Source: Sediminibacterium salmoneum NBRC 103935
GTDB taxonomy: Bacteria; Bacteroidota; Bacteroidia; Chitinophagales; Chitinophagaceae
NCBI RefSeq assembly: GCF_000511175.1
Contig: NZ_KI866530.1
Location: 178,094-242,093 of the forward strand
Reading direction: 5' to 3'
DNA length: 64,000 bases
Part shown: piece after piece, positions 1 to 64,000 of the stretch
Position numbering within the stretch: the first letter of the stretch is position 1
Layout: each line of letters opens with the position of its first letter
Notes under the pieces: model-generated
Told to the model about the DNA's origin: nothing
Seen by the model: only the letters and a program-made list of their open reading frames with translations
Databases searched by the model: none
Made by a program: the position numbers and the translations under genes

Positions 1-810
1 GTTAAGAATATTATTGCTGTTGTTAGCGGAAAGGGAGGCGTGGGAAAAAGTACCATTTCTGCCAATCTGGCTTTAGCATTGGCTGAAGGAGGTGCATCTG
101 TGGGATTGATGGACGCGGATATATATGGACCCAGTGTTCCTATAATGTTCGGGGTTAGAGGAGCACGCCCGATGATGAAGGAAGTAGAGGGAAAGGGAAT
201 GATTGTTCCTTTGGAAAAATTTGGAATTAAATTAATGAGTATTGGTTTACTGGTAGATGAAAAGAATGCTGTTGTCTGGAGAGGACCTATGGCAAGTTCT
301 GCTATCAGACAATTTGTTACGGATGTAGATTGGGGCGAGTTGGATTATTTAGTGATTGATATGCCTCCTGGAACCGGAGATATTCATTTAACACTAATGC
401 AGACCGTTCCTGTTACCGGTGCAATTATTGTTACAACACCTCAGAATGTGGCACTGGCAGATGCTAAAAAAGGTATTGCCATGTTTGGACAGGCTCAGAT
501 TAATGTACCCATTATTGGGCTTGTAGAGAATATGGCCTATTTTACTCCGGCTGAATTACCCAATAACAAATATTATTTGTTTGGAAAAGAGGGAGGTAAA
601 AACCTTGCTGAAGAATATGATCTCTCTTTCTTAGGACAAATACCATTGGTTCAAACCATTCGTGAAGGAGGAGATGAGGGTGTGCCTGCCATGGTAGGTT
701 CTGATGAAATAACCAAAAATGCTTTCCGTAATTTTACAGCTCAGTCAGTCAGAAATATTGCTTTGCGCAATGCTAATTTGCCGCAGACTGCACTGATAGA
801 AGTTGTATAA
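1..810 (+). CDS. mrp: Mrp/ApbC-type iron-sulfur cluster carrier ATPase (5' end outside window)
   Basis: P-loop ATPase of the Mrp/NBP35 family, which carries and delivers iron-sulfur clusters in the cytoplasm. The frame is open from base 1, so the gene starts upstream; 269 residues are present. The deviant Walker A SGKGGVGKST is at visible residues 9-18, the switch-I-like DADIYGPS follows, and IDMPPGTGD is the Walker B region. The family is usually about 350-370 residues with an N-terminal DUF59 domain, which would lie outside the window. An internal GTG at 40 lies inside the P-loop and is not a real start. Oddity: after ENMAYF the usual CxxC that binds the bridging cluster is replaced by TPAELP. 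The next gene starts at the base after the stop. Confidence 0.93.
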   Translation, partial: VKNIIAVVSGKGGVGKSTISANLALALAEGGASVGLMDADIYGPSVPIMFGVRGARPMMKEVEGKGMIVPLEKFGIKLMSIGLLVDEKNAVVWRGPMASSAIRQFVTDVDWGELDYLVIDMPPGTGDIHLTLMQTVPVTGAIIVTTPQNVALADAKKGIAMFGQAQINVPIIGLVENMAYFTPAELPNNKYYLFGKEGGKNLAEEYDLSFLGQIPLVQTIREGGDEGVPAMVGSDEITKNAFRNFTAQSVRNIALRNANLPQTALIEVV

Positions 811-1905
811 ATGTACTACCGGGTTACCATATTTTTTTGCATTTTAGCCAAGTGTATATATGGGCAAAATCCGGATAGCTTACATGAATCTGTAAATACC
901 AAAAGGGCTGATCAACTTCAAACAAAGCTGATTAATTTAAGCGGATACGCTGAATTGTATTACCACCAAAATGAGAACGGCCCAACTACAGGCAATGGTG
1001 GAGTATATGCTTATAACCATGCAGTCAGCAAAAAGCCTGCGGTAAATCTTTTATTTATTAAAGCAAGCCTGAATAAGGAACGCTTCAGAGCAAACCTTGC
1101 ATTGGGGGCTGGTAGTTATATGAGGTCAAACTATGCAAATGAAAAAGGCGTTTCAAAGCATATATTGGAATCTAATTTTGGTTGGAAATTAAGTGCTCGT
1201 AAAAATTGGTGGCTGGATATAGGTGTTTTAAATTCCCATATAGGTTTTGAAAGTGCAATTGGTAAAGATTGCTGGACGCTTAGCAGAAGCCTGGCTGCTG
1301 ATAATTCACCTTATTTTGAAACAGGCGTTAAAACAACGTATATCAGTTCCAATAATCAATGGCTGTTTAGTGGATTGATATTAACCGGATGGCAAACGAT
1401 TGGTATTTCTACAGGAACAAAAGCACCTTCCTTTGGCCATCAGATTCAATTCCGGCCTGATAGTAAATGGGTCCTGAATTCAAGTTCTTTCATTGGCGAG
1501 GGACGTTTCTTTCATAATTTATATGCACAATATCAATTGAATAATCAGCTGGGGTTCACAGCTGGCCTCGATATTGGCTTTCAAAAAATGGCTGGCTTAA
1601 CCCATTCGAAATCATGGCACACGCCTGTAATGATGGTTCAGTATATTTTCAATGAACAATTAAAAATGGCTTTTAGGGCTGAGTCATTCAGGGATCCACA
1701 TGGAATCCTTGTTTTTACAGGAACGCCTAACCAGTTTGTTTTACATGGATTTTCTGTGAATGCAGATTACAGCATTGCCAGGAAATTGCTCTGGCGGGTT
1801 GAGCTCAAGCAATTAAACAGTAAGGATGCCATTTTCACTAATCATAACAGCATGCCATCCTTCAGTTTGTTTTCTGCAATCACTGCGCTGGCATTCAGTT
1901 TCTGA
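811..1905 (+). CDS. Putative outer-membrane beta-barrel porin (OmpL-like/bbp2 type)
   Basis: 364 residues with an N-terminal signal peptide (hydrophobic residues about 5-18, likely cleavage after CIYG or GQ). The rest is a run of alternating aromatic and polar residues, SGYAELYYHQ, WWLDIGVLNSHIGFES, QFRPDSKWVLNSSSF, and the last residue is phenylalanine, all typical of an outer-membrane barrel. The pattern with an N-terminal GYAELYY strand and a conserved IGFESA segment resembles the putative beta-barrel porin-2 family. The start codon directly abuts the mrp stop, so the two are probably cotranscribed. The substrate cannot be told from sequence. Assignment to an outer-membrane barrel is firm; the family name is inference. 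Confidence 0.75.
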   Translation: MYYRVTIFFCILAKCIYGQNPDSLHESVNTKRADQLQTKLINLSGYAELYYHQNENGPTTGNGGVYAYNHAVSKKPAVNLLFIKASLNKERFRANLALGAGSYMRSNYANEKGVSKHILESNFGWKLSARKNWWLDIGVLNSHIGFESAIGKDCWTLSRSLAADNSPYFETGVKTTYISSNNQWLFSGLILTGWQTIGISTGTKAPSFGHQIQFRPDSKWVLNSSSFIGEGRFFHNLYAQYQLNNQLGFTAGLDIGFQKMAGLTHSKSWHTPVMMVQYIFNEQLKMAFRAESFRDPHGILVFTGTPNQFVLHGFSVNADYSIARKLLWRVELKQLNSKDAIFTNHNSMPSFSLFSAITALAFSF

Positions 1906-1936
1906 TTTTTCAAATTAATGGTACATTGCAGGTACA

Positions 1937-2560
1937 ATGTATCAAACTTCTTATTTCTCTTCTGCCAGTAACGACGAAGTAATCGCATTTATGAAAGAGA
2001 ATGCCTTTGCAACAGTATGTGGCATTGGAAAGGATGGCTTTCCTGTTGCTACTCAAATTCCTCTTTTACTGGAAATCAGGCATGCTAAAATATTCTTGCA
2101 AGGTCATATTATGCGTAAGCAAAATCACACGGTGGCATTCGAAAACCATCAGCAGGTACTGGTCCTTTTTCAGGGACCTCATGCTTATATTAGTGCCCGG
2201 CATTATTCTCCACAGAATACGGCAAGTACCTGGAACTATTCAACTGCCCAGGCTAAAGGAATTATTTCTTTTTTAGATCAGCATGCTTTATTTGCACACC
2301 TTAATAAACTAACAGCTCATTTTGAGAATAATCCTATGTCGCCTTCTTTAGTGCATCATATGGAAGAAACATATATGCACTCAAATATGCAGGCCATAGA
2401 AGCTATTGAAATAGAAGTACTTGAATTGAATCATGTATTTAAATGGAGCCAGAATAAGCCAGTGGAAACACAGCATGCTATATTACAATCCCTTCATCAA
2501 GGATCTCTTCAGGAACAATTAGCAGCAGAAGAAATGCGCATGCGATTAAAGAAAAAGTAA
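1937..2560 (+). CDS. PaiB-like FMN-binding negative transcriptional regulator family protein
   Basis: 207 residues matching the FMN_bind_2/PaiB family, a split-barrel flavoprotein fold. Visible family features are the N-terminal MYQTSYF, the segment LQGHIMRKN-like (here GHIMRKQNH), the strand VLVLFQGPHAYISARHY and the TWNYSTAQAKG segment. In Bacillus PaiB is a repressor-like protein of sporulation and protease genes; in Bacteroidota its role is unknown, so transcriptional regulation here is only inherited from the family name. The length is normal. It sits in a forward run between the porin and the GDPD gene (7-base gap), with no own promoter seen. Confidence 0.85.
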   Translation: MYQTSYFSSASNDEVIAFMKENAFATVCGIGKDGFPVATQIPLLLEIRHAKIFLQGHIMRKQNHTVAFENHQQVLVLFQGPHAYISARHYSPQNTASTWNYSTAQAKGIISFLDQHALFAHLNKLTAHFENNPMSPSLVHHMEETYMHSNMQAIEAIEIEVLELNHVFKWSQNKPVETQHAILQSLHQGSLQEQLAAEEMRMRLKKK

Positions 2561-2567
2561 CAGTATC

Positions 2568-3491
2568 ATGAGTCACAACTTAGCATATCGTAATTTACTA
2601 GGCATCGTATTTGCCGGATTCGTTGTATTTTCCTGTACCAGTAGCAAACAAAATACAATGAATCGTCAATACTCATTTGATTGGCAGGGTCACAGAGGTG
2701 CAAGAGGACTGGTTCCGGAAAATACCATTCCTGCCATGTATAAAGCCATTGATCTGGGCGCAACAACACTTGAAATGGATGTGGTCATTACCAAAGACAA
2801 GCAGGTACTATTGAGTCATGAACCTTTTTTTAATCATGAAATCACCACTAATCCGGACGGTACTGCTGTTACTATTCAGGATGAAAAGCAACTGAATATT
2901 TTTCAGATGAGTTATGCTGCTACCCAACGTTACGATGTAGGACTCAGGGGCAATACAAGATTTCCACAACAACAGAAAATGGCCATCACCAAACCGCTGT
3001 TATTACAAGTGATTGATTCGGCAGATGCTTATGCCAAGCAACAGAAAAAAGCATTGCCACATTATAATATAGAAACCAAGACGCAGCCCTCTACTGACGG
3101 CATTTTTCATCCCGATCCCAAAACCTTTATTGATTTATTGGTGTCGGTTATTCAAAATAAAAAGATAACAAATCGGGTAACGATTCAGTCTTTTGATATT
3201 AGAACACTCCAATATTTGCACCAGCAATATCCATCCATTCCTGCGGTTTTATTAATTGAAGGGGAGGATAAAAGAAGCCTGGATCAACAGTTATCAGAAT
3301 TGGGTTTTACGCCTTTTGCTTATAGTCCGCATTTCTCTCTGGTAAATGAAGCGATGGTAGCAGCCTGTAAAAAACATAATATGCAACTGATACCCTGGAC
3401 GGTCAATAATCTGAATGAGATGAAAAGGTTGAGAGAACTGGGTGTAAATGGAATCATCTCAGACTATCCCAATCTTTTTTATTTTCCTTAA
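2568..3491 (+). CDS. Glycerophosphodiester phosphodiesterase, lipoprotein
   Basis: GDPD family enzyme that hydrolyses glycerophosphodiesters to glycerol 3-phosphate and an alcohol. 307 residues. An N-terminal hydrophobic segment ends in the lipobox VFSC (lipid-modified Cys23), so it is a lipoprotein in the cell envelope. Catalytic and metal-binding residues are visible: HRGARG (His42), PENT (Glu51), EMDV (Glu69, Asp71) and SHEP (His84). The C-terminal VNNLNEMKRLRELGVNGIISDYP is the usual last GDPD strand. The ATG follows the PaiB stop by 7 bases. Substrate specificity is not determined by the sequence. Confidence 0.93.
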   Translation: MSHNLAYRNLLGIVFAGFVVFSCTSSKQNTMNRQYSFDWQGHRGARGLVPENTIPAMYKAIDLGATTLEMDVVITKDKQVLLSHEPFFNHEITTNPDGTAVTIQDEKQLNIFQMSYAATQRYDVGLRGNTRFPQQQKMAITKPLLLQVIDSADAYAKQQKKALPHYNIETKTQPSTDGIFHPDPKTFIDLLVSVIQNKKITNRVTIQSFDIRTLQYLHQQYPSIPAVLLIEGEDKRSLDQQLSELGFTPFAYSPHFSLVNEAMVAACKKHNMQLIPWTVNNLNEMKRLRELGVNGIISDYPNLFYFP

Positions 3492-3554
3492 CAATCCAAA
3501 TTGAATCTACTTTCGTAGATACTGTATCATTTTTAAAAAATTAAAAACTACAGT

Positions 3555-4106
3555 ATGAAAAAGATTCTATTTGTAATGGCTTCTGCTTTTTTTGTGAATG
3601 CCCTCTCTGCTCAGATGAGTGAGAAAACAGTTGAAGTAGGTGGAGCTCCCATGTATCCTTCTAAAAACATTGTTGCGAATGCAGTGAACTCTGCAGATCA
3701 TACCACTTTGGTTGCAGCTGTAAAAGCAGCAGGATTGGTTGAGACCTTACAGAGTGCAGGACCTTTCACCGTTTTTGCTCCCACCAATACAGCATTTGGA
3801 AAACTACCGGCAGGTACAGTTGAGTCCCTGATTAAACCTGAAAACAAAGCTACCCTAACTAAAATTCTTACTTATCATGTAGTAGCTGGTAAGTTGGATG
3901 CAGCAGCTATTGCCGCTTTAATAAAAGAAGGCAAAGGAACTGCCGAATTAAAAACTGTTTCTGGTGGCATTTTAAAAGCCAGCATGAAAGGGAAGAAATT
4001 GATTCTTACTGACGAAAAAGGTGGTATGGCTGAAGTGACCATTGCCAATGTCTACCAAAGTAATGGAGTGATTCATGTTGTAGACACAGTGGTATTGCCT
4101 TCTTAA
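3555..4106 (+). CDS. Secreted single FAS1 (fasciclin) domain protein
   Basis: 183 residues. A signal peptide (residues 1-19, ending in LSA-Q) is followed by one FAS1 domain from about residue 47 to the end, with the two conserved blocks GPFTVFAPTNTAFGKLP and LTYHVVAGKLD and the closing VIHVVDTVVLPS. FAS1 proteins are adhesion or matrix modules; the partner is unknown. A separate lipoprotein with two FAS1 domains lies at 58610-59530. The upstream gap (3492-3554) holds a small hairpin ATCTAC/GTAGAT and the pair ACTGTA (3521-3526)/TACAGT (3549-3554). Confidence 0.92.
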   Translation: MKKILFVMASAFFVNALSAQMSEKTVEVGGAPMYPSKNIVANAVNSADHTTLVAAVKAAGLVETLQSAGPFTVFAPTNTAFGKLPAGTVESLIKPENKATLTKILTYHVVAGKLDAAAIAALIKEGKGTAELKTVSGGILKASMKGKKLILTDEKGGMAEVTIANVYQSNGVIHVVDTVVLPS

Positions 4107-4107
4107 T

Positions 4108-4115
4108 TACCTTTG
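4108..4115 (+). promoter_or_regulatory. Candidate Bacteroidota -7 promoter element for cmk
   Basis: TACCTTTG matches the TAnnTTTG -7 consensus of the Bacteroidota primary sigma factor and lies 15 bases before the cmk start. A convincing -33 TTTG at the usual spacing was not seen. Confidence 0.5.
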
Positions 4116-4130
4116 GGGTAAGTTAGCAAT

Positions 4131-4823
4131 ATGAAAAAAATTATTATTACCCTGGACGGATATTCATCTTGTGGAAAAAGTACCCTGGCTAAGCAAATGG
4201 CCAGGGCACTTAATTATATCTTCATTGATAGTGGCGCCATGTATCGTGCCATTACTTTATACTTTATTCAGCATGATATTGATTATACAAATGATCTGGC
4301 TGTTCAGGAAGCACTAAAAAATATAAGCCTCGCTTTTGATTATAATGCCGAGAAGGGATCCAGCGATATATTATTGAATGGAAAGAATGTAGAGCAGGAA
4401 ATACGTGAAATGCGGGTTAGTAGTCTTGTTAGTGATGTGGCAGCCAATCCATATGTAAGAGAATTTGGTGTTGCTCAGCAACAGAAAATGGGATTGCAGA
4501 AAGGGATTGTTATGGATGGCAGAGATATTGGTACCACTGTATTTCCCAATGCGGAATTAAAAATATTTGTTACTGCTGATCCTGAAATCAGGGTGGCCAG
4601 AAGGTACCTGGAATTGTCTGCCAAGAACCCTGGTATCACCAAGGATGAAGTTCGGGCAAACCTGTTTATGCGAGACCAGATTGATAGTACCAGGGAATTC
4701 AGTCCGTTAAGAAAAGCAGACGATGCAATTTTGCTAGATAATAGTCATTTAACCCGTGAAGAGCAGTTAAAAACCGCTCTTCAGTGGGCAAATGATAAAA
4801 TTAGTTCAGTACCTGTTCTGTAA
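4131..4823 (+). CDS. cmk: Cytidylate kinase
   Basis: Phosphorylates CMP and dCMP with ATP in pyrimidine nucleotide metabolism. 230 residues, the normal length of the short bacterial Cmk. The P-loop GYSSCGKST is at residues 10-18, followed by the CMP-binding DSGAMYRA; the RDIGTTVFPNAELKIFVTA block and the LID-region RD...DSTREFSPLRKA are all present. The start is an ATG behind a TAnnTTTG-type promoter. The last 23 bases overlap the convergent oxidoreductase gene, an unusual amount of overlap for two unrelated genes. Confidence 0.96.
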   Translation: MKKIIITLDGYSSCGKSTLAKQMARALNYIFIDSGAMYRAITLYFIQHDIDYTNDLAVQEALKNISLAFDYNAEKGSSDILLNGKNVEQEIREMRVSSLVSDVAANPYVREFGVAQQQKMGLQKGIVMDGRDIGTTVFPNAELKIFVTADPEIRVARRYLELSAKNPGITKDEVRANLFMRDQIDSTREFSPLRKADDAILLDNSHLTREEQLKTALQWANDKISSVPVL

Positions 4824-5994
4824 TTTTTCCTGTAGTCTTGTGCTTCAGAATTAATTTCTTTGCACCATAGTGAGTGGTTTCTTCCTTAACCAGATAATGA
4901 TTCTCATCGTAGGAAACCAAATGCGATTCTTTGGTAAGTCCTGTTTTACCGCGCCAGATATCCAGCTTCACAGGTTCCCATGCTTTGGATTTAGCACTTT
5001 TATATGCTGCATCTAATATGGCATTCACAACATAGCCATCGTAGAAAGTTTCTTTGGGTGCTGTTCCTTTTTCCAATGCATTGAACATGTCCATGAACAT
5101 ATGGTTATATCCCAGTTCATTTAATTCATCTCCTACCGGGAATAGCCATCCGCTATTGCTTTCAGCTTTTTCTGCAATATAGTCTCCTCCTTTACCGGTC
5201 GTAAACATGTCGAATCCGGTTCTTAAAAAAGAGTTGATCCAGATGGTGCCTTCTGTGCCCATCACTTCATCACGTAAGTCTAATCCGCCTCTGAAAGTCC
5301 AGCTAACTTCGAACTGGCCAATAGCCCCGTTTTCGTAGCGAACAAGACCAATGGCGTGGTCTTCTGCTTCAATGGGCTTTACCTGCGTATCGGCCCAGCA
5401 CATTACTTCAACCGGCTTGATGTCTTTGCCAATATAACTTCTGGTGATTTCAACACAATGACAACCCAGGTCCAGAATACATCCTCCACCAGCTTGTTCA
5501 ATATCCCAGAACCATTCGCTGTGCGGGCCAGGGTGCGTTTCACGGCTTTTTGCCCAAAGTACTCTTCCCAAAGCACCTTCGTGAACACTCTGACTGGCTT
5601 TGATAAATTTAGGAGTATACACCAGGTCTTCCAGGTATCCGTTGAAAATTCCTGCAGCTTCTACCGCTTCCAGCATGCGCTTGGCTTCTGCTGCATTTCT
5701 CCCCAGCGGTTTGGTGGTCATTACCGCTTTTTTATGCTTACAACAAAGCATCACTGCTTCTTCATGTAAATGATTAGGTAATGAAATACAAACGATGTCT
5801 ACATCTTCTCTGGCAATGGCTTCTTCCATTACCGTTGTATAATGATGACACTGATAATCTTCCGCAAACTTTTTTGCGCTCTCTTCTCTTCTTGAATAGA
5901 TACTTACAATTTTATCCTTGCTTCTGTAACCCTGCAGGGAATCTGCATAAAAACGGCCAATGAAGCCGGAACCTAACATGGCAATGCGTTGCAT
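4801..5994 (-). CDS. Gfo/Idh/MocA family oxidoreductase
   Basis: NAD(P)-dependent sugar or polyol dehydrogenase family. 397 residues. The N-terminal Rossmann fold shows GSGFIG (residues 8-13); MTTKPLGRN corresponds to the EKP motif, and the C-terminal alpha/beta domain contains GGGCILDLGCHCVEITRSYIG, matching the substrate/catalytic D-x-x-x-H block. No signal peptide, so cytoplasmic. It lies 23 bases downstream of a nucleoside:H+ symporter-family transporter on the same strand; such a pair suggests uptake followed by oxidation of a sugar-like compound, but the substrate is unknown. Its 3' end overlaps cmk by 23 bases. Confidence 0.92.
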   Translation of the reverse strand: MQRIAMLGSGFIGRFYADSLQGYRSKDKIVSIYSRREESAKKFAEDYQCHHYTTVMEEAIAREDVDIVCISLPNHLHEEAVMLCCKHKKAVMTTKPLGRNAAEAKRMLEAVEAAGIFNGYLEDLVYTPKFIKASQSVHEGALGRVLWAKSRETHPGPHSEWFWDIEQAGGGCILDLGCHCVEITRSYIGKDIKPVEVMCWADTQVKPIEAEDHAIGLVRYENGAIGQFEVSWTFRGGLDLRDEVMGTEGTIWINSFLRTGFDMFTTGKGGDYIAEKAESNSGWLFPVGDELNELGYNHMFMDMFNALEKGTAPKETFYDGYVVNAILDAAYKSAKSKAWEPVKLDIWRGKTGLTKESHLVSYDENHYLVKEETTHYGAKKLILKHKTTGKITEQVLN

Positions 5995-6017
5995 GAAAAT
6001 TTATTTGAGTGAAATAA

Positions 6018-7211
6018 TTAATTACTAGTAACTGTTTTTTTCTCTTTAAAGAAAATGATAAACAATACCAAAACCGCTGCAGCAATATAAGCAGGCACCA
6101 TCCAGATACTCATCCAATTGTGTCCTTCACCTACTTTAGCACCTTCTACCACAAAACCAGAGTAGCCTGTACCAATCACCATGCCTAATCCATAAGTGGC
6201 AAAAGTGAACAGACCCTGTGCGGCATTTTTGATTTTTTCGCCGGCTTTCTTTTCCGTGTACATATAGCCAGTAACAAAGAAGAAATCGTAACAAATACCG
6301 TGTAATACAATACCTGCATACAACATCCAGGAAGCGTCACCCACATTGCCATAAGCAAAGCATACATAGCGAAGTACCCAGGCCAGCATACCAAAGATTA
6401 GCATGTTTTTTACGCCGATTCTGTTGAATAGTAAAGGAATGGCCAGAATGAATACGGCTTCAGAAACCTGACCGAGTGTCATTTTGGATGCTGCATTCGG
6501 GAAACCTAATTCATTCAGGAATGGATTGGCAAAGCCATAATAGAAAGAAAGCGGTATACAAATCAGGATGGCTGCAATAAAGAATACCAGGTAAGATTTG
6601 TCTTTGAATAAAACGAATGCTTCAGTGCCCAAAGCAGAAGAAGCATCTGCAGTCTGAGCCTTCGGAGGTGTATTGGGTAATATAAAGCTCAACAGTCCTA
6701 ATCCCCCCGAAACAGCTGCAGCAACATAAAATGTATCAGCTGATTTTTCAATCCCCATCTGGCCAATGATTACACCAGCCACAATCCAGCCAATGGTTCC
6801 AAATACGCGAATCCATGGAAATTGTTTACCCGGGTCGGTCATTTGAGAAAAGGCAACACTGTTACTAAGGGCAATCGTGGGCATATAAACCAGTGAATAA
6901 CAAAGGATGACCCAGTAGAAAATATTATTGTCTGTTATCTTGGTAGCCATAAACAACAGACCTGCACCTAAAATATGAAGTACACCCATGATTTTTTGTG
7001 CAGCAAAAAAGCGGTCAGCAATTAAGCCTACAAAAAAAGGAGAAATCATGGTAGCAATAGCCAGCGCTCCATAAGTAGCTCCAATCTGAATTCCGGTAGC
7101 TTGTAAGGGTGGTTCACTCATATAAGTGCCCATGGTTACATACCAGGCACTCCAGATAAAATACTGAAGAAACATCATCAAGGATAACTTGATTCCTGTG
7201 GTTAAATTCAT
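6018..7211 (-). CDS. MFS transporter, nucleoside:H+ symporter family
   Basis: 397 residues with about 12 hydrophobic segments. The start LSLMMFLQYFIWSAWYVTMGTYM and the block FPWIRVFGTIGWIVAGVIIG are characteristic of the nucleoside:proton symporter (NupG/XapB-like) MFS family. In Bacteroidota this family often sits next to Gfo/Idh/MocA oxidoreductases and probably moves sugar-like compounds rather than nucleosides, which is inference. It is the first gene of a two-gene reverse unit with the oxidoreductase. Confidence 0.9.
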   Translation of the reverse strand: MNLTTGIKLSLMMFLQYFIWSAWYVTMGTYMSEPPLQATGIQIGATYGALAIATMISPFFVGLIADRFFAAQKIMGVLHILGAGLLFMATKITDNNIFYWVILCYSLVYMPTIALSNSVAFSQMTDPGKQFPWIRVFGTIGWIVAGVIIGQMGIEKSADTFYVAAAVSGGLGLLSFILPNTPPKAQTADASSALGTEAFVLFKDKSYLVFFIAAILICIPLSFYYGFANPFLNELGFPNAASKMTLGQVSEAVFILAIPLLFNRIGVKNMLIFGMLAWVLRYVCFAYGNVGDASWMLYAGIVLHGICYDFFFVTGYMYTEKKAGEKIKNAAQGLFTFATYGLGMVIGTGYSGFVVEGAKVGEGHNWMSIWMVPAYIAAAVLVLFIIFFKEKKTVTSN

Positions 7212-7471
7212 ATAGCAAATTTTGAATGGACAATATAATTATTATTTGGGATTCCTGAGGGGTTAGCGCATGCTTTCTCTCAGGAAAAATATACCATTTT
7301 ACGTATATGAATTTAGAAGAATTGATTTTAGTTTGAGACCCAATTAATCAAGTGTTATTATCTTGATAGAGATGGGGAAGAGTTGAGGCGAAAGGGTAAG
7401 CTTAAATTGGCGCTTTCTCTTGGCGGAAAAGATGATTATTATTTTAACTATTAAAGTGAAAAAGTACAATA

Positions 7472-8068
7472 ATGAATCCTAAAGTTTCTCTGATTATAAA
7501 AATATTAGTAGTACCAACATTATATGCCATTATACTTCGTTTATTTTTCGGTGTAAAAGATTGGGAAAGCATTTTTTCGGTAATGTCCGTTTCTTTTTTG
7601 CTTTTACTTCCTTTTATAGTAGGGACCCTTTCTGTTTATTTTTCAAGCGATGCTAGTGCAGAGAATGTGCTCTATAAAATATTTATTCCCTGGCTTCCTG
7701 TATTTCTATTCCTGATGATTACCTTACTACTTGCCTGGGAAGGATGGGCTTGCTGGCTTATGGTATTGCCATTATTTCTGGCCGCTGCATCTTTGGGGGG
7801 TATTTTCGGAGGGTATTTAAAATCAAGAAAAAAGCAATCGAAAATGCAAATATCACTACTGATGCTCTTTCCTTTTTTATTTCTCCGCTTGAACAATCAA
7901 TTGGTTCCATTCCCGGCACTTATCAGGCATATACCTATATTGATATACAATCCAGTCCTGAAAAAATATGGTCCAATGTTACAAGGGTTAAGGGGATTGC
8001 AACTGATCAGGATAAAGGCTGGCTTACCAAATTGCTGGGGTTCCCAAGACCAGTTAAGGCAGAACTAA
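7472..8068 (+). CDS. Membrane part of a frameshifted membrane/START-like gene (N-terminal frame)
   Basis: Starts at ATG 7472. Residues 1 to about 120 form four hydrophobic segments (for example SVMSVSFLLLLPFIVGTLSVY and MVLPLFLAAASLGGIFGG), then the frame reaches SRKK at an A-run (7828-7833) and afterwards becomes low-quality protein to a stop at 8068. The protein-like sequence continues in the -1 frame (next entry). Joining at 7834 gives one reading of 320 residues ending at 8433. The join is at A AAA AAG (7828-7834), the same heptamer used for programmed -1 frameshifting in Escherichia coli dnaX, with a GGAGGG at 7808-7813. A one-base deletion in the A-run, real or a sequencing error, would give exactly the same picture. 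Confidence 0.7.
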   Translation: MNPKVSLIIKILVVPTLYAIILRLFFGVKDWESIFSVMSVSFLLLLPFIVGTLSVYFSSDASAENVLYKIFIPWLPVFLFLMITLLLAWEGWACWLMVLPLFLAAASLGGIFGGYLKSRKKQSKMQISLLMLFPFLFLRLNNQLVPFPALIRHIPILIYNPVLKKYGPMLQGLRGLQLIRIKAGLPNCWGSQDQLRQN

Positions 8069-8433
8069 ATTATGAAGGAGTTGGTGCTTACAGGAAAGCA
8101 GAATTTACCAATGGTCTTGTATTTCATGAAACGGTTACAGAATATGAGCACCAGAAGAAAATGGTCTTTACTATTAAGGCAAATCCACATGAAATACCAT
8201 CCACCACGCTGGATCAGCATGTTGTTGTTGGCGGTCAGTTCTTTGATGTTTTAAATGGCACTTATGAACTGGAAAAATTGAAAGATGGATTTTATCGGTT
8301 GCATTTGTACAGTTTTTTTAAAATGAATACTACATTTAATTTTTATGCAAGCTGGTGGGCCAGATGGATTATGCAGGATATACAGAACAATATTTTACAG
8401 GTTGAAAAACAAAGAGCAGAAGAAGTAAATTAG
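7744..8433 (+). CDS. START-like (SRPBCC) part of the same frameshifted gene (C-terminal frame)
   Basis: Open from an ATG at 7744, but the part that looks like real protein begins after the frame switch near 7834 (AIENANITTDALSFF). The domain PGTYQAYTYIDIQSSPEKIWSNV-like start, followed by FPRPVKAEL, GVGAYRKAEFTNG and a closing helix WWARWIMQDIQNNILQ, resembles polyketide-cyclase/SRPBCC proteins, which bind hydrophobic ligands. The 7744-7833 part overlaps the better upstream frame and is probably a shadow. The whole gene, 7472-8433, looks like a four-helix membrane anchor plus a ligand-binding domain. The next gene starts 9 bases downstream. Confidence 0.7.
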   Translation: MGLLAYGIAIISGRCIFGGYFRRVFKIKKKAIENANITTDALSFFISPLEQSIGSIPGTYQAYTYIDIQSSPEKIWSNVTRVKGIATDQDKGWLTKLLGFPRPVKAELNYEGVGAYRKAEFTNGLVFHETVTEYEHQKKMVFTIKANPHEIPSTTLDQHVVVGGQFFDVLNGTYELEKLKDGFYRLHLYSFFKMNTTFNFYASWWARWIMQDIQNNILQVEKQRAEEVN

Positions 8434-8442
8434 TAAATAAAG

Positions 8443-9276
8443 ATGTTTCAGGGGAGGTCATTAATTATAGGGACTATGCATTACAAAGAGCAGGTGATTG
8501 CTCCGGTTCTGGAATCTGCAATAGGAGTAAAATGCTACACTCCGGCTGAATTTAATACGGATATGCTCGGTACATTCTCAGGTGAAATTGCAAGGGAAAT
8601 GGGGCCGGTAGAAACAGTAAGGAAGAAATGCCTGATGGCGATGGAATTGTCGGGTTATGATTTGGGAATTGCCAGTGAAGGATCTTTTGGACCTCATCCG
8701 GGTATTCCATTTTTACAGGCAGACGACGAATGGTTAATTTTTATTGACCAAAAAAATAATATTGAGATTCTTGTGAGAGAGCTTTCTTTTGAAACCAATT
8801 TTCAGGGTAGGGAGGTAGGAACCAGTATTGAATTGGAGGAGTTTTTGGATAGGGCAAAATTTCCGCAGCATGCTGTAATGATACGATCCTTAGAGAATTC
8901 AAATGAATGGATTAAGGGAATTCAGAGCCGGGAGGATTTAGCAAATGCAATGAATAAGTTGAATAGAATAGATTCCCGTTTCTGGATTGAAACAGATATG
9001 AGAGCGATGCATAATCCTACTCGTATGGCAGTGATTAAAAAAGCTGCTCAGAAATTAGTTAATGCAATTCTGTCTACCTGCCCATCCTGTTCCATGCCGG
9101 GTTTTATTGTTACATCGGATAAAACGGGATTGCCTTGTGAACTTTGCGGATCGCCTACACAATCCGTTATATCACATATATATTCTTGTAAATACTGTCA
9201 ACATATGCTGGAAATTAGGTTCCCCTCCGGGAAGCAAAAAGAAGATCCCATGTATTGTCATCGTTGTAACCCTTGA
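8443..9276 (+). CDS. DUF6671-like protein with C-terminal zinc-ribbon cysteines
   Basis: 277 residues. I recognise the pattern of the DUF6671 family: N-terminal GRSLIIGTMHYKEQVIAPVL, then AREMGPVETVRKKCLMAM and IASEGSFGPHPGIPF. The last 70 or so residues carry four cysteine pairs, CPSC, CELC, CKYC and CHRC, which would bind two zinc ions. No signal peptide or membrane segment. The function of the family is unknown. It follows the frameshifted gene by 9 bases and precedes the SMR transporter by 34 bases, so the three may be cotranscribed. Confidence 0.75.
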   Translation: MFQGRSLIIGTMHYKEQVIAPVLESAIGVKCYTPAEFNTDMLGTFSGEIAREMGPVETVRKKCLMAMELSGYDLGIASEGSFGPHPGIPFLQADDEWLIFIDQKNNIEILVRELSFETNFQGREVGTSIELEEFLDRAKFPQHAVMIRSLENSNEWIKGIQSREDLANAMNKLNRIDSRFWIETDMRAMHNPTRMAVIKKAAQKLVNAILSTCPSCSMPGFIVTSDKTGLPCELCGSPTQSVISHIYSCKYCQHMLEIRFPSGKQKEDPMYCHRCNP

Positions 9277-9310
9277 ATTAACTTCGGCTTTTTATTGATA
9301 CTTTTAATTT

Positions 9311-9640
9311 ATGAACTGGATTATACTAATTATTGCAGGTTTGTTTGAAGTAACTTTTGCTTTCTGTCTGGGTAAAGCAAAAGGTTCAACCGGTTTAGCA
9401 ATGTATGGTTGGTATACCGGCTTTCTTATTGCGCTAACAATGAGCATGTTGCTCTTGATCAAGGCCACCCAAACTTTACCCATTGGCACGGCCTATGCTG
9501 TATGGACGGGGATCGGTGCTGTGGGGACAGTAATAGTAGGAATTGTTATTTTTCATGAACCTGCCAGTTTCTGGAGATTATTTTTTATTGCAACCTTGAT
9601 TGGGTCCATTTTGGGCTTGAAATATATTAGCAACAGTTAA
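9311..9640 (+). CDS. sugE: SMR family transporter, SugE/Gdx (guanidinium exporter) type
   Basis: 109 residues, four membrane segments, the standard length for small multidrug resistance transporters. The essential Glu13 and Gly10 are present (IAGLFEV), and AYAVWTGIGAVGT matches the SugE/Gdx subgroup rather than EmrE, so guanidinium/H+ exchange is the best guess by family. The upstream gap is only 34 bases, too short for a guanidine riboswitch, which often controls this gene in other phyla. It may be read through from the DUF6671 gene. Confidence 0.9.
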   Translation: MNWIILIIAGLFEVTFAFCLGKAKGSTGLAMYGWYTGFLIALTMSMLLLIKATQTLPIGTAYAVWTGIGAVGTVIVGIVIFHEPASFWRLFFIATLIGSILGLKYISNS

Positions 9641-9736
9641 TACTATTTTATTTTCAATTAAAATCAGTTTTTAAAAAAAATAACAATTTGATAATCTTTC
9701 AGAGAAGATATATGTAACATTGCCGAAATTTTCCTG

Positions 9737-10936
9737 ATGCGCCTGTTTGCATGTATCATTTTATTGCTGCCTTTTTTTGCAACCGCTCAAACCATTGAGA
9801 AGACCAAAGAACTGCCAAAGTCAGTAAAATGGTATGAATCAATTTCCATAAGGGGCTATAGTCAAATACGATATAACAGGTTACTCGAAACCAATCCAAA
9901 TCTTAATTGTGAGCAGTGTGACAGATCCTGGGGCGATAATGGTGGTTTTTTCATGAGAAGAATGCGGGTTATTTTCTTTGGTCAGATTGGCCCGAAAGTC
10001 TATTTCTATATTCAACCCGATTTTGCGAGTAGCGCAGCTTCTGACAGGTTGCATTTTGGTCAGATCAGAGATGCTTATTTTGACATTGGACTGGATAACG
10101 AAAATGAATTCAGATTAAGAATTGGACAAAGTAAAGTTCCCTATGGATTTGAGAATATGCAATCCAGCCAGAACAGAATTCCTTTAGACCGGAATGATGC
10201 ATTGAACAGTGCTGTAGCCAATGAGCGCGATATTGGTGTGTTCTTTTATTGGGCACCTAAAGAAAAGAGAAAGCTGTTTTCAAGTTTAGTTAGTGATGGT
10301 TTAAAAGGTAGCGGTGATTATGGAATGTTTGCCTTTGGCCTTTACAATGGTCAGACAGCCAATAGTCCGGAGTTAAATAACAAGCTTCATGCTGTAACCA
10401 GATTTTCTTACCCGATGTTGCTTGGAAATCAGATTATGGAAATGGGAATCCAAGCTTATAAAGGCCAGTTTGTAATTCCCAGATCTAATTTATCCGCTGG
10501 AGTAAAATACAAGCCAGATTTAAATTACACTGATGAAAGATTAGCGGCAAGCGTTATTCTTTATCCAAAACCATTTGGAATACAGGCTGAATACAATGTT
10601 GGAAGAGGACCTGCATTTAATAAGCAGACTGATTCAATTGAAGTACAATCCTTAAATGGAGGATATATTACACTTAGTTATCTGAAGAAGTTTTCAAAGC
10701 AAATCCTTATTCCTTTTATACGTTATCAGCAATACAATGGTGGTAAAAAACATGAAAGAGATGCCAGAAGTTATAATGTACGGGAATTGGAATTTGGAGC
10801 AGAATGGCAAATAAATAAAAATTTTGAACTGGTTGTTAATTACACCTTATCGAACCGGCGTTATGAAGATTATATACTTCAGAATAATCTTCAAAAAGGA
10901 AATCTGTTAAGAATTCAGGCTCAGGTTAATTTTTAG
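9737..10936 (+). CDS. Porin O/P-like (phosphate-selective porin family)
   Basis: 399 residues. Signal peptide MRLFACIILLLPFFATAQ, then an outer-membrane beta-barrel ending in phenylalanine (IQAQVNF). FFMRRMRVIFFGQIGPKVYF, FGQIRDAYFDIGLDNENEFRLRIGQSKVPYGFENMQSS and the NERDIGVFF segment match the porin O and P family (PF07396). Two cysteines lie near the N-terminus (CEQC). The name comes from Pseudomonas OprO/OprP; phosphate selectivity cannot be assumed in Bacteroidota. The 96-base leader is AT rich with no exact promoter match. A perfect inverted repeat spans its stop codon. Confidence 0.88.
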   Translation: MRLFACIILLLPFFATAQTIEKTKELPKSVKWYESISIRGYSQIRYNRLLETNPNLNCEQCDRSWGDNGGFFMRRMRVIFFGQIGPKVYFYIQPDFASSAASDRLHFGQIRDAYFDIGLDNENEFRLRIGQSKVPYGFENMQSSQNRIPLDRNDALNSAVANERDIGVFFYWAPKEKRKLFSSLVSDGLKGSGDYGMFAFGLYNGQTANSPELNNKLHAVTRFSYPMLLGNQIMEMGIQAYKGQFVIPRSNLSAGVKYKPDLNYTDERLAASVILYPKPFGIQAEYNVGRGPAFNKQTDSIEVQSLNGGYITLSYLKKFSKQILIPFIRYQQYNGGKKHERDARSYNVRELEFGAEWQINKNFELVVNYTLSNRRYEDYILQNNLQKGNLLRIQAQVNF

Positions 10937-10952
10937 TATATTGTATACTAAA
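10932..10952. repeat. Perfect 9-bp inverted repeat over the porin stop codon
   Basis: TTTAGTATA (10932-10940) and TATACTAAA (10944-10952) are exact inverse complements around a TTG loop. The left arm contains the porin TAG stop; the right arm ends 7 bases before the next start. There is no T-run, so it is either an operator, a hairpin protecting the porin mRNA 3' end, or a translation-coupling structure. Confidence 0.6.
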
Positions 10953-10959
10953 CGATTCC

Positions 10960-11727
10960 TTGGAAAAAAGGGTTACATATCAATTTACTTGGAACCTGTT
11001 GGTTTGGTTAAATGCCATCTGGTTTGTTGCGGGCTTATTTGTTTTTAACTGGGAGCCTGTTTTTATTATTCTGGCATATGTTTTTGAAACAATAGTTATT
11101 GGATTGATTGCATTAGCTAAAATGCTGCTGATACTCTTATTTAGTGATGCACAGAAAAAAGAAACCCAAACATTATTGCTGAAAAGAAAGGAAAGTCATT
11201 ATTCGAATAATGATTTGCCTGCGAATCAAAAAGGATGGATTGCAGCATTGTTTGGTTTTTTTGTATTGGGGATGTTCGGTGTTGTTTATTTCCTTTTCAT
11301 ACAGGGTCAGGCCGTATTTATTTTTAGTATGTTGTCGCACCAGGATCATCATTTTCTGGATGGCCCATCTGCAATTGGGAAAAATTTCTCATATCTCTTT
11401 CTGCAAAAAGACTTCATTGCGGCCTTCTCTGGCATTATTGTTTGGCATACAGCTGACTTTGTTAAGCAGTTTTTATTGAATCAGTCGTATAAATCTCAAA
11501 CCATTATTCCCGTATTTGTTCAGCCGTGGATGCGGATTTTTGTTCAGCAATTAATGGTAATAGTCGGAGGAATTTTATTCTTTGTATTTAATAATAATTT
11601 TATGGTGGTAGGATTGTTATTAATTCTTTTGAAAACACTGGCAGATTCAACTGTTATTAATACAGCTAACCTAATTTCAGCAAATGAAAAAGCAAACAGA
11701 TTTCCCGGTTCTGGTTTATCAGAATAA
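10960..11727 (+). CDS. DUF6498-like integral membrane protein
   Basis: 255 residues with about six hydrophobic segments. LLVWLNAIWFVAGLFVFNWEP at the start, the Y-x-x-E-x-x-x-I segment (YVFETIVIGL) and LLILLKTLADSTVINTAN near the C-terminus fit the uncharacterised DUF6498 family; this is pattern memory, not a search. The start is TTG, the only reasonable start near the beginning of the first helix. The 3' end overlaps the next gene by 44 bases in another frame. Function unknown. Confidence 0.7.
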   Translation: MEKRVTYQFTWNLLVWLNAIWFVAGLFVFNWEPVFIILAYVFETIVIGLIALAKMLLILLFSDAQKKETQTLLLKRKESHYSNNDLPANQKGWIAALFGFFVLGMFGVVYFLFIQGQAVFIFSMLSHQDHHFLDGPSAIGKNFSYLFLQKDFIAAFSGIIVWHTADFVKQFLLNQSYKSQTIIPVFVQPWMRIFVQQLMVIVGGILFFVFNNNFMVVGLLLILLKTLADSTVINTANLISANEKANRFPGSGLSE

Positions 11728-12166
11728 CAGAAAGTACACCCTTAATGCGGTAGGCATGATCTGTTTGGGGCTTTCCATTTTTGTTTTCTATATAATTTTT
11801 CATGATCTGGACGGTTTTTTTATGGAATATAGTAATCCCGTTTACGGATATATAGCTTTAACCTTTTTTCTGATTGCAGGCAATGCTATGCTGGTGGCAA
11901 TGGTATGGTTAAGCGGGCGGTATGTTCTGAAGATTGTGCAAAATACCCCCAATGAACTAATTGTTACTACCTGGTCAATAACAGGGTTCAGTAAATCGTT
12001 TATTCAGGATAAACAGCTGCTTGCCGAAGTGGATTTTATTAAAGGAGATGCCCATTTTTCAGGTGTCCCTAGAGTAAATGCACCATGGTTAAAATTGAAG
12101 ACCAATGAAAATAAAACACTGGTTGTTGATATGCAGGGAGATTTCTCAAATTGGCATTTTAAATAG
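11684..12166 (+). CDS. Small membrane protein of unknown function
   Basis: 160 residues. Two hydrophobic segments (AVGMICLGLSIFVFYIIF, about 22-39; YIALTFFLIAGNAMLVAMVWL, about 55-75), then a soluble C-terminal domain rich in beta-strand patterns (ELIVTTWSITGF, KTLVVDMQGDF). No family recognised. It begins inside the 3' end of the DUF6498-like gene (44-base overlap), which points to translational coupling and a shared job. The overlap could be shorter if a later start is used, but no better ATG is near. Confidence 0.65.
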   Translation: MKKQTDFPVLVYQNNRKYTLNAVGMICLGLSIFVFYIIFHDLDGFFMEYSNPVYGYIALTFFLIAGNAMLVAMVWLSGRYVLKIVQNTPNELIVTTWSITGFSKSFIQDKQLLAEVDFIKGDAHFSGVPRVNAPWLKLKTNENKTLVVDMQGDFSNWHFK

Positions 12167-12211
12167 TGATTATCTACTTATTATTAATTAATTGATTAAT
12201 TGTTTTAAAAT

Positions 12212-12493
12212 ATGAAGTGTTTGAATGCAGATGAAGTTATTAAACATATGACAGTTCTGGACCCTTCATGGGAACTTCATGTAAATGCAATTCAAAGAAA
12301 ATTTGTTTTTAAAGATTTTAAAAATGCATTTTCTTTTATGTCTGCAGTTGCAGCCATTGCCGAGAAATTAAATCATCATCCGGATTGGACAAACAATTAC
12401 AATACTGTTATTATTAAGCTAAACACGAATGATTTGGGTTGTTTAACTGAGTTGGATTTTATATTTGCCCGAGAGATAGACATTCTGAATTAA
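12212..12493 (+). CDS. Pterin-4a-carbinolamine dehydratase
   Basis: 93 residues, the normal size of PCD/PhhB. It dehydrates 4a-hydroxytetrahydropterin during recycling of the cofactor of aromatic amino acid hydroxylases. The signature EKLNHHPDWTNNYNTV (catalytic His pair plus HPDW) and the C-terminal DLGCLTELDFIFAREID are present. No hydroxylase gene is in the window. Upstream (12167-12211) is an AT-rich stretch of TTAATTAATTGATTAAT type with no clear promoter. Confidence 0.93.
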   Translation: MKCLNADEVIKHMTVLDPSWELHVNAIQRKFVFKDFKNAFSFMSAVAAIAEKLNHHPDWTNNYNTVIIKLNTNDLGCLTELDFIFAREIDILN

Positions 12494-12507
12494 ATTTATT
12501 GCAGATT

Positions 12508-13671
12508 ATGACTACAACCATCATTATTAGCTTGTGTGTTTTATTGCTAATGGCATATTTGTTTGACCTGAGCGCGTCCAAAACAAAAGTGCCATCTGTT
12601 ATTTTATTGTTGTTGTCTGGGTGGATGGTTAAGCAAATATTAAATTCGGTTGATATTACAATGCCCAATTTTGCTCCGTTGTTACCAATACTGGGGACTG
12701 TTGGTTTAATTATGATAGTTCTGGAGGGAGCACTTGAGCTGGAATTAAATAAGTCGAAGTTTAATCTGGTAAAAAAGTCGGTACTGGTTGCCTTTATTCC
12801 CATGATTGGCCTTTCTTTTTTCCTGGCTTTTCTCTTTTATTATTTTCAGGGTGTAAGTTTTAAAGATGCTTTTATAAATGCAGTCCCTTTTTGTGTAATT
12901 AGCAGTGCAATTGCAATACCAAGTGTTAGTTCACTTGATAAGTATAAAAAGGAATTTGTGATCTATGAAAGTAGTATGTCTGATATACTTGGAGTTGTGC
13001 TTTTTAATTTTGTTGCATTCAATGCAGTAATTAATTTCAGCGCAGTTTCAACTTTTTTTATTCAAATAATAATTGTGCTTATTGGTTCTTTTGTTTGCAC
13101 CATTTTTCTTGCTTTTCTGCTTAATAGAATAGAACATCACGTTAAGTTTGTTCCAATTATCATACTGATTATCTTAATTTATTCTGTTTCAAAAATCTAT
13201 CATTTACCCGGATTAATTTTTATCATGCTGTTTGGTTTGTTCATTGGGAATCTGGATGAACTCAGAAGATTTGCCTGGATTGATAAATTCAAACCTGATG
13301 AACTCAATAAAGAAGTTCATAAATTCAAAGAAAATATTGCAGAGTTTGCTTTTATTATTCGAGCCCTGTTTTTTTTATTATTCGGATTCTTGATAAATAC
13401 GGCTGATATTCTGAATACGCAGAGTTTAGGATGGGCATTCATTATTGTTTTTTCTATTGTTGTATTCAGGGCAGTGTCTTTAAAATTGTTTAATGTGCCC
13501 TTAAAACCATTGCTGTTTATTGCCCCAAGGGGACTTATCACTATTCTTTTGTTTTTATCAATTTTGCCGGAGAATTCTATTTCATTGGTAGACAATGCGT
13601 TGGTAATTCAGGTTATTATTCTTTCTGCTTTGGTTATGATGATTGGATTAATGACCTCCAGAACTAAGTGA
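12508..13671 (+). CDS. Cation:proton antiporter (CPA family membrane protein)
   Basis: About 387 residues from ATG 12508, with some 11-12 hydrophobic segments. SGWMVKQIL, LIMIVLEGALELE, the helix ISSAIAIPSVSSLDK and the central SSMSDILGVVLFNF are the arrangement of monovalent cation:proton antiporters; IAPRGLITILLFLSILP is the usual late helix. The central Asp-containing segment (MSDILG) is the probable ion-binding site. A TTG at 12499 would add three residues; the ATG is preferred. It follows PCD by 14 bases. Confidence 0.85.
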   Translation: MTTTIIISLCVLLLMAYLFDLSASKTKVPSVILLLLSGWMVKQILNSVDITMPNFAPLLPILGTVGLIMIVLEGALELELNKSKFNLVKKSVLVAFIPMIGLSFFLAFLFYYFQGVSFKDAFINAVPFCVISSAIAIPSVSSLDKYKKEFVIYESSMSDILGVVLFNFVAFNAVINFSAVSTFFIQIIIVLIGSFVCTIFLAFLLNRIEHHVKFVPIIILIILIYSVSKIYHLPGLIFIMLFGLFIGNLDELRRFAWIDKFKPDELNKEVHKFKENIAEFAFIIRALFFLLFGFLINTADILNTQSLGWAFIIVFSIVVFRAVSLKLFNVPLKPLLFIAPRGLITILLFLSILPENSISLVDNALVIQVIILSALVMMIGLMTSRTK

Positions 13672-13757
13672 GATTCAGTTCGTTAGATTTTATTTTGTGC
13701 CTGTTTTTTTCTTTTCAATTCATTAAGAAATTTGGTGTTACTTTTACACTCATTACT

Positions 13758-14168
13758 ATGAGTAAGAAGCAAGACATCGTAACATTCTTCCATTATGGTT
13801 CTAGCCAGCTGCATTATTATATCTGCAGAATGCCTGTTTCTATATTAATTCTGGTTTTTAGTTTTTCTTCTTTTTTCCCGGCTTTTGCAAATGCCTCTCT
13901 AGATAATGGACGTCATTCCACAATTATCAAAGCAGAGGCTTCTTCTCAAGCTAATTTAAATGTAATTACAGAGGCAGAGTCAGTTGAAGAAGATAAGGCG
14001 GATTATATTAATTACGATTATACTGCGTTATTTCTTTTTTCTAATATAGAGGCTGATTATTCCAATAATCTTGCCAAGCGATTACTTGCCCTAAGTAATG
14101 ATATAAATAGAAGACCCCGGCTACAATTTTTTGTATTGTACCATTGCTGGAAAAGCCATCTTAGTTAA
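13758..14168 (+). CDS. Small exported protein of unknown function
   Basis: 136 residues from ATG 13758. If translation starts at the later ATG 13830 the protein begins directly with a clear signal peptide (MPVSILILVFSFSSFFPAFA, cleavage before NASLDNG), leaving about 93 mature residues. The mature part has an acidic middle (EAESVEEDKADY) and a basic end (NRRPRLQFFVLYHCWKSHLS). I recognise no family. A good terminator follows at 14184-14207, so it is its own unit or the end of the antiporter unit, separate from the RND operon. A GTG at 13668 would extend it upstream but looks unlikely. Confidence 0.55.
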   Translation: MSKKQDIVTFFHYGSSQLHYYICRMPVSILILVFSFSSFFPAFANASLDNGRHSTIIKAEASSQANLNVITEAESVEEDKADYINYDYTALFLFSNIEADYSNNLAKRLLALSNDINRRPRLQFFVLYHCWKSHLS

Positions 14169-14183
14169 TTCCATTTTACACTA

Positions 14184-14207
14184 AGGCAGTAATTGCTGCC
14201 TGTTTTT
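14184..14207 (+). terminator. Rho-independent terminator before the RND operon
   Basis: AGGCAG (14184-14189) and CTGCCT (14196-14201) form a 6-bp stem with a 6-base loop, followed by GTTTTT and a longer T-rich tract. Confidence 0.7.
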
Positions 14208-14237
14208 CATTTTTTTGGATTAACTAAATTTTCGTGA

Positions 14238-15323
14238 ATGAAACGTTTTATACATGCCACCCTATTAATGGGTGCAGCTATTATTATTGCATGCAATACC
14301 AAGGAAGAAGCTAAAAAAGAAATCTCCGTTTTTCAAGTTACCAGTCCTGTACAAACAGATACTTTGATCTTAAAAGAATATGTAGCTCAAATTCAGTCTG
14401 TAAATCATATTGAGTTGCGATCTCAGGAAAGAGGATACCTGCAAAAGATATTTGTGGATGAAGGTCAGTTTGTAAAGAAAGGACAGTTGATGTTTCAGAT
14501 TATGCCCAATCTTTATCAGGCTGAAATGCAAAAGGCAAAAGCGGAATTGAATTTTGCTGAAATTGAATACAATAATACCAGAAGTCTTGCTGAAAACAAT
14601 ATTGTATCTCCCAATGAGCTTGCTCTATCTAAGGCAAAGTTAAATAAGGCAAGGGCAGAACTGGCTTTGGCTCAAACACATCTAGATTTCACTGAAATTA
14701 AAGCACCATTTGGTGGAATCATGGATCGCTTCCATACAAGATTGGGGAGTTTAATTGATGAAGGTGAATTGTTAACTACACTTTCTGATAACAATAAAAT
14801 GTGGGTGTATTTTAATGTGCCGGAAGCCGAGTACCTCAATTATATCCAAAAAAATAAGAGAGTTAATTCTGTTAAATTACAATTACAGATGGCTAATAAA
14901 GCCATTTTTGATCAGGAAGGCATAGTTGAAACAATTGAGGCTGATTTTAATAATGAAACAGGTAATATTGCTTTCAGAGCTACATTCCCTAATCCCAAAA
15001 GACTCTTGCGACATGGAGAAACAGGCAATATTTTAATGCCTGTTCCACTCAGGAATGCTATTTTAATTCCACAAAAAGCATCTTTTGAAGTATTGGATAA
15101 AAAGTATGTGTTTGTAGTAGATAAGGACAATATTATTCATTCTCAACAAATTACCGTGGAGGCAGAAATGCCCCATTTGTATGTTGTATCTGCAGGATTG
15201 AAAAGCAGTGACAAGATTTTATTAGATGGTTTGCGCAAAGTAAAAAACGGAGATAAGATTACTACTCAGTTTGCATCACCTAAGAAAGTCTTTGCTGAAT
15301 TGCATGAATTGCATGCAGAATAA
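14238..15323 (+). CDS. RND efflux periplasmic adaptor (membrane fusion) lipoprotein
   Basis: 361 residues. Lipobox IIAC with Cys19 lipid-anchors it to the inner membrane. It then has the standard adaptor order: beta-barrel strand and lipoyl half (SVNHIELRSQERGYLQKIFVDEGQFVKKGQ), a coiled-coil hairpin about residues 90-135, the second lipoyl half (DFTEIKAPFGGIMDR) and the barrel and membrane-proximal domains. It links the inner-membrane pump (next gene, 21 bases on) to the outer-membrane channel. The three genes form one operon. Confidence 0.95.
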   Translation: MKRFIHATLLMGAAIIIACNTKEEAKKEISVFQVTSPVQTDTLILKEYVAQIQSVNHIELRSQERGYLQKIFVDEGQFVKKGQLMFQIMPNLYQAEMQKAKAELNFAEIEYNNTRSLAENNIVSPNELALSKAKLNKARAELALAQTHLDFTEIKAPFGGIMDRFHTRLGSLIDEGELLTTLSDNNKMWVYFNVPEAEYLNYIQKNKRVNSVKLQLQMANKAIFDQEGIVETIEADFNNETGNIAFRATFPNPKRLLRHGETGNILMPVPLRNAILIPQKASFEVLDKKYVFVVDKDNIIHSQQITVEAEMPHLYVVSAGLKSSDKILLDGLRKVKNGDKITTQFASPKKVFAELHELHAE

Positions 15324-15344
15324 TCTCCCATTAAATTAAGACAT

Positions 15345-18300
15345 ATGTTTCAAAAATTTATAAAACGACCAGTGCTGGCGATTGTGATCTCGTTGGCAAT
15401 CATTTTTTTGGGTGTAATGGCAATGGTCACCAGACCTGTATCCCAGTTTCCGGATATTGCACCTCCCCGTGTAATGGTATTTATTGCTTATCCGGGATCT
15501 AGTGCCGATGTGCTTGTTAAATCTGCCCTTATTCCATTGGAAAGAGCCATTAATGGAGTTCAGGGGATGCAATATATAATTTCAGATGCCACAAGTGCAG
15601 GAGAGGCAACCATTCAAATTGTATTTGAGCCCGGAACAGACCCTAATGCAGCTGTAGTAAATGTAAAAACCCGCGTAGATCAGGTGATGAATAATTTACC
15701 TCCTCTTATTCAAAGAGAAGGGGTAGTGATAACTCCTATTCAGCCAAGTATGCTGATGTATGTGAATTTGTATAGTAAAGATAAAAATGCAGATGAAAAG
15801 TTTCTATACAATTATGCAAACGTTAGCGTTTTACCAGAGTTACAGAGAATAAAGGGAATGGGAAGAGCACAAATATTAGGGAGCAGGCAATTTGCAATGA
15901 GGATTTGGCTGAAGCCTGACAGGATGCGCGCTTATAATATTTCTACTGAAGAAGTAATGGAGGCAATGAAAGATCAGAGTGTAATCGGTAGACCTGGTCG
16001 AATTGGGCAGGCTTCAGGTAAAACTGCACAATCGCTAGAATATGTATTGATATATAAAGGACGGTATAATAAGCCTGAGGAATATGAAAATATTATTGTA
16101 CGGGCAAATGCAAGCGGGGAGAATATTAAGTTAAAAGATATTGCGGAAGTAGAATTAGGAAGTGAATTTTTTGATATTTATTCTAATAAAGACGGATATC
16201 CTGCTGCATCTATTGTTTTGAAACAAAACTTTGGAAGTAATGCAAGTAAAGTAATTGAGCAGGTAAAAGTGAAGCTGGAGGAGTTAAAAAAGGATTTTCC
16301 TCCTGGAATGGAGTATGAAATTAACTATGACGTTTCAAAATTTGTTAATGCTTCTATAGATAAAGTTTTACATACACTAGTTGAAGCCTTTCTTCTTGTT
16401 GCGTTAGTTGTTTTTATATTTCTGGGAGATTGGAGGTCTACCTTAATACCAATTATTGCAGTACCAGTTTCTTTAATTGGCACTTTCTTTTTTATGCAAA
16501 TTTTTGGTCTTACTATTAATCTAGTAACCCTGTTTGCACTTGTTTTGGCAATTGGGATAGTTGTAGATGACGCCATTGTTGTTGTAGAAGCAGTTCATGC
16601 TAAAATGCATGAAGAGCATTTATCACCTTTTTCGGCAGTAAAAAAAGTCTTGGGAGAAATTAGTGGGGCGATTATTGCGATTACTTTATTTATGTCGGCT
16701 GTTTTTGTCCCTGTTGCTTTCATGACTGGACCTGTAGGGATATTTTATAGACAATTTTCTATAACGATGTCAAGTGCCATTATACTTTCTGGGATTGTTG
16801 CTTTAACATTAACGCCTGTTCTTTGTGCTATAATTTTAAAAAGTAATCATGATAAAGGTATTAGCAAATCGCCTATTACATTGTTTATTGATTGGTTTAA
16901 TAAGCGTTTTGATATATTAACGGAAAAATATACCAGACTTCTTAATTTAATTGCTAATAGAAGAGTTGTTACTTTTTTAATTCTGCTAATCTTTTGTGCA
17001 GGTATCTTTTTTGTAGATAAAACCTTACCATCTGGCTTTATACCTAATGAGGATCAAGGTATGATTTATGCCATTATTCAAACTCCTCCAGGTTCTACTT
17101 TAGAAACTACAAATGATGTTGCCAGAAAGCTTCAGAAATTAGCGGAAGAAGTAGAAGGGATACAGTCAGTTTCGTCTTTAGCAGGTTACGAGATTTTAAC
17201 AGAAGGACGCGGGTCAAACGCAGGGACATGTCTGATAAATTTAAAAGATTGGTCATTGCGCCATCATTCAGTAAAAGAGATTATTGAAGAGTTGGAGGAA
17301 AAATCAAAAGATTTCGGTGCTGTTATTGAGTATTTTGAACCACCTGCCGTTCCCGGTTATGGTTCTTCAGATGGCTTTTCTTTGCGATTACTCGATAAAA
17401 ATGCAACGGTTGATTATGAAGAATTTGATAAAGTAAATAAAGATTTTATGGCCGCTCTTTACAAGCGTAAAGAGCTAACCGGTTTATTTACTTTTTTCGC
17501 AGCTAATTATCCCCAATATGAGTTGATTATAGATAATGAATTAGCCATGCAAAAAGGCGTTTCTATTGGGAAAGCCATGGATAACCTAGATATACTTCTT
17601 GGCAGTACTTACGAACAAGGATTTGTGCGTTTCAATACTTTCTTTAAAGTATATACACAGTCAGCCCCGGAATATAGAAGACTCCCAAGTGACGTTTTGA
17701 ATCTTTTTATAAAGAACAACAAGGATGAGATGGTTCCTTATTCTTCTTTTATGACATTAAACAAACGGCAAGGACCTAATGAAATTACTAGATTCAATTT
17801 GTATACTTCTTCCTCAATTAAAGGAGTACCGGCAAAAGGATATACAAGCGGAGATGCAATTAATGCCATTCGGGAGGTAGCAAAAGAGACTCTGCCTCAA
17901 GGATATGATATTGCATGGGAGGGACTTTCTTTTGACGAGGCAGATAGAGGGAATGAAGCTTTGTATATTTTTATCGTGGTATTAATATTTGTTTATTTAC
18001 TTCTAGCAGCACAATACGAAAGCTTTATAATACCACTTGCTGTAATTTTTTCTTTGCCCGTTGGCATCTTCGGATCTTTCGTTTTATTAAAATTAATGGG
18101 TCTTGCAAATGATATTTATGCACAGATGGGATTAATTATGCTAATTGGACTACTAGGAAAAAACGCAATTCTGATTGTTGAATTTGCTGTTCAAAAACAC
18201 CAGCAAGGAGCCACTGTTTTAGACGCAACTATTGAAGGTGCTAAAGTTAGATTTCGTCCTATCTTAATGACATCATTTGCATTTGTTGCAGGGTTGATTC

Positions 18301-18575
18301 CACTAGTTGTAGCTCATGGCCCCGGTGCAGATGGTAATAGAACCATTGGTTCTTCTTCTTTAGGTGGAATGCTATTTGGAACTGTTTTCGGTGTGATTAT
18401 TATACCTGGTTTATATTTTATTATGGGTAAAATGGCTGAAGGAAAGCATCTAATCAGGGATGAAGATGAAAGTCCACTGTCAGAACATTATGTAAATAGT
18501 TATAATGACTCCAAACTTTTGCATAAGCTCAAGAAATTATTAAAACGAAATAAGAAAAAGCATGAAGAACAATAA
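15345..18575 (+). CDS. RND multidrug efflux permease (HAE1/AcrB type)
   Basis: 1076 residues, inner-membrane proton-driven pump. Twelve membrane segments in the usual 1+5+1+5 order with two large periplasmic loops. The proton-relay aspartates are Asp408-Asp409 (GIVVDDAIVVVE) and the partner lysine is Lys939 (GLLGKNAILIVEFA); RFRPILMTSFAFV follows as in AcrB. The length and residues suggest a working drug or solvent exporter, not a heavy-metal CusA type. The 3' end overlaps the channel gene by 14 bases. Confidence 0.97.
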   Translation: MFQKFIKRPVLAIVISLAIIFLGVMAMVTRPVSQFPDIAPPRVMVFIAYPGSSADVLVKSALIPLERAINGVQGMQYIISDATSAGEATIQIVFEPGTDPNAAVVNVKTRVDQVMNNLPPLIQREGVVITPIQPSMLMYVNLYSKDKNADEKFLYNYANVSVLPELQRIKGMGRAQILGSRQFAMRIWLKPDRMRAYNISTEEVMEAMKDQSVIGRPGRIGQASGKTAQSLEYVLIYKGRYNKPEEYENIIVRANASGENIKLKDIAEVELGSEFFDIYSNKDGYPAASIVLKQNFGSNASKVIEQVKVKLEELKKDFPPGMEYEINYDVSKFVNASIDKVLHTLVEAFLLVALVVFIFLGDWRSTLIPIIAVPVSLIGTFFFMQIFGLTINLVTLFALVLAIGIVVDDAIVVVEAVHAKMHEEHLSPFSAVKKVLGEISGAIIAITLFMSAVFVPVAFMTGPVGIFYRQFSITMSSAIILSGIVALTLTPVLCAIILKSNHDKGISKSPITLFIDWFNKRFDILTEKYTRLLNLIANRRVVTFLILLIFCAGIFFVDKTLPSGFIPNEDQGMIYAIIQTPPGSTLETTNDVARKLQKLAEEVEGIQSVSSLAGYEILTEGRGSNAGTCLINLKDWSLRHHSVKEIIEELEEKSKDFGAVIEYFEPPAVPGYGSSDGFSLRLLDKNATVDYEEFDKVNKDFMAALYKRKELTGLFTFFAANYPQYELIIDNELAMQKGVSIGKAMDNLDILLGSTYEQGFVRFNTFFKVYTQSAPEYRRLPSDVLNLFIKNNKDEMVPYSSFMTLNKRQGPNEITRFNLYTSSSIKGVPAKGYTSGDAINAIREVAKETLPQGYDIAWEGLSFDEADRGNEALYIFIVVLIFVYLLLAAQYESFIIPLAVIFSLPVGIFGSFVLLKLMGLANDIYAQMGLIMLIGLLGKNAILIVEFAVQKHQQGATVLDATIEGAKVRFRPILMTSFAFVAGLIPLVVAHGPGADGNRTIGSSSLGGMLFGTVFGVIIIPGLYFIMGKMAEGKHLIRDEDESPLSEHYVNSYNDSKLLHKLKKLLKRNKKKHEEQ

Positions 18576-19998
18576 TATCCTGAGTCTGTTGACGGTATTG
18601 TCGGCAGGGCTCATTTTAAATGCTTGTAAATTGCCTGTTATCAGTATAAAAGATACAAATATATCTTTGCCCCTTTTTTATACAGGCACAGCCACTACTG
18701 ATACTTCATTGGCCGGTACAATAGCCTGGCGAAAGTATTTTAATGATCCGTTTCTGATTAGTCTGATTGATACTGCATTACAGAATAACCAGGAATTGCG
18801 AATTATTTTGCAGGAAATTGAAGTTGGTAAAAATGAAGTAAAAGCAAGGAGAGGAGAGTACCTGCCTTTTGTAAATGCCGGTTTTACTACGGGATTTGAA
18901 AAAAGTGGGCAATACACAAGAAATGGTGCAGTTGAAGAAGCATTAGAAATCAAGGAGGGGCACAAATTCCCCAAACCATTACCAGATGTTCTTTTGGCTG
19001 CTAATGCCAGTTGGGAACTAGATGTCTGGAAAAAATTACGAAATGCCAAAAAATCTGCTGTTTTAAGTTATTTAGCATCCATTGAGGGTAAAAATTTTAT
19101 GGTGACTCAATTGGTTTCAGAAATAGCCAGTGCCTATTATGAACTACAGACATTTGATAATTTACTCAATATCTTAAATAGTAGTATTGAGATTCAAAGT
19201 AATACTCTCTCTGTAATTCGAAAAGAAAAAGATGCTGCAAAGGTTTCGCAATTGGCAGTGAATCGTTTTGAAGCACAATTGTTAAATACCCAAAACCTTC
19301 AATATTCCATACGCCAACAGATTGTGGAAACAGAGAACCGGATTCATTTTTTATCGGGGAAATATTTGTCAAAAATTCAAAGATCAGTAATGACAGATAA
19401 TCCCCTTTTACCTGAGCCTTTTACTGCAGGGATTCCTTCCCAACTCTTGCAAAACCGACCTGATTTGAAACAAGCAGCTTTGGAATTAGAGGCTTCCAAA
19501 CTGAATATTGAAGTAGCCAAAGCCAATTTTTATCCATCTTTCCGTTTAACAGCCGGACTCGGTTTTCAATCTTTTAATCCTGTATTCTTGCTTAGCCCGG
19601 CTTCGGTTTTATACAATCTGGCAGGAGATATAACGATGCCTGTAATTAATAGGAATGCCATTCAGGCTATTTACCAGAATGCCAGTGCCAAGCAAATTCA
19701 GGCCGTATATAATTATGAAAGAGCAATATTGAAAGCATATATAGAAGTATTGAACCAATTGAATGGGATTGATAACTATACTAAGAGTTATCAGACTAAA
19801 GAAAGGGAAGTCAATATTCTAAGTAATTCTATTGCCATCTCTAATAATTTGTACAGAGCCGCCAGGGCCGATTATGCTGAAGTTTTACTTACACAGAAAG
19901 AAGCCATTGAGTCTAAGATTGATTTGAACGAAATACAGTTGAAGCAAAAATTAACAAAACTTAATTTATATAAGTCTTTGGGGGGAGGCTGGAATTAG
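18562..19998 (+). CDS. RND outer-membrane channel lipoprotein (TolC/NodT family)
   Basis: 478 residues. Lipobox LNAC with Cys22. Two repeats of the outer-membrane efflux domain: long helices and strands with LLAANASWELDVWKKLRNA in the first half and PSQLLQNRPDLKQAALELEASKLNIEVAKANFYPSF-type pattern in the second, the hallmark NRPD block. It starts 14 bases inside the pump gene, so it is translationally coupled and last in the operon; a strong terminator follows. Confidence 0.95.
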   Translation: MKNNNILSLLTVLSAGLILNACKLPVISIKDTNISLPLFYTGTATTDTSLAGTIAWRKYFNDPFLISLIDTALQNNQELRIILQEIEVGKNEVKARRGEYLPFVNAGFTTGFEKSGQYTRNGAVEEALEIKEGHKFPKPLPDVLLAANASWELDVWKKLRNAKKSAVLSYLASIEGKNFMVTQLVSEIASAYYELQTFDNLLNILNSSIEIQSNTLSVIRKEKDAAKVSQLAVNRFEAQLLNTQNLQYSIRQQIVETENRIHFLSGKYLSKIQRSVMTDNPLLPEPFTAGIPSQLLQNRPDLKQAALELEASKLNIEVAKANFYPSFRLTAGLGFQSFNPVFLLSPASVLYNLAGDITMPVINRNAIQAIYQNASAKQIQAVYNYERAILKAYIEVLNQLNGIDNYTKSYQTKEREVNILSNSIAISNNLYRAARADYAEVLLTQKEAIESKIDLNEIQLKQKLTKLNLYKSLGGGWN

Positions 19999-20012
19999 TG
20001 TTTTTTTGGGTA

Positions 20013-20047
20013 ACTACCTCCATCGTAGATCGTTGGAGGTGGTTTTT
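20013..20047 (+). terminator. Rho-independent terminator of the RND operon
   Basis: ACTACCTCCA (20013-20022) pairs with TGGAGGTGGT (20034-20043) with one G-U pair and an 11-base loop, and is followed by TTTTT. The rest of the gap to 20201 is AT rich and shows no gene. Confidence 0.85.
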
Positions 20048-20201
20048 AATTATTTTTATATAATTCCTGTGTTCTATGCGTAATATACTTTATCATAAAT
20101 ATTCCGATTTGTGTTGACAGGGCTTGTTTTTTTAGGTGTTTTCTTTTTCATGAATATAATAATTCAAGTTGTTTTGCCATTTCCAATCATTAAGTGATAA
20201 G

Positions 20202-20486
20202 ATGAAGCCATTTCTTGCTTTTGCTATTGCAGTTGGAGTAGCCAAAATAATATGGATACCTACCGAGCGGGTTAAATCTCCGGTTGCTACTTATGGAGTA
20301 ATTGGAGCTTTTGTAGTGGGAAGCATAGGATTTATTGGAGGTTTTTTGGGCCCCATTATTTTAAGGCCGGAATCACCTCAAGGGCCACTGCTTGGAATTT
20401 TTTTCACGGGTCCAATCGGATTTGTTGTCAGTTTAGTTGGTGGTATTGTTTACGGGTTAAAAATGGAAAAGAGACAGCGTAAGTAG
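20202..20486 (+). CDS. Small glycine-rich membrane protein of unknown function
   Basis: 94 residues from ATG 20202, with three hydrophobic segments: FLAFAIAVGVAKIIW, TYGVIGAFVVGSIGFIGGFLG and GFVVSLVGGIVYGL, and a short basic tail. No family recognised. An upstream TTG (20169) in frame is less likely. The glycine pattern in the second helix would allow tight helix packing. It stands in front of another unknown membrane protein 65 bases downstream. Confidence 0.6.
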   Translation: MKPFLAFAIAVGVAKIIWIPTERVKSPVATYGVIGAFVVGSIGFIGGFLGPIILRPESPQGPLLGIFFTGPIGFVVSLVGGIVYGLKMEKRQRK

Positions 20487-20550
20487 ATTTTACAGTTGGC
20501 TGACGGATGATTCGTCTGTATAATTCAATTTTGTTTTACAGAATTGCACT

Positions 20551-21225
20551 ATGAAAAATTACATTGAATACATCCCCATTTTTACAACAATTTTTTCAGT
20601 TTACTTTTTCAAAGAAATATTCAGTCATTATCAATATCGGAAAACTACGTATTTGTTATGGTGGTCTTTAGGTGTTTTGACGTTCGGTTTGGGAACTTTG
20701 GCAGAGAGTATTAATATGCTGATTGGATGGAGTATCTCAAACGTTCGTTATTGGTACATTGTGGGTGCATTATTAGGAGGCTTTCCCTTGGCTCAGGGGA
20801 GTGTCTACTTGTTAATGAAGAGAAGATTCGCTGATATTTCCAGTATTTTAATTGTGATATTGATTGTTGTTGCATCGGTATTTGTTGTCTTAACTCCTGT
20901 TTCAATTCCAGACAATTTCAATTATAAGTTAACCGGAAAAGTATTTGAATGGAAATGGGTTCGATATTTTTCTCCCTTAATTAATATTTATGCGTTTTTA
21001 TTCCTGGTAGGAGGAGCTTTTTATTCTGCTATTAGATACTATCGGCAGGGGATAAAAGAAGCCCCTTTTCGGGGTAATATTTTTATTGCTGTAGGTGGGT
21101 TGTTGCCGGGTATAGGAGGATCTTTTACCCGAGCCGGATATGTTGAAGTTTTATATGTAACAGAATTTATAGGACTGATACTTATTTATTACGGGTATAG
21201 AATTATCAAAATGAATAAGGCTTAA
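20551..21225 (+). CDS. Seven-helix membrane protein of unknown function
   Basis: 224 residues with about seven hydrophobic segments, starting YIPIFTTIFSVYFFKEIF. TFGLGTLAESINMLIGWS and GGLLPGIGGSFTRAGY are conspicuous but I cannot assign a family. The seven-helix count and a charged second segment recall small sensor-type membrane domains, which is only a guess. A short hairpin (GACG/CGTC) lies in the gap before it. Confidence 0.65.
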   Translation: MKNYIEYIPIFTTIFSVYFFKEIFSHYQYRKTTYLLWWSLGVLTFGLGTLAESINMLIGWSISNVRYWYIVGALLGGFPLAQGSVYLLMKRRFADISSILIVILIVVASVFVVLTPVSIPDNFNYKLTGKVFEWKWVRYFSPLINIYAFLFLVGGAFYSAIRYYRQGIKEAPFRGNIFIAVGGLLPGIGGSFTRAGYVEVLYVTEFIGLILIYYGYRIIKMNKA

Positions 21226-21279
21226 AATGGAAAAGAATATTCTTGGTTTTCTTATATTTATAGCATAAAGCTATAAAAA

Positions 21280-22872
21280 ATGCGGAAAATTTTATTATTT
21301 ATAGTTCTGGGTTGTTTCTTTACACTCAATGCACAAAATTATTCTAAAATAACGGATCGCCTTAATAGCTATAATCCTTTACAGATGGTGAGGATGACTT
21401 CTTCATCCTTTTTAATGAAGCATGTGTATCAGCTGGAAAAGGATCAGAAGTTTCTGGATAAGCTAACTGATTATGAAAAGTTATCCAAGGGATTGGCTAA
21501 AGATATCGCTAAAATGGTTTCGCGAAATGATTGGCCTGCATGGATAAAAGATGGCATTGATGATACAGAGGAGCTAATTTTTAAACAATTGGTTGGGGTA
21601 TTGTTGTCTAATTACAAATATTACAATAATGATGTACTAATAGCATTTCATCCTGATTTGAATTTTCAATTACCTGAGAAATATAAGTTTAAAGAGACAT
21701 TCTATTTTAAAGTAGATAACCAATATAATTTTGACGAAATTAATCCAAAGACAGATAATAGTTCTACAATCAATCAGGCCAATATTGCCCGATGGCACGA
21801 AGAATTAATGACGAAATATAAAAACGTCAAACCTTTAAATTGGAAAGCAAAATCCAATTGGATTTTTCATTATTCGGCTGAAACAATTGCAGGGCATAAA
21901 TTTTTACGGGATGGTATAAGTATTTTGGAAGCCCGCAAAATAGTTAAGGGTACTAGTATTAATCCATATTATTTAGTGGAATTTTCCCGGGAAAAGAATT
22001 ACCCAATGGGCTTGAGTTGGAGTAGCACGGATTTTTTGAATTCATTGAACATTCTGGAACTGTCTTCAGAAATTTCAGGCTATGAGTACGATCTTACAAA
22101 GGATGAACATAAGATTGAAAAGACAATCTATTATTATATCCCCGAAAAGGAAAATCCTCAATTCAAGGGAATAGTTGCCGTAAGTCCCAATAAAGGCGTA
22201 TTTGGGACAATTAAAGTCTTATATCCACTGGGTGATACTGCTTTAAAATATGATCGGATAGATGTGTCAAAATTGAAGAAACCGACGACTAATAAACACA
22301 CTGTATTTTCTATCCCTCCCTCAAAAAGAGGCAAATTCTCTATATTAATTCAGGATTACGTAAATCAGTTTCAAAATTATGGAAAGGGAGGAATTATTTC
22401 TAAAATCACGGATGGAACAGTTAGGGAGATTTACTGGAACGATCAAATTGGCGAATACGGAACAGATACGCTCTTGATAAATGAAAAAACAGGTAAAATA
22501 TCTTATTGGGCTTATATGTCTCCTTACAAGGATACAGGTCTTTCGTTTCAGCAGTGTAAAGATATTTCAAGTGACCTTTTTTATATCCTTATTCGTAATA
22601 ATCATTTTGCGGGTATGGATGGGTTTAGTGTGACCAGAAAACCGGAAATTAAAGTGGAGGGTGAAAAGGAGTTGAAAGGGAAGGAGGCTGTTCTAGGCAA
22701 ATATGTAACACAGTATTATTTTGCCCATTCAACCGATTTTGATACCAATTATGCTTATGATAGAACAATTGCTAGTAAGTATGTTAACAATCTTAGAATA
22801 AGAGTATTGATAAAGCCAATCGATGAAAAAAACGATAAGTACTATGTTTATTTATTGTTTTTTGAGCCTTAA
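21280..22872 (+). CDS. Large secreted protein of unknown function
   Basis: 530 residues. Clear signal peptide (MRKILLFIVLGCFFTLNAQ). No membrane segment after it, so periplasmic, outer-membrane attached or secreted. The body is lysine and aromatic rich, with a repeated tyrosine-rich strand pattern (YYYIPEKENPQFKGIVAV, YYVYLLFFEP at the C-terminus). No catalytic motif or family recognised. Its stop shares the palindrome TTAA with the convergent LysR gene, leaving no room for a terminator. Confidence 0.7.
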   Translation: MRKILLFIVLGCFFTLNAQNYSKITDRLNSYNPLQMVRMTSSSFLMKHVYQLEKDQKFLDKLTDYEKLSKGLAKDIAKMVSRNDWPAWIKDGIDDTEELIFKQLVGVLLSNYKYYNNDVLIAFHPDLNFQLPEKYKFKETFYFKVDNQYNFDEINPKTDNSSTINQANIARWHEELMTKYKNVKPLNWKAKSNWIFHYSAETIAGHKFLRDGISILEARKIVKGTSINPYYLVEFSREKNYPMGLSWSSTDFLNSLNILELSSEISGYEYDLTKDEHKIEKTIYYYIPEKENPQFKGIVAVSPNKGVFGTIKVLYPLGDTALKYDRIDVSKLKKPTTNKHTVFSIPPSKRGKFSILIQDYVNQFQNYGKGGIISKITDGTVREIYWNDQIGEYGTDTLLINEKTGKISYWAYMSPYKDTGLSFQQCKDISSDLFYILIRNNHFAGMDGFSVTRKPEIKVEGEKELKGKEAVLGKYVTQYYFAHSTDFDTNYAYDRTIASKYVNNLRIRVLIKPIDEKNDKYYVYLLFFEP

Positions 22873-23768
22873 TACTTTTCACTCCAGCTGAATATTTCTC
22901 TAGCAATTTGGTTTTTCTCCTGCTTAAGATAATGCAGATAAGCTTCAGCAACCGGGGAGTGTTTTTTACCTTTTAGCCAAATCAAACTCCAGGTAGTCTT
23001 AACCGGCATGCCTTTTACGGGAATGATGAATAGCTGTTTATTCATCAGTTCATTTTTTATTCCAATAATTGGCATGATGGAATATCCTAATCCTGCAATA
23101 ATAGCTTGTTTTACAGCTTCATTAGTGCTCAATTCCATTTTTTTTAGGACGGAAAGTTTTTTCTTCTGGATAAACTGTTCCATTGCTTGTCGGGTTCCGG
23201 ATCCCTTTTCCCGAAAAATCAATGGCAGGTCTTCAATATTACTGTTTGTTTTTTCATTACCTATCAGGAACAATTTATTGGGGAGTAAATCTATCTTTTC
23301 AATGTTAATGGCTGCTGGTAAAATGGATACTAATGCAAAATCTATTTCGTTTTTCTCAAGGCTTTCAATCACTTTCGATTTATTGGTTACATCCATATTC
23401 AACTGGACGCCGTTATTTTTATGCATGAATCCGGATAGAAAATAGGGCATTACATATTTGCCTGTGGACACAACCGCGATTTTTAGTTTCCCGGTCATTT
23501 GCCCTTTATAAGCCAGTGTTTTGTTATTTATGGCATTAACCTGATAAATAATATTTTCTGCAGAAACGGCAATTTCTCTGCCAAAATCAGTAATGTGTAT
23601 TTTTCTGCCCAGCACTTCTGTTAAGGGAATATCAAACTGATCCTGGAAGTTTTTTAACTGAATGGAAACAGCAGGTTGTGTTAAATGGAGTTCTTCCGCT
23701 GCCTTGGTTATACTTTCCGTTTCTACAATCTTTAAAAATATCTGTAGTTGATTTAAGGTATAATTCAT
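22869..23768 (-). CDS. LysR family transcriptional regulator
   Basis: 299 residues. The N-terminal winged helix-turn-helix is clear (LNQLQIFLKIVETESITKAAEELHLTQPAVSIQLK, with the recognition helix around residues 28-47), followed by a two-lobed substrate-binding domain. It is divergent from a four-gene unit containing an SbtA-type transporter, the arrangement in which LysR proteins usually control the neighbour in response to a ligand. In cyanobacteria and autotrophs LysR proteins (CmpR, CcmR, CbbR) control carbon uptake; a similar role here is inference. Confidence 0.93.
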   Translation of the reverse strand: MNYTLNQLQIFLKIVETESITKAAEELHLTQPAVSIQLKNFQDQFDIPLTEVLGRKIHITDFGREIAVSAENIIYQVNAINNKTLAYKGQMTGKLKIAVVSTGKYVMPYFLSGFMHKNNGVQLNMDVTNKSKVIESLEKNEIDFALVSILPAAINIEKIDLLPNKLFLIGNEKTNSNIEDLPLIFREKGSGTRQAMEQFIQKKKLSVLKKMELSTNEAVKQAIIAGLGYSIMPIIGIKNELMNKQLFIIPVKGMPVKTTWSLIWLKGKKHSPVAEAYLHYLKQEKNQIAREIFSWSEKY

Positions 23769-23776
23769 AAAAATAA

Positions 23777-23787
23777 CTTATGATAAG
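23777..23787. promoter_or_regulatory. Candidate LysR operator
   Basis: CTTAT-G-ATAAG is a perfect inverted repeat in the 89-base divergent gap between the LysR gene and the SbtA unit, 9 bases from the LysR start. It sits where an autoregulatory LysR box would lie. The surrounding DNA is very AT rich, so chance is possible. Confidence 0.4.
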
Positions 23788-23857
23788 CATTATAAAGATA
23801 AATAAAAAATATAGATTACTTCTCCTCAAATTTGCACCGTTAAATAATTGAATATTT

Positions 23858-24040
23858 ATGAAAAAGAGGGATTGGCAAATAATGGTTGGATTGATTGTGT
23901 TCTTAAGTACTATTCTGATTTCATTTAAATCGGATAATCCTATCAACAGTCAATTATGGTCTTCGCTTTCAGTTATTACCGCTGTTTTTACTATTCATCA
24001 CCAGGTAAGTTCGCCTAAAAATGAAAATACGCATGAATAA
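23858..24040 (+). CDS. Small membrane protein, first gene of the SbtA unit
   Basis: 60 residues with one long hydrophobic stretch (WQIMVGLIVFLSTILISF, about 6-23) and a second weaker one (SLSVITAVFTIHH). No family recognised. It is kept because it is closely packed with the next gene (overlap) and starts the unit divergent from LysR. It is not a PII-like SbtB regulator, which would be about 100 residues and soluble. Confidence 0.5.
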   Translation: MKKRDWQIMVGLIVFLSTILISFKSDNPINSQLWSSLSVITAVFTIHHQVSSPKNENTHE

Positions 24041-24539
24041 TCGCCTTTTTATTGTTTGCCCGTTTTCTAATTTAGAATACACCCTTAAGAAACAATACGG
24101 TCAGGATTCGCATTTCCTTTCAGTACCTGCAGGGCTCATTTCAGCGAACGATAACATTTTTCTGGATAATCTGAAAAGGGTTACTACTGCAAATAGTATC
24201 AGTGAAATTTACGTAACCAATGAAGTGTCTAACAGTTTTGTGCTCTCTGTAATGAATGATACCTATAAGCGTGATATAGCATTTTTAAACCCGGTTGCTG
24301 ATTTAAAAGAGGAATTCTGGATGGAGAGATTTGCGGGTTTAACACCCAGGCAGCAGATTCTTAAAATGGCTGAACTGATTGTTGAACTTTCTGTAGAATC
24401 GCTGCAGTCTTCTCTGGTTTCTATAAATGTTGAATCTGCTCAGTCCTTAACAGTAAGGGGTATTGTACTATCTAAAGAAGCTGGATTCTTAAAAGAGCTG
24501 AAGAAAATGAATCGCTATAAAATTGCTTATGGACTTTAA
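24021..24539 (+). CDS. Soluble protein of unknown function in the SbtA unit
   Basis: 172 residues from ATG 24021, or 168 from ATG 24033, which overlaps the previous stop by only 8 bases and may be the better start. No signal peptide or membrane helix. Alternating hydrophobic strands and helices (RLFIVCPFSNLEYTL, SEIYVTNEVSNSFVLSV, QQILKMAELIVELS, SLTVRGIVLSKEAGFLKEL) suggest an alpha/beta fold. It overlaps the transporter gene by 11 bases, so it probably works with it. I considered beta-carbonic anhydrase because of the context, but the zinc-binding Cys-Asp-x-Arg and His-x2-Cys motifs are absent. Confidence 0.65.
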   Translation: MKIRMNNRLFIVCPFSNLEYTLKKQYGQDSHFLSVPAGLISANDNIFLDNLKRVTTANSISEIYVTNEVSNSFVLSVMNDTYKRDIAFLNPVADLKEEFWMERFAGLTPRQQILKMAELIVELSVESLQSSLVSINVESAQSLTVRGIVLSKEAGFLKELKKMNRYKIAYGL

Positions 24540-25491
24540 TTTACTGCTGGAAAACCTAACCAATCCGGCTTTGTTGTTTTTTATACTTGGAATTGTTGCT
24601 GTTTGTGTTAAAAGTGATCTGGAAATTCCCAACAATTCTTCCAAATTTATTTCTCTCTATTTGTTATTCGCCATTGGATTCAAAGGTGGTCAGGAATTGT
24701 CTCATGAACAATTCAATCTTGAAATATTGGGAACCATGTTAATGGGGGTTGCCATTTCTGTATTTATTCCGGCTTATACTTTCTTTATTTTAAAAAAGCG
24801 GTTAGGTATTTTTAATGCAGGTGCTATTTCAGCGTCTTACGGTTCTGTAAGTGCTGTTACTTTTGTAACGGCAGTTTCTTATTTGGAAGCACATCAATTA
24901 AATCTGCATGGTCATATGGTGGCCATTATGGCATTAATGGAATCGCCTGCTATTATTGTGGGGCTTTTATTAATCAATTTCTTTAACACTGAAGAGGCAA
25001 GTACAATTAAAAAGAGAGAAGTTTTTAAGCATTCTTTTACCAATGGATCTGTATTACTGATACTAGGTAGTTTGTTTATTGGATTTGTAGCTGATGCCAA
25101 ACAGGCTGAAGGTATTAAGCCTTTTACCAATGATTTATTTAAAGGATTTCTGGCTATTTTTTTATTGGATATGGGTATAACCAGTGGTAAGAAATTAAAG
25201 GCTTTCTTTTCATTTGGATTATTTCCCTTTTTATTCGCCTTCCTGATTCCATTAATGAATGGGGTTGTTTTTGCCTATATTAGTTCACTGGTTACAGATG
25301 ATATCAGTAATCGTTTTGTGATTGCCATACTAGCTGCAAGTGCATCTTATATTGCGGTTCCGGCTGCCATGAAAATTTCCGTTCCTAAGGCAAATCCTGG
25401 TTTGTTTTTACCAATGGCATTGGCGGTTACCTTTCCTGTAAACATAACGATAGGGATGCCCCTGTACTTTTTTGTTGTACAACATACTTGA
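24529..25491 (+). CDS. Sodium-dependent bicarbonate transport family permease (SbtA type)
   Basis: 320 residues from ATG 24529 (TTG 24523 is two codons earlier and less likely), with about ten hydrophobic segments in two halves. NPALLFFILGIVAVCVKSDLEIP, LLFAIGFKGGQEL and SASYGSVSAVTFVTAVSYLE, then the second half IAILAASASYIAVPAAMKISVPKANPGLFLPMALAVTFP-like pattern, match the Sbt_1 family of sodium/bicarbonate symporters. It likely imports bicarbonate with sodium. No carbon-fixation gene is in the window, so its use may be anaplerotic carboxylation or pH balance. It lies in a unit of four genes opposite LysR. Confidence 0.88.
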   Translation: MDFNLLLENLTNPALLFFILGIVAVCVKSDLEIPNNSSKFISLYLLFAIGFKGGQELSHEQFNLEILGTMLMGVAISVFIPAYTFFILKKRLGIFNAGAISASYGSVSAVTFVTAVSYLEAHQLNLHGHMVAIMALMESPAIIVGLLLINFFNTEEASTIKKREVFKHSFTNGSVLLILGSLFIGFVADAKQAEGIKPFTNDLFKGFLAIFLLDMGITSGKKLKAFFSFGLFPFLFAFLIPLMNGVVFAYISSLVTDDISNRFVIAILAASASYIAVPAAMKISVPKANPGLFLPMALAVTFPVNITIGMPLYFFVVQHT

Positions 25492-25532
25492 CAAAATCAT
25501 TTAGACGGGGTATATTTAGTAAAATTACTTTT

Positions 25533-25910
25533 ATGAAGCATAAAATTCTAAATATACTATCAATACTTTGTGCCTTATTGTTTCTGAACGGGGGCTTTAA
25601 TAAGTTGTTTAATTACATCCCCGTACCTACAGATTTGCCCCCTGCTTTGGTGGCTGACAATGCTGCATTCATGGAAATAGAGTGGCTGATGCCTTTAGTG
25701 GCTGTTATAGAAATTTTGGGTGGGTTGCTTTTAATATTCAGAAAGACAAGGGCAATTGGCGCATTAGTAATTTTCCCAATCATGTGCGGTATTTTGTTGA
25801 TTCATGCCACTGTTGCACCAAGTGGTTTGCCATTGGCAATTGGTTTATCTTGTATTCTTGGCTGGATTATGATAGAGAATAAAAACAAATATTTGTCTTT
25901 ATTAGATTGA
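25533..25910 (+). CDS. DoxX-like membrane protein
   Basis: 125 residues from ATG 25533, four hydrophobic segments. LLFLNGGFNKLFNYI, WLMPLVAVIEILGGLLLIFRKTRAIGALVIFP and the closing amphipathic tail fit the DoxX/DoxD-like family, whose members are quinone-linked or redox-associated membrane proteins of mostly unknown role. A TTG at 25488 would extend it but is unlikely. It is the last gene before the terminator at 25908-25939. Confidence 0.8.
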   Translation: MKHKILNILSILCALLFLNGGFNKLFNYIPVPTDLPPALVADNAAFMEIEWLMPLVAVIEILGGLLLIFRKTRAIGALVIFPIMCGILLIHATVAPSGLPLAIGLSCILGWIMIENKNKYLSLLD

Positions 25911-25939
25911 TTCCTAGTAATAAAGGAATCATTCTTTTT
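25908..25939 (+). terminator. Rho-independent terminator of the SbtA unit
   Basis: TGATTCCT (25908-25915) pairs with AGGAATCA (25924-25931) and is followed by TTCTTTTT. The left arm includes the DoxX stop codon. Confidence 0.8.
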
Positions 25940-26010
25940 CATATGTTTTAAATTGGCACAATATTGGCTCCTGAGTTGATACTTTTTTGTATTCATCCAA
26001 AACGAGCCTT

Positions 26011-27387
26011 ATGATAACTGTAATTATTCCCACATTAAATGAAGAAGAGACTATACAAAGTGTTATTCAGTTTGCATGGTCGCAACCCCAGGTAACCGAA
26101 GTGGTAGTGGTTGATGATAAGTCTATTGATGCAACTGTTGCCATTGCTGTAGCTAACGGTGCTAAAGTAATAACCAGTACAAAATTGGGTAAAGGGTCTT
26201 CTATGAAAGACGGGGTTTTGTTTGCCTCTAATCCTATCGTTGCATTTCTGGATGGTGATATAGATCCTTATCCGCATTATACTATTAAATTGTTAACTGA
26301 TCCTATTTTAAATGGGGAAGTTGATTTTGTAAAATCCTCCTTCAGCAGAAATGCCGGCAGGGTAACTGAATTGGCCGCCAAACCACTGTTGAGTATTTTT
26401 TTTCCTGAATTATTAAGGTTCAGTCAGCCACTAAGCGGAATGATAGCAGGTAAGAAAAAGTTGCTGGAACAACTGGATTTTCGTGAGGATTACGGGGTGG
26501 ATATTGGTATTTTAATAGACATGTATCTGATGAATGCAAAAATGAAAGAAGTAGAAATTGGATACATAGAAAATAAAAGTAAACCCTGGCAGGCTTTAGG
26601 AAAAATGAGTAAAGAAGTAGCTCAGACTATTATTGTTAAAGCGGCCAATTCTAATAATCCCAGGTATAATTTTGAAGAACTGGGTGTGCTAAATGAAATC
26701 AGAACCCAAATGGAACTGGCGTTAAGCGCCAATCTGGGTTCTATGGAAAAACTGATTGTATTTGATATGGACAATACTTTGTTGCGAGGCAGATTTATAG
26801 ATGCCTGTGCTGAAAGATTCGATTTTAAAACATCACTGATGAATATCAGGTCCTCTGAGAGTAATCCGATTTTGCTTACCAAACATATTGCTACCCTTTT
26901 AAGGGGAAAGACTCACCAGGAATTAATTGAGCTTGCCGACCAGATTCCCGTTGTAGATGGAACAGCTGAAATAATAAAGGAACTGAAAGACAGAGGATAT
27001 ATTATTGGTATTATCTCTGATAGTTATGATTGTATTACCCATCATGTAAAAAATAAATTGGGAATGGATTTTTCATTGTCGAATGAACTTGAGTTTTCTA
27101 AAGGTGTTTGTACAGGAGAAGTGAAAATTCCCTCTTTTTTATTTAACAATGGAAAAAGTGTATGCCGGCATTCACTTTGTAAGACCAATGCAGTACTTAG
27201 CTTATTGGAAAAATATCAGATTCCCAAAGAAAATTGTATTGCCATAGGGGATAGTATGAATGATCTTTGCATGATTAAAGAAGCGGGTCTGGGAATTGCT
27301 TTCTGTTCACAGGATGAATTATTGAATCATCATGCAGATATCATTCTGAAAGAACAAAGTTTTGCTGAATTGCTTTCTATTGCATAG
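26011..27387 (+). CDS. Fused family-2-like glycosyltransferase (GpgS-like) and HAD phosphatase
   Basis: 458 residues in two domains. Residues 1 to about 215: nucleotide-sugar glycosyltransferase with IPTLNEEETI, VVVVDDKSIDAT and the metal-binding FLDGDID (81-83). GRVTELAAKPLLSIFFPEL, QPLSGMIAGKKK and YGVDIGILID match the glucosyl-3-phosphoglycerate synthase (GpgS/GT81) pattern. Residues about 245-458: SerB-like HAD phosphatase with FDMDNT (Asp252, Asp254), ISDSYD and GDSMND. If both work in sequence the product would be glucosylglycerate, a compatible solute. This is inference; the substrate is not proven. A TTG at 25987 in frame is not preferred over ATG 26011. Confidence 0.85.
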   Translation: MITVIIPTLNEEETIQSVIQFAWSQPQVTEVVVVDDKSIDATVAIAVANGAKVITSTKLGKGSSMKDGVLFASNPIVAFLDGDIDPYPHYTIKLLTDPILNGEVDFVKSSFSRNAGRVTELAAKPLLSIFFPELLRFSQPLSGMIAGKKKLLEQLDFREDYGVDIGILIDMYLMNAKMKEVEIGYIENKSKPWQALGKMSKEVAQTIIVKAANSNNPRYNFEELGVLNEIRTQMELALSANLGSMEKLIVFDMDNTLLRGRFIDACAERFDFKTSLMNIRSSESNPILLTKHIATLLRGKTHQELIELADQIPVVDGTAEIIKELKDRGYIIGIISDSYDCITHHVKNKLGMDFSLSNELEFSKGVCTGEVKIPSFLFNNGKSVCRHSLCKTNAVLSLLEKYQIPKENCIAIGDSMNDLCMIKEAGLGIAFCSQDELLNHHADIILKEQSFAELLSIA

Positions 27388-27492
27388 CTTATTTAGATAT
27401 TGTCAGAATAGACGAGCGCGAAGTATTTTAATGGTTTTTTGTTTAAATTTAATTGAGTTTACCTACAGTTCACATTAAAATCTGCACAAGTC

Positions 27493-28155
27493 TTGAATAA
27501 TTTCTTCACCATTCTTCCCGACCTGATTGGGACTTTTGCCTTTGCCATGAGTGGCATTAAAATGGCTTCCCGAAAAAATGTTGACTGGTTTGGGGCATTT
27601 ATGATTGGACTAGTTACTGCCATTGGTGGAGGAACAGTGAGGGATTTATTGTTAGATGTAACTCCTTTCTGGATGCTTGATAGCCGCTATTTTATTACTA
27701 CCGGTGTTGCTTTGCTGGCAACTTTGGTTTTTAAGGAAAAACTGATGCGCTGGACCAATACCCTTTTTTTATTTGATACCATAGGATTGGGATTGGTTAC
27801 GATTATCGGTATTTCCAAATGTATGGATGCCGGCTTTCCTTTCTGGGTTTGTATTGTTATGGGAACCATCACTGGTTCTATAGGAGGCGTATTAAGAGAT
27901 GTTCTGTTAAATGAAGTTCCCTTACTATTACAAAAAGATATCTATGCAATGGCATGTGTGATTGGTGGTCTGTCATATTTTTTGTTATTGGAAATAAATA
28001 TGACGAAAGATTTGGCTGCGCCTCTTGCTGCAATCATTGTGATGCTGGTAAGATTGATTGCCATTCAGTTTCATATTCATTTACCTGTATTAAAATCTGT
28101 TCACGACAAAGAAGCTGATGATTCATTTCTTAATAATAAACCTCCCCAACAATGA
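27493..28155 (+). CDS. TRIC-type (YicG/UPF0126) cation channel protein
   Basis: 220 residues, seven hydrophobic segments in two three-helix repeats plus one. Each repeat carries the family's glycine-rich RD motif: GGGTVRDLL in the first and GGVLRDVLL in the second. Prokaryotic members are trimeric potassium-permeable channels; the family also had the older name UPF0126. The start is TTG, right at the usual N-terminus. It overlaps the next gene through ATGA, so both are probably coupled. Confidence 0.9.
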   Translation: MNNFFTILPDLIGTFAFAMSGIKMASRKNVDWFGAFMIGLVTAIGGGTVRDLLLDVTPFWMLDSRYFITTGVALLATLVFKEKLMRWTNTLFLFDTIGLGLVTIIGISKCMDAGFPFWVCIVMGTITGSIGGVLRDVLLNEVPLLLQKDIYAMACVIGGLSYFLLLEINMTKDLAAPLAAIIVMLVRLIAIQFHIHLPVLKSVHDKEADDSFLNNKPPQQ

Positions 28156-28640
28156 AACCTATTAAAATTGAAGTAAAATGGGCTATTCTATTTTCTATCA
28201 TGACCTTGCTCTGGATGGTAATGGAGAAGGTTTCGGGTTTACATGGTAAGTATATCGATTACCATTTATACCTCACCAATTTATTTGCTATCCCCGCTAT
28301 CTGGATGATGGTACTGGCTTTGAAAGAAAAAAAGAAACTGGATTATGCTGGTGATATTACTTATGTACAGGGATTGGTTTCAGGGATTTACCTTTCATTG
28401 ATTATTGCGGCTTTAACACCTTTAACTCAATGGATTACTACTTATGTAATTACTCCTGAGTATTTCCCCAACGTTATTAAACGATCGGTTGAAATTGGGT
28501 ACTATAAAACAACGGAAGAAGCTGTTGCTAATTTTAATTACAAGAATTATGCAATACAGGGTACCATTGCTGCATTTGTTATGGGGCTATTGACAACAGC
28601 GATCGCCATGATTTTTATCAGAACCAAAAAATCTGCTTAA
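28152..28640 (+). CDS. DUF4199 membrane protein
   Basis: 162 residues, four hydrophobic segments. KWAILFSIMTLLWMVMEKVSGLH, the interhelical YVQGLVSGIYLSLIIAAL and VIKRSVEIGYYKTTEEAVANFNY match DUF4199, a Bacteroidota membrane family of unknown role. Start overlaps the channel gene stop (ATGA). Its TAA shares the TTAA palindrome with the convergent metZ. Confidence 0.88.
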   Translation: MKPIKIEVKWAILFSIMTLLWMVMEKVSGLHGKYIDYHLYLTNLFAIPAIWMMVLALKEKKKLDYAGDITYVQGLVSGIYLSLIIAALTPLTQWITTYVITPEYFPNVIKRSVEIGYYKTTEEAVANFNYKNYAIQGTIAAFVMGLLTTAIAMIFIRTKKSA

Positions 28641-29797
28641 GCCAAAGCCTGTAAAATATCGGCCAGAATATCTTCTTTATTTTCCAGGCCTACACTGATT
28701 CGGATAAGGCCAGGCGTAATGTTTACAGCCTGCCTTTCCGCTTCTGTTAATTTCGCATGTGTAGTGCTGGCCGGGTGAGAAGCAATGCTTCTGGTGTCTC
28801 CCAAATTAGCAGTTAGTGAGAGCATTTGCAGTTGGTCTAAAAATTTTCTGCCGGCTTCAATCCCCCCCTTTAATTCAAAGCAAACAATACCGCCACCATT
28901 TTTCATTTGCTTCACAGCAATAGGATGATGCGGATGCGAAGGCAGGAATGGATATTTCAATTGTGCAATAGCAGGATGGTTTTCTAATGCCCTTGCCAGA
29001 TACAAGGCATTGGCTGCATGCCTTTCCATTCTTACATCCAGGGTTTCTAAACTCTTGCTCAATACCCAGGCATTAAAAGGAGACAATGCAGGTCCTGTAC
29101 TTCGGCAGAACAGATAAATTTCTTTGATCAATTCTTTTTTACCTACTACCGCTCCCCCTAAAACACGGCCCTGTCCGTCGAGCCATTTGGTGGCAGAATG
29201 AACTACCAGGTCGGCTCCAAAATCAATGGGCGTCTGGTTTACAGGCGTAGCAAAGCAGTTGTCTACATTTAGTATGATATTGTGTTTTCTGGCAATCTTA
29301 CCAATCATTTCCAGGTCTAATACTTCCAGTCCGGGATTGGTTGGGGTTTCCAGGTAAATCATTTTGGTATTGGGGGTAATGGCTGCTTCCCAGTCTTCAG
29401 CAGTTGCATTGGCGTCTATGTATCCGTATTCAATTCCATATTTGGGCAGGTATTTGGAAATAACCGTATGAGTGCTTCCGAATATAGAATTACAGGATAG
29501 TAGTCGGTCGCCTTGTTTCAACAGGGCCATAAAGGATCCGAATACAGCACTCATGCCGGAAGCAGTTGCATAACCGGCTTCTGCACCTTCCAGCGCAACT
29601 AGTTTATCAATGAACTCCTGAACAGAAGGATTGCTGAATCTGGAATAAATATTATCATCCGATTCATCAGCAAATGCGGCTCTCATTTCTTCTGCATTAT
29701 CAAAACAAAAGCTGCTGGTTAAAAACATAGGAGTGGAGTGTTCCATTTCACTGGTTCGCTCTGTCTGAATTCGGATGGCTTTTGTTTCTTTTTTCAT
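28637..29797 (-). CDS. metZ: O-succinyl/acetylhomoserine sulfhydrylase (Cys/Met PLP enzyme)
   Basis: 386 residues, PLP-dependent transsulfuration family. It makes homocysteine from activated homoserine and sulfide. PLP lysine Lys204 lies in HSATKWLDGQGR; YSRFSNPSV, the loop YATASGMSAVFG and ETPTNPGLEVLD are the usual cofactor-binding blocks. The LDGQGRVLGG segment is the MetZ type. It is divergent from metX (75 bases apart), the enzyme that supplies O-acylhomoserine, so the acyl donor here is probably acetyl, despite the family name. Confidence 0.92.
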   Translation of the reverse strand: MKKETKAIRIQTERTSEMEHSTPMFLTSSFCFDNAEEMRAAFADESDDNIYSRFSNPSVQEFIDKLVALEGAEAGYATASGMSAVFGSFMALLKQGDRLLSCNSIFGSTHTVISKYLPKYGIEYGYIDANATAEDWEAAITPNTKMIYLETPTNPGLEVLDLEMIGKIARKHNIILNVDNCFATPVNQTPIDFGADLVVHSATKWLDGQGRVLGGAVVGKKELIKEIYLFCRSTGPALSPFNAWVLSKSLETLDVRMERHAANALYLARALENHPAIAQLKYPFLPSHPHHPIAVKQMKNGGGIVCFELKGGIEAGRKFLDQLQMLSLTANLGDTRSIASHPASTTHAKLTEAERQAVNITPGLIRISVGLENKEDILADILQALA

Positions 29798-29872
29798 CTG
29801 TTGCCGCTGCTTTTAAAAATTTACATAAAGGTACGCTTCAGTTGTCTTTATTTTGCGTAAGAATTCCAGCCA

Positions 29873-30895
29873 ATGGCATTACAGACTTTTACCCATACAG
29901 CCCCTTTTGTGTTAGAGAGTGGTTCCAGCATCCCGGAGCTAAAGATTGCCTATTATACATACGGCAACTACGTTTCAGGTACATCCAAAGTGGTGTGGAT
30001 CTGTCATGCATTAACAGCCAATGCGGATGCAGCAGATTGGTGGAAGGGATTGGTTGGCAATGATTTTTTAATTAATCCTTCTGATTATTTTATTGTTTGT
30101 GCCAATATCATCGGTTCCTGTTATGGGTCTACGGGTCCTTTGAGTATGAATCCTGCGACGCAGACTCCCTATTATTCTGATTTCCCGATGGTGACCATCA
30201 GAGATATGGTAAAAGCCCATATGGCATTAAGGGTGCATTTGGGTATTGATCAGATTAATTTATTGATGGGTGGAAGCATGGGTGGCTATCAGGTGCTTGA
30301 ATGGGCTTTGATGGAACCGGAATTAATCAAGAAGCTTTTTTTAATTGCTACTTCTCCTTCTGAATCTGCCTGGGGTGTTGCGGTGCATACAGCACAACGC
30401 CTGGCCATAGAAGCAGACGGTACCTGGAAAGACCATACTACAATCGCGGGTGCTGCCGGACTAAAAGCAGCCAGAGCCATTGGCATGCTTACCTATCGGA
30501 ACTATGCTACCTTTCAGGAAAGACAAACCGATCCCGATCCTGAAAAGATTGATGGATTCAAAGCTTCCTCCTATATCAATTATCAGGGCGACAAACTGGT
30601 GAACCGATTCAATGCCTACAGTTATTGGTTGCTTACCAAAGCCATGGACAGTCATCACCTGGCAAGGGGCAGAGGGGGCGACTTAGCTAAGGCATTAAGC
30701 CAGATTCAACAACCTACTTTGATTATTGGAATTGATTCTGATATTCTTTGCCCAATAGCAGAACAGGAATTCATGGCCAATCATATGCCGGATGCGCAGT
30801 TGCATATTATTGACTCTACTTATGGACACGATGGATTCATCATTGAAACACAGCAAATCACTTCCTTGCTGGCTCCCTTTGTGAATGGGCTATAG
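29873..30895 (+). CDS. metX: Homoserine O-acetyltransferase
   Basis: 340 residues, alpha/beta hydrolase fold. It acylates homoserine with acetyl-CoA, the first committed step of methionine synthesis. Nucleophile Ser135 in GGSMGG, acid Asp in IGIDSDILCP and His in YGHDGF complete the triad; CHALTANADAADWW is the oxyanion-region block. Length is slightly short of 350-380 but complete. The 75-base gap to metZ is too short for a SAM riboswitch and none was seen. Its stop shares CTATAG with the convergent acylase. Confidence 0.94.
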   Translation: MALQTFTHTAPFVLESGSSIPELKIAYYTYGNYVSGTSKVVWICHALTANADAADWWKGLVGNDFLINPSDYFIVCANIIGSCYGSTGPLSMNPATQTPYYSDFPMVTIRDMVKAHMALRVHLGIDQINLLMGGSMGGYQVLEWALMEPELIKKLFLIATSPSESAWGVAVHTAQRLAIEADGTWKDHTTIAGAAGLKAARAIGMLTYRNYATFQERQTDPDPEKIDGFKASSYINYQGDKLVNRFNAYSYWLLTKAMDSHHLARGRGGDLAKALSQIQQPTLIIGIDSDILCPIAEQEFMANHMPDAQLHIIDSTYGHDGFIIETQQITSLLAPFVNGL

Positions 30896-32959
30896 CGGGT
30901 GATATTTTTTTACAGCCTGCTGATAAACCAATTCTTTGTTTAAAGTCATGGGTTTGGTTTTCTGTTCCACAAACATTTGCATCTGATCGGTATAGTGGGG
31001 CGAATCTTTTCTTGCGGAAGCACCATAAACGTTCAGCGATTCAATGATGGGTCCATCTTTCGTAAATTTCACCAGTTCAATGTAAGCATCTCCCTGATTG
31101 CCTTTGTATAGGCCGTCTTTATATGGAATGGAGTACATGGGAGCTAACTGATCAGGCAATCCTGGTAGCGGAAGGGCTAGATTTCCTCGAACCAGTTTCT
31201 GTACATCACCCAATTGTAAATTGGTTCTGCTGAATTGCTGCAGCATAGTGGCTTTCGCAGATCTGAGGATTTCAGCTGCATCTTCCAATGATATGAAACC
31301 TTGTTTCATGTACTTGCTGCGCTTGGGAACAATATCATGATACACCATAAAGAAAGTACCTGCCCCAATATTAGTGGCGTCGCCTTTTTTGTCCCAGTTT
31401 TTAAGTTGCACTACTAAATCTGCTATGTCAGGATATTTTGTTTCATCTAATAGAAATAAGCTATCAATATTATAGGGGAAGTAAAAGGTGGAGGGGAACT
31501 GCCGGTCAAACTTGATTCGCTTAAAATCTTCATAGCTCACTTTATTCAGGGGTTGCAATAAAGCTTCAAAACGCTTGCTGCGGTTGTTTTCCAGGGTTTC
31601 ATATCCCATCGTAATGTCGGTAACCACAGGGTTTTCCTTTCCCTCTGTAGAATGAAAAGGAGAGTGGTTGGTATTGTACACAAAACCAGTTGTTGGTTGC
31701 AAAACCTGAGGTAAAGCGCTGATGGGATGTAATTCATTCCATAAGGTTTTGCTGGTATTGCCGGGCAAAGTAGACTTCCAGTTATACCCTTTATTGCGGA
31801 CTGGTATTCTGCCGTTGCTGATATAATAAATAGTGTCGTATTTGTCAGCATATACAATGTTGTAGCCGGGTATGGCTCGCATTTCCAGGGCTGCTTTGAA
31901 TTCTGAAAAGTTTCTGGCCTTGTTAAAACGATACCATTGCTCCAGCCCACGGATATCCATTTGCGCCGGCATACGGATAGAGAAAGTTCCTCGATCTGTT
32001 TTTATAGTTGGACCATATTTGCTCCAGTAAACAGGTCTGGAAATATTAACTTTTAATAGCTTCAGTTTCACTTTAAAAACTGCCTTTTTTTCTTCCAGAC
32101 TTTCCCAGTTTCCATCAAATAAATATTGGTTCTTGTTTTTAGCATGCATTTCCAATTGATATACATCTAATTTGTCAGGTTCATTTACTGTGTGTGCCCA
32201 GCCCAGATGCTCATTCACGCCATGTAAAATACTGGGAGCGCCGGGGAAATTGGCACCTAAAATATTCCACCCCTCTTCACTATTTAAATGTGCTTCGTAA
32301 AAGGCAACCGGTCCTTCCAATGGCTGGTGAGCATTGATGGCCAGATACACATTGCCGTCGGTTGTTTTTTTGCTATTGAAGGCGAATGCATTGCTCCCCT
32401 GCGTTTTAAAATTTTCCAGTAAAGGAACTGTCCCCCCGAAAATGGATGACAAAGCTTTGTCGGCTCCTGATAAAATACACAATTGCAAAACCGAATACCG
32501 GATCATGTCTTTGGGCGTAACCGGGAAAAGATTTTTTAATAAGACTTCTTTCTTATGCTTTTCTGCGTAGGCATTCAAACCCTCACAATATCCCTGTAAT
32601 ACTTTTTTAAAATCGGCTGAGAGGTCTGTGTCAAAACGGTCATCCACCAGCTCAGGAATTCTGAGTAAGCGCACGATATAATCCACTTGTGCCCCTTCCT
32701 TTCCTTTGTACTGGGCCAGCATGCCTTTCCCAGCCATTAAGGATTGTTGTATCGTAGCAAAATCATCTTCTGCATGTGCCCAGGCAAGTCCGTAGGCAAC
32801 GGATGCATCTGTCTTTCCGAAAATATGCGGCACGCCCCATTTATCACGAATAATATCGATTTGATTGGGGTTTATTGGTCTTTCTAATTCTAAATTAATC
32901 TGGGCCTGAAGAGGGTATGAACCAATAATACAAATTAGAAAAAATACAATGCGACGCAT
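30890..32959 (-). CDS. Penicillin-acylase family (Ntn) hydrolase
   Basis: 689 residues with a signal peptide (MRRIVFFLICIIGSYPLQAQ). Periplasmic or outer-membrane-facing amidase precursor that cleaves itself into alpha and beta chains. The new N-terminal nucleophile of the beta chain is Ser189 in the block QGSNAFAFNSKKT, followed by NAHQPLEGP. Family members hydrolyse acyl-homoserine lactones, beta-lactam side chains or other N-acyl amides; the substrate cannot be read from the sequence. It is convergent with metX and divergent from the small protein at 33051. Confidence 0.93.
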   Translation of the reverse strand: MRRIVFFLICIIGSYPLQAQINLELERPINPNQIDIIRDKWGVPHIFGKTDASVAYGLAWAHAEDDFATIQQSLMAGKGMLAQYKGKEGAQVDYIVRLLRIPELVDDRFDTDLSADFKKVLQGYCEGLNAYAEKHKKEVLLKNLFPVTPKDMIRYSVLQLCILSGADKALSSIFGGTVPLLENFKTQGSNAFAFNSKKTTDGNVYLAINAHQPLEGPVAFYEAHLNSEEGWNILGANFPGAPSILHGVNEHLGWAHTVNEPDKLDVYQLEMHAKNKNQYLFDGNWESLEEKKAVFKVKLKLLKVNISRPVYWSKYGPTIKTDRGTFSIRMPAQMDIRGLEQWYRFNKARNFSEFKAALEMRAIPGYNIVYADKYDTIYYISNGRIPVRNKGYNWKSTLPGNTSKTLWNELHPISALPQVLQPTTGFVYNTNHSPFHSTEGKENPVVTDITMGYETLENNRSKRFEALLQPLNKVSYEDFKRIKFDRQFPSTFYFPYNIDSLFLLDETKYPDIADLVVQLKNWDKKGDATNIGAGTFFMVYHDIVPKRSKYMKQGFISLEDAAEILRSAKATMLQQFSRTNLQLGDVQKLVRGNLALPLPGLPDQLAPMYSIPYKDGLYKGNQGDAYIELVKFTKDGPIIESLNVYGASARKDSPHYTDQMQMFVEQKTKPMTLNKELVYQQAVKKYHPL

Positions 32960-32979
32960 AAAATGTTTTTTGTTCTTAA

Positions 32980-32987
32980 CAAAACTA
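32980..32987 (-). promoter_or_regulatory. Candidate -7 promoter element for the acylase gene
   Basis: Reads TAGTTTTG on the minus strand, matching TAnnTTTG, about 20 bases before the acylase start. No obvious -33. Confidence 0.45.
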
Positions 32988-33027
32988 AGGGGATAAGGTT
33001 GATTGAACTAAATTGGTTTGCTCCTGT

Positions 33028-33035
33028 TATCTTTG
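33028..33035 (+). promoter_or_regulatory. Candidate promoter of the DUF6728-like gene
   Basis: TATCTTTG matches the TAnnTTTG -7 consensus exactly. A TTG at 33003-33005 lies 22 bases upstream as a possible -33. The start codon is 15 bases downstream. Confidence 0.55.
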
Positions 33036-33050
33036 TACAAATTTTACATC

Positions 33051-33227
33051 ATGGGCATCTGGAATCAAATTCAGCAATACTTATTTATCAAGAAAGCAGA
33101 CCCTGACGCTCCCAAATCTCAGTGGATGAAATACATGCACGGAATGAACCGTGTTTCCTTGGTTATGTTTTTACTGGCGGTGATTTTCATTCTGGTAAAG
33201 CAGGTCATTATACCGATGTTACGCTAA
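33051..33227 (+). CDS. Small membrane protein (DUF6728-like)
   Basis: 58 residues from ATG 33051: a short soluble part with IKKADPDAPKSQWMKYMHG, then one membrane helix RVSLVMFLLAVIFILVKQVI. The pattern of a YLF-KKxDPxAP segment followed by MHGxNR and a single helix fits DUF6728, a Bacteroidota family of unknown role; this is from memory. A longer TTG start at 33018 would add 11 residues, but it lies upstream of the -7 promoter element and so would not be transcribed from it. Confidence 0.7.
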   Translation: MGIWNQIQQYLFIKKADPDAPKSQWMKYMHGMNRVSLVMFLLAVIFILVKQVIIPMLR

Positions 33228-33257
33228 GTTTTCATTTGCGTTAAAGCTGATTATTCA

Positions 33258-34361
33258 TTACATCTTTTGCAGAAATTCCATTATCAAATGGGCTGCATTT
33301 TTGGATGCATGACCACCTCCCGCCAATTTGGTGTAAAGCTCTTGGTACTCCGATTTTAGTTCGCTGATTTTTTCGGGATTGCTGGTGATAAATTGCAACT
33401 CCCTCACCAGGTTAGCAGTGTTTAGCTCATCCTGAATCAATTCCTTTACAATCTCTTTGTCCATGATTAAATTCACCAATGAAATGAATTTAATTTTTAC
33501 CAATCTCTTGGCAATCTGGTAACTGATGGAACTGCCTTTGTAGCATACGATTTCCGGCACACCGAACAAAGCAGTCTCAAGTGTGGCCGTGCCGCTGGTA
33601 ACCAATGCAGCAGTTGACTGTGATAACAAAGAATAGGTACTGTCTTTTACCACTTTTACGTTTTGCTGCCCCTCTAAGAACGGTTCGTAAAATGCATCAT
33701 CCTGGCCCGGTGCCTGCGCTACCACAAATTCATATTGTGGAAACTTATCTGCAACACTCAACATGATAGGCAGTTTTTTGGCAATTTCCTGTTTGCGGCT
33801 TCCTGGCAATAAAGCGATAATTGGTTTTATATCAGACTGATTGGCCGATTTGAATTTTTCAATGACTTCAATGAGCGGATGCCCTACATAATGCACATCC
33901 CAGTTCCATTGTTGGGCGAAATAGTTTTTTTCAAAAGGTAAAATGCAAAGCATCAGATCGATGCAGGTCTTCATTTTTTTTACTCTGTTGGCTTTCCAGG
34001 CCCAAACCTGTGGTGCAATATAGTATACCACTTTAATGCCTTTTTTCTTGGCCCATTCGGCAATTCTTAAATTAAATCCAGGATAGTCAATTAAGATTAA
34101 AACATCGGGTTGATAGTTCAAGATGTCCTCTTTGCAGAATTTCAGATTGCCCAGAATAGTAGGCAGGTTCCTGATTACTTCAGTAAAACCCATGAATGCC
34201 AGATCTCTGTAATGCTTTACCAGATAAGCTCCGGTAGCTTGCATCAAATCTCCTCCCCAGCAACGGATATGGGCAGCCGGATTGGATAGTTGCAACTGTT
34301 TTATCAGATTACTCCCGTGCAAATCCCCACTGGCTTCTCCTGCAATTACATAGTATTTCAT
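33258..34361 (-). CDS. lpxB: Lipid-A-disaccharide synthase
   Basis: 367 residues, GT19 family. It joins UDP-2,3-diacylglucosamine to lipid X to give the lipid A disaccharide, at the inner membrane. KYYVIAGEASGDLHGSNLI at the start, DYPGFNLRIAEWAKK, YYIAPQVWAWKANRVKKM, the GHPLIE segment, LLPGSRKQEI and VTSGTATLETALFGVPEIVCYK are all family blocks. Its start lies 7 bases from the first of three operators that serve the divergent BlaI gene, so the repressor might also affect lpxB. Confidence 0.96.
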   Translation of the reverse strand: MKYYVIAGEASGDLHGSNLIKQLQLSNPAAHIRCWGGDLMQATGAYLVKHYRDLAFMGFTEVIRNLPTILGNLKFCKEDILNYQPDVLILIDYPGFNLRIAEWAKKKGIKVVYYIAPQVWAWKANRVKKMKTCIDLMLCILPFEKNYFAQQWNWDVHYVGHPLIEVIEKFKSANQSDIKPIIALLPGSRKQEIAKKLPIMLSVADKFPQYEFVVAQAPGQDDAFYEPFLEGQQNVKVVKDSTYSLLSQSTAALVTSGTATLETALFGVPEIVCYKGSSISYQIAKRLVKIKFISLVNLIMDKEIVKELIQDELNTANLVRELQFITSNPEKISELKSEYQELYTKLAGGGHASKNAAHLIMEFLQKM

Positions 34362-34367
34362 GGCGAA

Positions 34368-34424
34368 TAACTAAAAAAATAGTTAAATAACTAAAAAATT
34401 AGTTGTTAAACTAAATATTTAGTT
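34368..34424. promoter_or_regulatory. Triple BlaI-type operator between lpxB and the BlaI gene
   Basis: Three copies of AACTA-N6-TAGTT lie at 34369-34384, 34389-34404 and 34409-34424. Their centres (34376.5, 34396.5, 34416.5) are exactly 20 bases apart, about two helical turns, so repressor dimers would sit on one face of the DNA. They fill the divergent gap just ahead of the BlaI start. Autoregulation by BlaI family repressors at inverted repeats is established; the exact sites here are inferred. Confidence 0.75.
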
Positions 34425-34451
34425 ATAAGTTTACTCCTGTAAATGTACATC

Positions 34452-34814
34452 ATGAAACCATTAACCAAAGCAGAAGAGCAAATAATGCAAACCATCTGGA
34501 AGCTGGAAAGCGCTTTCCTGAAAGACATTATTGATGCACAACCCGAACCAAAGCCGCATAGCAATACCATTGCTACGATTGCAAAGATCTTAGTAGATAA
34601 AGGATTTGTTGGTGTGAATCAAATTGGAAGGGTGCATCAATATTTTCCAATTGTAACCAAAGAGGAATATTCTTCCAGTACCATTCGTAATTTAGTGGAA
34701 GGGTATTTTGAAGGGTCTTTTGCCGATGCGGTTTCCTTTATGGTAAAACAAAAAGACATCAGTGTAAAAGAGCTGGAGTTGTTATTGCAGGAAATGAAAA
34801 AATCTAAAAAATAA
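34452..34814 (+). CDS. BlaI/MecI-family transcriptional repressor
   Basis: About 120 residues with an N-terminal winged helix: KPLTKAEEQIMQTIWKLES, then HSNTIATIAKILVDKGFV and the wing HQYFPIVTKEEY. The C-terminal helices form the dimer. These repressors are inactivated by proteolysis by a partner M56 membrane protease, here the next gene (5-base gap). The ATG at 34443 would add three residues; 34452 matches the usual start. Both lie directly behind the triple operator. Confidence 0.93.
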   Translation: MKPLTKAEEQIMQTIWKLESAFLKDIIDAQPEPKPHSNTIATIAKILVDKGFVGVNQIGRVHQYFPIVTKEEYSSSTIRNLVEGYFEGSFADAVSFMVKQKDISVKELELLLQEMKKSKK

Positions 34815-34818
34815 TACT

Positions 34819-37011
34819 ATGCAAACCACCATTTATTATTTTCTTCAGGTAGTTTTTTGCTCTGCCATTATGATGGGGTATTACTGGCTTGTGTTGCGCG
34901 ATAATAAATTCCATCAATACAATAGATTCTATTTGTTGGCGATTGCTGTACTATCCTGGCTGATACCTTTAATTAAAATTCAATGGAACGAAAGCACTTT
35001 CACAGGGGATGACAATATTTATTATTTGCTTTCAGCTGTAGCATCTAACAATACCGAACTCGAATCTAGTTTCAGTCAGCATTGGTATTCTATTACCTGG
35101 CAGAGGGGATTACAACTGCTGTATATCGGAGGCGTATCTGTTTTGTTTGTCAGTCTGATGATTTCATTGATTCGCATTTTTCAGCTACTAAAGCAGAGTA
35201 GTGCAAAAAAACTGGGTACGATTGATTTAATCATGACCAATGCTAAAGGAACACCTTACTCATTCTTCCAATTTATATTCTGGAACGAAGCCATTGATTT
35301 AAGCAGTGCAACGGGTCAGCAAATTTTGCAGCATGAAATTACACACGTAAAAGAAAAGCACTCTTTTGATAAGCTATTGATGCAATGCATTTTGATTGCA
35401 GGCTGGATGAATCCGGTTTTCTGGCTAATTAAAAAAGAATTACACATGATTCATGAGTTTATTGCGGATAAAAAATCTGTTGAGAGTGGAGATACTGCAT
35501 CCTTGGCTCAAATGTTATTGACTACTGCCTATCCTCAACAAACCTTCAAGTTAACCAACCCCTTCTTTTTTTCACCTATCAAAAGACGTATTGCCATGTT
35601 AAGTAAATCCAACACAAGATTCAGCTACCTAAGAAGACTAATTGTATTGCCCTTATTGGCCATTATTGTAGTATTGGTGGCTTTCAGAAATGCACTTCCC
35701 ACAGAACCCATATCAGTTGAAACAGTTGTAAAAACCATTTATAAAGATGTTGCCGGCAGGCCTGTTGCGGCCATCTCACCCATGGCTGTTAATTTGAAAA
35801 ACGATTACACCATTGTCATCAATGCAGGACATGGTGGGGCAGATAAAGGTAGTGTTGGGGTTGATGGTAAATCAGTTGAATCTCAATTGACACTTGAACT
35901 GGCCAAAACCATCCAATCCCTGAACCAAAATAGTCGTTTGAATCTGTTTTTAACAAGAACAGAAGATGAAACACAGTCCTTAATGGAAATTGCTCAAAAA
36001 GCCAATAAATCAAACCCGGATTTGTTTTTGTCACTGCACTATAATGCAGCCAAGAATGCAAACCTTTCCGGAACCGAAATTTATATTGCCAGTCCGGGTA
36101 AAACCGATCGTTACAATAGTCATTTACAGTTTGCCAATCAGGTGGCCAATCAAGTGGATGATTTGAGTTTGCCTTTTAATGGAATCAAGAGCAGGAAAGA
36201 TGGGATATACGTGTTACAAAACATCAGTTGTCCCAGCATTCTTATTGAAGCAGGATATATGAGTAATCCCAAGGATTTGGAAAAAATTACTTCCACCAGT
36301 TTCAGAGAGTCATTGGCAGTTGCCATTTTGAATGGTGTTCAGAAATATCTGGCGGATAAGGAGAACAATCTAACCTTGGCTGTAGCAACACAAAATGATG
36401 ATTTTAACAATTCCGGAAAGGATACCCTTAAACTACTAGTTAAGAAAGTTGAATCTGAGGCAGGTAAATTGTCTTTTGATTCAGTGAGGTCATTTTCTTT
36501 TAGTAAAAGTGCTGAAGGTTTGGGTAGTGGCTTAAAATTATTTGCAAAAAACGGACAAAAGCCGCTAGTTGTTTTAAATGGGAAACAAGTAGAATATGAA
36601 ATTTTGAATGAGATGAATCCCAATGAAATTGTATCAATTACTGTGCTGAAAAATGAGGCAGCTATTTCAAAATATGGGGCTGAAGGTGGTAATGGTGTAT
36701 TAGAAGTTGTAACAAAAGATGCTAATCTAAAAAGCATTAAACCAATTCAGGAAGAAGATAATAATGATAGGTCTGGAATAAAATCATTTATGCGGCGCAA
36801 TAAAGATGTCTCAAATGTTTCATGGAATCATCAGTACAAAACCATGGAAATCAAGCTTAAAGATGGTACTGAAGAAAAATATATTCTCAATAATCAAACG
36901 AGTATGAGAAGAGCTGAAGCCAAGTATGGAAAACTTCCAATTCCTGCTCCTCCGCCACCACCTACTCCAGCTCCGGCTAAGTTAGATCCCAATAAATATG
37001 AACCTCTATAA
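34819..37011 (+). CDS. M56 (BlaR1-like) membrane protease fused to an N-acetylmuramoyl-L-alanine amidase
   Basis: 730 residues. Residues 1 to about 290: M56 peptidase with four membrane segments, zinc motif HEITH (172-176) and third ligand Glu213 in HEFIAD. Residues about 330-515: Amidase_3 domain with all active-site residues, His338 (INAGHGG), Glu354, His407 (SLHYN) and Glu477 (IEAGYMSNP). Residues about 570-650 resemble the TonB-plug-like tail common in Bacteroidota M56 proteins (NPNEIVSITVLKNEAA, GGNGVLEVVTKD). A proline-rich C-terminus follows. The amidase would lie in the periplasm. It pairs with the BlaI repressor 5 bases upstream. Confidence 0.9.
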   Translation: MQTTIYYFLQVVFCSAIMMGYYWLVLRDNKFHQYNRFYLLAIAVLSWLIPLIKIQWNESTFTGDDNIYYLLSAVASNNTELESSFSQHWYSITWQRGLQLLYIGGVSVLFVSLMISLIRIFQLLKQSSAKKLGTIDLIMTNAKGTPYSFFQFIFWNEAIDLSSATGQQILQHEITHVKEKHSFDKLLMQCILIAGWMNPVFWLIKKELHMIHEFIADKKSVESGDTASLAQMLLTTAYPQQTFKLTNPFFFSPIKRRIAMLSKSNTRFSYLRRLIVLPLLAIIVVLVAFRNALPTEPISVETVVKTIYKDVAGRPVAAISPMAVNLKNDYTIVINAGHGGADKGSVGVDGKSVESQLTLELAKTIQSLNQNSRLNLFLTRTEDETQSLMEIAQKANKSNPDLFLSLHYNAAKNANLSGTEIYIASPGKTDRYNSHLQFANQVANQVDDLSLPFNGIKSRKDGIYVLQNISCPSILIEAGYMSNPKDLEKITSTSFRESLAVAILNGVQKYLADKENNLTLAVATQNDDFNNSGKDTLKLLVKKVESEAGKLSFDSVRSFSFSKSAEGLGSGLKLFAKNGQKPLVVLNGKQVEYEILNEMNPNEIVSITVLKNEAAISKYGAEGGNGVLEVVTKDANLKSIKPIQEEDNNDRSGIKSFMRRNKDVSNVSWNHQYKTMEIKLKDGTEEKYILNNQTSMRRAEAKYGKLPIPAPPPPPTPAPAKLDPNKYEPL

Positions 37012-37015
37012 TTAA

Positions 37016-37312
37016 TTAAACAAACCACTTAATACCAAGGGAGATCAATGCATAAATACAGGTTGCAATGAATACTCCCTTGGCTGTTTTATCTTTTTGC
37101 TTGTTGATATATACTGTGAATACAATGGCATTGGCAATTAGGGCAATGGCAATAATGCCGCTCAATAAAGATTTCTGCATTAGCAATACCTGAAAGAATT
37201 CATTCAGGCTGAATAGACTGAACTTCCAGTAGTAATAACCGAATAGCCCAAAAACAGGAGCAATGAAACCTAATAGCAGGCCAAATGGAATGGAATCTTT
37301 ATTCAGTAACAT
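37016..37312 (-). CDS. Small membrane protein of unknown function
   Basis: 98 residues with three hydrophobic segments (PFGLLLGFIAPVFGLFGYYYW, SGIIAIALIANAIVFTVYI and GVFIATCIYALISLGI). It starts 19 bases upstream of where surE's reverse unit ends, so it is read after surE. No family recognised. The stop lies 4 bases beyond the M56 gene stop, convergent. Confidence 0.65.
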   Translation of the reverse strand: MLLNKDSIPFGLLLGFIAPVFGLFGYYYWKFSLFSLNEFFQVLLMQKSLLSGIIAIALIANAIVFTVYINKQKDKTAKGVFIATCIYALISLGIKWFV

Positions 37313-37331
37313 GGTTTTGCTTTATGTATAA

Positions 37332-38135
37332 TCAGAACTTCCAGTTCTTTTCCAGTTGCTTTTTCAGGGTATAGTTGGTCAGGTCAAATTGAACCGGAAC
37401 CACACTTACATAATTGTTCTTTAACGCCCATACATCGCTTTCCTTGCTCTTGTCAAAATTGACAAACTCACCAGTCAGCCAATAGTATTTTCTGCCATGC
37501 GGGTCTTTTCTTTCGTCAAATTTTTCCTGGTACTTGGCATAAGCCTGAGAACAGATCTTGATACCCTTAATCAGTTCAGCTTTTACTTTTGGAATGTTCA
37601 CATTTAAACAAATATGCTTGTCTAAATTTTTGCTTGCCAGCAATTGCTCTACGATGATGCGTGCATATTGCTTGGCTCCGGTAAAGTCGGCTTCTATACT
37701 CAAATCCAATAAGCTGAATCCTATACTTGGAATGCTTTCAATGGAAGCTTCCAATGCAGCACTCATGGTGCCTGAATAAATTACATTAATGGAATGATTG
37801 GCGCCATGATTGATTCCGCTGATACAGATATCGGGTTTTCTATGCAATACTTTATCTACAGCTAATTTTACACAATCTACCGGAGTACCGCTACAACTAT
37901 AAGCTTCAACATCTCCAAAATTGTGCACTCTGTGTAAACGCAAAGGTTCTCCAATGGTAATGGCATGGCCCATTCCGCTTTGTGGTTTATCGGGAGATAC
38001 TACCACTACTTTGCCCAGCCCTTTCACCGCTTCCACCAATGCGTGTATGCCTGGCGCGGTATAACTATCGTCGTTGGTTACGAGTATAATGGGCTCTTCT
38101 TTCTTCTTGCTTGATTTTGCTTTCACTTTTGCCAT
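37332..38135 (-). CDS. surE: 5'/3'-nucleotidase SurE
   Basis: 267 residues. Metal-dependent nucleoside monophosphate phosphatase, cytoplasmic. VTNDDSYTAPGIHAL carries the metal-binding Asp-Asp and Ser; SGINHGANHSINVIYSGTMSAALEA is the second metal-binding block; SGTPVDCVKLAVD is also present. The N-terminus is lysine rich (AKVKAKSSKKKEEP), an extra of about 15 residues compared with the E. coli protein. It lies 25 bases downstream of the M14 peptidase gene. Confidence 0.95.
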   Translation of the reverse strand: MAKVKAKSSKKKEEPIILVTNDDSYTAPGIHALVEAVKGLGKVVVVSPDKPQSGMGHAITIGEPLRLHRVHNFGDVEAYSCSGTPVDCVKLAVDKVLHRKPDICISGINHGANHSINVIYSGTMSAALEASIESIPSIGFSLLDLSIEADFTGAKQYARIIVEQLLASKNLDKHICLNVNIPKVKAELIKGIKICSQAYAKYQEKFDERKDPHGRKYYWLTGEFVNFDKSKESDVWALKNNYVSVVPVQFDLTNYTLKKQLEKNWKF

Positions 38136-38160
38136 ATTGCAATGTACGATAAGACCGGGC

Positions 38161-39813
38161 CTATCTTTTCTTTTTGGGTGTTGTATTTGTGCTAAAAAAT
38201 TTCAAAACCGGATACTCCACGGCCTGATTGCTGATTCCTTTTTCCGTTAAATACTGATCAAAGAAATTCCAGGTAAGTAAACCATCATCCGATTGTGGCT
38301 CCAGTGCATAGAAAATTAAGTTAGCCAAAGGTTGCGCCAGATCAATCAGGTAGTCCCCTTTTTCTGCAGTAAATGTTTTAGCAACAAATTTTCCTTCTGC
38401 AGATGCCATCTGGTGACCTTCGAATTTTCTGTTGGCTTTGGTGAATTTTTCTATGAGAAAACCCTCTCCCTGGAACTCTGTTTTTTTATCCAGCTTCTCT
38501 ACCTTTGCACCCATGCGTTTTAAATGTTCCGCTATGCTATCCAATGCAGCTGGAATGATGTATCCTCTGGGTAAGGTTGCATTTACGGTATCTTTAAAAT
38601 CTGCGTAGTAGTTTACTTTGTCTACGTGGATGATCCTCCCGGTTTTGGCCAGGGTAGTACTGCCATCTTCTTTTTTGAATGGTATATAATCATAGGTTCT
38701 GAAATCGCGAATACCATTGGCAGTGGGGACCATTTTGAATCGCACTCCCTTGCTGATTTTTCCTGCATTGTTTTTTACCTGTTCAATTGCATTCTTTTCT
38801 GCCTGTTGATTGATCTGCATAATTTCTGTCGCATTGCCATTGCAATAAGAAAGGATTTCTTTTACAAAGTGATAAGTGCTGTTGATGCGCTGATAAAAAC
38901 GTTCGTGGGCAAATGACTCACTCAGAATAGACATTCTGTTGCGCAGGCCAATCTGATTGATGATATACCTTGGGTGATGATTGTAGGTGTAAAAGTTTTT
39001 TACCGGCCAGCCTTCTCTTGTATAGAAATCACCAAAGGGTCCAAACAATAAATCATTTTCCTTTTTTACTTTATCGGTAATATAAGGTAGTATGGTGCTG
39101 TTGGTATAATGATAAGGGCCGGGTTCTCCTGCAGATAAATAACCAGGTGCCCAGGTTAAATCATAACCATGCCAGGTGCCATTGGTGGTATGTAAATCCA
39201 CTACCATCTGTGGATCCCAGCTATTCAGGATATTGGCTACCATAGCTCTGGTTTCCGGTGTTTCCATCTTAATGCCATCTCTGTTCAGGTCAAGTCCCTG
39301 ACCGTTTTCCCTGATGCCGGTTTCCAGCGGGCTGTTCTCTTGCGACGGTCTTAATCCCTTTGCAAACTGGTCATTCCCATCTGTATTGTAAATAGGCACA
39401 AATACGATAATCTGATTACTTAGCAGATTAGATAAATTGCCTAATAAAATATCGCGCATCAACATCATGGATACTTCTTTTCCTTCCACTTCACCGCCGT
39501 GAATATTTCCCTGAATATAAACAACCGGCTTTCCTGATTTCCTGGCTTCTTCCGGACTGCTAACTGCTGGATTGGCCAACACTGCATAAGGTATGTCTTT
39601 CCCTAATGTGCTTTTTCCGATGGAACCTATTTGGATATACGGACTCATCGTTTTAATCGTTTGTAAAAACTGCATCACATCGGCATGGGAAGAAGTCTTT
39701 TCAAAATTGGATTTTTCCGGCGTTAACTGAAGTGAAGCTGGAAAACTTGCAGGAGACTGGGCGCTGATCTGAGATATAGAACCCATTAAGGCAAATAACA
39801 ATAGTTTTTTCAT
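38161..39813 (-). CDS. M14-family zinc carboxypeptidase, exported
   Basis: 550 residues with signal peptide (MKKLLLFALMGSISQISAQ). Zinc ligands are in GNIHGGEVEGKE (His and Glu) and the histidine in VVDLHTTNG; the catalytic Glu is in MSILSESFAHE; NTDGNDQF and LDLNRDG are typical of Bacteroidota M14 proteins. Probably periplasmic. A C-terminal domain of about 200 residues follows the peptidase. It is the first gene of a reverse unit with surE. Confidence 0.9.
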   Translation of the reverse strand: MKKLLLFALMGSISQISAQSPASFPASLQLTPEKSNFEKTSSHADVMQFLQTIKTMSPYIQIGSIGKSTLGKDIPYAVLANPAVSSPEEARKSGKPVVYIQGNIHGGEVEGKEVSMMLMRDILLGNLSNLLSNQIIVFVPIYNTDGNDQFAKGLRPSQENSPLETGIRENGQGLDLNRDGIKMETPETRAMVANILNSWDPQMVVDLHTTNGTWHGYDLTWAPGYLSAGEPGPYHYTNSTILPYITDKVKKENDLLFGPFGDFYTREGWPVKNFYTYNHHPRYIINQIGLRNRMSILSESFAHERFYQRINSTYHFVKEILSYCNGNATEIMQINQQAEKNAIEQVKNNAGKISKGVRFKMVPTANGIRDFRTYDYIPFKKEDGSTTLAKTGRIIHVDKVNYYADFKDTVNATLPRGYIIPAALDSIAEHLKRMGAKVEKLDKKTEFQGEGFLIEKFTKANRKFEGHQMASAEGKFVAKTFTAEKGDYLIDLAQPLANLIFYALEPQSDDGLLTWNFFDQYLTEKGISNQAVEYPVLKFFSTNTTPKKKR

Positions 39814-39895
39814 GGCTTAATATTACAGCTGAAAAGTACTTCAATCGGGTCGTAGAATTGGCCCGCTGAAATAAAATTCAAAATAAATTTGGAAA

Positions 39896-39933
39896 AACTA
39901 AAAAGTTTAGTAAATTGCGCTAAAAGAATTAGT
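39896..39933 (+). promoter_or_regulatory. Tandem operators before the XRE-S24 repressor gene
   Basis: ACTAAA-AAG-TTTAGT (39897-39911) is a perfect inverted repeat. A second, weaker copy, GCTAAA-N3-ATTAGT (39919-39933), ends one base before the ATG. Centres are 22 bases apart. Position and symmetry suggest autoregulation by the repressor. Half-sites ACTA/TAGT resemble those at 34368-34424 but with spacing 7 instead of 6. Confidence 0.6.
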
Positions 39934-39934
39934 T

Positions 39935-40687
39935 ATGTCAAACGCTGGAAGAAATCTGAAGTATCTGCGCAAACTGCGGGGCTGGACCCAGGAAGAGTTT
40001 GCCAACAAGCTAAAAATCAAACGTTCCCTGGTGGGGGCTTATGAAGAAGAGAGGGCAGAACCCAAGCTCGAAGTAATGGAGCAGGTTTGTTCTATTTTCA
40101 AATTAAGTCTGGAAGATTTTTTGTTTAAAGATTTATCTGAAAGCAAAGGCGGTTCTTATTTAGACAGAAGACGTCAGTTAAAAATGATCAGTGAATCTGC
40201 TGAAATCAGATTCGTTCCAGTGAAAGCTGCTGCGGGTTATATGACAGGTTATGCCGATCCGGAATTTGTAGACGAGTTGAATACATTCACTTTGCCTATG
40301 CTGGCACCTGGCCAATACCGGGCTTTCGAAATTATGGGAGACTCTATGTTGCCTACACCCAGTGGCAGTGTAATCGTTGGCGAAAAAGTGGAAGACCTGG
40401 ATGATTTAAAAAACAGCAATACCTATATTGTTCTTTCCAAAAATGAAGGGGTGGCCTACAAGCGGGTAGTGAAGAACAACCGCCTGAAAAATAAGATTAC
40501 TTTAATCAGCGATAACCCTCAATACGAACCTTATCATGTAAGCGCTGAAGATGTGCTGGAAATCTGGAAAGCAGTTTATATTTTACAGAAAGCCAATGCT
40601 GCTCCTGTTTGGGACGTAAATCAATTGGCGGGTATGGTGAATAATCTGCAGGAACAAGTGAGTAGCCTGAAAAAGAAACTGAATTAA
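39935..40687 (+). CDS. XRE-type repressor with S24 (LexA-like) domain
   Basis: 250 residues. Helix-turn-helix about residues 8-61 (LRKLRGWTQEEFANKLKIKRSLVGAYE-type pattern). The S24 peptidase-like domain has a possible cleavage site Ala100-Gly101, nucleophile Ser137 in MGDSMLP and lysine Lys176 in VAYKRV, so self-cleavage is possible. A short coiled-coil (VNNLQEQVSSLKKKLN) ends it. Such a protein can act as a stress- or damage-triggered repressor, but no classical SOS gene is next to it. OsmC follows after 27 bases. Confidence 0.9.
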   Translation: MSNAGRNLKYLRKLRGWTQEEFANKLKIKRSLVGAYEEERAEPKLEVMEQVCSIFKLSLEDFLFKDLSESKGGSYLDRRRQLKMISESAEIRFVPVKAAAGYMTGYADPEFVDELNTFTLPMLAPGQYRAFEIMGDSMLPTPSGSVIVGEKVEDLDDLKNSNTYIVLSKNEGVAYKRVVKNNRLKNKITLISDNPQYEPYHVSAEDVLEIWKAVYILQKANAAPVWDVNQLAGMVNNLQEQVSSLKKKLN

Positions 40688-40714
40688 TGATCAGATCAAT
40701 TTATTGAAAGAAGA

Positions 40715-41185
40715 ATGGCTCACCAGCATTTATATAAAGTAGGAATTAAATGGACGGGGAATTTGGGAACCGGAACCAGTAATTACAAAGCCTATTCCAG
40801 AAATCACCTGGTTCAGGTGGAAGGTAAAGTGCCTGTTGAATCCAGCTCAGATCCTTTGTTCAGAGGAGACCCCAATCGTTACAATCCGGAAGAAATGCTG
40901 GTGGCTTCCTTATCTTCCTGTCATATGCTTTGGTACTTGCATTTGTGTGCGGATGCCGGAATCATTGTTACTTCTTATCAGGACGATGCCGAAGGGATTA
41001 TGACTGTTGAAACATCAGGAGCGGGTCAGTTTACAGAAGTTACGCTCAGGCCCAGAATATCTCTGGCCAATATGCAGATGATGGATCAGGCCAATACCTT
41101 GCATGAAAAAGCCCATGCTTATTGTTTCATTGCACGTAGTTGTAATTTTCCTGTAAAGCACCAGGCGGTATATAGCATTGGTTAG
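40715..41185 (+). CDS. OsmC-family peroxiredoxin-like protein
   Basis: 156 residues. OsmC/Ohr fold, reduces organic hydroperoxides with two cysteines. Cys69 lies in the LVASLSSCHMLWYL block and Cys137 in HAYCFIARSC; an extra Cys143 follows. It sits 27 bases after the XRE-S24 repressor and may be controlled with it, which would fit an oxidative stress response; that is inference. Confidence 0.9.
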   Translation: MAHQHLYKVGIKWTGNLGTGTSNYKAYSRNHLVQVEGKVPVESSSDPLFRGDPNRYNPEEMLVASLSSCHMLWYLHLCADAGIIVTSYQDDAEGIMTVETSGAGQFTEVTLRPRISLANMQMMDQANTLHEKAHAYCFIARSCNFPVKHQAVYSIG

Positions 41186-41216
41186 TGAATGAGGAAGTCA
41201 GTAGCCTTTTAAATGG

Positions 41217-42119
41217 CTAACCAAAAATGTCTGCCGCTAATCTGAAAGTATTGCAGTGTGCTTCCACAATGGTTCTGATATCGGGTGAATAGCCACCTCC
41301 CAATGCAACAGCAACCGGAATTTGGTTCTTCTTCAATGTTTCAAATACCATTTGATCCCTTTGTTTGCAATCAGCAAGGCTGAGTTTTAATTTTCCGAAT
41401 TTATCGGTATCCAATACATCTACCCCCGATAAATAGAAAGCAAAGTCGGGTTGAAAATCATCTACTAATTTGGGTAAGGTTTCTGATAATAGTTTCAGGT
41501 AGGTTGGTCCGTCTGTTCCATCCAGCAAACCAATATCTAGGTCTGATTTTTCTTTGTGAAAAGGATAATTATGTGCCCCATGCATGCTGAACGTAAAAAC
41601 CCTGGCTTCCTTTTCCATGAGTTGGGCAGTACCGTTTCCCTGGTGTACGTCCAGGTCAATTATCAGTATTTTAGCAGCTAAATTTTTATCCAGTAAATAG
41701 TTAGATGCGACTGCCATATCGTTGAGCAGGCAAAATCCTTCTCCTCTAACTCCAAACGCATGGTGGGTGCCACCTGCAACGTTAAGTGAAACTCCATTTT
41801 TTTGTGCAGAAATAGCACAGTCGATGGTTCCCTGCGTGATGATTAATTCACGTTGGGTTAATTCAGGAGATTGGGGAAAGCCAATTTTTCTTTGCTCCGA
41901 TGCGGAGAGGGTTTGATGAAGCAGTTTATCCAGGTATGCGGCATCATGTGTTCTTAAAACGGTTTCGGTTGAACAGGTTGAGGGACTAAAAAAGTTTGAT
42001 GCGGAATAAGTTCCTTCATGCATCAGTTGTTCCGGAATCAATTGATACTTGAGCATGGGGAAACGATGGTTCTCCGGTAAGGGATGTGCATATATGGGGT
42101 CAAATGCAATTTGTATCAT
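41217..42119 (-). CDS. Histone deacetylase-family (AcuC-like) hydrolase
   Basis: 300 residues. Zinc amidohydrolase of the HDAC/AcuC/AphA superfamily. GGTHHAFGVRGEGFCLLND contains the catalytic His pair; the metal block is IDLDVHQGNGTAQL and the later Asp in SGVDVLDTD. The real substrate in bacteria may be an acetylated protein lysine or a polyamine; not decided by sequence. Start overlaps the pdeM stop (ATGA), so the two are coupled. Confidence 0.9.
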   Translation of the reverse strand: MIQIAFDPIYAHPLPENHRFPMLKYQLIPEQLMHEGTYSASNFFSPSTCSTETVLRTHDAAYLDKLLHQTLSASEQRKIGFPQSPELTQRELIITQGTIDCAISAQKNGVSLNVAGGTHHAFGVRGEGFCLLNDMAVASNYLLDKNLAAKILIIDLDVHQGNGTAQLMEKEARVFTFSMHGAHNYPFHKEKSDLDIGLLDGTDGPTYLKLLSETLPKLVDDFQPDFAFYLSGVDVLDTDKFGKLKLSLADCKQRDQMVFETLKKNQIPVAVALGGGYSPDIRTIVEAHCNTFRLAADIFG

Positions 42120-42808
42120 TTTGTCTGGATCAACTGATTGTTAACAATGGCAAATATCTGGTCTTCTTTTTTGGGTTTGATAGTAGCCAATCCACTGAAT
42201 TTACTGAATGCAGGGAGGATGCAGTGATGCTTACCAAAATAAAAACAGGGTAAACGCAAGCTTTGTTTACTTAGGCCTTTAATAGTGATTCCCGGATGAA
42301 TATGTCCGGAGAAAATATAAGCCGGGTGGTTTGTATCAGTTGCTTGTTCAATGTTGTTTTTATTTTTTTGGGCCTTTTCATCGTAGTCGTGCTGAAACTG
42401 AAATGGACCTGAAAGCAGCGTTTCCTGAATAATTTCAATAGCTGCAGCCTCATACCAGGATGCTGGTAAAATATCATGATTTCCCTTTACCATGGTTATC
42501 TGTAATTGACTGAAATCTCTTTTCCATTTCAGAAACCAATCCAGTTCTTCATTAACGTGGCTATGAAAAAAGTCACCCACTACCAGCACTCGCTGAGCTT
42601 TATAAAATTGAATGATGCTAAAAAAACGTAGAAGGTCTTCTTTGTAAATAGTTTGAGGAATGGCGATTCCGTTTTTTCTGAAGTGTCCTGTTTTTCCGAA
42701 ATGGGTGTCTGAAAGAATCATTGTTTTTTCCTCTTCCCAGAATACCGTTCTTTCAGGTGAGAGCCACAAATGCTGTCCCCTGCAGATTAACAATTGATCT
42801 TCGTTCAT
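42116..42808 (-). CDS. pdeM: Ligase-associated DNA-damage-response metallophosphatase
   Basis: 230 residues, calcineurin-like fold. Metal residues: LSDTHFGK (Asp34, His36), VVGDFFHS (Asp79), KGNHD (Asn110, His111) and SGHIHPG near the C-terminus. The PdeM family is an endonuclease/phosphodiesterase normally encoded with Lhr-type helicase, an MBL-fold exonuclease and an ATP-dependent ligase. Here it is 5 bases behind the helicase and overlaps the HDAC-like gene. The ligase and exonuclease are not in the window. Confidence 0.9.
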   Translation of the reverse strand: MNEDQLLICRGQHLWLSPERTVFWEEEKTMILSDTHFGKTGHFRKNGIAIPQTIYKEDLLRFFSIIQFYKAQRVLVVGDFFHSHVNEELDWFLKWKRDFSQLQITMVKGNHDILPASWYEAAAIEIIQETLLSGPFQFQHDYDEKAQKNKNNIEQATDTNHPAYIFSGHIHPGITIKGLSKQSLRLPCFYFGKHHCILPAFSKFSGLATIKPKKEDQIFAIVNNQLIQTK

Positions 42809-42813
42809 AAATG

Positions 42814-45276
42814 CTAAGATAATTGTTGTTGCATTTTTTTCACACGATCTTCCAGTCTTTCTGAACTCAGGTTATTCCTGTTTAAACCATCCACTACTAT
42901 CGGGAAGGAAAGTGGTGTTAATTTATCCGGATAGGTTAATAAGATTTTGCTTTTGGCAATGCGTTGAAGTGCCAGTCTGAGACGAACTTCATCCATTTGT
43001 TGAGTCAGCACTTCGTTGTAAGCTTGCTTTAACAAAAGATTGCCAGGGTCATATTCTTCAAATACTTTAAAGAGGAGAGAAGCGGATGATTGCAAGTGCC
43101 TGGCTTTGGTTTTTTCACCCGGCATGCCCTGAAAAATCAAACCTCCAATTACTGCAATATCCCTGAACTTTCTTTTGGCCATTTCTGTATTGTTTACACT
43201 CTGCTGTATATCTGTCAGCAAATTGTTATCACTTAATAGTTCATACACATTGCTGTCGTCAACGGGTATGGGAGTATCGCTTAATAATTCAAAGCCATAA
43301 TCGTTCATAGAAATAGAAAAACTCATGGGTTGTATCCGTGATATTCTGAATGCCAGTATAGCGCTTAATGCTTCATGTACCTGTCTTCCCTCAAATGGGT
43401 ACACCAGCAAGTGATAGCCATCTTTGCTTTCTATCTGCTCTATGAGTAATTCATTGGGTTGAGGGATATGTGATAAATTTTTCTGTATACTAAATAAATG
43501 ATGCAAACTGTCCATTTCAATGCCTGCATTGGGTTGCAGTGCTTTTGAAAAAGTTCTTCTTAATACTTCTCCCAGGTTAGCAGTTAAACTCATTCTGCCT
43601 CCCAGCCAGGAAGGAATCAGTGACTTTTTAGCGGTTGATTTTTTAACCAGTACATTCATGTCTTTAATCATGATGAGCTCCAGGTTTTTACCCGCCAGTG
43701 TAAACACATCACCAGGTTCCAGTTTGCTGATAAAATATTCTTCAATTACTCCTACGTAGCCTCCGCTCAAAAATTTTACTTTCAGCATAGCATCACTCAC
43801 TATGGTCCCAATATGCATGCGATGTCGCATAGCTATTTTTCGGCTATTGATTTTGTAGATACCATTTTCAATCTCTACTTTCCTGAATTCATCATACACT
43901 TGCAATGCCTGTCCACCTGTGGTAATTTGTTTTAAAATTTCCTGCCATTCATCTTCCTGCATATCTGCAAAGCAATACGTGGATTTTATTTCGGCATGTA
44001 TTTTTTTTGGATCAAAACCTTCTCCACAGGCCAGCGTACATAAGTACTGGAGTAGCACATCAAAACACAAGACCAATGGGTCTTTACTTTCAATGGCTCT
44101 TTCTGTAACTGCGGTTTTTAACGCAGCGGCTTCCACCAGTTCCAGGCTATGTGTTGGTAAAAAATAAATCTTGCTGATTTCTCCGGGCCGATGTCCGCTT
44201 CTTCCGGCTCTTTGTAAAAACCGTGCAATTCCTTTGGGAGAACCCACCTGTATAACGGTATCCACAGGTCGAAAGTCTACGCCCAGGTCCAGACTGGCTG
44301 TGCAAACCACTGCTTTCAGTTTTTGTGTATGCAGTGCTTCTTCTACCCAAAGCCTTAGTTCCTGTTCTATACTACCATGGTGCAGCGCAATGGCTCCTGC
44401 TAAAGAGGGTGCCAGCGTTAACAGCGTCTGGTACCAGGTTTCGCTCATTCCCCTGGTGTTAATAAAGATCAGTGTAGTGTTACTGTTTTCAATAATAGGT
44501 ATCAGGGTATGCGCCAGCTTAATCCCCAGGTGTCCGGCCCATGGATAAGAATCAATTTCGTTAGGGATGATGGTATGAATTTCCAGTGGCTTGTGAATAG
44601 AAGCCTGTATAGTAATGCCCGGTTTTTTTAATGGGCTTAAGAGTACTTCTCTTGCTTCTTCCAGATTACCAATAGTAGCACTGATGCCCCATACCTGTAA
44701 AGATTCGCTGCAATTTACCAGTCTGCTAACGGCCAGTTCTGTTTGTACGCCACGCTTACTTCCCAGCAATTCATGCCATTCATCTACAGCCAGTATTTTA
44801 AGAGAAGAAAAGTAGTTGGGATAATTTTTTTGCGTCAGCAACAGCTGCAGACTTTCCGGAGTAATGATTAGAATTTCCGGCATTTGTTTTTTCTGCCTGG
44901 CCCGATCGGCAGTACTAGTATCTCCGTTTCTGATGGCCACTTTCCATTGCATTCCCAAACTTTCAATTACTTCTTGCATGGCTCTGCCTATGTCTTTTGC
45001 CAGCGCGCGCAAAGGGGTTATCCATAGTAATTGTAAGCCATTGTTTTTTTGCTTTGCCCAATCAGCAGGATGCTCGTTGATAAACTGCATCAAGGCTCCC
45101 AGAAATACCGAATAGGTTTTACCACATCCTGTAGGGGCATTTACCAAACCGCTTTCTCCGGACAGAATTGCCAGCCAGGTTTGTTCCTGAAAAGGGAAGG
45201 GATGAAGTTGCTGTTGCTGCAGCCAATGGGTTACAATTTGAAATCCTTTACTGGCTTGCATGGGTTTTCTTTGCAT
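42814..45276 (-). CDS. Ligase-associated DEXH-box helicase (Lhr-like)
   Basis: 820 residues. Walker [10 protein letters not shown] (residues 46-54), DEWH (165-168), motif III ISATIGN, and QRAGRSGHR motif VI are visible, followed by a winged-helix and a long Lhr-specific C-terminal region. It probably unwinds DNA during repair. It is coupled with pdeM. ATG 45276 gives a 29-base overlap with the DUF2256 gene; an alternative ATG at 45261 gives 14 bases. Confidence 0.94.
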
Positions 45277-45409
45277 TTCTGCATTTATCGCTGCAGTATT
45301 TTACTTCTTCCCAGTTCTTAGCCCATTTTTTTCTCCAGGAAAAAGGCTTGCCGCAGGTGGTGCAGTTTTTTTGTGGTAAATACGATTTGTTCCCTTTGTG
45401 GTTATACAT
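45248..45409 (-). CDS. DUF2256 small zinc-finger protein
   Basis: 53 residues read from ATG 45409, too short for most ORF lists. Four cysteines in two pairs (Cys16-x2-Cys19 in [10 protein letters not shown] and Cys39-x3-Cys43 in YCSDKC) can bind one zinc. [20 protein letters not shown] is the DUF2256 pattern. Its 3' end overlaps the helicase start by 29 bases (or 14 with the later start), so the two are probably translated together. DUF2256 genes are often found near photolyase and DNA-repair genes; the role is unknown. The stop is TAA at 45248-45250. Confidence 0.88.
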
Positions 45410-45439
45410 GAAGTTAAAACAACCCCGAAGTAAAAGGGT

Positions 45440-46594
45440 TTACTGCACCAATTTAATTATACCATCTGATTTCCTGACGAAATAGAGTTTTTTATTTTCT
45501 AGATAACTGATTTCTCCGTTTTGTAAAACAGGTACAAAGTCGAACTCGTTAAATATTTTATAACTATTCTCAGAAAGCTGAGTTGCTAAATTGTTGGGAT
45601 ACTTTAATAAAAGTTTTCCAAAATGATACAAGGATTCAAAACCCTTGAAAACCATATCTGATGGCCTTCCTTGCAATTTATTCCTGTAAAGGGTTGATAT
45701 TCTTTGCAACAGTTTGTCGGCCCTATTGTAATTAAAAGGAGTGGAGTAAATGATTTCTGTTCCCTTGCCCAGGTCTTTAATGGCATCCCAGGTGGGCATT
45801 CCCAGCACTATTGATTTATAACTTTTGTTGGCGGCTACAGATTTTACCAGATTCATTCCAAAACCTTCGTTAACAGTGCCACATAAAATAATATTGGTTC
45901 GGGTACTGTCTAACAAAGAATTGTATTGTGCAATATTAATGCTGTCAGTAACTGAAATGGCTTTCAGTTTTAATGGCAATGCAGGAGTCTTCTTGTTTAA
46001 TTCCAGAAAGGTCTGTTCAATCATGTCTTCCAGCCCCCCGGATTTTTTTACATAAATAATAGGGTCAGTAGGATAGTTCTTCTGTAAGTATTTAAACAGC
46101 CCTTCTAAATGCGTTATTAAAGTGGGATTGACCAATGCAAAGAAAGGATTGGAACGAATGCCGGCATCATTGGGATATGTCGCTGATATCAATGGAATCT
46201 GTTTAGACTTTGCAAAGTCTGCCAGGGGCTTGATATCGGTTCTGTTATTAAAAGAAGCAATCAATAAAGCTATGCCATTTAGTTTGCCACTTTGAATAAG
46301 CTGTTCCAGGGTTTCCTGTTTGTTTTTTAAATCGAAAAATAAAACTTCCAGCTGATGGCCCTCTGCCTGTAATGAGTCGATGGCCAGCTGAATGCCATTA
46401 TAAAAATCCAGGCCTGGGAGAATATTTTTGGGAATGTTGTTATTGCCCAGCGAATAATTTCCATTGGCAAATGCATCGTCTATGTAAACAGGGGCAAATA
46501 CCGCAATTTTGAGAGGCTCAGCCGTTTGTGCATAAGAGCTTCCGGTTAGCGATGTCACTAAGACCCATAGCGATATAACAAACAGTTGTTTCAT
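45440..46594 (-). CDS. Periplasmic binding-protein-like (PBP1) exported protein
   Basis: 384 residues. Signal peptide (residues 1-22, ending SYAQ). Two-lobed type-1 periplasmic-binding fold as in amino-acid-binding ABC receptors: KIAVFAPVYIDDAF, GLDFYNGIQLAIDSL, ALLIASFNNRTDIKPLADFAKSKQIPLISATYP. No ABC permease or ATPase is nearby, so it may be a free sensor or a wall-linked protein. It lies 12 bases downstream of guaA and 30 bases upstream of the DUF2256 gene on the same strand. Confidence 0.85.
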   Translation of the reverse strand: MKQLFVISLWVLVTSLTGSSYAQTAEPLKIAVFAPVYIDDAFANGNYSLGNNNIPKNILPGLDFYNGIQLAIDSLQAEGHQLEVLFFDLKNKQETLEQLIQSGKLNGIALLIASFNNRTDIKPLADFAKSKQIPLISATYPNDAGIRSNPFFALVNPTLITHLEGLFKYLQKNYPTDPIIYVKKSGGLEDMIEQTFLELNKKTPALPLKLKAISVTDSINIAQYNSLLDSTRTNIILCGTVNEGFGMNLVKSVAANKSYKSIVLGMPTWDAIKDLGKGTEIIYSTPFNYNRADKLLQRISTLYRNKLQGRPSDMVFKGFESLYHFGKLLLKYPNNLATQLSENSYKIFNEFDFVPVLQNGEISYLENKKLYFVRKSDGIIKLVQ

Positions 46595-46606
46595 ACAATT
46601 TAAAGT

Positions 46607-48142
46607 TTACTCCCATTCTATGGTAGCTGGTGGTTTACTGCTGATATCGTAAACTACCCTGTTAATACCTCTTACATTATTAATGATTTCGTTAGAGATG
46701 TCCGCTAAAAATTCATAAGGTAAATGTGCCCAGTCTGCAGTCATGCCGTCAACAGAAGTAACTGCCCTAAGCGCAACCGTGAATTCGTAAGTTCTTTCAT
46801 CCCCCATAACCCCCACACTTTTAACAGGAAGTAAAATGGTGCCTGCCTGCCATACCTGTGTATAGAGCCCGGCTTTTTTTAGTCCATTGATAAAAATGGC
46901 ATCTGCTTTTTGCAAAAGATCTACTCTTTCTGCGTTCACTTCGCCCAGGATCCTGATAGCCAATCCAGGACCAGGGAAGGGGTGTCGGTTGATCATATCC
47001 GCCGGTATACCCAGCTCAAGCCCTACTTTTCTTACTTCGTCTTTAAACAAATAGCGGAGAGGCTCTACCAAGGAAAGGTGCATGGTATCGGGAAGGCCTC
47101 CCACATTGTGGTGGCTCTTAATAGTTTGCGACGGTCCGTGAACACTTACACTTTCAATCACATCCGGATAAATAGTGCCCTGACCTAAAAAAGAAATATT
47201 ATTGAGTTTTTGTGCTTCTGACTGGAAAACATCAATGAATAATTTGCCAATGGCTTTTCTCTTGGCTTCCGGATCTGTCTGGTCTTTTAATGCCGCATAA
47301 AATATTTCTTTGGCATCTACTCCTTTTACATTTAATCCAATTGCATTATAGGTAGTTAAAACCTGCTCAAATTCGTCTTTTCTTAAAACCCCGTTATCCA
47401 CAAAAATGCCGTGTAATCTGGATCCGATGGCACGGGCAATCAATGTAGCCGCAACAGTGCTGTCTACGCCACCGCTTAAAGCCATGATTACTTCCTTATC
47501 TCCGATTTCTTCCTTTAATCTGGCAACTGTTTCCTCTACAAAGGAGGCAGGAGTCCAGTTTTGGGCGCAACCACAGATATCTACCAGGAAGTTGCGGATC
47601 ATTTTCTTGCCTTCAGTTGAATGGTATACTTCCGGATGAAACTGGAAACCATATAGGGGGAAACCGTTGGAATCATCTTTCTTAAAAGCAGCTACCGGAA
47701 TGCTTTCTGTTGTGGCCAGAATGCTGTATCCTTCTGGTAAATTCTTGATGGAGTCGCTGTGGCTCATCCATACCTGTGATTTGGCAGGGATGCCATTGAA
47801 AAGCGAGTCTGCTTTTGTAATTTCCAGTTGTGCTCTGCCGTATTCTCTCTTGTTAGACTTGTCTACTCTGCCACCAAATACTTTTGCTGTAAGCTGTGCT
47901 CCATAGCAAACTCCCAATACGGGAAGTTTGGCGTTGAAAGCTGCAATATCAACGGAAGGTGCATTTTCTTCATTCACACTAAAAGGGGAACCGCTCAGGA
48001 TGATTCCTTTTAAAGTAGCATCTATGGTAAATTCCTTGTGAAAAGGAATGATTTCACAGTAAATATTTGCCTCGCGGACTGCTCTGGCAATTAGCTGTGT
48101 ATACTGACTGCCAAAATCGAGAATAAGAATTTTTTCTGTCAT
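46607..48142 (-). CDS. guaA: GMP synthase (glutamine-hydrolysing)
   Basis: 511 residues, normal length. Converts XMP to GMP. Class I glutamine amidotransferase domain with Cys79 (GVCYG), His169 and Glu171 (FQFHPE); ATP pyrophosphatase domain with SGGVDS (223-228); the C-terminal dimer domain ends in PPATIEWE. The leader is nearly absent because the -7 element sits 5 bases before the ATG. It is first of a long reverse run. Confidence 0.97.
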
Positions 48143-48146
48143 GTGG

Positions 48147-48154
48147 CAAAGTTA
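48147..48154 (-). promoter_or_regulatory. Candidate -7 promoter element for guaA
   Basis: Reads TAACTTTG on the minus strand, matching TAnnTTTG, and ends 4 bases before the ATG. The transcript would then be almost leaderless. A TTTG further up on the minus strand is a weak -33 candidate. Confidence 0.5.
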
Positions 48155-48223
48155 ATTCAAATTTACTTCTGCTGCTATTTATGCCATTTTTTGCTACCTT
48201 TCACATACGTAAATTATTCGTAT

Positions 48224-48943
48224 ATGAAACTTCGGGCATTTGCTTTTATGCTAATGGTAGTTATCATTAGTTCCTGTAACTGGATCGGTAAAACCGTTTA
48301 CGGTGACGGAAACATTGTTTCTGAAAAGAGAAGTGTAAAAAAAGCTGAGAAAATAGTTATAAAAGGAAACTTCGACATTGTGCTGATTCCCGGAGCGGAA
48401 ACCTCTGTTGTGGTAGAAACGGACGAGAATTTACAGCACCTAGTACTGATGTCGGAAAGCAATGATGAATTGGTTTTTAAAACCAAGCGAAAATTCAATA
48501 TTAAGTCTGACCATGGAATAAAAATTACCATTACTACCCCTAAATTGTCTGGTATTCACCTGGCTGGCTCAGGTAATATAACAGGTAAGGGGAAATTTAG
48601 CGGGGCCAATGAATTAAAGATAGACATTGCCGGACAGGGAGATGTAAATCTGGAAGTAAATACCCCTAAGATTGATGTGGATATTGCTGGGTCAGGTAAT
48701 GTTACATTAGCAGGTGAAACAAAGAAAGCTAATTTCGATATTGCAGGTACCGGAGATTGTAATGCTGAAGCATTAAAGTCTGAACATTCCTCTATAAAAA
48801 TTGCTGGTAACGGTAATGTTAAAGTATTTGCAGATGTTCAGCTCGATATAAAAATTATGGGATCCGGAGATGTTTTTTACAAAGGAAATGCAGAAGTCAG
48901 TCAAAAAATTGTTGGTGCTGGCAATGTTAAAAAGTTAGATTAA
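48224..48943 (+). CDS. GIN-domain (DUF2807) lipoprotein
   Basis: 239 residues from ATG 48224. Lipobox SSC (MLMVVIISSC) gives a lipid-anchored protein. The body is a right-handed beta-helix of repeated turns with G-x-G-[ND]: GSGNITGKG, GQGDVNLEV, GSGNVTLAG, GTGDCNAEA, GNGNVKVFA, GSGDVFYKG, GAGNVKKLD. This is the head GIN-domain family of Bacteroidota. It sits one base ahead of a response regulator and sensor kinase, so it may be part of what they sense or an output they control. Confidence 0.88.
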   Translation: MKLRAFAFMLMVVIISSCNWIGKTVYGDGNIVSEKRSVKKAEKIVIKGNFDIVLIPGAETSVVVETDENLQHLVLMSESNDELVFKTKRKFNIKSDHGIKITITTPKLSGIHLAGSGNITGKGKFSGANELKIDIAGQGDVNLEVNTPKIDVDIAGSGNVTLAGETKKANFDIAGTGDCNAEALKSEHSSIKIAGNGNVKVFADVQLDIKIMGSGDVFYKGNAEVSQKIVGAGNVKKLD

Positions 48944-49623
48944 TGGAAAAAAAATACAGAATTCTTTTGGCTGAAGATGAGGCTAAACTGGCTACGGCCA
49001 TTAAAGAGGAGTTAACCCGTGTTGGTTATGATGTGGATGTTGCCAAAGACGGTGAATCTGCAGAAAGGTTATTTCAGGAGAACAATTATTCTCTTGCATT
49101 ACTGGATATTAATATGCCCGGAAAATCCGGAATAGAATTGTGCAGGATTTTCCGGAAGAGCAGTGTCAGACTACCGATTGTAATGTTAACTGCCATGGGA
49201 GAAATCCATGATAAAGTAGAGGCATTTGATGTGGGTGCCGATGATTACCTGGTAAAACCCTTTCATTTCGATGAGCTTTTCGCAAGATTGAAAGTGCTAT
49301 TTAAAAGGACAGACATTACAGACAAAGAGGAGAAGCTGGTGTACGAAGATCTGGAAATTGATTTTAAACAAAAAAGTGTAAGCAGGTCAGGAATAACCAT
49401 TAATCTGACTTCCAAGGAATTTACACTGCTAACCTTGTTGGCAAGAACACCAGAGCGTGTTATTTCCAAGCAGGAAATACTTGAAAAGGTCTGGGACCTG
49501 AGTTTTGACACGGGAACCAACACGATTGAAGTGTATATCAGTTTTTTAAGAAATAAAATTGACAAGCCCTTTGATAAAAAATTGATTCATACCAAACCAG
49601 GTTTTGGTTACTATATTAAATAG
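48943..49623 (+). CDS. OmpR/PhoB-type response regulator
   Basis: 226 residues. Receiver with acidic residues 11-13, phosphoacceptor Asp55 (LLDINMPG) and Lys in LVKPFHF; C-terminal winged-helix (about 130-226) with SKEFTLLTLLARTPERVISKQEILEKVW and the EVYISFLRNKID wing block. ATG overlaps the GIN protein stop by one base, and the kinase follows three bases later, so it forms a three-gene operon. Confidence 0.95.
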   Translation: MEKKYRILLAEDEAKLATAIKEELTRVGYDVDVAKDGESAERLFQENNYSLALLDINMPGKSGIELCRIFRKSSVRLPIVMLTAMGEIHDKVEAFDVGADDYLVKPFHFDELFARLKVLFKRTDITDKEEKLVYEDLEIDFKQKSVSRSGITINLTSKEFTLLTLLARTPERVISKQEILEKVWDLSFDTGTNTIEVYISFLRNKIDKPFDKKLIHTKPGFGYYIK

Positions 49624-49626
49624 CAG

Positions 49627-51003
49627 ATGAATTTAAAGCTCAGATTTGCTTTATTATTTACCAGTTTTGTTGCCGGGATTCTTTTGATTGCCTGTACCAG
49701 TATTTATTTTCTCTATGCATCTTACCGGGAAGAAGATTATTACAGTCGTGTAGAACTGGAAGGCGAAGACCTGTATGAAATTTATCAATCCATTTCAAAG
49801 AAAAACATAATTGTTCAGCAGGATGATGTGCTGGAAGTGCATAGAATTGCATTAATTAACGAGCATCTTTTTGTTTTGGATTCAAATTTATCTGTGGTTT
49901 TTAGTCTGGGAAATAATAGCGCCATAGATGTGCCGAGGATTGATTTTAAAAAAGTTAGAGAAGAAGGCAAGCTTCAGATTACAGATTCAGCTCAGAATCA
50001 GATTGTTTCTGTTTATAAGCCAGCACAGAATCAATATCTGGTTACTGAAGCTTACGACAGGGTAGGGTTAAAGAAAGTAAAAACAATGAGTATTATTCTT
50101 TCGGGGGTATTTGCCGGTTCATTACTGCTTACAGCAGTTATTTCTTTTCTATTTGTTCGCCAGGCCATTAAACCCATAGTTGAATTGAGTGATCAAATGC
50201 AGCGGACTAATGTTTTTAACTTATCTGAAAGGATTACGGTTAAGCCTGCAAAAGATGAAATTAATGCCATTGCAAAAAATTTCAATGCCATGCTGGAAAG
50301 AATCCGCACAGGTTTTGAGTACCGGAAAAGTTTTGTGCAGCATAGTTCCCATGAATTAAGAACCCCGCTTGCGGTTATGCTTTCTCAAACCGAAGCAGCC
50401 TTGAACAATGTGAATGATGTAGAAGGATTTCGTAAAGTGCTGCTTTCTTTAAAGGAAGATCAGCAGCAACTGATTGAATTAACAAACGCTTTATTACAGA
50501 TGTCTCAAAACGAACAGCTTGAGTTTGTTGAGAACTGGCCACTCTTCAGAGTTGATGAGTTGTTGTATGATACTGCTGCTTATTTTAATAAGAGTTTTCC
50601 CGATGGGAAAATTGAGATCAGTTATGATAATTTGCCCAATGACGACGAAGAGCTAATTGTAAAAGGAAATGAGTCTTTGCTAAGGGCTGCATTTGTTAAT
50701 CTTATTAAAAATGCCTACCTGTATTCAGAAGACAAAGCAGTGCAGATAATTATTAAAACCGGGAATCAGCAGCTTTCAATTATATTTCAGAATAAAGGCA
50801 AACAGCTTAAATCAGAGGAAGTTGCTAAAATGTTTCTGCCCTTTTTCAGGGGGGCGAATGCCGGTACCAAAAAAGGATTTGGACTTGGCCTTGCCATCAT
50901 TGACCGGATTATACAGATACATAAAGGCAGGTTGCATTACCATGCCAAAGGTGACAATTTGAATCAGTTTCAGGTTGATTTCCCCGCCGGATCACAGGCT
51001 TAG
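49627..51003 (+). CDS. Sensor histidine kinase (CusS-like topology)
   Basis: 458 residues. Two membrane segments (about 8-28 and 155-178) enclose a periplasmic sensor. HAMP (RQAIKPIVELSDQM), HisKA with phospho-acceptor His242 (HSSHELRTPLAVML) and HATPase with NLIKNAYLYS and GFGLGLAII follow. It pairs with the response regulator three bases upstream. The signal is unknown; the operon suggests an envelope or GIN-linked signal. Confidence 0.95.
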   Translation: MNLKLRFALLFTSFVAGILLIACTSIYFLYASYREEDYYSRVELEGEDLYEIYQSISKKNIIVQQDDVLEVHRIALINEHLFVLDSNLSVVFSLGNNSAIDVPRIDFKKVREEGKLQITDSAQNQIVSVYKPAQNQYLVTEAYDRVGLKKVKTMSIILSGVFAGSLLLTAVISFLFVRQAIKPIVELSDQMQRTNVFNLSERITVKPAKDEINAIAKNFNAMLERIRTGFEYRKSFVQHSSHELRTPLAVMLSQTEAALNNVNDVEGFRKVLLSLKEDQQQLIELTNALLQMSQNEQLEFVENWPLFRVDELLYDTAAYFNKSFPDGKIEISYDNLPNDDEELIVKGNESLLRAAFVNLIKNAYLYSEDKAVQIIIKTGNQQLSIIFQNKGKQLKSEEVAKMFLPFFRGANAGTKKGFGLGLAIIDRIIQIHKGRLHYHAKGDNLNQFQVDFPAGSQA

Positions 51004-51034
51004 GTTAGATTGTTTTTACAGACTGATTCAAAAT

Positions 51035-51062
51035 AAAAAAAGCCAATCAAAATTGATTGGCT
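51035..51062 (-). terminator. Terminator after rpsT
   Basis: AGCCAATCAA (51041-51050) pairs with TTGATTGGCT (51053-51062). The A-run at 51035-51041 gives the T-run on the minus strand, so it ends rpsT transcripts. Read forward it lies after the kinase gene, but there the T-run is weak. Confidence 0.75.
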
Positions 51063-51090
51063 TAAGATATGTTCAGGAGAGCAGTCTCAG

Positions 51091-51345
51091 TTAAGCTAAG
51101 TTTGCTGCTTTCTTCACTAATTTGCTCTTCAGATTGGCTGCTTTGTTTTTATGGATAATTCCACGCTTAGCCAATTTGTCAATCATTGAAATAACATCAG
51201 GAAGCTTTTCTTCGTATCCTTTTTTCTCTGCGCTTGTTTTTAAGTCACGGATAGCGTTACGGGTGGTTTTACCATAGTAACGGTTACGGTCACGGCGCTT
51301 AGCGGCTTGTCTAACGTCTTTCTTTGTAGCTGAGTGATTTGCCAT
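51091..51345 (-). CDS. rpsT: 30S ribosomal protein S20
   Basis: 84 residues, basic three-helix bundle that binds 16S rRNA. ATKKDVRQAAKRRDRNRYYGKTTRNAIRDLK at the start and IHKNKAANLKSKLVKKA at the end are typical. It stands alone with its own promoter and terminator. Confidence 0.97.
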   Translation of the reverse strand: MANHSATKKDVRQAAKRRDRNRYYGKTTRNAIRDLKTSAEKKGYEEKLPDVISMIDKLAKRGIIHKNKAANLKSKLVKKAANLA

Positions 51346-51366
51346 TTTCTAATTTTTTCGGGACGG

Positions 51367-51374
51367 CAAAGGTA
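51367..51374 (-). promoter_or_regulatory. rpsT promoter -7 element
   Basis: Reads TACCTTTG on the minus strand (followed by CCGTCCCG), an exact TAnnTTTG match and a common rpsT promoter shape in Bacteroidota. It lies about 20 bases before the rpsT ATG. Confidence 0.65.
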
Positions 51375-51550
51375 ATAGCTTTCAGGCAAATTTGAAAATT
51401 TTAAATAAAAAAATTCAAAAAAAGCCAAATGGGTTCAAAATCGGCCTGTGTATAATTAACCTAGGTTTAGCTTATTTTTTGGTTTATTATCTGCCTCCAA
51501 TGCCCGATATTTGCCCCAATTTAGATTGAAAAGCTGCATAATTAAGCCAA

Positions 51551-54292
51551 ATGAAGGATTTTTCGTACATCACCCATTCACATCCGGCATTCATTGAGAG
51601 TCTTTATAAAGACTTTTTGACTGATCCATCGCTGGTTGACCCCGATTTAAGAAAGTTTTTTGAAGGATTTGACTTTGCTGTCAATGGAAATTATAGGGCA
51701 GGCCAGGCTGCGCCGGGATCCGTTGATACCGGATCCATAGATTGGATGCAGGAAATTAAAGTCTACAGATTAATTCTGGGATATAGGAATAAAGGCCATT
51801 TGGTTGCCAAAACCAACCCGATTCGTACAAGAAAGGACAGAGGAGCTAATCTGGACCTTGGTTTTTTTGGATTGTCAGAAGCAGACCTTAATACGGTTTT
51901 CCAGGCGGGTAATCTGATTGGTTTAGGACCTGCTCCGCTGAAGCAGATTCTGGCGCATTTGCAAAATGCCTACGCAAATCATGTAGGCATTGAATTTAAG
52001 TATATCAGTGATCAGAAAAAAGTAGACTTTCTGACAGCAGAAATGGAGAAGCATTTTGCTCAACCGCTGCCATTGCAGAAGAAGCAGCGCATCCTTGAGA
52101 AACTTAATCAGGGTGTAATGTTCGAGAAATTCCTGCACACTAAATACATAGGACAAAAAAGATTTTCACTGGAAGGGGGAGAGACCACCATTGCTGCGCT
52201 GGATGCCATTATCAATACTGCGGCCAATCAGGAAGTAAAGGAAGTTGTAATTGGAATGGCCCACAGAGGAAGACTGAATGTACTGGCCAATATCATGGGA
52301 AAAACCTATGAACAGATTTTCAGTGAATTTGAAGGGACGGCAACCATTGATCAGACCATGGGTAGCGGAGATGTGAAATACCATATGGGGTATGGAAGCG
52401 AAGTGAAAACCATGGATGATAAAACCATACACCTTAAGCTGATGCCGAACCCTTCACACCTGGAAGCAGTTGATCCGGTTGTGGTTGGTTTTGCAAGAGC
52501 AAAAGCAGATTTGATTTCTGAAAGTCATTTTGAAAAGATTTTACCCATATTGATACACGGGGATGCTTCTGTTGCAGGTCAGGGTATAGTGTATGAGGTT
52601 CTACAGATGAGCAAACTTCGCGGGTACTATACAGGTGGTACAATTCATTTTGTTATCAATAATCAGATTGGATTTACTACCGATTTTGAAGATGCCCGTA
52701 GTGCAGATTATTCAACTTCTGTTGCTGCCATGGTACAGGCTCCTGTGTTGCATGTGAATGGAGATGATGCAGAAGCAGTTGTAAAGTGCGCGGAAATTGC
52801 AACCCGTTACAGACAGGAATTTAATTCAGATATCTTTATAGACATGGTTTGCTACCGCAAACATGGTCATAATGAAGGGGATGATCCAAAGTATACCCAG
52901 CCTCAGTTATATGCTTTAATTGATAAGCATCAGAATCCGAGAGAAATTTATACGCAGTTCCTGATTCAGAATGGAACCCATGATGCACAGGAGCTTGCTA
53001 AATCAATGGAGAAGAAATTCTGGAGCGATTTACAGGAACGTCTGGATGAAGTAAAGCAAAATCCACTTCCATATAAACACCAGCCTCCTGAATTAATCTG
53101 GAAGTCATTTGTGAAGGCATCAACCGAAAATTTTGAAGCTTCTCCTGTTACAACCATTGATGATGCTAAGTTTAATTTGCTTTTTAATGGACTCATGAAG
53201 TGGCCGGATAATTTTAAGCCATTGAAGAAAATAGAGAAGTTAATTCAGGATAAGGTTAAACTATTCGAGACTGAGGGCAAAGTAGATTGGGCTACAGCTG
53301 AGCTGATGGCGTATGGATCCATACTTACTGAGGGTAATGTGGTTAGAATGAGTGGTCAGGATGTGAAGAGGGGAACTTTTAGTCATCGCCATGCTGTTAT
53401 CAGGGATGAAGAAACCAATGCTGAATACAATCGTCTGAACCATTTTCAGGAAAATCAGGAGCAATTCAGAATATATAACTCTTTGCTAAGCGAATATGGT
53501 GTATTGGGTTTTGAATACGGCTATGCAATGGCTAACCCCAATGCCCTGGTAATCTGGGAAGCACAGTTTGGTGATTTCTGTAACGGAGCACAAACTATGA
53601 TTGACCAGTTTATTGCAGCCGGCGAACAAAAATGGCAAAGACAAAATGGGCTGGTGATGTTGTTGCCACATGGTTACGAAGGACAAGGCCCTGAACATAG
53701 CAGTGCAAGAATGGAGCGCTTTCTTCAAATGTGTGCTGAAATGAATATGGTGATTACCAATATTACAAGCGCAGCTAATTTATTCCATGCATTCAGAAGA
53801 CAGATTACCTGGAATTTCCGTAAGCCTTTAATTAATTTCTCACCAAAGGCAAACCTACGTAATCCTGGTACATATAGCAGGAAGGAAGAATTCCTTACTG
53901 GTGGATTTAAAGAAGTAATTGATGATGTTTTTGTTCAGGATCCTGCTGCTGTTAAAAAAGTTTTATTCTGTTCTGGTAAATTGTATTTTGAACTGGCAGA
54001 TAAACAGGCAAAGGAAAACAGACAGGATATTGCTATTGTAAGACTGGAGCAGATTTATCCAATGCCGGTTCAGCAACTGGATACCTTATACAAAAAGTAC
54101 AATAAAGCTACCTGGTTCTGGGTTCAGGAAGAGCCATTGAATATGGGAGCGGCTACTTTCCTTCAAACCAATCTGAAAACCATCAATTTTGGGGTAATCA
54201 GCAGAAATGCAAGTGCTGCAACCGCAACTGGTTATGCTAAAGTGCATGCACAGGAACAATTGGAAATTATTGAAACAGCATTTAATATTTAA
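51551..54292 (+). CDS. sucA: 2-oxoglutarate dehydrogenase E1 component
   Basis: 913 residues, close to the 930 or so of E. coli SucA. Thiamine-diphosphate enzyme that decarboxylates 2-oxoglutarate in the TCA cycle. MAHRGRLNVLANIMGK and HGHNEGDDP are the usual cofactor-binding blocks; IVRLEQIYPMPVQQL is the C-terminal domain. A short palindrome AACCTAGGTT (51458-51467) lies in the 205-base gap ahead, between it and rpsT. The E2 gene follows 33 bases later. Confidence 0.97.
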   Translation: MKDFSYITHSHPAFIESLYKDFLTDPSLVDPDLRKFFEGFDFAVNGNYRAGQAAPGSVDTGSIDWMQEIKVYRLILGYRNKGHLVAKTNPIRTRKDRGANLDLGFFGLSEADLNTVFQAGNLIGLGPAPLKQILAHLQNAYANHVGIEFKYISDQKKVDFLTAEMEKHFAQPLPLQKKQRILEKLNQGVMFEKFLHTKYIGQKRFSLEGGETTIAALDAIINTAANQEVKEVVIGMAHRGRLNVLANIMGKTYEQIFSEFEGTATIDQTMGSGDVKYHMGYGSEVKTMDDKTIHLKLMPNPSHLEAVDPVVVGFARAKADLISESHFEKILPILIHGDASVAGQGIVYEVLQMSKLRGYYTGGTIHFVINNQIGFTTDFEDARSADYSTSVAAMVQAPVLHVNGDDAEAVVKCAEIATRYRQEFNSDIFIDMVCYRKHGHNEGDDPKYTQPQLYALIDKHQNPREIYTQFLIQNGTHDAQELAKSMEKKFWSDLQERLDEVKQNPLPYKHQPPELIWKSFVKASTENFEASPVTTIDDAKFNLLFNGLMKWPDNFKPLKKIEKLIQDKVKLFETEGKVDWATAELMAYGSILTEGNVVRMSGQDVKRGTFSHRHAVIRDEETNAEYNRLNHFQENQEQFRIYNSLLSEYGVLGFEYGYAMANPNALVIWEAQFGDFCNGAQTMIDQFIAAGEQKWQRQNGLVMLLPHGYEGQGPEHSSARMERFLQMCAEMNMVITNITSAANLFHAFRRQITWNFRKPLINFSPKANLRNPGTYSRKEEFLTGGFKEVIDDVFVQDPAAVKKVLFCSGKLYFELADKQAKENRQDIAIVRLEQIYPMPVQQLDTLYKKYNKATWFWVQEEPLNMGAATFLQTNLKTINFGVISRNASAATATGYAKVHAQEQLEIIETAFNI

Positions 54293-54325
54293 TAGTCAAT
54301 CTATATACCTAATTAATCTCTCGTT

Positions 54326-55546
54326 ATGATCGAAATAAAAGTACCAACAGTAGGCGAATCAATCAATGAAGTAACACTTCTAAAGTGGACTAAAAAAGAT
54401 GGGGAATGGGTGGAACGTGATGAAGTGATTGCAGAGCTAGAAAGCGAAAAAGCCACTTTTGAAGTGAATGCTGAAAAGGCAGGTATTCTGAAGACTGTTG
54501 GTAAAGAGGGAGATACTTTAAATATTGGAGATGTTTTGGCCAATATTGATGATACGGCAGCAAAGCCTGAAGGGGTTACTGCACCTGAGCCAGCGCCAGC
54601 TGCTGCTGCGCCTGTTGCAACTAATCAAGCACCTGTAACAACTGTTTCCAACGATATTAAAGCCAGTCCCGTTGCTTCTGCAATTATTGCAGATAAAAAA
54701 GTGGATACTAAATCCATTACGCCTTCCGGAACTGGAGGTAAGATCATGAAGCAGGATGTACTAGACGCTTTAAATAACCCAGGAAAAAAATCATTTGCAT
54801 CAGATGGAGCATTATTTAGCAGAAATGTGCGTCAGGAAAAAATGAGTGCGCTAAGAAGAACCATCAGCAGAAGATTGGTGGAGTCTAAAAATACAACTGC
54901 CATGCTCACTACTTTCAATGAAGTAGACATGACGCAGATTATGGAGATCAGAAAGCAGTACAAGGATAAATTTAAAGAAGGGCATGGGGTTAATTTGGGT
55001 TTCATGAGTTTCTTTGCGAAAGCCTGTGCAATTGCTCTGGCAGAATGGCCTTCTGTAAATGCCTATATTGACGGAGATCAGATTGTTTATCACGATTATG
55101 CCGACATCAGTATTGCAGTGAGTACCCCAAGAGGACTTACTGTTCCGGTTATGAGAAATGTAGAGAGTCTTAGCATGGCAGATATTGAAAAGAAAGTAGT
55201 GGAACTGGCTGCAAAAGCAAGAGACAGCAAATTAACTGCTGAAGAATTACAGGGTGGAACTTTTACCATAACCAATGGTGGTGTGTTTGGGAGTTTAATG
55301 AGCACGCCAATTATTAATATTCCTCAAAGTGCTATTTTGGGAATGCACAAAATTCAGGAACGTCCAATGGCCATCAATGGTCAGGTTGTAATTCGTCCGA
55401 TGATGTATCTGGCATTAAGTTACGACCACCGTATCATTGACGGAAGAGAAAGTGTTAGCTTCCTTGTGCGAGTGAAAGAGCTTTTAGAGAATCCAGCATT
55501 GTTGCTGATAGGAAAAGATCCAGTTAAAGCTTTATTGGAATTATAG
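54326..55546 (+). CDS. sucB: Dihydrolipoyllysine succinyltransferase (E2 of 2-oxoglutarate dehydrogenase)
   Basis: 406 residues. Lipoyl domain with Lys42 (ESEKATFEV), Pro/Ala-rich linker, E3-binding domain around residues 112-150 and catalytic domain with His368 and Asp372 (DHRIIDG). One lipoyl domain, so the normal bacterial E2. It overlaps the next gene by one base. Confidence 0.96.
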
Positions 55547-56745
55547 TGAAGTACGCAGCCAATTATGTAAAATCTGCTGCTGCAATACTAAGCTCATTTA
55601 AAAACGAATCGCCTTTTTCGATTTATCTGAAAGCCTACTTTGCTGCGAACAAAAAGTTCGGTTCCAAGGATCGTAAATTCATTGGTCAGCTTTGCTATCA
55701 GTATTTTAGAACCGGCAAATCCTTAACTGATTTGCCGACGGAAGAAGCTATAAGGGTTGCTTGCTTTTTATGTAATGAACAACCCAGTGATTGGGGTGTA
55801 TTATTCAATGAAGTATGGATAGAAGCATGGTCGCCAGCGTTGTCTGAGCGAATTGCTTTTATTCAAAAGGAAATTCCTGCCTTTAAAGTAGAAATGATTT
55901 TTCCTTTTGAAAAATGGATAAGTAAATCAATTGATTTCAGCTTATTTAATGAATCACATTTAATTCAACCTTATCTATTCCTTCGCATACGCCCGGGAAG
56001 GCAACAAAATGTTTTAAAAGCCCTTGATAAGGCTAATATCGCTTACACCACCATCAGTGAAAATTGTCTGGCATTGGCCAATGGAACAAAACTGGAAGGC
56101 ATAGGTGAGATAGATAAAGATTTCGTAGTGCAGGACTATAGTTCTCAACAAACTGCAGCATTAATGGAGCCTGCAAAAAAACTGCGCAAGGGGAAAGATG
56201 CTTCCATTGATGTCTGGGACTCCTGTGCAGCCAGCGGAGGAAAATCAATTTTAGCAAGGGATGTTTTGGGTAATATGAATCTGACCGTTTCAGATGTAAG
56301 AAAAACAATCATTCAAAATTTAATCAGCAGATTTCAGAGAGCAGGGATACGTCAGTTTGATTCTGTAATCGTGAACCTGAGTGAGCCGCTTCAATCTTCC
56401 GAATTGCAGCATAAGACTTTTGACCTGATTATATGTGACGCACCTTGTACCGGAAGCGGTACATGGGGCAGAACCCCGGAACAGCTATTGTTCTTTAAGA
56501 CGGAAAGCATTCAAGACTATCAGCAAACGCAACAGGCGATAGTAAAATCTGTATTTCCCAAGTTAAGACCCGGCGCATTCTTTCTTTATATTACCTGTTC
56601 TGTTTTTGAAGCAGAAAATGAGGCAATGGTTAATTATATTTCACAAACATTTCCGAATGCTGAACTGCTTAGTCAACAGTTAATTGCCGGATTTGGAAAA
56701 AGGGCAGATTCTATGTTTGCAGCTTTATTTAGAATGCCTGATTAA
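55546..56745 (+). CDS. RsmB/NOP-family 16S/23S rRNA m5C methyltransferase
   Basis: 399 residues, GTG start overlapping the sucB stop by one base. Class I SAM methyltransferase: motif I DSCAASGGKS, motif IV DAPCTGSGTWG (catalytic Cys region), motif VI ITCSVFEAENEAM (second catalytic Cys). The N-terminus is the NusB-like RNA-binding part. It is probably cotranscribed with sucAB, an unusual operon for an rRNA modification gene. Which rRNA base it methylates is not known. Confidence 0.92.
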   Translation: MKYAANYVKSAAAILSSFKNESPFSIYLKAYFAANKKFGSKDRKFIGQLCYQYFRTGKSLTDLPTEEAIRVACFLCNEQPSDWGVLFNEVWIEAWSPALSERIAFIQKEIPAFKVEMIFPFEKWISKSIDFSLFNESHLIQPYLFLRIRPGRQQNVLKALDKANIAYTTISENCLALANGTKLEGIGEIDKDFVVQDYSSQQTAALMEPAKKLRKGKDASIDVWDSCAASGGKSILARDVLGNMNLTVSDVRKTIIQNLISRFQRAGIRQFDSVIVNLSEPLQSSELQHKTFDLIICDAPCTGSGTWGRTPEQLLFFKTESIQDYQQTQQAIVKSVFPKLRPGAFFLYITCSVFEAENEAMVNYISQTFPNAELLSQQLIAGFGKRADSMFAALFRMPD

Positions 56746-57857
56746 GGATTGAGTATTAACTCGCCTCTCTGAATGATACCTCCTCCAATAACATCATTGT
56801 CTTCATAAAAAACGGCACTCTGTCCGGGTGCAATGCTTTTTACATTCTCATAAAAACGAGCCCTGATTACGCCATTAGGTTCGTTATATAAATTGCTAAG
56901 AGCACCTTTGTCTTTATATCGGATCCGGGTAATGGCTTCCATGCCATCTGTAATTCCATCGTATTTAATCCAGTTAATCTTTCCTACCATCATGTCGTTT
57001 TGCTCCAGATCTGCTTCATCTCCTAATACAACAATATTATTATCTGGATCAATGGATGTTACATAAACAGGATGTCCCATTGCAATCTCTAATCCCTTTC
57101 TTTGTCCGATAGTATAAAAGGGATACCCTTTATGCTTTCCGAGTTTTTTACCTGTTTTATCTACAAACCAGCCACCAGCTACTTTATCTTCCAATCCATC
57201 CACTCTTCTTTTCAGAAATCCGCGGTAATCATTGTCCGGTACAAAACAGATTTCATAACTCTCACTTTTCTTAGCTAATTCCGGGTAGCCCATATCCATG
57301 GCCATTTGTCTGATGGCAGATTTGCGGTAACCTCCCAATGGCATAATGGTTCTGCTTAAGAGTTCCTGATCTAACCCCCACAGAACATAACTCTGGTCTT
57401 TTGTTTCATCTAAACCTTTACTGATTACATATCGGCCATTGGTATGTTGTCTGATAGATGCATAATGGCCGGTTGCTATATAATCGCATTCCAAAGCATT
57501 GGCCCTTTTTAACAATGCCCTCCATTTAATATGTGTATTGCACATCACACAAGGATTAGGCGTTCTTCCGGCCAGGTATTCTTCTACGAAGTTTTCAATT
57601 ACAAAATCGCCAAATTCATCTCTTATATCCAGAATAAAATGCGGAAATCCATGATGAACCGCAGCCTGCCTGGCATCGTTGAAAGAATCTATATTGCAGC
57701 AACCCGTTTCTTTGGTACTGGTTCCACTGCTGGCATAATCCCAGGTTTTCATTGTGATTCCAATCACTTCATACCCCTCATGGTGCAACATAAGTGCAGT
57801 AACGGTACTATCAATACCCCCGCTCATTGCAACCAGAACTTTCCCCTTACGACTCAT
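56742..57857 (-). CDS. mnmA: tRNA-specific 2-thiouridylase MnmA
   Basis: 371 residues from ATG 57857. Makes s2U34 in tRNA Lys, Glu and Gln. P-loop MSGGIDST at the N-terminus; catalytic cysteines in NPCVMCN and EICFVPD; GIGQRKGLEIAMGHP-like segment present (here TIGQRKGLEIAMGHP). A TTG at 57878 extends the frame, but the -7 promoter element overlaps it (57876-57883), so 57857 is preferred. Its stop shares TTAA with the convergent methyltransferase. Confidence 0.94.
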   Translation of the reverse strand: MSRKGKVLVAMSGGIDSTVTALMLHHEGYEVIGITMKTWDYASSGTSTKETGCCNIDSFNDARQAAVHHGFPHFILDIRDEFGDFVIENFVEEYLAGRTPNPCVMCNTHIKWRALLKRANALECDYIATGHYASIRQHTNGRYVISKGLDETKDQSYVLWGLDQELLSRTIMPLGGYRKSAIRQMAMDMGYPELAKKSESYEICFVPDNDYRGFLKRRVDGLEDKVAGGWFVDKTGKKLGKHKGYPFYTIGQRKGLEIAMGHPVYVTSIDPDNNIVVLGDEADLEQNDMMVGKINWIKYDGITDGMEAITRIRYKDKGALSNLYNEPNGVIRARFYENVKSIAPGQSAVFYEDNDVIGGGIIQRGELILNP

Positions 57858-57875
57858 AATTGCCAATAATTTCTG

Positions 57876-57883
57876 CAAAATTA
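57876..57883 (-). promoter_or_regulatory. Candidate -7 promoter element for mnmA
   Basis: Reads TAATTTTG on the minus strand, matching TAnnTTTG, 18 bases before the ATG at 57857. It overlaps the alternative TTG start, which argues against that start. Confidence 0.5.
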
Positions 57884-58004
57884 GAACAATGGGGGCAAAT
57901 AAGGTCGATTTGGACTTTCGAGAACCGTTAAAATCAAATTGGCAATGCGGGAATTACGCATTTTACTTAATTTCATTTTTTAGAAATTGATAAAAAAACA
58001 CACT

Positions 58005-58448
58005 ATGATTAAACTGACAGCTATTGGAAATCTGGGAAAAGATGCCATGTTGAATAATGTAAATGGTAAAAATGTAATCAATTTTACCGTTGCCCATACG
58101 GAACGGTACAAGGATGCTCAGGGTAATCAGAAAGACAAAACCACCTGGGTTGATTGCGCTTATTGGACAGAAAGAACGGGCATTGCCCCCTATTTAAAGA
58201 AGGGTACGCAAGTATATGTAGAAGGTCAGCCCGATGTTAGAACTTATACAACAAAAGACGGTACAAACGGGGCTACCCTTACTTTAAGGGTTAGTAGTGT
58301 TCAGTTGTTAGGTAGCAGAAGCGGGGAATCTTCTCCCGGTACTGGTGGATATACCGGCGGGGGATATCAGCCTGCTCCTTCTCCAAGCGCTTCACCCATG
58401 GCACCTTCTTCTGATATAACAGAAGCTTTTGATGATTTGCCATTCTAG
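58005..58448 (+). CDS. ssb: Single-stranded DNA-binding protein
   Basis: 147 residues from ATG 58005 (a TTG at 57987 would add six). N-terminal OB fold (GNLGKDAMLNNVNGKNVINF, WVDCAYWTER, VYVEGQPDVRTY), then a glycine/proline-rich linker and the acidic tip DDLPF that binds repair proteins. A small hairpin (ATGCG/CGCAT, 57945-57961) lies in the gap ahead. A strong terminator follows. Confidence 0.95.
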   Translation: MIKLTAIGNLGKDAMLNNVNGKNVINFTVAHTERYKDAQGNQKDKTTWVDCAYWTERTGIAPYLKKGTQVYVEGQPDVRTYTTKDGTNGATLTLRVSSVQLLGSRSGESSPGTGGYTGGGYQPAPSPSASPMAPSSDITEAFDDLPF

Positions 58449-58463
58449 GATAATCTGATTCAG

Positions 58464-58495
58464 AAAAAGGGCAATACCAGTGTATTGCCCTTTTT
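58464..58495 (+). terminator. Rho-independent terminator after ssb
   Basis: AAAAAGGGCAATAC (58464-58477) pairs fully with GTATTGCCCTTTTT (58482-58495) around a 4-base loop. Works in either direction because of the flanking A- and T-runs. Confidence 0.9.
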
Positions 58496-58521
58496 CATTT
58501 ATACCATTCAGTCCCTTTTTT

Positions 58522-58558
58522 TACAGTTCAGTGTTCATTTTCTACAGTTGAGCTGTAG
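58522..58558. promoter_or_regulatory. Candidate regulatory repeats before the double-FAS1 gene
   Basis: CTACAG (58542-58547) and CTGTAG (58553-58558) form a perfect inverted repeat around TTGAG. A direct copy TACAGTT lies at 58522-58528 and again at 58543-58549, 21 bases apart. The site is between the ssb terminator and the FAS1 gene. Confidence 0.4.
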
Positions 58559-58609
58559 CAGGGCAACGTTTATTCATTCACCCTGTTCTTATTGTTTAAA
58601 CTTCAATAT

Positions 58610-59530
58610 ATGAAAAGTAAACAGTTTTTACAGAAAATGATGGTAGGATTGTCTTTAATCCTTATGCTAGGTACAAGTTGCAAAAAAGAAGAAACGCCTG
58701 CAGCACAAACGATTGCAGACATTGTAAATTCAAATGCCAATTTTAGTGTCTTAAAAGCTGCGGTTGAAAAAGCCGGTATCGGAAGCACTTTGTCTGGCGG
58801 AACCCTGACCGTATTTGCACCCGATAATGCCGCTTTCGCAGCAGCAGGTATTTCAGCGTCAACCCTACAGTCTTTAACAGCAGCACAGGTTGCCAATATC
58901 CTGACCTATCACGTGTTAGGTTCACGCGTAAGTTCTTCGGAAGTTCCTGCCAGTGATGCAGTAGGTAGTCTTCAGGGACAGAAAATATTTGCTTCCAGAA
59001 ATGCAAACGGAGTTTTTGTAAATGGTATCAAAGTAAAATCAGCTGATGTTCAGGCCAGCAATGGAATCATCCACGTAATTGAAAATGTGCTGATGCCACC
59101 TACACAAACCATACAACAGATTGCAGCAGGTAATCCTAACTTAAGTTTACTGGTAGCTGCAGTTTCCAAAGCGGGTTTATTAAATGCAATAGGTGCCGAA
59201 GGTAAACTGACTGTATTTGCTCCAACCAACGCAGCATTTAATGCAGCAGGTTTTAATACAGCAGCTGATATTGATGCAGCATCCACCAGTTTAATTAATA
59301 CAGTAGTAAGTTATCATGTTATTGGAACCAATGTATTTGCCAGCGATTTAATTAATGGGGCAACTGCTCCAACATTACAGGGAAGTACTTTAACAATTGG
59401 ACTAAATCCTCCATCTGTTAAAATTACCACCAGCTCTAATCCAGCATCCAATATTATTCTGGAAGGAGGAGTTAATATAGTTGCAACCAATGGGGTTGTA
59501 CACTTAATTAACCGAGTGTTGCTTCCATAA
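58610..59530 (+). CDS. Lipoprotein with two FAS1 (fasciclin) domains
   Basis: 306 residues from ATG 58610 (TTG 58592 is less likely). Lipobox GTSC (LMLGTSCKKEE) anchors it to the envelope. Two FAS1 domains: about residues 35-160 (GGTLTVFAPDNAAF, ILTYHVLGSRV, VIHVIENVLMPP) and 165-306 (GKLTVFAPTNAAF, VVSYHVIGTNVF, VVHLINRVLLP). It is probably an adhesion or matrix protein. A terminator follows. Confidence 0.92.
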   Translation: MKSKQFLQKMMVGLSLILMLGTSCKKEETPAAQTIADIVNSNANFSVLKAAVEKAGIGSTLSGGTLTVFAPDNAAFAAAGISASTLQSLTAAQVANILTYHVLGSRVSSSEVPASDAVGSLQGQKIFASRNANGVFVNGIKVKSADVQASNGIIHVIENVLMPPTQTIQQIAAGNPNLSLLVAAVSKAGLLNAIGAEGKLTVFAPTNAAFNAAGFNTAADIDAASTSLINTVVSYHVIGTNVFASDLINGATAPTLQGSTLTIGLNPPSVKITTSSNPASNIILEGGVNIVATNGVVHLINRVLLP

Positions 59531-59552
59531 AAACTTATTATTGCAAAGTTTA

Positions 59553-59590
59553 AATAATCCGGCCCCTTCTGCGGCCGGATTATTTATTTA
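59553..59590 (+). terminator. Rho-independent terminator after the double-FAS1 gene
   Basis: AATAATCCGGCC (59553-59564) pairs with GGCCGGATTATT (59573-59584), a 12-bp stem with an 8-base loop; TTATTTAT follows. Confidence 0.8.
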
Positions 59591-59661
59591 TAGCCAGCAA
59601 TTATATTTTTTTGGCGAATTATTGCAACTTTTTTCTAAAATCCATTGTTTCAGACTGAACT

Positions 59662-60414
59662 ATGAAAATACTCGTTGTATCCAGAGACTTAATGATTGTA
59701 GAGACCCTCTCCAATTTTATGCAGGAGTATGTACCGGATGAGGTAGTAATTAGTCAGCTGAATGAACTTTCAGAAGTCAGAGCCAAATGGAAACTGAATT
59801 TTGATTTTGATTTGGTTTTTGTAGATATGAATGAACAGAATCTGGAATTCATTAAGTGGGAATCCGGATTAAAGCTGGAAGTGCCTGTTGTTATAGTAAA
59901 AGAGAGCGATGTTAAACTTCCCAATCATTTTTTTAGTATTTATGTAATTGATAAGCCAGTCAGTTCTGCTGATATGGTTAGGGCCTTACTAAAATTTGAA
60001 CGTATTAAATATCACTACCCTGAGATAGTGAAAATGCAGGAAAATTCAAGTTTAGCTAACAGCAGAAAATTATTTAAATCCAGATTTTTGATAAAGCTGG
60101 GCTCAAGAATGTTTTTTATAAATACAACTGATATCGCCTGCTTTTTTGTGAGTGATAAAACAGTATATGTTCTAAATAAAGAAGGCATAAAATATCCAAT
60201 TGATTTTTCATTGGAAAAATTACAGCAAATTTTAGATCCTCAATATTTTTTTCGAATCAACCGATACATGATTTGCAATGCAGGGTTTATTAAGGAAATA
60301 AAAAAGTATATCAATAGCCGCCTCAAAATTATATTAACAGCAGGTAATTATTCATACGAAGCAGTTGTAAGTCGGGAGAGGGTTTATGCCTTTAAAAAGT
60401 GGGTTGAGAATTAA
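59662..60414 (+). CDS. LytTR-type response regulator
   Basis: 250 residues. N-terminal receiver-like domain (1-115) with LVFVDMNEQ and a lysine in IDKPVSSADM; C-terminal LytTR DNA-binding domain (about 150-250) with FFRINRYMICNAGFIKEI-type pattern. The acidic pocket near the start is SRD rather than the usual DD/DE, so phosphorylation may be changed. No kinase is next to it. The dehydrogenase gene starts 26 bases downstream. Confidence 0.88.
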   Translation: MKILVVSRDLMIVETLSNFMQEYVPDEVVISQLNELSEVRAKWKLNFDFDLVFVDMNEQNLEFIKWESGLKLEVPVVIVKESDVKLPNHFFSIYVIDKPVSSADMVRALLKFERIKYHYPEIVKMQENSSLANSRKLFKSRFLIKLGSRMFFINTTDIACFFVSDKTVYVLNKEGIKYPIDFSLEKLQQILDPQYFFRINRYMICNAGFIKEIKKYINSRLKIILTAGNYSYEAVVSRERVYAFKKWVEN

Positions 60415-60439
60415 TCATTTTGCTTCGTACATTGCAGGT

Positions 60440-61516
60440 ATGGAAAAGATTATCCCTTATTCTCACTTGCTCTCTTTTACGAAAAAAGTATTTCAGCAGA
60501 TGGGATGTGCTGAGGAAGATGCTGCTGTTGCAGCAGAAGTTTTGCTTTCAGCAGATTTAAGAGGTATTGACAGTCATGGAGTAGCCAGGTTAAGTGGATA
60601 CATTCGATTGTGGCAAGCTAAAAGAATTAATCCGACTCCTGCCATTAAAGTAATTCATGAAACACCCTCTACGGCTGTAGTGGATGGTGATCAGGGGCTA
60701 GGTTTGGTTGTGGCTCCCTATGCAATGAAACTGGCAATGAAAAAGGCGGAGCAAGTTGGAACAGGATGGGTTTCGGTACAAAATTCCAATCATTTTGGAA
60801 TTGCAGGATATCATGCCATGATGGCTTTATCGAACGATATGATTGGCATGGCTATGACCAATGCCAGCGCACTGGTAGCACCCACTTTCTCCAAGGAAAA
60901 AATGTTAGGGACCAATCCTATTGCAGTTGCTATTCCAGCCGGAACTGAACCAGCTTTTGTTGCTGATTTTGCAACAACAACTGCAGCGAATGGTAAATTG
61001 GAAATATTACAAAGAAAGCAACAGCATACACCTGAGGGTTGGGTGCAGGATGAAAACGGGGAGGCTTCTATTGATGCTAATATTTTGAAGAAAAACGGAT
61101 CCCTGCTTCCTCTTGGATCCGACAAAACACATGGTAGTCATAAAGGGTATGCGTTGGGTAGTATTGTTGATATTTTTTCCGCAGTTCTGAGCGGAGCATC
61201 TTATGGTCCCTGGGCACCGCCTTTCCCAGCTTATATACCAATGCCTGAAAATATGCCGGGAAATGGACTAGGCCATTTTCTTGGTGCCATGCGTATTGAT
61301 GCTTTCCGTCCTGCAGAAATATTTAAAAGTCATGTGGATAACTGGATAAGACGTTTTCGTAATGCTGAACCCATTGACCCGTCCATTCCTGTTTTAATTC
61401 CTGGCGACCCCGAAAGAATAATAGAAGCTGAAAGGTTGAAAAATGGAATCCCACTATTGCCAGTAGTGGTTGAAGATTTAGTAGCTACCGGTGATTTGTT
61501 TGGAATTCGTTTGTAG
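60440..61516 (+). CDS. Malate/L-lactate dehydrogenase-type (Ldh2) oxidoreductase
   Basis: 358 residues from ATG 60440. NAD(P)-dependent 2-hydroxyacid dehydrogenase of the MDH/LDH2 family, cytoplasmic. RGIDSHGVARLSGY, VQNSNHFGIAGYHAM, NASALVAPTF and HGSHKGYALGSIVD are family blocks with the catalytic His. Related enzymes act on malate, lactate, ureidoglycolate or sulfolactate; the substrate is not set by the sequence. A longer frame back to 60386 overlaps the LytTR gene and is not preferred. Confidence 0.92.
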   Translation: MEKIIPYSHLLSFTKKVFQQMGCAEEDAAVAAEVLLSADLRGIDSHGVARLSGYIRLWQAKRINPTPAIKVIHETPSTAVVDGDQGLGLVVAPYAMKLAMKKAEQVGTGWVSVQNSNHFGIAGYHAMMALSNDMIGMAMTNASALVAPTFSKEKMLGTNPIAVAIPAGTEPAFVADFATTTAANGKLEILQRKQQHTPEGWVQDENGEASIDANILKKNGSLLPLGSDKTHGSHKGYALGSIVDIFSAVLSGASYGPWAPPFPAYIPMPENMPGNGLGHFLGAMRIDAFRPAEIFKSHVDNWIRRFRNAEPIDPSIPVLIPGDPERIIEAERLKNGIPLLPVVVEDLVATGDLFGIRL

Positions 61517-61536
61517 AATTATTCAATTTCACAATT

Positions 61537-62376
61537 ATGCGTTTACTTGTACCTCTTATTATTTGGATGGCAATACTCTTTCTTTTGCCTTCTTGTTATT
61601 CTGCAAAAAAACATCACTTTGATTCTTTCTCAGTTTTAAGTAAAGCAGAATGGGATTCTATTTTCCCCCATATTAATGGTGGGGACAGTGTCGCTATACC
61701 TTTCTATACCTATGAAGCTTTTGTTGCAGCTACAAAACGTTTTCCGGAATTCCTATCCAGTACAACAGCGGATATTCAGCGAAGAGAACTTGCTGCATTT
61801 CTGGCAACCATCTCGCATGAAACAGGTGGCGGAAGTGAAATGGATATGAATAGTTTTTATGATTTTGGGTTGTACTATAAAGAAGAGTTGACTTGTTTAA
61901 ATGGATGTGACCATTACAGCGATACAACTCATCCTTATTATCCACCCGTTAAAGGCAAATCCTATCATGGCAGAGGGCCCATTCAATTGAGCTGGAATTA
62001 TAATTATGGATTATTTAGTGAGCAGGTCTTAGGCAATAAAGATAGTTTGTTAAAGAATCCTGAATTGTTGGTAAAGAATGCTGAGTTGAGTTTTGCTTCT
62101 GCCATCTGGTTCTGGATTACACCACAAGACCCCAAACCCTCCTGTCACGAAGTGATGGCCGGCAAATGGATTCCTACAAAGCAGGATTCCCTTGCGGGCA
62201 GAAGACCTGGTTTTGGGGCAGTCATGAATATTGTAAACGGTGGACTGGAATGCGGGGGAGTCGTTTCCGGCAGAAACAAATTCAGGTTGCAATATTATCT
62301 TGCTTTTTGTAAAAAGCTGGGAGTGGATCCCGGAGAGAATCTGGGTTGTGAAACTCAAAAGCCGTATGGCATGTGA
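61537..62376 (+). CDS. GH19-family chitinase-like lipoprotein
   Basis: 279 residues. Lipobox LPSC with Cys20. Family 19 glycoside hydrolase: HETGGG with catalytic acid Glu95, the second acid Glu117 22 residues later (YYKEEL), YHGRGPIQLSWNYNYG, and NIVNGGLECG near the end. Could act on chitin or on peptidoglycan. Cotranscribed with the dehydrogenase is possible (20-base gap). It is complete. Confidence 0.92.
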   Translation: MRLLVPLIIWMAILFLLPSCYSAKKHHFDSFSVLSKAEWDSIFPHINGGDSVAIPFYTYEAFVAATKRFPEFLSSTTADIQRRELAAFLATISHETGGGSEMDMNSFYDFGLYYKEELTCLNGCDHYSDTTHPYYPPVKGKSYHGRGPIQLSWNYNYGLFSEQVLGNKDSLLKNPELLVKNAELSFASAIWFWITPQDPKPSCHEVMAGKWIPTKQDSLAGRRPGFGAVMNIVNGGLECGGVVSGRNKFRLQYYLAFCKKLGVDPGENLGCETQKPYGM

Positions 62377-62390
62377 TTCACTTGTTAGCA

Positions 62391-62405
62391 TTACATTTGC
62401 TGTAA
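62391..62405 (+). promoter_or_regulatory. Candidate lysC promoter with inverted repeat
   Basis: TACATTTG (62392-62399) matches TAnnTTTG and lies 17 bases before the lysC start. It is inside a perfect inverted repeat TTACA-TTTGC-TGTAA (62391-62405), so a repressor could cover it. No -33 match. Confidence 0.45.
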
Positions 62406-62416
62406 ATTAGGCAGCA

Positions 62417-63736
62417 ATGAAAATAATGAAATTCGGAGGCACCAGTGTGGGTAAGCCGGAAAGAATGCACGAAGTAGCAAAATTAATAACCAGGGATTCA
62501 GATAATAAAATTGTTGTATTAAGTGCGCTTAGCGGTACAACGAATACGCTGGTTCAGATTAGTGATTTACTGGCAAAGGGAGAAAGAGAATCAGCCAAGG
62601 ATACTATTCAGCAATTACACCAACATTATTTGGGGTTTATTAATCAATTGGTTTCAAAACCAGAGAATCAGGAAAAAGCACGTGTAATAATAGCAGAACA
62701 TTTTGAATTCCTAAACATCATATTGCGTATCTCTTTCAGTGAAGCCTTGAACAAGGATATTCTTGCTCAGGGTGAACTAATGAGTACCAAGTTGTTTTCT
62801 GTATACTTGTCTGAAATAGGTGTTCAACATGAATTATTTCCCGCATTGGAATTCATGAGTATTGATGCCAATGAAGAGCCACAGCTTCTTGCAATCAGGA
62901 AAAAGCTGAATGATTTACTTGAAAAGCATAAAGGAACAGGTATTTTTATTACCCAGGGGTATATCTGTAAAAATGCGAAAGGTGAAGTGGATAATTTAAA
63001 GCGCGGAGGAAGTGATTATACTGCATCATTAATTGCAGCAGCCTGCAATGCTACTGTTTGCGAAATCTGGACTGATATTGACGGGATGCATAATAATGAT
63101 CCGCGAATAGTAAATAAAACAGTTGCAATTGAGCAATTGAGTTTTGATGAAGCTGCAGAGCTTGCCTATTTTGGTGCAAAAATTTTACATCCTACCTGTA
63201 TATGGCCCGCTCAGCAGGAAAATGTTCCTGTAAGATTATTGAATACAATGCAGCCGGATGCGCCCGGAACCGTTATAACAAAGGAAGCCGGCAGTGTTGG
63301 GGTAAAGGCAGTAGCAGCAAAAGATGGCATTACTGCAATTAAAATTAAAAGTAGCCGGATGTTATTGGCTTATGGTTTCTTGCGTAAAGTTTTTGAAGTG
63401 TTTGAAAAGTATAAAACTTCTATTGATATGATTACCACTTCTGAAGTGGCTGTTTCTGTTACCATTGACTCAGATACCTACTTAAATGAAATTGTAAGGG
63501 AACTTGAACCATTTGGAAGCGTAGATGTTGAAAAAGGGCAAACCATTGTATCTATCGTTGGAAACGAAATTGCTCAGACCGATCATGTGTTGCAAAAACT
63601 CTTTGATTCGCTGAGCGAAGTGCCTACAACAATGGTTAGCTATGGAGGTAGTCCGCATAATATTTCTTTACTCGTGCCTCAGACCTATAAAACCAAAACC
63701 TTGCAGTTGTTGAATACAGGGTTATTTGGTTTGTAA
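62417..63736 (+). CDS. lysC: Aspartate kinase
   Basis: 439 residues. Phosphorylates aspartate, the first step to lysine, threonine and methionine. KFGGTSVGKPERM at the start, DNLKRGGSDYTASLIAAACNA in the catalytic core, EIWTDIDGM and two ACT domains in the last 150 residues, so it is probably feedback-regulated. It is monofunctional (no homoserine dehydrogenase fused). A two-step link to metX at 29873 goes through homoserine. Confidence 0.96.
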   Translation: MKIMKFGGTSVGKPERMHEVAKLITRDSDNKIVVLSALSGTTNTLVQISDLLAKGERESAKDTIQQLHQHYLGFINQLVSKPENQEKARVIIAEHFEFLNIILRISFSEALNKDILAQGELMSTKLFSVYLSEIGVQHELFPALEFMSIDANEEPQLLAIRKKLNDLLEKHKGTGIFITQGYICKNAKGEVDNLKRGGSDYTASLIAAACNATVCEIWTDIDGMHNNDPRIVNKTVAIEQLSFDEAAELAYFGAKILHPTCIWPAQQENVPVRLLNTMQPDAPGTVITKEAGSVGVKAVAAKDGITAIKIKSSRMLLAYGFLRKVFEVFEKYKTSIDMITTSEVAVSVTIDSDTYLNEIVRELEPFGSVDVEKGQTIVSIVGNEIAQTDHVLQKLFDSLSEVPTTMVSYGGSPHNISLLVPQTYKTKTLQLLNTGLFGL

Positions 63737-63747
63737 AAAATAGCATC

Positions 63748-64000
63748 ATGTTAAAAAAAATCCTTTTAATTGTTCTCTGGATAGCATTTGCACAGCTTGT
63801 ACAAGCCCAGAGAACAATTTCAGGAAAAATCATTGATGTTAATACCAAGCAGGCACTGGCTTCTGCCAGTGTTTTTCTTGCGAATACATCTGTGGGTACG
63901 AATGCAAATAGTGCAGGTGAATTTAAACTGGAAATAGCTGGCCCCGGTCGCTTTAACCTGGTTGTTGCTTTGATTGGCTATGAAACTTATGCCACTGAAG
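63748..64000 (+). CDS. N-terminus of a TonB-receptor-like or carboxypeptidase-regulatory-domain protein (3' cut by window)
   Basis: 84 residues visible. Signal peptide (MLKKILLIVLWIAFAQLVQAQ), then a CarboxypepD_reg-like domain (TISGKIIDVNTKQALASASV, NSAGEFKLEI, NLVVALIGYE). This is the normal start of SusC/TonB-dependent receptors and related outer-membrane proteins in Bacteroidota. The rest lies outside the window. ATG is 11 bases after the lysC stop. Confidence 0.85.
   Translation, partial: MLKKILLIVLWIAFAQLVQAQRTISGKIIDVNTKQALASASVFLANTSVGTNANSAGEFKLEIAGPGRFNLVVALIGYETYATE

Follow-up and report, generated by a model that had tools for sequence, protein, structure and literature searches.

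Penicillin resistance in Staphylococcus is switched on by a BlaR1-type membrane protease, and BlaR1 is the textbook case of a receptor that passes on an outer signal by destroying a repressor directly. The head known from BlaR1 binds antibiotics, and this sensor resembles class D beta-lactamases. In the sections of the BlaR1 study used here, both the N- and the C-terminus lie outside and the protease is directed towards the cytosol, the outer loop EL1 enters the sensor cleft, the M56 motif is defined by HExxH and ExxxD, the autocleavage bond is Ser283-Phe284 inside LSHSF, and the P1' Phe of BlaI is almost invariant (PMC9834060). The same sections present a BlaR homologue of M. tuberculosis that has the M56 protease and a BlaI partner without the beta-lactam sensor; they describe no equivalent sensor domain for it (PMC9834060), whereas the protein reported here carries an amidase.

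With regard to the amidase, LytH-ActH of S. aureus (7tj4, Z 26.6) is similar to our protein as a membrane-associated Amidase_3 of the short type, but LytH needs the separate membrane protein ActH, whereas the amidase here is fused to a repressor-associated protease. LytH perhaps acts on uncrosslinked peptidoglycan only, according to the portion of PMC8496864 drawn on here. CwlD of C. difficile (CwlD-GerS, 7rag) is likewise of the short type and shares the amidase fold, the active-site layout and the lack of an autoinhibitory helix. On the other hand, CwlD is activated by a lipoprotein partner, and that system contains no protease or repressor. The zinc ligands of CwlD are His49, Glu65 and His133 and its catalytic Glu is Glu199, as given in the same portion (PMC8496864).

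In a full-text literature search, which covered titles and the starts of abstracts and left subscription journals mostly outside, no description of an M56-amidase fusion or of BlaI-M56 in Bacteroidetes was found. The BlaR1-type plan is already known; by titles and abstract starts, an amidase module in the place of its head appears undescribed. Domain databases may list the M56-Amidase_3 architecture.

The M56-Amidase_3 fusion and its predicted topology

In the window, i.e. the whole 64,000-nucleotide stretch of Sediminibacterium salmoneum NBRC 103935 that was analysed, the first-pass annotation had read a BlaR1-like M56 part (HEITH plus HEF) followed in the same chain by an amidase with four active-site residues and then by a plug-like tail. 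Our analysis bears this out (Table 1). Both domains lie in one frame, with Pfam scores of 36 bits for Peptidase_M56 (residues 162-261; cut-off 31) and 144.3 bits for Amidase_3 (PF01520; cut-off 27). In the AlphaFold model of the fusion (40-row alignment, mean pLDDT 76.9), residues 4-251 match S. aureus BlaR1 (8exs; Z 16.4, rmsd 3.9, 217 aligned) and residues 327-515 match a C. difficile amidase (4rn7; Z 29.5, rmsd 1.4, 183 aligned), while the pTM of 0.48 makes the relative placement of the domains and their contacts unreliable. Moreover, the profile of the M56 part matches BlaR1 8exp at E 8.5e-5, pairing LTNPF with LSHSF, and both M56 zinc motifs, HExxH and ExxxD, are present.

Table 1. Features of the fusion operon and the separate amidase of the same genome (window positions, except where a locus is named).
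Feature	Position	Strand	Remark
Operator 1 (putative BlaI site)	34369..34384	.	AACTAAAAAAATAGTT, palindrome AACTA-N6-TAGTT
Operator 2 (putative BlaI site)	34389..34404	.	AACTAAAAAATTAGTT, 20 bp after operator 1
Operator 3 (putative BlaI site)	34409..34424	.	AACTAAATATTTAGTT, 20 bp after operator 2
blaI, Penicillinase_R-family repressor	34443..34814	+	123 aa; only PF03965 match in the genome
M56-Amidase_3-plug-like fusion ORF	34819..37011	+	730 aa, single uninterrupted frame
Outer loop in place of BlaR1 EL1	34972..35094	+	residues 52-92; 1 basic, 5 acidic
HEITH, M56 zinc motif	35332..35346	+	residues 172-176
EFIAD, second M56 motif ExxxD	35455..35469	+	residues 213-217, within HEFIAD 212-217
LTNPF	35551..35565	+	residues 245-249, aligned with BlaR1 autocleavage stretch LSHSF
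Last transmembrane helix	35635..35688	+	residues 273-290, model and hydropathy; all that follows predicted outside
Amidase_3 domain	35812..36342	+	residues 332-508; includes H338, E354, H407, E477
SusC/RagA plug-like stretch	36517..36699	+	residues 567-627, under Pfam cut-off
Stand-alone periplasmic amidase	L002 1537-2472	-	311 aa

The locus resembles BlaR1-BlaI and MecR1-MecI in its HExxH and ExxxD motifs, the fold of residues 4-251, the membrane helices, the predicted outer C-terminus, LTNPF for LSHSF, the neighbouring Penicillinase_R repressor and the palindromic operators. It differs from them in that Amidase_3 replaces the penicillin-binding sensor, that no resistance gene was seen in the operon, that the operator is AACTA-N6-TAGTT and that a second target was not found in the genome. 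The fusion is not BlaR1 proper, since it lacks the penicillin-binding head and scores 26.3 bits with the NCBIfam model blaR1_generic, whose cut-off is 400.

Hydropathy marks helices at about residues 7-27, 34-57, 96-127 and 266-300, with a further segment at 186-205. The stretch 201-272 contains 11 basic and 5 acidic residues, and the amidase lies some 37 residues past the last helix. Hydropathy and charges, together with the similarity to BlaR1, predict that the amidase part is on the outer (periplasmic) side and disfavour a cytoplasmic amidase.

All four claimed active-site residues of the amidase are in place. By analogy with CwlD, as described in the portion of PMC8496864 used here, H338, E354 and H407 would occupy the zinc-ligand positions and E477 that of the catalytic Glu. 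A dead amidase in the window protein is ruled out at the level of its sequence, since the full set is present. The stand-alone amidase of the same genome has the same four residues but is unfused and has a longer catalytic domain.

In Pfam, Plug (PF07715) reaches 18.4 bits on the tail, below the gathering cut-off of 23.9. The tail is called plug-like from two other matches: the SusC/RagA model TIGR04056 gives 39.8 bits on residues 578-639, far under its whole-protein cut-off, and plug segments of RagA/SusC proteins match residues 566-641 in the PDB search, the best being RagA 6sm3 at E 7.6e-6. TonB_C (PF03544) gave no match in the window fusion up to E 0.1. At residues ~651-705 there is a conserved module with the approximate pattern FxxxNxDVKxVxW ... 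KDGTEExYxLxN ... RAExKYGxLP, then prolines, for which no Pfam match is listed in the window fusion; it also occurs in other family proteins (e.g. L061, L083, L048), between the plug-like repeats and TonB_C.

Elsewhere in the window, positions 8001-28000 have a G+C content of 34-37%, compared with 38-42% in the flanks, and a positive GC skew. This stretch contains transporter genes and, at 14238-19998, a presumed RND-type efflux set.

BlaI and its putative operators

The first-pass annotation had supposed a repressor partner, and a Penicillinase_R gene is indeed found directly upstream, with 4 bases between the end of blaI and the fusion ORF. Its product scores 95.1 bits (Pfam cut-off 22.6) and matches MecI (1okr) at E 9.4e-10. 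We compared 121 loci, namely 112 full fusions, the cut-off fusion L052 and eight amidase-free loci, and blaI is immediately upstream in 115 of them. Two of the other six (L053, L079) are near contig ends; the remaining four (L267, L276, L285, L294) are fusions without adjacent blaI despite the presence of flanking DNA.

The three operators of the window are putative BlaI sites. When up to one mismatch to AACTA-N6-TAGTT was allowed, two sites were found before 84 of the 115 blaI genes, three before 25, one before 2 and none before 4, i.e. at least two ahead of 109 of 115, which makes 245 sites, and the spacing was exactly 20 bp in 72 of 134 cases. Shuffling gave 2300 control stretches, of which 69 contained a single site and none contained two.

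In the whole genome of the window there are five exact single sites (19 for the reversed control), three of which belong to this operon. The two sites away from it are one within an ORF and one, at 2698951, in a short frame about 170 bp before an ORF. An exact genome-wide scan gave no second tandem pattern, which, being exact, leaves room for diverged BlaI targets in the genome, and the PF03965 search gave no second blaI. As far as exact sites show, the regulation by this BlaI seems confined to the operon that encodes it.

We also scanned 40 chosen fusion genomes for the exact tandem pattern. It was present in 39 (G068 had no exact match) and in 28 was located at the fusion operon only. The other 11 have 14 additional tandem places, which taken together do not exceed chance, since the reversed control pattern gave 13 matches. 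Four of these places adjoin other M56 genes (L386, L394, L395, L398); the remaining ones are by unrelated genes, three of them by presumed TonB-dependent receptor ORFs (L391-L393) and one inside an ORF (L399). On the exact tandem pattern, a wider BlaI regulon found no support, with no further place in the window's genome and 14 against 13 for the control in the 40 fusion genomes. Ten amidase-free genomes, in which the best match goes no further than the M56 part, have the tandem pattern solely at the blaI-M56 operon (four control matches).

Two arrangements deserve mention. At L391, L392 and L393, from three large genomes, the distance from the tandem operator-like site to the following ORF is 10-50 bp; this ORF, of 736-739 aa, is presumably a TonB-dependent receptor, and the sites may be distal BlaI targets or chance. 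In G070 and G141 (L240 1094-6250 and L063 2172-7009), a tandem operator precedes a 797-aa ABC-permease-like ORF, which is followed by blaI and then by the fusion, and a divergent ATPase ORF stands there, which we assume to resemble FtsE.

Distribution and conservation of the fusion

A search of M56 proteins for Amidase_3 fusions, as the first-pass annotation had suggested, shows that the fusion recurs in at least 123 of 394 sampled Chitinophagaceae genomes, a lower bound since three candidates were scored per genome. The objection that the fusion is a local annotation artefact falls with this number and with the one open frame, and a chance fusion is excluded likewise. At E 1e-115, at least 147 of the 394 genomes matched with 148 rows, of which 123 (in 123 genomes) extend into the amidase and 25 end with the M56 part; two of the 123 fusion rows have stops inside the match. 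Outside Chitinophagaceae, at least three fusions (G512, G425, G370) are among the matches listed for 395 genomes across the phylum, and further named fusion loci come from two Pedobacter, Flavobacterium denitrificans and two Flammeovirgaceae MAGs.

Of the 112 full fusions that we compared, 109 come from the 123 family rows, and the other three (L295-L297) belong to different families. With the cut-off L052, 110 of the 123 family rows were used. Those left out are G079, G089, G108, G122, G191, G204, G212, G262, G266, G705, G732, G753 and G758, two of which have stops within the match. In all 112, the protease residues H172, E173, H176 and E213 and the amidase residues H338, E354 and H407 are invariant, and D217 of the second M56 motif is invariant in the two alignments inspected. 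F249 in LTNPF is Phe in 103 of the 112.

For ten pairs, dN/dS was 0.04-0.23 in the amidase part and 0.06-0.16 in the M56 part, with some dS values saturated; by this measure the amidase domain of the fusions is evolving under purifying selection. That the fusion serves as the housekeeping amidase is ruled out, because this genome has a separate amidase, as have 111 of 117 genomes of the family.

In the M56 tree, built with FastTree (180 rows, 122 of them labelled fusion, with a few duplicates among these), amidase-free rows fall within the window's own group. Parsimony counts 21 changes between fusion and no fusion, or 13 on well-supported branches alone, which speaks against a single origin of the fusion; owing to a long-branch warning, we limit the claim to repeated gain, loss or exchange.

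A putative envelope switch and the role of the amidase

As our best reading, tenable if somewhat short of probable, we tentatively propose a self-regulating envelope switch that follows the layout of BlaI-BlaR1 and has a membrane-tethered wall amidase for its outer module. BlaI would keep the operon off. The signal would be a cell-wall condition at the periplasmic face of the inner membrane. In the simplest case, stem peptides of peptidoglycan would enter the amidase cleft; we guess at uncrosslinked ones because LytH may act on such material (PMC8496864, in the portion used here). In other members, plug-like or TonB_C parts would take the signal. The signal would activate the cytosol-facing protease, leading to self-cleavage at the LTNP-F loop and then to cleavage of BlaI, so that the derepressed operon would yield more amidase-protease. 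The amidase would trim the wall material that raises the signal and close the loop, and it would thereby be input and output both. One observation on the repressor counts against this scheme: where the alignment places the Phe of MecI, presumably at the cleaved bond, BlaI has Phe in just 22 of 115 family members, Met in 62, including the BlaI of the window, and Leu in 31.

The amidase was first taken to be a sensing head different from that of BlaR1. The replacement of the penicillin-binding domain stands, but the claim that the amidase is the one sensing head is not supported: eight amidase-free orthologues lie between lpxB and surE, the same locus as that of the window fusion, with blaI adjoining each and the M56 protease motifs intact. 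Since these orthologues keep the switch, the amidase is optional rather than indispensable. No convincing amidase relics were found in 15 amidase-free proteins (best E 0.014, L048).

The amidase might thus be a regulated product only, with sensing by the loop in place of EL1, by the plug-like repeats or by TonB_C, and with M56 and BlaI setting its amount. Besides the persistence of the switch without amidase, this unlikely but serious alternative is favoured by Pfam counts on 40 full family proteins, in which M56 was found in 40, Amidase_3 in 32, TonB_C in 28 and Plug (E 0.01) in 25 (regular expressions clearly under-count these modules), by the finding that the operon itself is the sole target detected in the genome of the window, and by the retention of Glu at position 477 in 103 of the 112 fusions. 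On the other hand, 31 of the 112 fusions are shorter than 530 aa, with hardly anything beyond the amidase, which is then the main outer module; the window protein has no TonB_C match; and a pure effector should not drop its catalytic Glu nine times with every zinc ligand kept. Because the amidase makes up nearly the whole outer part in the short fusions and the metal site outlasts the Glu, the amidase is probably more than a product. Yet the only blaI target found is its own operon, so the amidase may be output as much as input.

The same modules bear on another role of the amidase, as a peptidoglycan-binding or wall-clearing anchor that lets the plug-like and TonB_C parts span the wall, with neither sensing nor regulation. 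The frequency of these parts in the set would suit an anchor, as would zinc ligands that are invariant when the catalytic Glu is not. However, in the short fusions the amidase occurs with nothing behind it, and TonB_C and plug modules are found without amidase, and we regard the anchor as improbable.

Position 477 is Glu in 103 of the 112 fusions; in the other nine it is Gln (4), Ala (2), His (1), Gly (1) or Asn (1). When mapped on the fusion tree (FastTree), the nine losses count as nine changes, the zinc site being retained each time, and none of 50 separate amidases of the family lacks any of the four active-site residues. These losses might suggest that the amidase is everywhere a catalytically spent binding domain, an enzyme-derived receptor like the BlaR1 sensor. 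We give little credence to this, since most fusions keep the Glu, the window protein has the full residue set, and the contrast itself, 9 of 112 compared with 0 of 50, is borderline at about 0.03 one-sided. It is also weak as a control, because mean identity is higher among the separate amidases (0.49) than among the fusion amidases (0.36). Catalysis is probably used in most fusion members, and it need not be what is sensed, because the nine members without it keep the metal site.

To return to the envelope switch, peptidoglycan would probably be sampled through the membrane-anchored amidase. A closed-loop wall homeostat would go with this, in which an active hydrolase reads peptidoglycan, the inner end destroys the repressor, the sole transcriptional output is the system itself, and the sensed event is substrate binding or turnover; we consider it possible but doubtful. 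If it were true, a BlaR1-type receptor would report the state of the wall (e.g. uncrosslinked strands from blocked synthesis) and not a drug.

Across a Gram-negative family, the BlaR1 chassis is found again and again with its head replaced by a conserved wall enzyme. The natural pairs with and without amidase at one locus should make it testable whether BlaR1-type receptors read the state of peptidoglycan, and they also bear on how receptor heads get exchanged. The short, self-contained operon with its clear operator is a handy experimental object.

Two side observations concern close relatives. L223 and L091 are close by M56 sequence; one of the pair is a fusion with Gln for the catalytic Glu and the other is amidase-free, possibly a pair on the way to amidase loss. 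Between the window and its nearest relative, L237, the amidase DNA (35801-36300) is 96-99% identical and much of the surrounding DNA about 81-97%, and dS is 0.06 in the amidase and 0.44 in the M56 part, which hints that the amidase module recombined between these close relatives.
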